A stretch of DNA of 23,033 bases from Flavobacteriales bacterium. Its GTDB lineage: Bacteria; Bacteroidota; Bacteroidia; Flavobacteriales_E; Vicingaceae. The position numbers and the translations under genes were made by a program. Every line of letters starts with the position of its first letter. Positions within the stretch are counted from its first letter, which is position 1. The notes beneath the pieces were generated by a model, which was not told where the DNA came from, did not search any database, and saw only the letters and a program-made list of their open reading frames with translations. Positions 1 through 23,033 of the stretch are shown one piece after another. The DNA is taken from positions 1 through 23,033 of the forward strand of contig JAJCYN010000338.1 in the NCBI GenBank assembly GCA_029262915.1, written 5' to 3'.

Positions 1-705
1 CAAGCCCTAAAGAGCGTTAATATTGCTATGGAAGAAAATAGTGTGACGGCATTTATCGGTCCATCAGGTTGTGGAAAGTCTACGTTTTTACGTTGTTTTA
101 ACAGAATGAATGATTATATCGATGACTTTTCTATTAAAGGGGAAGTCCGAATAGATGGCAAAAAGGTGTACTGGAAAAATGTTGCTGTTGAAGAATTAAG
201 GAAAGAAGTTGGTATGGTTTTTCAAAAACCAAATCCATTTCCTAAATCCATTTTTGATAATGTCGCTTATGGATTAAAAATACAAGGAATTAATGACAAA
301 ACCTTTATAGAAGAACGAGTTATAAAATCATTAAAAGATGTTGCTCTCTGGGATGAAGTAAAAGATGAAATGAAGAAATCTGCACTAGCCCTTTCAGGTG
401 GACAGCAGCAGAGATTATGTATAGCCAGAACACTAGCCGTTGAACCTAAAATTATTTTGATGGACGAACCAACATCTGCCTTAGATCCTATTTCTACTGC
501 TAAGATTGAAGAGTTAATGTTTGAATTAAAGAAAGAGTATACCATTGTAATTGTTACTCACAATATGCAACAAGCTGGTAGAATTAGTGATAAAACAGCT
601 TTTTTTTATATGGGAGAATTGATTGAGTTTGGAGAGACCAAACAAATTTTTACCAACCCTCAAAAAGAAAGAACTCAAAATTACATAACAGGACGTTTCG
701 GATAA
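1..705 (+). CDS. pstB: PstB, phosphate ABC transporter ATPase (5' end cut)
   Basis: ATP-binding subunit of the high-affinity phosphate importer PstSCAB; it works at the cytoplasmic face of the inner membrane and couples ATP hydrolysis to phosphate uptake. The frame is open from base 1, so the gene starts before the window; an internal ATG at 28 is not the real start. Seen in order: Walker A GPSGCGKS (58-81), Q-loop in [11 protein letters not shown] signature LSGGQQQR (about 391-414), Walker B IILMDEP with D-loop SALD, and the H-loop histidine in VTHNMQQ. The QKPNPFP stretch and the FNRMND run after Walker A are typical of PstB rather than of other ABC ATPases. By usual PstB length (about 250 residues) roughly 15-20 residues are missing. 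phoU follows after 11 nt, the classic pst-phoU operon end. Confidence 0.96.
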
Positions 706-716
706 ACAATATAAAT

Positions 717-1385
717 ATGACACAATTAGAATCAGAATTAGATCAAATAAAACAGCAAGTTATCGAAATGATGGACTTGGTAAAAAGTCAATTAGCTAAA
801 GGAAAAGAGGCTGTTTTGACCTTTGATAAAGATTTGGTGCATGAAATAAATGCCAATGAAAATCGAGTAAACGCTATGGAGCTAAACATTGATAGAGATG
901 TTGAAAATTCTTTAGCATTACACAGTCCTGTGGCAATTGATTTACGTTTTGTAATGGCATCTTTTAAAATTAGTGCTGATTTGGAAAGATTAGGAGACAA
1001 TGCTGTTGGAATTGCTAAATACATCAATAATGTTGACGAACAATTGTCTCCAAAAAATCTTAATAAAATTCGTTTTGCTGAAATGTATGAAAATGCCTTG
1101 GCCATGTTGGATGATATTTTTGAAGCTTTTGAAAAAGAAGATACCAAACTAGCAAGAAAAGTATTTATTAAAGATCAAGTATTAAACGAAATTAATAGCG
1201 AAGCAGCCGGTATTGTTATTGAACTAATTAAAGAAAGCCCTGACAAAATTCAAAACTATATTTACCTACTGTCTATTATAAGAAAATTAGAAAGAGTTGG
1301 TGACTTGGCTAAAAATATCGCAGAAGAATTGATTTTTTATATGGAAGCAAAGGTTTTAAAGCATAGAAAAAAGAAACTTAGATAG
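717..1385 (+). CDS. phoU: PhoU, phosphate signalling / Pst regulator
   Basis: All-helical peripheral protein that links PstSCAB to the PhoR sensor kinase, represses the Pho response when phosphate is ample and limits uptake. The 222 residues form two similar three-helix bundles. Each carries the PhoU metal-site type motif: LERLGD at about residues 89-94 and LERVGD at about 191-196, both inside longer helices. The length is usual for the family. It lies 11 nt after pstB on the same strand and is probably the last gene of the pst operon, since a hairpin and then a separate Pho-type promoter follow. The C-terminus is very basic (residues 213-222, rich in Lys and Arg). The family assignment is secure; the signalling role is inferred from known PhoU proteins. 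Confidence 0.95.
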   Translation: MTQLESELDQIKQQVIEMMDLVKSQLAKGKEAVLTFDKDLVHEINANENRVNAMELNIDRDVENSLALHSPVAIDLRFVMASFKISADLERLGDNAVGIAKYINNVDEQLSPKNLNKIRFAEMYENALAMLDDIFEAFEKEDTKLARKVFIKDQVLNEINSEAAGIVIELIKESPDKIQNYIYLLSIIRKLERVGDLAKNIAEELIFYMEAKVLKHRKKKLR

Positions 1386-1447
1386 AACCCATAGAAAGGC
1401 TATACAGAAAAATGACTCATAGCGTAAGTGAAACGTCCACAATCCAT

Positions 1448-1464
1448 AACACTTCTAGTGTTTT
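1448..1464 (+). terminator. Possible terminator after pst-phoU
   Basis: Six-base arms AACACT (1448-1453) and AGTGTT (1457-1462) enclose a TCT loop and are followed by only a short T run. It is the only hairpin seen between phoU and the next promoter. The stem is short, so termination here is an inference. Confidence 0.4.
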
Positions 1465-1471
1465 CACCCTC

Positions 1472-1559
1472 TTAACATAAAGTTAATATTCCTTAACTAT
1501 CTATTAACATAATCATAAAGTAGGTTTTACACCTTAGTCAATTTCTTGTCGTTTCTTTG
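1472..1559 (+). promoter_or_regulatory. Pho-box array and promoter of the 106-residue protein gene
   Basis: TTAAC/TTAAT half-sites start at 1472, 1483, 1493 and 1504 (spacing 11, 10, 11). A weak ATAAA at 1515 and TTTAC at 1526 continue the 11-nt phase. The likely -7 element TTTCTTTG (1552-1559; one mismatch to TAnnTTTG) begins exactly 26 nt after the start of the 1526 half-site, and the ATG lies 24 nt further on. Direct TTAAC-like repeats with 11-nt spacing are the known binding pattern of PhoB/PhoP-type regulators. Here they follow pstB-phoU, so a Pho box is the natural reading. Confidence 0.72.
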
Positions 1560-1582
1560 CTATGAATTAAAACTTAAAAAAG

Positions 1583-1903
1583 ATGAAATTAATTGCTTTA
1601 GTTATAACATTATGTAGTTTGACAACCGTTTTTGCAAATAACAACAATGAAAAAGAAAAGTTGAAAAGCTTTTCGATTAGCGGAAAGGTGATAGATGAGA
1701 ATGAGAGTTTAACAGGGGTTAAAATTGTTTTAGACGGAAAAGAGCGGATTGTTTATACAGATTTTGATGGAAATTTCACTTTAGAAAATGTAATAGCAGG
1801 AAAACATACTATTTCTCTAAGCTTGATAACCTACAACAATAAAGAAATTACCTTCAACTCAGCGGACAAAAACACCCTTGAAATAGAATTAGAGACAAAA
1901 TAA
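1583..1903 (+). CDS. Small exported single-domain CarboxypepD_reg-like protein
   Basis: 106 residues. Residues 1-18 form a Sec signal peptide ending near VFA-NN. Residues about 30-106 are a single beta-sandwich of the CarboxypepD_reg-like / DUF4480 type: SGKVIDENESLTGVKIVLDG, then YTDFDGNFTLENVIAGKH and a final strand run. The same fold forms the N-terminal extension of many Bacteroidota TonB-dependent receptors, including the one at 3613-6426, but here it stands alone with no plug, barrel or enzyme domain. No lipobox cysteine follows the signal peptide, so it is probably periplasmic or secreted. It has its own Pho-type promoter and ends before a strong hairpin terminator. Function unknown; the regulatory context suggests a role in phosphate starvation. 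Confidence 0.85.
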   Translation: MKLIALVITLCSLTTVFANNNNEKEKLKSFSISGKVIDENESLTGVKIVLDGKERIVYTDFDGNFTLENVIAGKHTISLSLITYNNKEITFNSADKNTLEIELETK

Positions 1904-1928
1904 TAGTTGCCTCTTGATAAACTATAGA

Positions 1929-1958
1929 AGCTCCTGTAACCGCAGGGGCTTTTCTTTT
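1929..1958 (+). terminator. Rho-independent terminator after the 106-residue protein gene
   Basis: AGCTCCTG (1929-1936) pairs with CAGGGGCT (1943-1950), with one G-T wobble, and a T-rich tail runs to 1958. It lies 26 nt after the stop codon. The next gene starts 25 nt after the tail with no convincing promoter between, so read-through may supply it. Confidence 0.75.
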
Positions 1959-1983
1959 GACTATTACTTAAATATAAAACCCT

Positions 1984-2445
1984 ATGAGCTTTAAAACAAC
2001 TTTAATCGTAATATCGATACTCTTTAGTACGGCATTATTCAGTCAACAAATCACTAAGAAAAATGGTTTTTATGTCAATGAGAAAGGAGAAAAATACTCA
2101 GGGATTTATATTTCCTATTTTCCGGACAATTCCAAAGAAGCAGTTTTCACCATTAAAAATGGAGTTGAAAATGGTTCGGTTGAATTCTATCATTCAACGA
2201 ATGAAATAATGGAGCAGGGTAATTTTCGAGATGGTGTAAAACATGGGAAATGGGTTAGATGGTCAATTGGAGGGAATAAGTTAGCTGAAGCTAACTACAA
2301 TAAAGGAAAAAAGCAGGGCAAGTGGCTAATTTGGGATGAAAGAGGAACTAAGCGATATGAGATGTTTTACGCTAACGGAGCTAAAACAGGTACATGGATG
2401 ATATGGGATGAGCAAGGACAAATTTCCAATAAAAAACAATATTAG
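1984..2445 (+). CDS. Exported MORN / YwqK-type repeat protein
   Basis: 153 residues with a signal peptide (about 1-20, ending FS-QQ). The body is a run of MORN-like repeats with exact 24-residue period: GS at 64, then GKW at 88, GKW at 112 and GTW at 136, each followed by an aromatic pair (VRWS, LIWDERG, MIWDEQG). Such proteins are often labelled 'YwqK family antitoxin', but that name rests on little evidence and nothing toxin-like sits beside it. MORN-type repeats form beta-hairpin strips for binding, so an envelope or surface binding role is possible. Its start lies just after the preceding terminator, and its stop is followed at once by a Pho-box array serving the next gene. No clear promoter of its own: TTCTTTTG at 1952-1959 is a weak candidate inside the terminator tail. 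Confidence 0.85.
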   Translation: MSFKTTLIVISILFSTALFSQQITKKNGFYVNEKGEKYSGIYISYFPDNSKEAVFTIKNGVENGSVEFYHSTNEIMEQGNFRDGVKHGKWVRWSIGGNKLAEANYNKGKKQGKWLIWDERGTKRYEMFYANGAKTGTWMIWDEQGQISNKKQY

Positions 2446-2446
2446 T

Positions 2447-2502
2447 TTAATAGACTCTTAACACTAGGTTAACCACTAAGTAATGGCGTTCAACTAATTT
2501 TA
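2447..2502 (+). promoter_or_regulatory. Pho-box array and promoter of the Asn-Asn response regulator
   Basis: Half-sites TTAAT (2447), TTAAC (2458) and TTAAC (2469) are spaced exactly 11 nt apart and begin two bases after the stop codon of the preceding gene. The -7 element TAATTTTA (2495-2502; one mismatch to TAnnTTTG) starts 26 nt after the start of the last half-site. The ATG is 10 nt after it, so the leader is very short. Confidence 0.75.
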
Positions 2503-2511
2503 GTATTAGAA

Positions 2512-3189
2512 ATGAAAGCCATGATAAACATACTCAGCAACAATTCTTCAGAATTAGAAAGAACCCATAAACTATTCGAAAGCGAAGGCTTTGATGTTTC
2601 TTCATATTCTGCTGTAAATGAAGAAACCATTAATAATGTTTATAAAAATCATCCTGACATTATTTTACTGGATTTGGATATTGAAAATTCAGATGGAATA
2701 GAATTATGCCATCAATTGAAGTCAGAAAATACATTGAATTCTTTTATTGTAATTTTTACTGAACGTAAAGACGAATACATACAAATTGCGGGGTTTAAAG
2801 CTGGTGCTGATGATTTCATTGTCAAGCCCATTAATCCACGAATATTGATTAAAAGAATTGAGGCACTATTAAAAAGAACCCCTCTTAATCCAAAAGAATC
2901 AGATCCCATGATACTATCCTTTAGAAACTTAAAAATTGACAGATCACGTTACTTAATATACAATGACGGAAAATCTTTTACGCTACCTCGTAAGGAGTTT
3001 GAAATGCTTTATATGCTAATTAGCCAACCACAAAAGGTGTTTTCTCGTGAAGAGATTTTCCAAAAAGTATGGAAAAAAAATAACTGCATGAACTCTCGGG
3101 TTATAGATGTTCACATTAGAAAAATTCGAGAGAAAATAGGAGAAAACACCATCAATACTGTTAAGGGTATTGGTTATCAATTAGCATAA
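2512..3189 (+). CDS. OmpR/PhoB-type response regulator with degenerate receiver
   Basis: 225 residues: receiver (about 1-120) and winged-helix Trans_reg_C domain (about 135-225). The phospho-acceptor position (D54 in LLDLD), T83 and K105 (VKP) are kept. The acidic pair that binds Mg2+ in normal receivers is replaced by Asn-Asn (N10, N11, in ILSNNS); the paralogue at 8252-8929 has D10-D11 at the same aligned places. Phosphorylation by the usual chemistry should therefore be weak or absent. The recognition-helix region VIDVHIRKIREK is almost the same as TIDVHIRKLREK in that paralogue, so both may read the same DNA sites. No histidine kinase is adjacent, and the gene sits under a three-repeat Pho box. 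It may be a phosphorylation-independent modulator of the Pho response. The start could also be the ATG three codons later. Confidence 0.9.
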   Translation: MKAMINILSNNSSELERTHKLFESEGFDVSSYSAVNEETINNVYKNHPDIILLDLDIENSDGIELCHQLKSENTLNSFIVIFTERKDEYIQIAGFKAGADDFIVKPINPRILIKRIEALLKRTPLNPKESDPMILSFRNLKIDRSRYLIYNDGKSFTLPRKEFEMLYMLISQPQKVFSREEIFQKVWKKNNCMNSRVIDVHIRKIREKIGENTINTVKGIGYQLA

Positions 3190-3304
3190 GTTTATACCTA
3201 CAATTCTGAGTCATCATACTCACCTGAATCTGTTTCTATTCCAACAAAACCAACTTTAACTTCGGCTCTATTCTTTTTCCAAGAAACATTAAATTATAAA
3301 ATAC

Positions 3305-3360
3305 TTAATGATATGATAATTTTTCTTTAATCAGACTGTTCAATCTCGATTCTAATTTTG
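3305..3360 (+). promoter_or_regulatory. Pho-box array and promoter of the 65-residue protein gene
   Basis: Half-sites TTAAT (3305), ATAAT (3316) and TTAAT (3327) at 11-nt spacing are followed by a perfect -7 element TAATTTTG (3353-3360), which starts exactly 26 nt after the start of the last half-site. The ATG of the small gene is 26 nt downstream of the element. The architecture matches the promoters at 2447-2502 and 8184-8232. Confidence 0.72.
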
Positions 3361-3385
3361 ATGTAAAATATTAAATGATAAAATT

Positions 3386-3583
3386 ATGAAACGAACAAGA
3401 ATCTATTTAAGCAAAACCGACTACTATGCTTCTCCTGTACCAAGGTATGATGAGAAAGAAAATTTGCAACAGCAATCAAGTAAAAGGGAGCGAAAAAGAT
3501 GGAGATTTATAAAGGTAAAGTTGTTTTCTTATGCGAGTATAAATAGTACTATTGAATCTGAAGGATGGGAATTAGGAATATAA
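3386..3583 (+). CDS. Small basic protein of unknown function, Pho-type promoter
   Basis: 65 residues. It is not recognised. There is no signal peptide or membrane segment. The N-terminal half has Tyr-rich stretches (IYLSKTDYYASPVPRYD), the middle is strongly basic (KRERKRWR, about residues 33-40) and the tail is short (ESEGWELGI). Alone such a short reading frame would be doubtful. A perfect Bacteroidota -7 element and a phased Pho-box array stand at the right distance upstream, which argues for a real gene. It ends 29 nt from the convergent stop of the TonB-dependent receptor gene. It could be a nucleic-acid- or phosphate-binding regulator, but nothing in the sequence decides this. Confidence 0.6.
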   Translation: MKRTRIYLSKTDYYASPVPRYDEKENLQQQSSKRERKRWRFIKVKLFSYASINSTIESEGWELGI

Positions 3584-3612
3584 ACAGAACCTATCCCCAA
3601 ACAACAATTGAT

Positions 3613-6426
3613 TTATCCTATCAAATACTTAATTCCTAAACTAAATGTAGCCCCTTTTTTGTAAGAATTAAAGATATATTCTTCGCTTTTATAACTGTAT
3701 GTCTTTTTAACAAGTGGGTTTAAAATATTTTGAGCCTTAAACTTTAAGCTAAAATGTTTGCCTAGTTTTTTGCTGATGTTAAAATCTAATTGATGAACCG
3801 GCTGTTGATAAACATTTGGGGTTGCTCCCACAATAACTACCGAAATTTTCTCTCCCGAAACATTGTAACTTAGGTTAGCAGAAAGTCCCAAAGAATCATT
3901 ATTATATCCTAAGTAAAAATTAATGATGTATGGAGATTGTCCGAACAAACTTCTTGTATCATCTGCTTCAGAATCACTTGCTCTAATTAATTCCAATTCT
4001 TGAGCATCTATTCCTACTTCTGAGAAAACATAGGTAAAGTTACCTCCCACATTGAAGGTGTTTACTGAATCAGACAGAAAACCAAGCTTCTTTTTAATTT
4101 CAAATTCAGCTCCATAAACTGTTGCTTTATCAATATTCCTCCAGGTTAATTCTGAGTTCTGAGCTTGAGTATTAAATACCAATTCTATTGGGTTTGTAAA
4201 AGATTTGTAAAATCCTCCTACAGAAATAAGTTCGCCAAAGTTAGGAAAGAGTTCATACCTCAAATCAAGGTTGTTTACCAATGTTCTCTCTAACTCTGGA
4301 TTTCCAACGATAATCCAGTTAGTTGAAAAATCATAGGTTGCAAAGGGTGCTATTTCTCTAAATGTAGGTCTGGCCAATGTTCTTGAATATGCAGCTCTCA
4401 AATTGCTTTTTCCTGTGAGGGCATAAGTTGTATTTAAGGCTGGCAATATATCAGCCTCTTTCAATTTTCCTACTTTCTCATCTTTATCGAAACTCCTCAC
4501 AAAAATATCGGTTGTTTCTAATCGAGCTCCAGTTACAACCCTTAGTTTTTTGGTAGCCCAAATGTCTCCCATTAAATATCCTGCAAAAACAGATTGATCA
4601 GCTGAATAACTATTCCTACGTTCTGTTGCATCCTCAATATAGAGGTAATCCGAAACTGGGTTTCCTGCTGTTGGTAACACCATATTATCGTTATTCAAAT
4701 AATCAGCAACATTGCCATTATAAGTTAAAAAACCTTGTGACCGATAATTGTACCTGTTCTCTGTTAAGATCCTTTCTTGTCTCAACATTGCCCCTCCAAA
4801 TTTAATTTTTGATACTTTTTCATCTTTTTCTATAAGGTCAAATTCAAAGTTTATTTTCCCATCGGTTGTTGTTTGGTTTAACTCTCTATAATATCTTGTT
4901 GGAACGGGATAAATAGATGCCTGAATGCTATAATTGGTATCTCCAGTAAATTCGTCAACGATATAATCATTGGAAAAATAACGTAAATCTGGTTGGTTCT
5001 GATTGGATTGTGAATAGGCGTAGATCCAATCTACTTTTAACTTCTTTAATCCTTCAAAAGAATGTTCTCCTTTGGTTTGGTAACTACTTAAGGCATTTTC
5101 TTCATATTCTAATGCTCTTGTTTGAAAGAATAAGCCTTTTTGATCTGCAGGAATCTCCCCTTCTTGAAAAGTAGTGGTTTTTACTCCGTTTTGATTTCTT
5201 AAATAAACAAACCCGAGCTTATGGTTGGGAGTGATTTTATAAGAAAGATTAGCAATCGCTCCCCACAATACATTTTCTTTAGATTTGGTATCTTTTAATG
5301 TTCTTTGTGCATTTAACTCATTCACATCATCCACATTTCCTGTTAACTCGTAACGATTGGTAAAAGCTTCATCGTCTCTATGGTCAAATGTCTTAGAGTA
5401 AGATAGTCCAACAACAAATCCTAAACCTTTTCCAAATAGTGTGGTTTGATTTCCAACAGACATTGAATAACCTTGGTTTAAAAAGGATTTTTTCTCACTA
5501 ACGTCCATCTCTTTATTAAAAGATTTTCCCACTGCTTCTAAACGGTCATTTTCTACAAACAATGCCGGTATATTTCCAGTTGAAGCAGGTTGATCTCTAG
5601 TTCCATTATCAAAACTTAAATAATCTGTGCCTCCACCTTCATAAGTTAAAAATCCATCTTTTAAACTAGAGGCTGTATTGTAACCCAATGAACTGGAAAA
5701 TTGAAAAGTAAATTGTTCTGGAAAATCTTTTGTTTCAATATCAACCAATCCACCCGTAAAGCTACCAGGAAGGTCGGGAGTAAAAGATTTTATGACTTTC
5801 ATATTTTCAATCATATTTGTTGGAAACAAATCCAACTGTACTGCATTTCTATTTGGATCTAATCCCGGTATTTCAGCTTTGTTGATAGTGGTTTTGCTGT
5901 ACCGATCACTCAGCCCTCTTACATAGACATATTTTCCACCTTCTATTGTTAAGCCTGTTACTCTTTTAGCAGCAGAAGCAGCATTACCATCACCTCTTTT
6001 GGCGATTTCTTTAGCTCCGATTACCTCCATTACTGTAGCTGATTTTTTCTTGACCTGCAACAAATAGGATTCATTCTTTCTATCGGCTTTGGCTGATATG
6101 GTAAACGTGTTAATTGCCATAGCCGAGGTGCTTAGCGAAAAATTGTGAGAAACTGTTTCTCCATCTTTAATGGTAAGTTTAATTGTATCTGAACGATAAG
6201 AAATGTAGGAACAGATAAGTTGATACTCCCCAGGCTTAACATTAGTAATTCGGTAATTTCCGTCTATATCTGCCATTGACCCTGTTGTGGTCCCAAATAA
6301 GAAAACAGTTGCTCCAATTAGTTCTTCTCCCGATTCAGGATCAATTACTTTTCCTTGAATAACTCCTTGTGAAAAACTGATGTTCATACTTAGTGTAAAG
6401 AGTATGGTATATAATATTTTGTTCAT
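3613..6426 (-). CDS. TonB-dependent outer-membrane receptor with CarboxypepD_reg domain
   Basis: 937 residues. Signal peptide at 1-19 (ends ISFS-QG); CarboxypepD_reg-like domain at about 22-105 (GKVIDPESGEELIGATVFL, DIDGNYRITNVKPGEYQL); TonB plug at about 125-240 (VKKKSATVMEVIGAKEIAKR, YVYVRGLSDRYSKTTI, GGLVDIETKDFPE); then a 22-stranded-type barrel to a C-terminal strand ending GATFSLGIKYLIG. It is an energy-dependent importer in the outer membrane. There is no SusD partner next to it, so it is not a standard SusCD glycan system. The upstream neighbour on the same strand is a lipoprotein gene, separated by a terminator, and both have Pho-type promoters. The likely substrate is a phosphate source such as a phosphorylated organic compound; this is inferred only from regulation and place. 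Confidence 0.93.
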   Translation of the reverse strand: MNKILYTILFTLSMNISFSQGVIQGKVIDPESGEELIGATVFLFGTTTGSMADIDGNYRITNVKPGEYQLICSYISYRSDTIKLTIKDGETVSHNFSLSTSAMAINTFTISAKADRKNESYLLQVKKKSATVMEVIGAKEIAKRGDGNAASAAKRVTGLTIEGGKYVYVRGLSDRYSKTTINKAEIPGLDPNRNAVQLDLFPTNMIENMKVIKSFTPDLPGSFTGGLVDIETKDFPEQFTFQFSSSLGYNTASSLKDGFLTYEGGGTDYLSFDNGTRDQPASTGNIPALFVENDRLEAVGKSFNKEMDVSEKKSFLNQGYSMSVGNQTTLFGKGLGFVVGLSYSKTFDHRDDEAFTNRYELTGNVDDVNELNAQRTLKDTKSKENVLWGAIANLSYKITPNHKLGFVYLRNQNGVKTTTFQEGEIPADQKGLFFQTRALEYEENALSSYQTKGEHSFEGLKKLKVDWIYAYSQSNQNQPDLRYFSNDYIVDEFTGDTNYSIQASIYPVPTRYYRELNQTTTDGKINFEFDLIEKDEKVSKIKFGGAMLRQERILTENRYNYRSQGFLTYNGNVADYLNNDNMVLPTAGNPVSDYLYIEDATERRNSYSADQSVFAGYLMGDIWATKKLRVVTGARLETTDIFVRSFDKDEKVGKLKEADILPALNTTYALTGKSNLRAAYSRTLARPTFREIAPFATYDFSTNWIIVGNPELERTLVNNLDLRYELFPNFGELISVGGFYKSFTNPIELVFNTQAQNSELTWRNIDKATVYGAEFEIKKKLGFLSDSVNTFNVGGNFTYVFSEVGIDAQELELIRASDSEADDTRSLFGQSPYIINFYLGYNNDSLGLSANLSYNVSGEKISVVIVGATPNVYQQPVHQLDFNISKKLGKHFSLKFKAQNILNPLVKKTYSYKSEEYIFNSYKKGATFSLGIKYLIG

Positions 6427-6451
6427 TTAATAAGTTGTTTTTATTTTACTA

Positions 6452-6507
6452 CAAAGAAAATTATCATCTCTAATTAAGAGGTTAAACAAATGTTAAGTCT
6501 CTGTTAT
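6452..6507 (-). promoter_or_regulatory. Pho-box array and promoter of the TonB-dependent receptor gene
   Basis: On the minus strand, TTAAC at 6485-6481 and 6496-6492 and ATAAC at 6507-6503 lie 11 nt apart. The -7 element TTTCTTTG (6459-6452) starts exactly 26 nt after the first base of the proximal half-site and ends 26 nt before the ATG. The same octamer serves the promoters at 1552-1559 and 8052-8045. Confidence 0.75.
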
Positions 6508-6591
6508 CAGTAAGCAGTTGTACAGGAAAAAGAAGATGGAGGATTATTTTCAATACTCAACGTGCAAGTCTGCTTAGTTAAGGGTTTTAGC

Positions 6592-6622
6592 AAAAACAAA
6601 AGCCCCTGAAGATTCAGAGGCT
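6592..6622 (-). terminator. Terminator after the lipoprotein gene
   Basis: Arms AGCCTCTGAA and TTCAGGGGCT (6622-6601 on the minus strand, one wobble) around a short loop, followed by a T-rich run (6603-6592). It lies 22 nt after the lipoprotein stop codon and separates it from the receptor gene, so the two genes are separate transcription units. The other strand also has a short T run, but no plus-strand gene ends here. Confidence 0.78.
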
Positions 6623-6644
6623 TTTAGTAATTATTAAGTTAATA

Positions 6645-8006
6645 TTATGGGAATGTTAACGTCCAACCTTTTGCCCAGTTGGTTCCATCAAAAGCACCAA
6701 TGTATGTTACATTATCATACCAAGTATCTCCAGATGCAATTCCGGTTCCTAAACTTGAACTTGGAACAGGGTTACTTGCAGAAATTCCTGCTGCAGTTGT
6801 ACTTACATTTGTAATACTTGCATGCCCTGATAAATCTACAGCATTATTATCAACGATATTGTTACTCCCAATATTTGAAAGTACAATTCCTGCAAATTTT
6901 AATTCTCCTGCATCCAATCTCGATTTAGAATCTTCTCCTGATGCTAAGTCTTCAATATCGATTCCTTTACCAAAATCGTGAAATACTGAGTTGTGGTATT
7001 CTCCACCAGCATTATCTCTGAATGTTAACGCTCTACTAGAACCATTACCTATATAAGTAGCATTGTAAATCATCGGTGTCGCATAAGGAAGCCCATCTTC
7101 TGGAGAAGTACCTCCATCATGTTCACCACCTCTATCTGAATTGGCATTTTCAATAGCAACCCAAAACTGTCCTCTACCTCTAAAACCTTGGTCATAATCA
7201 TAAGAATCGTCTAATACATTTGAAACTAAAATGTGTTTTAAACTTGGAACACCTCCAAAAAACTCAATACCATCATCTGCATTGGCAACAACTTCAATGT
7301 GGTGAATTGATGTACTTGAACCGACACCACCTAAAGTTAATCCATTGATTTCATTTCCTGCACCAATGTCAGTTCCTCCATGTCGAATAGAAACATAGCA
7401 CATTGAACCTGAATTATCAGCATCATTTGAACCTCCATATGCACCTCTTGGTTCAGAAGTAGGAATTCCCTCAATGTTCTGAGTTGTTGGCACAGTATTT
7501 AAGCTTGCGTCTCCTAGTAATATTACACCACCCCATTGCCCTGTTGTAGTTAACGATACCGACCCATCTAAAGGATCTGCTTCAAAGGTAAATATGATAG
7601 GTTGAGCAGCTGTCCCACAAGCGTTAATCATACCACCTTTAGCAACAATCAATGCCGAGGCATTAGCTCCAGTTCCTGATTTTCCTTTTATTACTGTTCC
7701 AGGTTCTATGGTTAGCGTTTGTCCTGAGTTTACAAAAACAAAACCATCTAATAAGTAAGTATTGTTACTTGTCCAAGTAGCGGTTCCTGTTCCGGATCCG
7801 TTATCTGTAATGGTTATGGTTTCATTGGTTACAGGTGGTATAGTTTTATAAGTACAGGATCCATCATCTTTATCAGCTTCAGGATTGTAATTTTCTGCGG
7901 TTATATCAGTACAACCTTCTTTTTTAGAACACGAAGTGAATACACTTCCAAGTCCAACGGTAATTGCCGTAATTAATAACAAGTTTTTTGTCTTCATTTT
8001 TTTCAT
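6645..8006 (-). CDS. Large exported lipoprotein, putative beta-helix, partner of the receptor
   Basis: 453 residues from the ATG at 8006 (the ATG at 7997 is also possible). A frame extension to a GTG at 8045 is rejected because it overlaps the -7 promoter element. Residues 1-25 are a lipoprotein signal ending in FTSC, so Cys26 should be lipidated. A calcium-binding-like linker follows (CTDITAENYNPEADKDDGSC), seen in many Bacteroidota surface proteins. The rest is rich in Gly, Asn, Ser and Thr with short beta strands (TYLLDGFVFVNSGQTLTIEPGT near the start), like a right-handed beta-helix, and ends GWTLTFP. No type IX secretion sorting domain is visible. Relatives next to TonB-dependent receptors are often mislabelled 'multidrug transporter'; that function is not supported here. 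It is probably an outer-membrane surface protein that binds or presents a substrate for the receptor at 3613-6426. Confidence 0.8.
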   Translation of the reverse strand: MKKMKTKNLLLITAITVGLGSVFTSCSKKEGCTDITAENYNPEADKDDGSCTYKTIPPVTNETITITDNGSGTGTATWTSNNTYLLDGFVFVNSGQTLTIEPGTVIKGKSGTGANASALIVAKGGMINACGTAAQPIIFTFEADPLDGSVSLTTTGQWGGVILLGDASLNTVPTTQNIEGIPTSEPRGAYGGSNDADNSGSMCYVSIRHGGTDIGAGNEINGLTLGGVGSSTSIHHIEVVANADDGIEFFGGVPSLKHILVSNVLDDSYDYDQGFRGRGQFWVAIENANSDRGGEHDGGTSPEDGLPYATPMIYNATYIGNGSSRALTFRDNAGGEYHNSVFHDFGKGIDIEDLASGEDSKSRLDAGELKFAGIVLSNIGSNNIVDNNAVDLSGHASITNVSTTAAGISASNPVPSSSLGTGIASGDTWYDNVTYIGAFDGTNWAKGWTLTFP

Positions 8007-8044
8007 TTTTTTTAATCGTTTAGTTTTATAATTTTTATATGCCA

Positions 8045-8111
8045 CAAAGAAAGGGAGGGTTTATTATTAGATGATGAACTCAATATTATTCTTAATTTAC
8101 TATCATGTTAA
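8045..8111 (-). promoter_or_regulatory. Promoter of the lipoprotein gene with a weak Pho-box
   Basis: The -7 element TTTCTTTG (8052-8045, minus strand) equals that of the receptor gene. One perfect half-site TTAAC lies at 8111-8107, in phase (26 + 33 nt upstream of the -7 start), with ATAAT at 8089-8085. The two other in-phase positions match only 3 of 5 bases. Regulation by the same factor is plausible but weaker than at the other five promoters. Confidence 0.45.
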
Positions 8112-8183
8112 GGGAACATTATGTTTAACGTAAATATTTCATAGAAAAACACAAGCCCTTTGATGATAACACAGATACAACAA

Positions 8184-8232
8184 TTAATTAATGTTTAATT
8201 AACCTCAATAAAATAAGGCTACAGTATTTTTG
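8184..8232 (+). promoter_or_regulatory. Pho-box and promoter of the PhoB-like regulator gene
   Basis: TTAAT (8188) and TTAAC (8199) are 11 nt apart, with a second overlapping TTAAT pair at 8184 and 8195. A perfect -7 element TATTTTTG (8225-8232) starts 26 nt after the 8199 half-site. The ATG at 8252 is 20 nt beyond it. This suggests autoregulation of the regulator. Confidence 0.68.
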
Positions 8233-8251
8233 GCAATAAATAATATTGCAT

Positions 8252-8929
8252 ATGAGTAATGAAAAAATACTATTAGTTGACGATGAAACGGACATTCTTG
8301 AATTTTTAAGCTATAATTTAACCAAAGCGGGTTACGATGTATTTACTTGCACAAGTGGGTTGGAAGCTATAGCCGTTGCTAAGAAGAGTAAACCTGATTT
8401 AATAGTCTTAGATGTAAGCATGCCTGAGATGGACGGTATTGAAACTTGCCAAGAGATAAGAAATACAGAGGGTTTGGAGAGTACATTGATTACATTTTTA
8501 AGTGCTAGAGGTGAAGATTACTCACAAGTTGCAGGATTTGATGCCGGTGCTGATGACTTTATTACCAAACCAATAAAACCTAGATTATTAGTTAGTCGTG
8601 TTAAAGCTATATTAAGGAGAAGGTCAGGAACAGGAGAGATATTAACTAATGAGCAAGAAGGAAGTATAAGAGTTGATAGAGAAAAACACTTGGTTTATAA
8701 AGATAGTCAGGAATACTCTTTACCAAAAAAGGAATTTGAATTACTCTCACTGCTTATTTCAAAACCAGGAAAAGTTTTTACTCGTGATATAATTTTAACA
8801 AGTATATGGGGAGATGATGTGGTGGTCGGAGATAGAACAATCGATGTTCACATTAGGAAGTTGAGGGAGAAATTTGGAGAAAAATTTATAAAAACGATTA
8901 AAGGGGTTGGTTATAAATTTGAACAGTAG
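8252..8929 (+). CDS. phoB: PhoB-like response regulator
   Basis: 225 residues from the ATG at 8252; a TTG two codons upstream is not preferred. The receiver (about 1-120) has all key residues: acidic pair D10-D11 (LLVDDE), phospho-acceptor D54 (VLDVSMPEMDG), S84 at the switch Thr/Ser position and K106 (TKP). A winged-helix DNA-binding domain fills about 135-225 (KKEFELLSLLISKPGKVFTRD, TIDVHIRKLREKFGEKFIKTIKGVGY). This is the canonical copy of the pair with the gene at 2512-3189. Its place in a pst-phoU neighbourhood and the Pho-boxes around it make it the likely phosphate regulator PhoB. The partner kinase PhoR is not in the window. The mobile element begins directly downstream, so a kinase gene may have been separated from it. 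Confidence 0.85.
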   Translation: MSNEKILLVDDETDILEFLSYNLTKAGYDVFTCTSGLEAIAVAKKSKPDLIVLDVSMPEMDGIETCQEIRNTEGLESTLITFLSARGEDYSQVAGFDAGADDFITKPIKPRLLVSRVKAILRRRSGTGEILTNEQEGSIRVDREKHLVYKDSQEYSLPKKEFELLSLLISKPGKVFTRDIILTSIWGDDVVVGDRTIDVHIRKLREKFGEKFIKTIKGVGYKFEQ

Positions 8930-9238
8930 TTTTCTTCTGAGCTATAATTGAAATACCTTCAAACTAAATTTAAGGAATTTACTATACAAATGAAGAACTG
9001 ATATTACTGTATATACTCAAATAAGGTACCTTGAAGGTTAAAGCGATGATATAGATTAAAAATTGTTATTTAACCAATCTCCAACCGTTCACTAAAATGA
9101 CAAGTGATTTAAGAGAAAATTAAGTCGAAACTATTTAGCTGCAAGAGGAATCTCCGCAGGGCGAGAAAGCTCTTTTAAATTTGTGAGGCACGAGCAAACT
9201 TTAAATGTGCTTGAACTTGCGTTGGCTTATTCCAATAT
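8930..9238 (+). other. Gene-free junction between chromosome and mobile element
   Basis: 309 bases between the phoB-like gene and the hsdM stop, likely to hold the left element boundary. It contains inverted arms ACCTTCAA (8955-8962) and TTGAAGGT (9031-9038), a hairpin-like TTTAAATTTG (9174-9183) facing CAAACTTTAAA (9195-9205) that might end hsdM transcription, and a plus-strand open frame from about 9108 (reads NYLAARGISAGRESS near 9129-9173) running into the hsdM 3' end. That frame has no ATG near its beginning. No tRNA gene and no recognised attachment core were seen. Confidence 0.5.
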
Positions 9239-10906
9239 TCAAATTGTTTTTAGCCCTAATTCTTTCAAAAATTTGTTATGTTCCTTAGTTTTCTCTTCAA
9301 TACGTTCATTAATTGAAGCTAAATTTTTATTTACTTCCTTTAAATCAATCTGCACTTCATCTTCTGCTGTACTTACATACCTTGAAATATTCAAATTGTA
9401 ACCATTCTTTTCAATCTCTCCCATTGAAACTCTTCGAGCATAACGTTCAAGTTTCTCTGGACGGTTTTTGTAAGTATCTATTATAGACTGAATATCATTA
9501 GGTTCATTTTTATCGTAAACCCCATCTTTTTTACCGTCTCTTAATTCATTTTGCCTTTTGCCTTTTTTGAAATGCTCACTTGCATTGATGAAAAGTACAT
9601 CATCTTCCTTTTTACATTTCTTTAATATCAGAATACAAACAGGAATTCCAGTTGAATAGAACAGATTAGATGGCAAGCCAATAACTGCATCTATATTATT
9701 ATCTTTTAAAAGCTTGGTCCTAATACGTTCTTCTGCACCGCCACGGAATAATACACCATGAGGTAATATAATTGCCATTGTTCCTTCATTACTCAAGAAA
9801 TGGAAGCCATGCAATAAAAATGCAAAATCTGCTGCTGATTTTGGCGCTAGACCATAACTCTTGAATCGAAAATCTTCTGCAAGGGTATCGTTTGGTTCCC
9901 AACGCAAACTAAATGGAGGATTAGCAACGATCGCATCAAATTCCGTTTTCTTGGATGGATTCATCTCATTTAAAACATCCCATTGGTTTTTTAAAGTGTC
10001 TCCATGAAATATTTCGAATTCGGTGTCTTTCATGCCATGCAACAGCATGTTCATTCTTGCCAAGTTGTACGTAGTAACATTATTCTCTTGTCCGTAGATT
10101 TTGCCTACTGTACCCTTATTGTCCTTAATTCGCTTTCTTACATTCAGCAAAAGGGAACCCGAGCCACATGCCATGTCCAGCACCTTGTCTAGTTTGTTTT
10201 TCTTTCCTGTAGTTGGATCTTGGCTATCTAAGGTTACAATTTCAGAAAGAATGGTAGAAATTTGCTGAGGCGTATAAAACTCACCTGCTTTCTTACCAGA
10301 ACCTGCAGCAAATTTTCCAATCAAATATTCGTATGCATCACCTAAGGTATCAGTATCAGCAGAAAAATCTACAATTCCTTCCGCTATGTTTTGGATAATA
10401 GTACACAGTTTATCATTACGTTCTTTTGGCGTTTTACCTAATTTATCAGAATTCAAATTGATTTCTGAAAACAATCCATGAAAAGTATTGTCAAAGGATT
10501 TGTTTTCTATATAGCGAAACCCACATTCTAGCGTAACTAATAGCTCATCATTTTGGGTACGTGCTAATTCGGTAATGTTGCTCCATAAATGTTGTGGTTG
10601 GATAACATAATGCACCTTTTTACGCATTTGTTTTTCAAATTCTTCGGTATCCTCTTTGTTTTCTTGGTACCAAATTTCTAATGGTGGTGGGACAATGAAG
10701 TCAGGTCGTTTGTCTTTTGATGGGCTTTTAGGATAGTCTCTACCTAATTCTTTTTTTGCTGACTCTTCGTAATTGTGCGATAGGTATCGTAAAAATAAAA
10801 ACGATAGCATGTAGTCACGAAATGAATCTGCATTCATTGATCCGCGAAGATTACTTGCTATATTCCAAAGGGTTTTCCCTAATTTATCTTGATCTGGTTG
10901 TGCCAT
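9239..10906 (-). CDS. hsdM: HsdM, type I restriction-modification DNA methyltransferase subunit
   Basis: 555 residues. It transfers a methyl group from S-adenosylmethionine to the N6 of adenine; with HsdS it modifies, and with HsdS and HsdR it restricts. Seen: N-terminal helical HsdM_N domain (about 1-170), FYTP (about 210-213), AdoMet-binding motif I DMACGSG (244-250) and catalytic motif IV NPPF (329-332), the N6-adenine type. The C-terminal helical tail (about 515-550) fits contact with HsdS. It is the last gene of the operon, 8 nt after the PrrC-like gene. Having hsdM last, after hsdR and hsdS, differs from the common M-S-R order. Length is normal and no frameshift was seen, so the methylase should be active. 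Confidence 0.96.
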   Translation of the reverse strand: MAQPDQDKLGKTLWNIASNLRGSMNADSFRDYMLSFLFLRYLSHNYEESAKKELGRDYPKSPSKDKRPDFIVPPPLEIWYQENKEDTEEFEKQMRKKVHYVIQPQHLWSNITELARTQNDELLVTLECGFRYIENKSFDNTFHGLFSEINLNSDKLGKTPKERNDKLCTIIQNIAEGIVDFSADTDTLGDAYEYLIGKFAAGSGKKAGEFYTPQQISTILSEIVTLDSQDPTTGKKNKLDKVLDMACGSGSLLLNVRKRIKDNKGTVGKIYGQENNVTTYNLARMNMLLHGMKDTEFEIFHGDTLKNQWDVLNEMNPSKKTEFDAIVANPPFSLRWEPNDTLAEDFRFKSYGLAPKSAADFAFLLHGFHFLSNEGTMAIILPHGVLFRGGAEERIRTKLLKDNNIDAVIGLPSNLFYSTGIPVCILILKKCKKEDDVLFINASEHFKKGKRQNELRDGKKDGVYDKNEPNDIQSIIDTYKNRPEKLERYARRVSMGEIEKNGYNLNISRYVSTAEDEVQIDLKEVNKNLASINERIEEKTKEHNKFLKELGLKTI

Positions 10907-10914
10907 AATTTCAA

Positions 10915-11991
10915 TTAAAATTTAAAATTGTATTTCGTAATCAGTTTACCGAACACATCATTGAAAAGTGTTTCTTCTGCTTCTGACATTTCGTTAAATT
11001 GATATTGATAAGCTTGTTTGTGTGAGTGCGCATTTATTTCATCCGCTACTCGATCAACATCTTCATCTTTAATACCAATATCTTTTAGAATTCTTCCTAT
11101 CTTCCTTGAGCCTATAAAAGAGTTAATATTTTCTAATACCTGCCTCAGCAATACCATGTGAAATTTGTAAAGTTGTTTATTTTTTGCTTCTTGTAAGGTC
11201 TGAAGAAGGTGAAGGTGATATAAGAAAACATCACTATTTGTACCTTTAAAACTTAAGTCGCCATCCTTATTTTTTAGAATAACAGTTTTTGTTAGTTTTC
11301 CAACGCCTCCTTTACTATCATCACTCTTAAGCCAAGTTGCAAGAATCGAAAACAAGCCAATATGATGAGTAGAAATGATAATTTTTTCTTTCTTCAAATA
11401 ATTGACTTTTATCAGTTCTAAGATAGACCTAGTTGTAACAAAAATATTGTGTTCATCTAAACTAGAAACAGGGTCGTCTATAAGGATATGGGCATTCTGT
11501 TGATCTGCCCATCCATCAACTTCAAAGAGTGCCAAATAGAAACACCATACGAATATTCTTTCTTCTCCTCGTGATATTTTGATTGGTGATAGAGTTTCTT
11601 CATCTACAAAAAATGTAATAGATTCAATTCCGTCCTCAGGGTTCTTATGTTGATTTATCTTGAAGTCATATTTTGGGGAAAATGGTTCCAACTTTTCTCT
11701 GATCATTTCATCATCTTCTATCAGAAAGCTATGAAACTGATTTAGTTTACTTGGTACTACGGTTAATTTTAAGTCTGCATTTTCATTAGGCTCATCATTA
11801 TCCCAAACAAACAAGTCTTCACTGAATGCGTTAAAATATACACCAGCATGTATCCCTTTATTTTTTGCCTTAGTAAAATCTTTATACGCAACAGATAATC
11901 TTGTTTTCCCAGTTGAGTTAAGAGCATAAATAAGTATGATATTTTCATTTAACCCATTTAATTCTTCTGCTATTTCATTTATTGATGCCAT
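10915..11991 (-). CDS. PrrC-like ABC-ATPase, candidate anticodon nuclease
   Basis: 358 residues. The N-terminal ABC-type ATPase has Walker A ALNSTGKT (23-30), an NAFSEDLFVWDND segment (54-66), a signature-like ISRGEE (139-144), Walker B ILIDDP with D-loop SSLDEH (169-181) and the H-loop STHH (207-210). The C-terminal part (about 255-358) has LLRQVLEN, giving Arg283 and Glu287 in an R-x3-E pair, and later NAHSHKQ with His322/His324. In PrrC, the tRNA-Lys anticodon nuclease, a catalytic Arg-x3-Glu pair is followed by a His about 35-40 residues on, and the gene is embedded in a type I restriction locus. Here it lies 3 nt after hsdS and 8 nt before hsdM. PrrC is kept silent by the restriction complex and is unleashed when a phage blocks restriction. 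The alternative is a restriction-linked ATPase (RloA-type) without nuclease activity. The function is inferred from motifs and context. Confidence 0.75.
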   Translation of the reverse strand: MASINEIAEELNGLNENIILIYALNSTGKTRLSVAYKDFTKAKNKGIHAGVYFNAFSEDLFVWDNDEPNENADLKLTVVPSKLNQFHSFLIEDDEMIREKLEPFSPKYDFKINQHKNPEDGIESITFFVDEETLSPIKISRGEERIFVWCFYLALFEVDGWADQQNAHILIDDPVSSLDEHNIFVTTRSILELIKVNYLKKEKIIISTHHIGLFSILATWLKSDDSKGGVGKLTKTVILKNKDGDLSFKGTNSDVFLYHLHLLQTLQEAKNKQLYKFHMVLLRQVLENINSFIGSRKIGRILKDIGIKDEDVDRVADEINAHSHKQAYQYQFNEMSEAEETLFNDVFGKLITKYNFKF

Positions 11992-11994
11992 ATC

Positions 11995-13239
11995 TTAAAT
12001 CTCAATTTTTGGAAATAAACCTTGTATCAAGCCTTTTTTATGAATTTGCAATCGCTCTATTTTTTCTCTTTGTGCAATAATTAGCTCGCATAAAGCAGAA
12101 AAACAAGAAATTATTTTTTCTGCTTCTTTTTTTGATGGAGGAACCTTAACAATAAGTGTTTTAAAAAAATCAACAACACTTACATTAAGTAACCCGTGAT
12201 CACGGGCCCCTTCTTGAGCTATTTTATCAATTTCCACATTAAAAACGCCTGATTCAAAATAATGCTCAAAATAACTTTTGTTAAAGCCGTCTTGACATTT
12301 AAAACATATATAAAGAGTAGACAGAACTCCTTTATCATATTCTTTTAAGACTTTTATTGCTCCCATAGGATAATCCTTTGAATAACTTTTATTATAAGCA
12401 AATTCTCCTTCCATAATTAAATAATAATTAGTCACATCCTTTGATGCAATTTTCTTATTGAAATACTCTTCCTGATTTATTAAACCCTGTTGAGCAGATA
12501 TGGTTAATAAATTTTGATTGTTTTTAATATTTTTACGTGTTACTCTTTGAAATGCTTGGTTAAAAGGGATTTCATTCCAGTCCTTTGAGCCTTGAAACTC
12601 CGGAAAACGTAAATCTGGTTTGGATTGATGTTCCTGAGGAAACATGTTTCTCATTAAGGCTTTTTCGTGCTTTTTAAGGATAACCAGTTTAGCGTTATGG
12701 GAGGCTATCAATTCATCTAATAATGATAGGCTTGAAGCTATTTTTTGTTGCTCTAGGGCTGAGGGTTTTGGAAGTAAAATCTCAGAAAAATGTTTATAAC
12801 TGACCATTTTCCCATCTCTAATACCTTCTAAGTTTTTATTTAGATGTCGAATAAATAAATCAGTTTTAAAGTAATGTTTAAAAAAAACATCCTCAATCTT
12901 TATTTTCTTTCTAAGTATAGTATATGCAGGACTGCAAATACCCTTGTAAAGGGAATATTCAATTCCTCCTTGAAAAGACCTTAGACTTATTATGAAATCA
13001 CCTATTTCAACAACTTTATAGCTCGCAATACTTTGTTTTGATGCAATAACAGTATAGTTAATCATTTCTCTTGGAACTGCACCTTGATCTTGAGTAATAG
13101 CAAGTACAGGTAAGTCTGAATTATGACTTTTATTTGAAATTGGCTCAAACAACTCATTTCCATATAAATACGCCCACTCTTTATCCTTTGTGAACATAGG
13201 AAAACGTAACTCTGGAAGTATTTTTTTCTTCTTACTCAT
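11995..13239 (-). CDS. hsdS: HsdS, type I restriction-modification specificity subunit
   Basis: 414 residues. It determines the bipartite DNA target of the methylase and restriction complex. There are two target-recognition domains with separating helices. Domain 1 is about 9-160 and opens with LRFPMF and W22. Conserved helix 1 is about 161-203 (EQQKIASSLSLLDELIASH to LMRNMFPQ). Domain 2 is about 209-370 and opens with LRFPEF and W221. Helix 2 is about 371-414 (KEAEKIISCFSALCELIIAQ to GLIQGLFPK). The two halves are parallel repeats in layout, but the recognition parts differ, so the target should be asymmetric. The start overlaps the hsdR stop by 8 nt and the PrrC-like gene begins 3 nt after the stop. 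Length is normal. The target sequence cannot be read from the protein. Confidence 0.95.
   Translation of the reverse strand: MSKKKKILPELRFPMFTKDKEWAYLYGNELFEPISNKSHNSDLPVLAITQDQGAVPREMINYTVIASKQSIASYKVVEIGDFIISLRSFQGGIEYSLYKGICSPAYTILRKKIKIEDVFFKHYFKTDLFIRHLNKNLEGIRDGKMVSYKHFSEILLPKPSALEQQKIASSLSLLDELIASHNAKLVILKKHEKALMRNMFPQEHQSKPDLRFPEFQGSKDWNEIPFNQAFQRVTRKNIKNNQNLLTISAQQGLINQEEYFNKKIASKDVTNYYLIMEGEFAYNKSYSKDYPMGAIKVLKEYDKGVLSTLYICFKCQDGFNKSYFEHYFESGVFNVEIDKIAQEGARDHGLLNVSVVDFFKTLIVKVPPSKKEAEKIISCFSALCELIIAQREKIERLQIHKKGLIQGLFPKIEI
12602..13215 (-). repeat. 17-bp near-identical direct repeat inside hsdS
   Basis: GGAAAACGTAAATCTGG (12602-12618) and GGAAAACGTAACTCTGG (13199-13215), written on the plus strand, differ at one base. 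They are 597 nt apart, which is 199 codons and therefore in frame. They encode the LRFPxF starts of the two recognition domains, and recombination between them could exchange or delete a domain. Confidence 0.8.
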
Positions 13240-16228
13240 AAGCTGCTAGTCCTGAAATTTCCTGCCCTTGGGCTAATTTTATTAGTTGAGGAATTAAATC
13301 ATTCATCAATGCTGTTTCGGCTTTACTGCGTTGTTTCCAACCCAAATCTAAAGGCTCCATGAGGTCAGTTAATTTTTCTCCATCAAAAATCATTCGATCC
13401 ATAATCTGTTCAACAAACTTTTTTAAGCCAGCCGTTTGTAAACCGTGATCGTTTGCAATTATTGCCAGTTCTTTGTCGTACTTTTCTACTTTAAAGGTTT
13501 CAAAATTTTGTTTCAGCTCATCTGCAGTTTGTCCTACGCTCCAATCCACTTGGTTAATGTAGTCGGTTAAGTCTTCTTCTTCGTCCATAAGGTTGGAGTT
13601 AGACTTTAGCAAACTAATTACCTGAGATTTGCTCATTGATTGCTTAGAAGGCTTTTGCTGTGTACTGTCGGCAATCAGGCTTATAATGTAATCGTAATCA
13701 ATCACCGCAGAAGCAAAGAGTACAAACTCAAAATCCAGTTGCTGAATGTCTTCGGGTGCATCATCACCCTGTTCTTGCTGTATTTTTCTTAATTCTTTTG
13801 CTTTTTCTATGTACGAACTTTTAAACTCCTGCAATTTGTCTTTTGGCAGAATGGTTTCAATGGTAGTTTGTTGCTCTTCGTCCAAATCGGTGTATTGGTC
13901 TAGTTGAGTTTTGAGTCGTTGTACTTCCTTAAAGTTTTTTATAAAGGCAATTTTGGCGGCATCACCACGCAGGTTGTACACTTCTTGTGGTTCGTTTACC
14001 AAGTTGTGCTCCTCCATAAAATCGCCCAAGGCTTCTACTGCGTTGCGGTAATCGTCAATTACCACAGGAGCTGGGTCAACCATCCAAATTTCTTTGGCTT
14101 TGTCATTTTCTTCGCCTGAAAAGAGTGTGATGGCATGGTTTACAGATTCTTGCTGTGAACGAAAATCTAGTACATTGCCGTAAGGTTTTGTATCATTCAG
14201 CACTCTATTGGTACGAGAAAACGCCTGAATCAAACCGTGGTATTTCAGGTTCTTATCTACATACAGTGTGTTTAAAAATTTAGAATCAAAACCAGTCAAT
14301 AACATATCTACCACAATAGTTATATCAATCTTGTTTTTATGCGGATAATCTTTGTTTGTGAATTTTTGTTCTTTAATTCGTCTTTGTACATCCTGATAAT
14401 AGAGATCAAAATTGTTGATGTCGTGATTAGTGCCAAATTGTTTGTTGTAATCTGTAATAATCTCTATTAATGCTTTTTTCTTCTCTTCTGGATTTTGCTT
14501 GTTGTCTTCTTTCTCGTTTATTAAATCCTCTTGCAGTTGTTTGATGTCTGCTGCATTTTTCTGGCTTTGCTGATCTCCTTCTTTTGCAATCAGTTGTGCT
14601 GGTGGGGAGAATACTGCGGTAATGTTTAGCGGAACATAATCAGGATTATTAGTTTGCTTTTTTTGTTGAAGTTCTTTAAAAAGTCGATAGTATTCAATAG
14701 CATTATTGATGGAAGCAGTTGCCAAGACTGCATTAAATTTTCGTTGATTGGTGGCTGCATTATGTTTGTCTATAATTGCTTCTGCTACAGCTTGCTGTTC
14801 AATGGCTTCATCTGGGGTTTGGTCACCTTGTCCTTTAAAGTAATCAATATGAAACTTTAGCACATTTCTGTCTTCTATTGCGTGCGTAATCGTATAAGCA
14901 TGCAACTGCTTTTCAAAAATGCTTTCTGTGGTTTTATACGTTTCGTATTGATCTTCACGAATTTTCTGAGTAGAATTTTTATCGAAAATAGGTGTACCCG
15001 TAAAACCGAAAAGTTGTGCATTTGGAAAAAACTCTTTAATTGCTTTATGATTATCGCCAAATTGTGAACGGTGGCACTCATCAAAGATGAAAACCATACG
15101 TTTTTCACTTAATGGCTCTAAACGCTCTTTATAGTTACGCTTGTTCGTTTCATCTAAAGCCAAACCTAATTTTTGAATAGTAGTCACAATTACCTTGTCT
15201 GCATAATCAGTAGAGAGTAATCGTCTTACCAAAGTTTCGGTATTGGTGTTTTCTTCCACACTACCTTCCTGAAATTTATTGAATTCCTCACGAGTTTGTC
15301 GGTCGAGGTCTTTACGATCCACCACAAATAAACACTTTTCAATATCATGGTTGTCTTTCAACAAAGTGGAAGCTTTAAATGACGTCAAAGTTTTACCACT
15401 ACCTGTAGTATGCCAGATGTAACCGTTTCCTCGATTATCTTTTATACAATCAACAATTGCTTTTACCGCATAGATTTGATACGGACGCATCACCAACATT
15501 TTTTGTTCGCTTTGCACTAGTACCATATACTTGCTAATCATTTCACCCAAAGTACATTTTGATAAGAACTTTTCGGTGAATTCATGGAGTCCACTAATTT
15601 TCTTGTTGTTTACATCTGCTAATTTGTAGACAGGTAAAAACTGCTCGTCTGCATTGAATTGAAAGTGTTGATTCTTATTGTTGGCAAAGTAGAAGGTGTT
15701 ACTACGATTGCTCACAATAAACAATTGCATAAAGCACATCAGAGAATTACCATAACCATTGCCAGGTTCATTTTTGTAATCCACAATTTGTTGCATGGCT
15801 TTTCGTGGAGAAATATCCAATTTCTTCAATTCAATCTGAACCACAGGTAATCCATTAATTAGTAGAATTACATCATAACGTTGATTGCTGTTTTCTGTGT
15901 TGATTTTTAATTGACTGATGACTTCAAAATCGTTTTTACACCAGTCTTTAATGTTTACCAAAGTGTAATGAAGAGGTGTTCCATCTTCTCGTTGAAAATA
16001 CTGTCTTTCACGTAACAGTTTAGAAGCAGCAAAGGCATCTGGCTCAATGATTTCTTCACGCAAGCGTAAAAATTCATTGTCTGAAAGTCGAACACGATTC
16101 AATGCTTCAAACTTGGCTTTGAAGTTCTGTTCTAGTGTTTTTCGATCAACAATATCAGAGCGATAGATGTACTTCAACTCTATCAGCTGCTTTATTAGGT
16201 TCTCTTCTATTTGTGCTTCTTTAGTCAT
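13232..16228 (-). CDS. hsdR: HsdR, type I restriction endonuclease motor subunit
   Basis: 998 residues. The restriction subunit translocates DNA using ATP and cuts it far from the recognition site. Seen: PD-(D/E)xK nuclease with D119 (RYDVILL) and E133-x-K135 (QIELKK); helicase motif I HTTGSGKT (273-280); DEAD-type motif II DECH (383-386, followed by RSQFG); motif III-like GFTGTP (408-413); later helicase motifs including LLTGFDSKFLNTLYVDK and QAFSRTNR. A helical C-terminal region (about 800-998) should bind the methylase. The ATG overlaps the abiEii stop in an ATGA, and its stop overlaps the hsdS start by 8 nt, so translation is probably coupled throughout. All catalytic motifs are intact. 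Confidence 0.96.
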   Translation of the reverse strand: MTKEAQIEENLIKQLIELKYIYRSDIVDRKTLEQNFKAKFEALNRVRLSDNEFLRLREEIIEPDAFAASKLLRERQYFQREDGTPLHYTLVNIKDWCKNDFEVISQLKINTENSNQRYDVILLINGLPVVQIELKKLDISPRKAMQQIVDYKNEPGNGYGNSLMCFMQLFIVSNRSNTFYFANNKNQHFQFNADEQFLPVYKLADVNNKKISGLHEFTEKFLSKCTLGEMISKYMVLVQSEQKMLVMRPYQIYAVKAIVDCIKDNRGNGYIWHTTGSGKTLTSFKASTLLKDNHDIEKCLFVVDRKDLDRQTREEFNKFQEGSVEENTNTETLVRRLLSTDYADKVIVTTIQKLGLALDETNKRNYKERLEPLSEKRMVFIFDECHRSQFGDNHKAIKEFFPNAQLFGFTGTPIFDKNSTQKIREDQYETYKTTESIFEKQLHAYTITHAIEDRNVLKFHIDYFKGQGDQTPDEAIEQQAVAEAIIDKHNAATNQRKFNAVLATASINNAIEYYRLFKELQQKKQTNNPDYVPLNITAVFSPPAQLIAKEGDQQSQKNAADIKQLQEDLINEKEDNKQNPEEKKKALIEIITDYNKQFGTNHDINNFDLYYQDVQRRIKEQKFTNKDYPHKNKIDITIVVDMLLTGFDSKFLNTLYVDKNLKYHGLIQAFSRTNRVLNDTKPYGNVLDFRSQQESVNHAITLFSGEENDKAKEIWMVDPAPVVIDDYRNAVEALGDFMEEHNLVNEPQEVYNLRGDAAKIAFIKNFKEVQRLKTQLDQYTDLDEEQQTTIETILPKDKLQEFKSSYIEKAKELRKIQQEQGDDAPEDIQQLDFEFVLFASAVIDYDYIISLIADSTQQKPSKQSMSKSQVISLLKSNSNLMDEEEDLTDYINQVDWSVGQTADELKQNFETFKVEKYDKELAIIANDHGLQTAGLKKFVEQIMDRMIFDGEKLTDLMEPLDLGWKQRSKAETALMNDLIPQLIKLAQGQEISGLAAYE

Positions 16229-17220
16229 TGAGTTTTTTCTTTCAATTTCTCCATTATTTTATCCAGTAGCACATCAAAATCAAGCGATTCGCCATGTATC
16301 ATACTGCTTTGCATTTCTTTGTAATCAGATTTATACTTTTCCAAGAACTCATCAGGCGGAATGATGTTGATATTTTGTAAAGTTAACGTTTCATAATCTG
16401 TTGTTTTCATTGGTGTTAATACTCTTCTATGAGCAATTATGCTTTCAAAAAGGACTTTGTTTTTTAAAGCTGCTTGTCCGTACTCAGAATTTAGTATTTG
16501 CCCAATATCATAGAAATGTCTTGACATGCGTAAATGCCTTATTTTTTCTGATGGTTTTTGAAATTCTTCATGTAACAGAATGAGTTTTTCTAAAAATGTT
16601 TTTTGAGGGTTGGTAGCGTTTACAACAAATTCCTCTTCCTTAAATTCCGTTTCAGGATAATGCTCATCAATCATTGATTTGAGAGCAATTTCTTGGTTGG
16701 GTTCTATTAATGATCTTGAACTAACTTCAATTAAAACTCTTTTTGGTAAATAGGACAGGTCATCAAATAGTGATTGATAATTTACTTTAATGATTTCAGG
16801 GTCTTGATCAGATATCTGTGTGTTGTCTACCACCAGTTCAAATAGACTTTCATCAACTCCGTATTCTACTAATTGTTTTTGAAGTAATTCAGCTAAATCG
16901 GTAGAAACGAATGAGTGACAAGCTTTTCTCAATTTGCGAATTTGTCCTGTTGATAAATCTCCTTCAAACCCTAAATACTTCCTGTCGATTCCTAAGTCAA
17001 TATCTTCCGAAAATCGTTGAATCAAATTAAAGGCTTTGCTCAATGAAGTTCCTCCTTTGAATATTAAATGACTTCCCAAATCAGAAGTGAATATCATGCG
17101 TAACATGAGTGTTACCCAAGCATCTTTTTCAACAGCTTGTGGTGGTAAGTTTGTTCTTACACCAATTTGGATAAACAACTCAACTTGTTCTTCTTTTGTT
17201 AATGTTAGCCAATTGTTCAT
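16225..17220 (-). CDS. abiEii: AbiEii/AbiGii-type nucleotidyltransferase toxin
   Basis: 331 residues. It is the toxin of the type IV toxin-antitoxin pair AbiE, an abortive-infection system; family members act as nucleotidyltransferases, and characterised relatives add nucleotides to tRNA. Seen: GGTSLSK (56-62) and SEDIDLG (71-77), the G-G-T/S and D-x-D motifs of the DUF1814 / AbiEii fold. The full length is kept. It overlaps abiEi by 4 nt (ATGA) and hsdR by 4 nt (ATGA). Such strict packing between an AbiE pair and a type I restriction operon implies shared regulation: when AbiEi binds its operator, the restriction genes should be held down as well. The family assignment is solid; the exact target is unknown. 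Confidence 0.93.
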   Translation of the reverse strand: MNNWLTLTKEEQVELFIQIGVRTNLPPQAVEKDAWVTLMLRMIFTSDLGSHLIFKGGTSLSKAFNLIQRFSEDIDLGIDRKYLGFEGDLSTGQIRKLRKACHSFVSTDLAELLQKQLVEYGVDESLFELVVDNTQISDQDPEIIKVNYQSLFDDLSYLPKRVLIEVSSRSLIEPNQEIALKSMIDEHYPETEFKEEEFVVNATNPQKTFLEKLILLHEEFQKPSEKIRHLRMSRHFYDIGQILNSEYGQAALKNKVLFESIIAHRRVLTPMKTTDYETLTLQNINIIPPDEFLEKYKSDYKEMQSSMIHGESLDFDVLLDKIMEKLKEKTQ

Positions 17221-17798
17221 TTAGTCAATATTGTTTTTTGTATCCAAACAGGTGCATTTTTTAAATTTTGATAGATGAGCTCTCGCTCATTACTTTCATC
17301 AATTATCATTTGTATTTTATCAATCTGTTCTTGTTGAACATTTTTTTCTCCAATAGCCTTTAATGCTTGAATAATTAGATTAGTCAATCGGTGTTCAATG
17401 CTTAGGTTTTTTGGATTCGTCTTTTTAAACTGAATGGTCTGGTTTCCTACTTTTATGTTTCTCGCTGAGCCATCTGTTAAGAACACTACCTTCAGGGGGA
17501 TTTGTGTTGATAAGCTCAATAAATTCAGAGCCGTTGAACCAGTTGCTATTATTCTTGCTTTATCACGCTTTGAAATAGCTTTTGCTATTTGTTCAGCATG
17601 GGGGTAGATGATACCTAATCGCTCATGTTTTTTAGGTAAAAAGTATATTCCTTTTGCAATACGCTTAATGCTGTCGTCTTTAGTTAGGCGTTGCAAAGAT
17701 TTACGTACTGCTTCATAGTTTTCGAGTTCCGCAAAGTCTGAGATAAAGAATATTTCTCCCTTATTAACCTTTTTTTCTATGGTATTCAAGTCTAACAT
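17217..17798 (-). CDS. abiEi: AbiEi-type antitoxin / autorepressor (DUF6088-like)
   Basis: 193 residues. It is the antitoxin of the AbiE pair and probable repressor of the whole operon. The N-terminal winged helix (about 1-65: ISDFAELENYEAVRKSLQRLTKDDSIKRIAKGIYFLP) is the AbiEi DNA-binding domain; residues about 70-190 form the antitoxin domain (ATGSTALNLLSLSTQIP near 85-101). Characterised AbiEi proteins bind paired inverted repeats in their own promoter. Two such repeats lie here at 17798-17884, the nearer one overlapping the ATG. A perfect -7 element ends 6 nt before the ATG, so the transcript is probably leaderless. It is the first gene of the six-gene operon. Confidence 0.9.
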   Translation of the reverse strand: MLDLNTIEKKVNKGEIFFISDFAELENYEAVRKSLQRLTKDDSIKRIAKGIYFLPKKHERLGIIYPHAEQIAKAISKRDKARIIATGSTALNLLSLSTQIPLKVVFLTDGSARNIKVGNQTIQFKKTNPKNLSIEHRLTNLIIQALKAIGEKNVQQEQIDKIQMIIDESNERELIYQNLKNAPVWIQKTILTK

Positions 17799-17884
17799 TG
17801 TCCCAAAAATAGTAAATAATTGGGACTAAAGTATTAATGCTTGTAGAATATTTGTCCCGAAAATGAATTAAATTTGGGACAAAT
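17798..17884 (-). promoter_or_regulatory. abiE promoter with two inverted-repeat operators
   Basis: Operator 1 has arms TTGTCCC (17798-17804) and GGGACTA (17822-17828; one mismatch). Operator 2 has perfect arms ATTTGTCCC (17850-17858) and GGGACAAAT (17876-17884). In both, TTGTCCC and GGGAC are separated by exactly 17 nt, and the centres are 54 nt apart. The -7 element TATTTTTG (17811-17804, minus strand) lies inside operator 1. A repressor bound there would block the promoter and the start codon. The expected binder is AbiEi. Confidence 0.8.
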
Positions 17885-18005
17885 CGTTTGATAGATTGCA
17901 CAACTCAGCGGAGTAGGAAAAGCGGGTCTGTAATTAATGATAGGTTAGACCAAAATTATTTACAATTATTTGATGAATGTCTAAAATAAGTTAAGGGTTC
18001 CCACA

Positions 18006-18029
18006 TTTGATTTATAAATAAAAATCAAA
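18006..18029 (-). terminator. Hairpin over the radC stop codon
   Basis: On the minus strand TTTGATTT (18029-18022) pairs with AAATCAAA (18013-18006) around an 8-nt AT-rich loop. The stop codon TGA is inside the stem. No T run follows, so it is a weak terminator at best. The region from here to 17884 has no gene. Confidence 0.35.
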
Positions 18030-18645
18030 GCTTCTTAATATCCCACATCTTTAAACCTGTAACCTTCTTTATGGTTTCGTTATCATGACCTAATTCCTTA
18101 AGTTTCTTGGCAATCTCGATATTGTTACTTTTTAGAGCACGTTCTTTTTCCATCTCAATTTTCCAGTTTCTTAATTCATCCTTTTTAGCATCAATTAATT
18201 CGTATTTACCACTTTTTTTCAGTTTATCAATGATACCTTCATCTACAAAACTAAAATATTTCTTTTCTGAAATAATAAGATGCTCTATCACTTCAACACC
18301 CAGCATATCACCTGATTTCATGAGTTTATCAGTTAAATCTTCATCATTTTTTGAAGGATCAACTTCATCACTAGGATGATTATGAACTAAAACCATTTTA
18401 ACAGCCATTTTATAAATAGCCATTCTAAAAATTTCTCTTGGTTTTACCTGAACAGAGTTAACTGCTCCCAAACTAATTAATTCAATAAAAAGAATTTTAT
18501 TATGAGTATCTAATCCAACCACCCAAAAATGCTCCTGATTTCTTCTAATTTTGTTTTCACGCAACAGAATTTGTTGCATAATCTTATAGATATCCCCCGA
18601 GTAGAGAATCTTAATCTTTTGTTCTTGAGTAAGCCTTACGTTCAC
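18025..18645 (-). CDS. RadC-like JAB-domain protein of mobile elements
   Basis: 206 residues. JAB/MPN domain at about 15-140 with the zinc motif HNHPS (88-92), D101 and upstream Glu residues around E38. Family members are common on Bacteroidota islands; the old link to DNA repair is not supported, and a role in element biology or anti-restriction has been suggested. The tail (about 150-206) is a charged helix ending in AKKLKELGHDNETIKKVTGLKMWDIKKL-like sequence, resembling the HTH-like tail of Rpn-family transposase proteins. The start is a GTG; the next in-frame Met (residue 23) would cut into the domain. A perfect -7 element TATATTTG (18657-18650) ends only 5 nt before the GTG, so a leaderless message is likely. 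A perfect palindrome covers this promoter. Confidence 0.88.
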   Translation of the reverse strand: MNVRLTQEQKIKILYSGDIYKIMQQILLRENKIRRNQEHFWVVGLDTHNKILFIELISLGAVNSVQVKPREIFRMAIYKMAVKMVLVHNHPSDEVDPSKNDEDLTDKLMKSGDMLGVEVIEHLIISEKKYFSFVDEGIIDKLKKSGKYELIDAKKDELRNWKIEMEKERALKSNNIEIAKKLKELGHDNETIKKVTGLKMWDIKKL

Positions 18646-18669
18646 ATTTCAAATATAGGTATTTGAAAT
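18646..18669 (-). promoter_or_regulatory. Perfect palindrome over the radC promoter
   Basis: Arms ATTTCAAATA (18646-18655) and TATTTGAAAT (18660-18669) are perfect 10-bp inverted repeats around TAGG. The -7 element TATATTTG (18657-18650, minus strand) lies in the left arm and centre. This is a typical layout for a dimeric repressor. No second full copy was seen; ATTTCAAAT recurs once at 19573-19581 without an equal partner arm. Confidence 0.72.
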
Positions 18670-18701
18670 TTATAGATCATTATTGATTTATTAAAAATCA
18701 T

Positions 18702-18908
18702 TCATTCCTTAACCGCATCTCTAAAATTCTTACAAGCTCTTACCGCTTCTGCAGCAGTATTAATAAAATATCTGGAAACATATAAAGCTCCAAAAACAAC
18801 ACCTGCTCCAATCACTATTTTTACAATTGGTTTCTTGAAAAAACCATCTGAATCGTATAGTTGATATTTTTCTTTAATCTCGTTCTTCTTTCCTTGATTT
18901 CTTAACAT
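18702..18908 (-). CDS. Small protein with one membrane segment
   Basis: 68 residues, not recognised. A polar, basic N-terminus (MLRNQGKKNEIKEK) is followed by a hydrophobic segment at about 29-50 (KPIVKIVIGAGVVFGALYV) and a C-terminal amphipathic stretch. It is probably an inner-membrane protein. The start overlaps the end of the previous gene by 35 nt; no other start codon is available in frame. It is the last gene of a three-gene set that begins at 19426. Similar small membrane proteins are common on such elements; function unknown. Confidence 0.6.
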   Translation of the reverse strand: MLRNQGKKNEIKEKYQLYDSDGFFKKPIVKIVIGAGVVFGALYVSRYFINTAAEAVRACKNFRDAVKE

Positions 18909-19086
18909 AATGTATCAATTTAATAGTTATGAAAATTCCTGTACTAACTCCTGCGAAAATGAGTAGATTCTTTAATTGTCTTTTCTCTTTTATTAGGTGA
19001 TTGTTTTGGTTTTTTAATTGACTCAACTCTACAGGAATGTCAGGAACTATTCCAAGTTGATCACAATCTATAATTCCTTTAAGCAT
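18874..19086 (-). CDS. Small protein with coiled-coil and one membrane segment
   Basis: 70 residues from the ATG at 19086, which overlaps the previous stop by 8 nt and has an A-rich leader; an ATG at 19113 would overlap by 35 nt. There is a short N-terminal part (GIIDCDQLGIVPDIP), a polar coiled-coil-like helix (VELSQLKNQNNHLIKEKRQLK), a hydrophobic segment (NLLIFAGVSTGIFITIKLI) and a basic tail (KKSRKEERD). The charge pattern suggests that the tail faces the cytoplasm. Not recognised; its place between two other small genes of the same set suggests a joint role. Confidence 0.6.
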   Translation of the reverse strand: MLKGIIDCDQLGIVPDIPVELSQLKNQNNHLIKEKRQLKNLLIFAGVSTGIFITIKLIHYVKKSRKEERD

Positions 19087-19426
19087 TTTTAGTGATTTTA
19101 ATTGAGTTACCATCGCTTATAAAAGCATAATCATATACACACTTCCATATTTCATTATTTTTACGAATACTATGCGTTTGACAACCAAAGTGAAAACCTG
19201 CTCCTAACAAAAAATCTTTACTTCTAATAACTTCTGTTTCGTTTCCTAGAATTTCACTAAGAATAGTTCTGTTTTTGTCAAGAAGTCGTTCAACCCCCGA
19301 TTTTGCTTTTCTTTTCTTGTAAGCTTTAAGGTTGTTATAGCGAATTTGATTTTTACGTGAGGCAAATTGTTGATTGGTTCTTTTAGGGTAAAATACTTCT
19401 CCTGTTAGTGGGTCTTTTTGCTCCAT
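19079..19426 (-). CDS. Unknown protein of mobile-element type
   Basis: 115 residues from the ATG at 19426. A longer frame to a TTG at 19453 is rejected because it would lie inside the -7 promoter element. The N-terminus EQKDPLTGEVFYPKRTNQQFAS is a form seen in proteins of Bacteroidota islands without assigned function. A very basic segment follows (RKNQIRYNNLKAYKKRKAKS, about 22-41). The C-terminal half has two Cys in a hydrophobic context (FGCQTHS, WKCVYDYAF). No membrane segment. It is the first gene of the set 19426-18702. It may bind nucleic acid, but there is no direct evidence. Confidence 0.65.
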   Translation of the reverse strand: MEQKDPLTGEVFYPKRTNQQFASRKNQIRYNNLKAYKKRKAKSGVERLLDKNRTILSEILGNETEVIRSKDFLLGAGFHFGCQTHSIRKNNEIWKCVYDYAFISDGNSIKITKNA

Positions 19427-19450
19427 TGTTATTGAATTATTTGATTTAAT

Positions 19451-19481
19451 CAAAAGTACGCCACAATATAATTCATAACAA
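19451..19481 (-). promoter_or_regulatory. Promoter of the three small element genes
   Basis: A perfect -7 element TACTTTTG (19458-19451, minus strand) has TTG (19481-19479) 20 nt upstream as -33 element. The ATG at 19426 is 25 nt downstream. The spacing fits the known Bacteroidota housekeeping promoter and fixes the start of the first gene. Confidence 0.68.
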
Positions 19482-19603
19482 CCTAAATTAAAGCAAGTTG
19501 ATTGATTTTATCTTATGTTAACTCATCTTTAATGTAAATGGAATTTGGAATAATTTGTTTTAATTTAATGGTATTTCAAATTAAGATATAAAACAAAGTG
19601 TTT

Positions 19604-19680
19604 AGTGTACAGTTCATTAGATATTACCTCATTAATAGTCAGTCTGTTAGTTGAATCTTTACTGTACACTATACAGTAAA
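19604..19680 (-). promoter_or_regulatory. ACTGTA-type palindromes after the DUF3987 gene
   Basis: Arms TTTACTGTA (19658-19666) and TACAGTAAA (19672-19680) are perfect and enclose CACTA, directly next to the DUF3987 stop codon. In addition ACTGTACACT (19661-19670) has an exact inverse AGTGTACAGT at 19604-19613. The ACTGTA core is also in the operator at 21589-21620. There is no T run after the hairpin on the minus strand, so an operator is at least as likely as a terminator. The rest of the 227-nt gap to 19454 is AT-rich and without a gene. Confidence 0.6.
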
Positions 19681-20985
19681 CTATTTATTCCAAAAGCTAA
19701 TGGTTGTTTTCGATTTTTGCAATGCTCGTGCAATTTCATTATTTCCATAACCGTCATTTATGAGTTGTCGAATAGCCTCTTCTTTCGTTTTCCCATCAAT
19801 TAACGATAAAGAGAACGTTCTTAATAGTTGTGTTTCTTTTCCTTTTTTATTGCTTCCTTTATCTTGAATTTTACTTTGTACTTTTAAAGAGTTTGTATAA
19901 AAGTAATTGACCAAAATAATTGCTTTTTTAGCTGCTTGAATTCCAACTTCAGTTGGTTCTGGTTTTTGAAGACCTATATCATCTATAAATTGAATTACTA
20001 GTGCTAATCTTGGCATTAAGGCTTCTAGTTTTGATAAAGCACTTTTAACAATCTCGGGTAGTTTTTCATCATTTATCTTCGAATTAATAAAATTTTCATC
20101 CCATTCAAGAAATAACTGTTTAGCTGATGTACTAAACGGCAATATGATTGGGTGAATTGATTCATTTTCTTCTTTATTTTTTTCTATGTAAAGAAATCGA
20201 TTGATAAAATTATCATATTCAGCTATTAAAGAGGAGGGAAGCTCTTTATTAGAAATAGTTCTTTTAACGTCAGATGGGTAAGAAAAAAGAATTCTGCTCG
20301 TAAATCCATTGATGCCTCTATCGTCCTCAAAGAGTTTCGATAGCACATCGGGCTGTATTCCTCCTAATACATTTACAAAAGGATTGTCAATTCTTAAATT
20401 ATCTTCTGTTGTTTTCCGATTTAAACGAATGGATTGATTGCTGTATAAACTTAACCAATGTTGTTCAGCACTTCCTTTTGAATATCTTGTTAAATCATTA
20501 ATCCAACCGATTAATTCATCTCGGTAGTAGAGTACTCCATTCGGATTATTTTTTAAAATAGGGAACAAGGCTTCAATAGTAGTATCTCCTACAATTAACT
20601 GTTCTGGAATTGGTTTTGAGGGACTGCCTAACTCTTTTTCTGAATCGTATTGATTTTTTTCTTTACAATACTTTTGATACATCCTTTTGTCAATCTTTTG
20701 TAATGGATCAATAATCATTTTTAAAGAAGGTGTTTTTCTTACGCCAGAATAACCAACTATTGCAATCCATAAGATTGGACGTTCTAGCCATTCTTCTTTT
20801 ACCTTTATTTGATAACTATTTCCTATGATAGAAGCTACAGCAGACAATACACTGACACCCATAAAATCAGGAACTAAGTTTAAACATTCTGTACAGCCTT
20901 TAATATAGTTTCGGACTACTTCGGGAAATATTTCTAAAGGAAAAGGTTTTACATTATCGAAGTCATTTTCGTTAGAGGTCTTCAT
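19681..20985 (-). CDS. DUF3987-family ATPase-like protein of mobile elements
   Basis: 434 residues from the ATG at 20985; the frame reaches a TTG at 21003, which is not preferred. The family occurs next to primases and in satellites and islands of Bacteroidota. Seen: a P-loop-like GYSGVRKTP at about 78-86, where the usual Gly before Lys is Arg; a Walker B-like VLYYRDELIGW at about 151-161; an FVNVLGGIQPDVL strand near 222-234; and a C-terminal HTH-like segment with NNEIARALQKSKTTISFW (last 20 residues). That tail may bind DNA. It follows the 112-residue gene with a 14-nt overlap and shares the operon of the excisionase-like gene. It probably acts in element replication or maintenance; enzymatic activity is not certain because of the altered P-loop. 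Confidence 0.82.
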   Translation of the reverse strand: MKTSNENDFDNVKPFPLEIFPEVVRNYIKGCTECLNLVPDFMGVSVLSAVASIIGNSYQIKVKEEWLERPILWIAIVGYSGVRKTPSLKMIIDPLQKIDKRMYQKYCKEKNQYDSEKELGSPSKPIPEQLIVGDTTIEALFPILKNNPNGVLYYRDELIGWINDLTRYSKGSAEQHWLSLYSNQSIRLNRKTTEDNLRIDNPFVNVLGGIQPDVLSKLFEDDRGINGFTSRILFSYPSDVKRTISNKELPSSLIAEYDNFINRFLYIEKNKEENESIHPIILPFSTSAKQLFLEWDENFINSKINDEKLPEIVKSALSKLEALMPRLALVIQFIDDIGLQKPEPTEVGIQAAKKAIILVNYFYTNSLKVQSKIQDKGSNKKGKETQLLRTFSLSLIDGKTKEEAIRQLINDGYGNNEIARALQKSKTTISFWNK

Positions 20986-21310
20986 AGTCTGTATATTTAT
21001 CAATTAACCCTAGTTGATTTCCCTGCAAACGTGTGCGAATTACAATGATAAACCCTGAGAGTTGATCATCTTTATCTTCCATTTGTTTCATTTTTTGCTC
21101 TAACTCTATCCAGGAGGAATACATTTTTAAAAAATAGAATGAATCGTAAACATCATAGAGATTGCTAATTAATTCTTTATTCTTTTCTAATTTGTAGTGC
21201 TTATGCTTAAAGTTTTTGCTGCTTTCTAGCTTTCGAAAACTCCTTGTTAAGTCACCAATGACCGTCTCTAATATGGATAGGCCATTAATGAAATGTTGAT
21301 TCGTTTTCAT
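20972..21310 (-). CDS. Helical protein of unknown function
   Basis: 112 residues, not recognised. Predicted to be mostly helical, with charged helices (LEKNKELISNLYDVYDSFYFLKM, and ELEQKMKQMEDKDDQ at about 70-85). No signal peptide or membrane segment. The ATG overlaps the HTH gene stop by 4 nt (ATGA) and the stop overlaps the DUF3987 start by 14 nt, so all three are probably translated together. Its place between an excisionase-like protein and a replication-type protein suggests an accessory role in element maintenance. Confidence 0.7.
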   Translation of the reverse strand: MKTNQHFINGLSILETVIGDLTRSFRKLESSKNFKHKHYKLEKNKELISNLYDVYDSFYFLKMYSSWIELEQKMKQMEDKDDQLSGFIIVIRTRLQGNQLGLIDKYTDYEDL

Positions 21311-21588
21311 TTGTTTCTCCCCCCATATTTTGAAGAAGAAAGGGCATCCATTACTTCTGATTTTTTGAAATACACCCGACTATTCATATTGTGTGGTGTT
21401 AATATTTCTTTTTTACACCATTCATTAATGGTTACTAAACTTACTCCAAACATTCTGGCAAGATCATGTCTGGTTAAAAGTTCTTGTTCCTTTCCTTCTT
21501 TTTTCTCTGAAATTTTGGAAAGAATGCTTTCAAGACGGTCATCTAAAATTTCGATGAACTCATCAATAGATATTACAATTGTTTTCAT
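21307..21588 (-). CDS. Excisionase-like HTH protein (HTH_17 / MerR type)
   Basis: 93 residues from the ATG at 21588; a longer frame to 21663 would run through the operator and a hairpin and is rejected. The winged HTH (about 40-85) has LLTRHDLARMFGVSLVTINEWCKKEILTPHN and then RVYFKKSEVMDAL. This is the helix-turn-helix plus wing of the excisionase / MerR-like class found next to tyrosine recombinases on Bacteroidota elements. An acidic N-terminal helix (about 7-35) precedes it. Roles would be directing excision and control of the downstream genes. Its start codon touches a perfect inverted repeat, so autoregulation is likely. Confidence 0.85.
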   Translation of the reverse strand: MKTIVISIDEFIEILDDRLESILSKISEKKEGKEQELLTRHDLARMFGVSLVTINEWCKKEILTPHNMNSRVYFKKSEVMDALSSSKYGGRNK

Positions 21589-21620
21589 ACTGTATAAATT
21601 TTGATTAATAATTATACAGT
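21589..21620 (-). promoter_or_regulatory. Operator upstream of the excisionase-like gene
   Basis: Perfect arms ACTGTATAA (21589-21597) and TTATACAGT (21612-21620) are separated by 14 nt. The first arm begins directly upstream of the ATG. No convincing TAnnTTTG element was found nearby. The arms share ACTGTA/TACAGT with 19658-19680, which suggests one shared regulator. Confidence 0.68.
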
Positions 21621-21641
21621 GCAAGTAATGAAGATAAGCAA

Positions 21642-21670
21642 AGGCGAATCGTGTGTCGCACAATTCGCCT
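21642..21670 (-). terminator. Terminator-like hairpin after the 306-residue protein gene
   Basis: AGGCGAAT (21642-21649) and ATTCGCCT (21663-21670) form an 8-bp stem, extended by GTG/CAC after one C-A mismatch, with a 5-nt loop. On the minus strand TTTGCTTATCTT follows. It is one of the most GC-rich stems of the element and lies 27 nt after the stop codon. Confidence 0.55.
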
Positions 21671-21678
21671 CAAACTTC

Positions 21679-21693
21679 ACCTTAAATTAAGGT
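21679..21693. repeat. Short perfect palindrome
   Basis: ACCTTAA (21679-21685) and TTAAGGT (21687-21693) around one base, 4 nt after the stop codon of the 306-residue protein gene. It may be part of the transcription end or a protein site; nothing decides between these. Confidence 0.5.
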
Positions 21694-21696
21694 AAT

Positions 21697-22617
21697 TTAC
21701 ATTAAATAAGCGGGGTACGTTTTTGGTGAGCGAGAAAATGCTTTTTTAATTCCTGATATTTCTACATTCTCAAACTGAGTAAAATTTTCTTTTAAAAAAG
21801 AAGCGTAAACTTCTGCTTCATGTGAGTTCTTAGAATACTTTAAATAAAATTGATATACGAAATATCGTAAGTTAGCTTGATTTAGATTGGGAGTAATTTT
21901 TTTTATTTCAACTTCAGGAGTAAAACCTTTGAAATTAGCACAAAGTAAATACTTAATCTCTTCTTCTTTCATTATTTGTTGCCCTGCTTCATTCTTCTGG
22001 GTTAATTTCAAAAAGTAGCTTCTAATCTTACCTTTTGTTGCTTTACAAGCTATTCTATAATCATTATCAATTTCGCGTTCATTATAACTGTTTTCATCAA
22101 ATTGTTCATATTCTCTTTCTTCTTCCACCCATTGCATTATTTCTATTAGCCTCTCATTTTCATCACTAATAGGGCTTTGGTTTTTGATCATATCACATAC
22201 TAAAAATTCTACTACATCAAGAAAATTATCAGCTCCATCATAATATTCTTGTTGATATTGAAGAAAAGATCGTATTCTAAATAAATCACAACAAATAAGA
22301 CTTAAGGCAAGTCCAGACTGATAATAATCTTCTGCTGATGGAATGCTTAACCCAATTTTACTTTTAAAATAAAAGTCAAAATTTATATTACGAAACCTAC
22401 AATAAATCTCTATTCCTTTTTTTAAGTTATCGAGATATTCTTTTTTCTTATTCGTTTTTGTTAAATGGGGTTTTAAATTATTTCCGTCTTTCAATATTTT
22501 TTCAATACGATGATAAGAGTTTATCACATTAACATCATATACATGTGTTTCGAAAGAAAAATCATTAGGATTTTCTCCTACGAGTAAAGGTGTTTCCCTT
22601 TTAATTATTCTTTTCAT
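21697..22617 (-). CDS. Unknown protein next to the integrase
   Basis: 306 residues from the ATG at 22617, one base after the integrase stop; a GTG at 22662 would overlap the integrase gene by 44 nt and is not preferred. Not recognised as an enzyme. The N-terminus is basic (MKRIIKRE), the middle is helical and acidic (EEEREYEQFDENSYNEREIDND, about 174-195), and the C-terminal domain (about 225-306) contains LLCANFKGFTPEVE, NQANLRYFVYQFYLKY and IKKAFSRSPKTYP, a layout seen in integrase-linked proteins of Bacteroidota elements. No membrane segment. It is cotranscribed with the recombinase and may assist integration or excision; this is inference from position. Confidence 0.75.
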   Translation of the reverse strand: MKRIIKRETPLLVGENPNDFSFETHVYDVNVINSYHRIEKILKDGNNLKPHLTKTNKKKEYLDNLKKGIEIYCRFRNINFDFYFKSKIGLSIPSAEDYYQSGLALSLICCDLFRIRSFLQYQQEYYDGADNFLDVVEFLVCDMIKNQSPISDENERLIEIMQWVEEEREYEQFDENSYNEREIDNDYRIACKATKGKIRSYFLKLTQKNEAGQQIMKEEEIKYLLCANFKGFTPEVEIKKITPNLNQANLRYFVYQFYLKYSKNSHEAEVYASFLKENFTQFENVEISGIKKAFSRSPKTYPAYLM

Positions 22618-22618
22618 T

Positions 22619-23033
22619 TTATGATTCTTGCACTTTAGTAATTTGTTCTTCGTTCCAAACACTATTCATTACTTTATTTTTATAGCTATCAGCAAAAGCT
22701 ACATACCTTCTAAAATTAGCTTCATTTTTATGTCCGCTGAACTCTTTAACTTGTCTTTCTTGCATACCCAAAATTAATGAAGTAGTGATAAATGTTTTTC
22801 TTCCAATATGGGTTGTTAAGATTTCGTGTTTAGGAATATAGACTTCTTCGACTTCTGCTCCTCTATATATTACTTTCTTCACAGGTTCATTAAATCCCAA
22901 TAATTTACCTATTTCATGTAAGTGTGCATTCGTTTTTTGATTGCTAATTACAGGCAATGGTTTTTTCTCCTCTTTATATTTTTCCAATATTTGATTAGAA
23001 AATTCATTTAATGGTATAACCATCGGTCTTCGG
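22619..23033 (-). CDS. Tyrosine recombinase / integrase, C-terminal part (5' end cut)
   Basis: The frame is open to the window edge: codons before the ATG at 23023 read Arg-Arg-Pro, continuing into MVIPLNE, the strand after the catalytic lysine hairpin. The ATG is therefore internal and at least 250 residues are missing by usual family length. Seen: the HxxR box THIGRKTF (Arg nucleophile-assisting, His before it), the GHKNEANF segment (second His), and the Tyr nucleophile in RRYVAF. The upstream first catalytic Arg is outside the window. It catalyses integration and excision of the element by strand exchange through a covalent 3'-phosphotyrosine. The 306-residue gene follows after 1 nt. Confidence 0.9.
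   Translation of the reverse strand, partial: RRPMVIPLNEFSNQILEKYKEEKKPLPVISNQKTNAHLHEIGKLLGFNEPVKKVIYRGAEVEEVYIPKHEILTTHIGRKTFITTSLILGMQERQVKEFSGHKNEANFRRYVAFADSYKNKVMNSVWNEEQITKVQES

Follow-up and report, generated by a model that had tools for sequence, protein, structure and literature searches.

The window analysed here is a stretch of 23,033 nucleotides from a Flavobacteriales bacterium of the family Vicingaceae; its source MAG consists of 536 contigs and has a completeness of 72.6%. As had been proposed, it opens with pstB and phoU, and these are followed by genes for two PhoB-like regulators, an outer-membrane receptor and several small or exported proteins:

1..705, plus strand: pstB, with its 5' end beyond the contig
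717..1385, plus strand: phoU (PF01895; TIGR02135 at 173.4 bits, cut-off 130.25)
1583..1903, plus strand: CarboxypepD_reg-like protein of 106 amino acids, by domain match
2512..3189, plus strand: RR1, a PhoB-like regulator whose receiver is degenerate and whose polymerase-contact loop is altered
3386..3583, plus strand: open reading frame of 65 amino acids, with a homologue in relative L007
3613..6426, minus strand: TonB-dependent receptor
6645..8006, minus strand: lipoprotein-like exported protein, its lipoprotein and beta-helix look being judged by eye
8252..8929, plus strand: RR2, a PhoB-like response regulator with intact phosphorylation residues

The 6645..8006 protein had no match in Pfam or NCBIfam, and in 8 syntenic relatives its gene occurs together with that of the receptor; in L008 and L012 some genes are missing at contig ends. 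A pstSCA set with a predicted PHO box lies at the end of contig C197 and presumably belongs to the same operon as the pstB-phoU of the window.

Bacteroidota promoters have a second core element at -33. Their -7 consensus is TAnnTTTG, according to the available text of PMC9723704. Six promoters in the window carry arrays of TTAAC-like units upstream of such an element:

1472..1559, plus strand: predicted PHO boxes before the 1583 gene, with units at 1472, 1483, 1493, 1504, 1515 and 1526; -7 TTTCTTTG at 1552-1559
2447..2502, plus strand: predicted PHO boxes before the 2512 regulator gene, TTAAT 2447, TTAAC 2458, TTAAC 2469; -7 TAATTTTA at 2495-2502
3305..3360, plus strand: PHO-box-like units before the 65-amino-acid frame at 3386, TTAAT 3305, ATAAT 3316, TTAAT 3327; -7 TAATTTTG at 3353-3360
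6452..6507, minus strand: predicted PHO boxes before the TonB-dependent receptor gene, ATAAC 6507, TTAAC 6496, TTAAC 6485; -7 TTTCTTTG at 6459-6452
8045..8111, minus strand: predicted PHO boxes before the lipoprotein gene, TTAAC 8111, GTAAA 8100, ATAAT 8089, TTCAT 8078; -7 TTTCTTTG at 8052-8045
8166..8232, plus strand: predicted PHO boxes before the 8252 regulator gene, ATAAC 8166, ACAAC 8177, TTAAT 8188, TTAAC 8199; -7 TATTTTTG at 8225-8232

The original prediction placed TTAAC/TTAAT half-sites at 11-nt spacing before these six genes, and every site it cited was located, although the unit at 1526 reads TTTAC and that at 3327 reads TTAAT. Its -7 element at 2495 is correctly positioned but is TAATTTTA, lacking the final G. 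The five distances it gave (1526-1552, 2469-2495, 3327-3353, 6485-6459 and 8199-8225) are each exactly 26 nt; the sixth promoter, that of the minus-strand 8006 gene, had been underrated and also fits, with TTCAT at 8078 as the last in-register unit, 26 nt from the -7 at 8052. In all six promoters, TTAAC-like units thus stand 26 + 11n nt upstream of the -7 start. As in a Pho box, these are direct repeats at 11-bp steps, and the upstream core-promoter element is overlapped or replaced at a fixed distance (26 nt to the -7 start).

The arrays are conserved among relatives. In the 1583 array, which has a single 10-nt step from 1483 to 1493, the register of the four inner units is kept in 7/7 aligned sequences, the window counted; TTAACN6TTAAC of the 2512 promoter is present in 7/7 of its own alignment (L017, with an ambiguous RR1 start, is outside this alignment). 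The receptor-gene array is present in 9/9 aligned sequences, the lipoprotein-gene register is kept in 9/9, and the register of the 8252 array is seen in 8/9, L009 falling outside the -7 pattern used. The 3386 array, with units 11 nt apart, is the weakest of the six; of two relatives checked, L007 has the same register with TTAAC at 26 nt, and L006 has no homologous reading-frame start at this position.

Chance in AT-rich intergenic DNA, combined with selective reading, is one rival explanation, and the window has a G+C content of 33%. In a shuffle test with the half-site TT[AT]A[CT] and a loose -7, a pattern picked after the window was seen, an 11-nt pair occurred in four of the six window promoters (shuffle mean 0.26) and the 26-nt distance in five of six (shuffle mean 0.07); none of 2000 shuffles matched either count, which bears out the claim that AT-richness explains a fixed geometry poorly. 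Promoter instances were then assembled in five groups, 41 in all (5 from the window and 36 from relatives), and in 39 the -7 could be selected blind to the half-sites, 4 of these having more than one candidate -7. Over the 39, the best of the 198 combinations was offset 26 with spacing 11 (4.00 matches out of 5), followed by the same 26/11 array moved one unit upstream (3.69) and then by a score of 2.80; offset 26 with spacing 11 was also first in the window promoters alone. Loose patterns, by comparison, barely exceeded reversed-letters controls in the genome itself (40 vs 33 and 67 vs 42), and TTAACN{1,11}TTAAC gave 276 vs 492 in the control among the matches listed. As the loose patterns and the list of TTAAC-TTAAC spacings were uninformative, strict patterns and a consensus were used instead.

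A scan of the genome with the half-site model, as a 19-nt consensus allowing up to 3 mismatches, gave 10 matches against 3 in the reversed control and recovered phosphate genes: NptA on contig C247 (three matches), NptA on C169, porin O/P on C241, PhoB on C247 and PstS on C197, besides the 1471 site of the window; the remaining two were chance-like. In the promoters of these genes, which had played no part in deriving the rule, the units of PstS and the porin, with which comparison had been proposed, fitted best at 26 nt, as did those of PhoB and of NptA on C169, and NptA on C247 fitted best at 27.

The exact pattern TTAAC-N6-TTAAC-N21-TNNNTTTG (gap 21) was also sought with the gap varied. Among 46 genomes of the family, matches peak at gap 21 (25) and gap 22 (27), against a mean of 2.1 per gap outside gaps 20-23. 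Outside the window-type cluster, 10 of 12 gap-21 matches, in six other genera, stand in front of a Na/Pi-cotransporter gene or operon. A scan at the level of the order added 33 more complete genomes, in which gap 21 gave 18 matches vs 4 in the reversed control; all belonged to the same family, and the class was therefore scanned. In 197 class genomes gap 21 has 47 matches and gap 16 has five. Of the 43 class matches outside the family, 13 precede phosphate genes in six families (PhoU_div 7, PHO4 2, porin O/P 3, PhoB-like regulator 1), several of them orthologous within a single genus or family, and 30 are not at classical phosphate genes; five of the 43 lie at moxR-type genes. Since the reversed-letters controls are not low (18 vs 47 real for gap 21 in the class, 90 vs 100 real for all gaps summed in the family), the evidence lies in the gap and the genes rather than in raw totals. 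Shifting the gap alone reduces 47 matches to 5, and this, together with the shuffles and the conservation of the arrays among relatives, makes chance a barely credible explanation.

Gap 22 represents a second promoter type, in which four TTAAC units (steps 10, 10 and 11) stand 27 nt from the -7 beside an RprXY-like pair. By reading of the places compared, 18 of the 27 gap-22 matches are of this type and precede a candidate small RNA next to that pair; taking them for the same boxes was rejected, and they are kept apart. The candidate small RNA matched no Rfam family at gathering score, with chance-level matches below it, and a text search with its core returned nothing. Because TTAAC arrays also occur here, arrays alone are no proof of Pho membership. 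It could be argued that they belong to another OmpR-family regulator, such as an RprY-like one, that reads TTAAC repeats, with the phosphate link secondary: the regulator of the adjoining pair has RprY as its best NCBIfam match (339.2 bits, cut-off 370), and most gap-22 matches are of the second type. This is improbable, however, since boxes of the 26-nt class stand at phosphate transporter, porin and PhoU-like genes, and at phoB itself, across genera and families, and the second type has another spacing and distance.

The own-genome, family and class scans, in recovering phosphate genes, instead support the Pho-type regulon of the original prediction, with boxes at pst, phosphate porin, phoB and phosphate transporter genes. 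Since the same arrangement precedes phosphate-uptake genes in relatives, the genes that bear it are most likely turned on or off by a lack of phosphate. With high confidence, the arrays are taken as PHO boxes bound at low phosphate by a PhoB-type regulator phosphorylated by PhoR. In the mechanism proposed, PhoR would phosphorylate the regulator during phosphate scarcity, and the regulator would occupy the tandem 11-bp direct repeats (consensus CTTAACATTAACTTAACAT) head-to-tail. The last repeat, 26 nt before the -7, lies at the position of the -33 element, so that the bound regulator would replace that element and hold RNA polymerase through a sigma contact, as in the model of E. coli PhoB at -35. 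The predicted regulon comprises pstSCA(B-phoU), NptA (C247 and C169), porin O/P (C241), phoB-phoR and the six window genes.

A regulator-kinase pair on C247 and a PhoU provide the genome with PhoR-PhoB and PhoU, and pstB-phoU, NptA and PhoB-PhoR are linked in the genomes examined. PhoR follows the 8252 regulator in five of eight relatives; it is missing in 2, and 1 contig ends within the regulator. The binder is presumably the C247 PhoB, RR2 or both. Their best NCBIfam matches are PhoB models at sub-cut-off scores, TIGR02154 (cut-off 296.2; RR2 203.1, C247 PhoB 219.9) and NF053854 (cut-off 270; 195.4 and 212.4), and the C247 kinase likewise best matches PnpS (255.2 of 400) and phoR_proteo (238.8 of 334.2) below their cut-offs. 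The receiver of RR2 is canonical, with the phosphorylation residues (the acidic pair, D53 and K105) all present.

Phosphate is presumably the signal, and activation rather than repression the likely outcome. Overlap with the -33 position would fit occlusion equally well, and the boxes might then be repressor sites of a PhoB-type regulator, relieved at phosphate shortage; in the R. anatipestifer text available, pstS mRNA was 8-fold higher in the mutant of the pair (PMC5399024), and the sign of regulation may therefore differ. Against repression, W184, G185, V190 and D192, named for polymerase binding in E. coli PhoB (PMC3348028, in part), are all kept in 14/14 aligned PhoB-type sequences (a set that excludes L240, L242 and L244, three of eight further PhoB loci), and a B. 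fragilis phoB mutant had a mere trace of pstC expression in the passages available (PMC3547664). Repression is accordingly unlikely, if somewhat less so than the RprY-like alternative.

RR1 differs from these regulators. Its acidic pair is replaced by S,N in the window, departing from a canonical receiver, with D53 and K105 kept. The pair is not intact in 12/12 readable RR1 sequences (that of L017 being unreadable), and the phospho-aspartate is lost in 4/4 from other genera and kept in 9/9 of the window genus, so RR1 is probably unable to be phosphorylated. D192 and G185 are each lost in 12 of 13, and the recognition helix RxIDVHIRKIRE is kept. A unit at 26 nt precedes RR1 in the window genus and in 5/5 other genera checked; the latter include L154 (genus g14), whose RR1-like frame has an early stop in the assembly and was excluded from residue counts. 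A regulator near PhoB in L269 (G040, 43% identity) was rejected as RR1, its recognition helix being different. Given its promoter, RR1 would be expressed under the conditions that activate PHO boxes and would compete with PhoB-P. Judged from its residues, it may tentatively be seen as a built-in brake on the Pho response, a PHO-box-reading paralogue that recruits polymerase poorly; a co-activator independent of phosphorylation is the alternative. A possible DNA-binding-only paralogue of an activator, encoded within the activator's own regulon, is directly testable. Through their boxes, the TonB-dependent receptor, the lipoprotein-like exported protein and two small proteins are also connected with phosphate scavenging, and the gap-21 pattern helps in reading the phosphate regulon of uncultured Bacteroidota from sequence alone.

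Several known systems invite comparison. The Bacillus subtilis PhoP box, with TT(A/C/T)ACA units recurring at roughly 11-bp intervals, is by this consensus close to the half-site here, in another phylum and with another promoter geometry. The E. coli pho half-site, CTGTCAT, differs in its letters, and its -35/-10 promoter grammar differs from -33/-7. The E. coli box resembles the present arrays in its direct repeats, tandem binding, pst target and site at phoB, and in overlapping the sigma-contacted upstream promoter element (PMC10294691, PMC3348028, both as available in part). Among described boxes of Bacteroidota, the R. anatipestifer PhoP motif alone turned up in the part of the literature covered. 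Its most conserved letters by DAP-seq are TTTAACA, and gel shifts involved phoPR itself, a TonB-dependent receptor and moxR (PMC9603813), so that core, PhoPR-type system, receptor and moxR targets resemble those here; the motif was present, however, in 579 of the 583 peaks (764 genes), many more than a phosphate regulon would hold, and the text available states no 11-nt phasing or promoter distance, unlike the arrays described here. In the F. johnsoniae PUSIV/phoBR cluster, which resembles the window, orthology aside, in combining PhoB with neighbouring genes for a TonB-dependent receptor and an outer-membrane lipoprotein, the receptor and lipoprotein were strongly induced without phosphate; the words "Pho box", "motif" and "promoter" are absent from the main text as available (PMC8115612). 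Pseudo-receiver regulators (PMC12632262; ChxR, PMC3960148; HP1043, PMC8345958, as available in part) are OmpR/PhoB-type proteins lacking phosphorylation residues, as is RR1, which differs from them in its predicted Pho regulon membership, PHO-box promoter, accompanying intact PhoB paralogues and altered polymerase-contact loop. The box itself is already of a known kind, whereas its promoter geometry is possibly new, as is the PHO-box-driven PhoB paralogue at 2512-3189.

Direct inspection of the window sequence showed that all six promoters carry TTAAC-like units 26, 37 and 48 nt (and further 11-nt steps) upstream of the first base of the -7 element. The original prediction had claimed the 26-nt rule for five of them; this held for those five, but not its exclusion of the gene at 8006, whose promoter fits with weaker units. 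Conserved blocks lie at the units in alignments with relatives, as judged by eye. Across 39 promoter instances, offset 26 with spacing 11 was the best of 198 combinations (score 4.00), followed by the same array shifted one unit upstream (3.69) and a third combination at 2.80; these 39 were the instances, from a total of 41 (five of them from the window), in which the -7 element had been picked without regard to the repeats. None of 2000 dinucleotide shuffles of the six promoters reached the observed counts, but that pattern was picked after the event, and the weight of the case therefore rests on other genomes.

The organism's own genome is a fragmented 2.76 Mb assembly, 72.6% complete, in which the window is a single contig (C338). 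The suggested genome scan, using CTTAACATTAACTTAACAT with up to three mismatches, returned 10 matches against 3 in the reversed control: NptA on contig C247 (three), porin O/P on C241, PhoB on C247, NptA on C169, PstS on C197, the window's own 1471 site, and two unrelated places. In the suggested comparison with pstS and porin promoters, offset 26 was best for both, and also for PhoB and NptA of C169, with 27 for NptA of C247. Contig C197 runs out after pstSCA, and pstB is already cut by the start of the window; pstB-phoU thus probably forms the end of a boxed operon.

In the 46 family genomes, a pattern of two exact half-sites separated by six free bases and followed, after a gap of 11-31, by TNNNTTTG gave 100 matches with all gaps pooled versus 90 in a reversed-letters control, so that the total is uninformative and the gap distribution informative: 5 matches at gap 20, 25 at 21, 27 at 22 and 7 at 23, with a mean of 2.1 elsewhere. 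A search of 33 of these genomes with gap 21 only returned 18 matches, versus 4 for the reversed control. The 25 gap-21 matches, assigned through fetched sequence or identity to aligned promoters, comprised 11 at the receptor gene and 2 at RR1 in window-type clusters, 7 at NptA (genera g2, g9, g10 (three), g13 and g14), 3 in genus g6 at an operon that is linked to a porin and contains an NptA relative, and 2 with no plausible promoter. Thus, of the 12 that do not belong to the window-type cluster, 10 stand at the head of phosphate-transport genes, some being mutual orthologues, and two further NptA promoters (genus g16) have gap 20. In genus g6 (L145 2046-3941, L146, L156), genes of 251 and 372 aa stand between box and NptA relative; the L145 copies lack a Pfam match, and the products are candidate phosphate-related proteins.

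Across 197 genomes of the class, the gap-21 pattern matched 47 times in 40 genomes (reversed control 18), and with the gap alone shifted to 16, five times in five genomes (reversed control 14). Of 43 gap-21 matches inspected outside the family (26 loci and 17 fetched), 13 lie upstream of PhoU_div (7), PHO4 (2, one resting on an identical printed N-terminus), Porin_O_P (3) or a PhoB-like regulator (1); they span six families, four coming from one genus. None of the five gap-16 matches is at such genes, judged by printed N-termini. Three of the 43 precede CarboxypepD_reg outer-membrane proteins of the receptor type, and five a moxR-type ATPase, identified by Pfam in three cases and by N-terminus in two; moxR is a reported PhoP target in R. 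anatipestifer (PMC9603813). The moxR-type loci (L187, L188, L191, L205, L206) all belong to one family, f52. The remainder precede other genes or none; among them, L212 and L218 look by eye like the window's lipoprotein.

Within the named collection, the window is closest to Flavobacteriales MAGs, of which two bear the label Vicingus or Vicingaceae. The cluster is present in eight relatives, six of which carry the 1583-like and 1984-like genes, RR1, the TonB-dependent receptor, the lipoprotein and RR2; in the other two (L008, L012) it is interrupted by contig ends. Where five relatives carry phoR after RR2, the window has type I restriction-modification genes (9239-17798, minus strand):

Within 9239-17798, minus: type I restriction-modification set (HsdM, a sub-threshold HsdS match, HsdR, an AAA_13 protein)
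Within 9239-17798, minus, after the restriction-modification genes: AbiEii-DUF6088 toxin-antitoxin-like pair

Receiver residues are kept in RR2 and in the PhoB beside PhoR on C247. These two PhoB copies (window 8252-8929; C247, L109, 2626-3300) are 78% identical, and only the latter has a PhoR neighbour. All 14 aligned PhoB-type sequences keep W184, G185, V190 and D192, residues named for polymerase binding in PMC3348028. The last unit of the box would lie over the -33 place, which fits activation by replacing a -33 element. We infer that phosphate is the signal and that the effect is activation; a contrary result is the 8-fold higher pstS mRNA in a Riemerella strain mutated in the pair (PMC5399024).

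RR1, the regulator encoded at 2512, has retained its recognition helix, but its receiver no longer has an intact acidic pair. D192 and G185 are each lost in 12 of 13 RR1-type sequences (five genera); the phospho-aspartate is lost in all four outside the window genus and kept in all nine inside it. With C247 PhoB as query, ten of ten genomes contained a PhoB of 72-100% identity, and eight an additional RR1-type protein (seven at 42-46%, G031 at 35%). In G040 an interrupted RR1-like frame adjoins NptA, and another regulator of that genome was dropped from the set; in G043 this search found no RR1-type protein at this level. The RR1-type promoter was also checked in five other genera, and in all five a TTAAC or TTAAT unit stands exactly 26 nt from the -7 element. 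On the boldest reading of these sequences, RR1 would be a DNA-binding-only brake.

A 20-mer, CCTGTTTAGTTAGTGCAAAA, recurs (up to two mismatches) in 24 of 46 family genomes and 3 of 16 genera, up to seven copies each, with one match to the reversed pattern:

Other genomes: L086, L090, L095, L098, L100, L155 (about 8857-9030), L164 and others
Own genome: C15:8334 and C319:2821

One copy type follows a four-TTAAC promoter beside an RprXY-like pair and precedes a hairpin and T-run; it is a candidate multi-copy small-RNA family, with no Rfam match at the gathering score. In another copy type (L116, L117, L118, L139, L142), the complement of the core lies in an apparent opposite-strand hairpin terminator (by eye), which could thus pair with the candidate small RNA.

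The 26-nt geometry and an RR1-like element were not found in a literature search, and either could still be published. Repeated pho boxes are themselves well known, and TTTAACA is the PhoP motif published for R. anatipestifer (PMC9603813).
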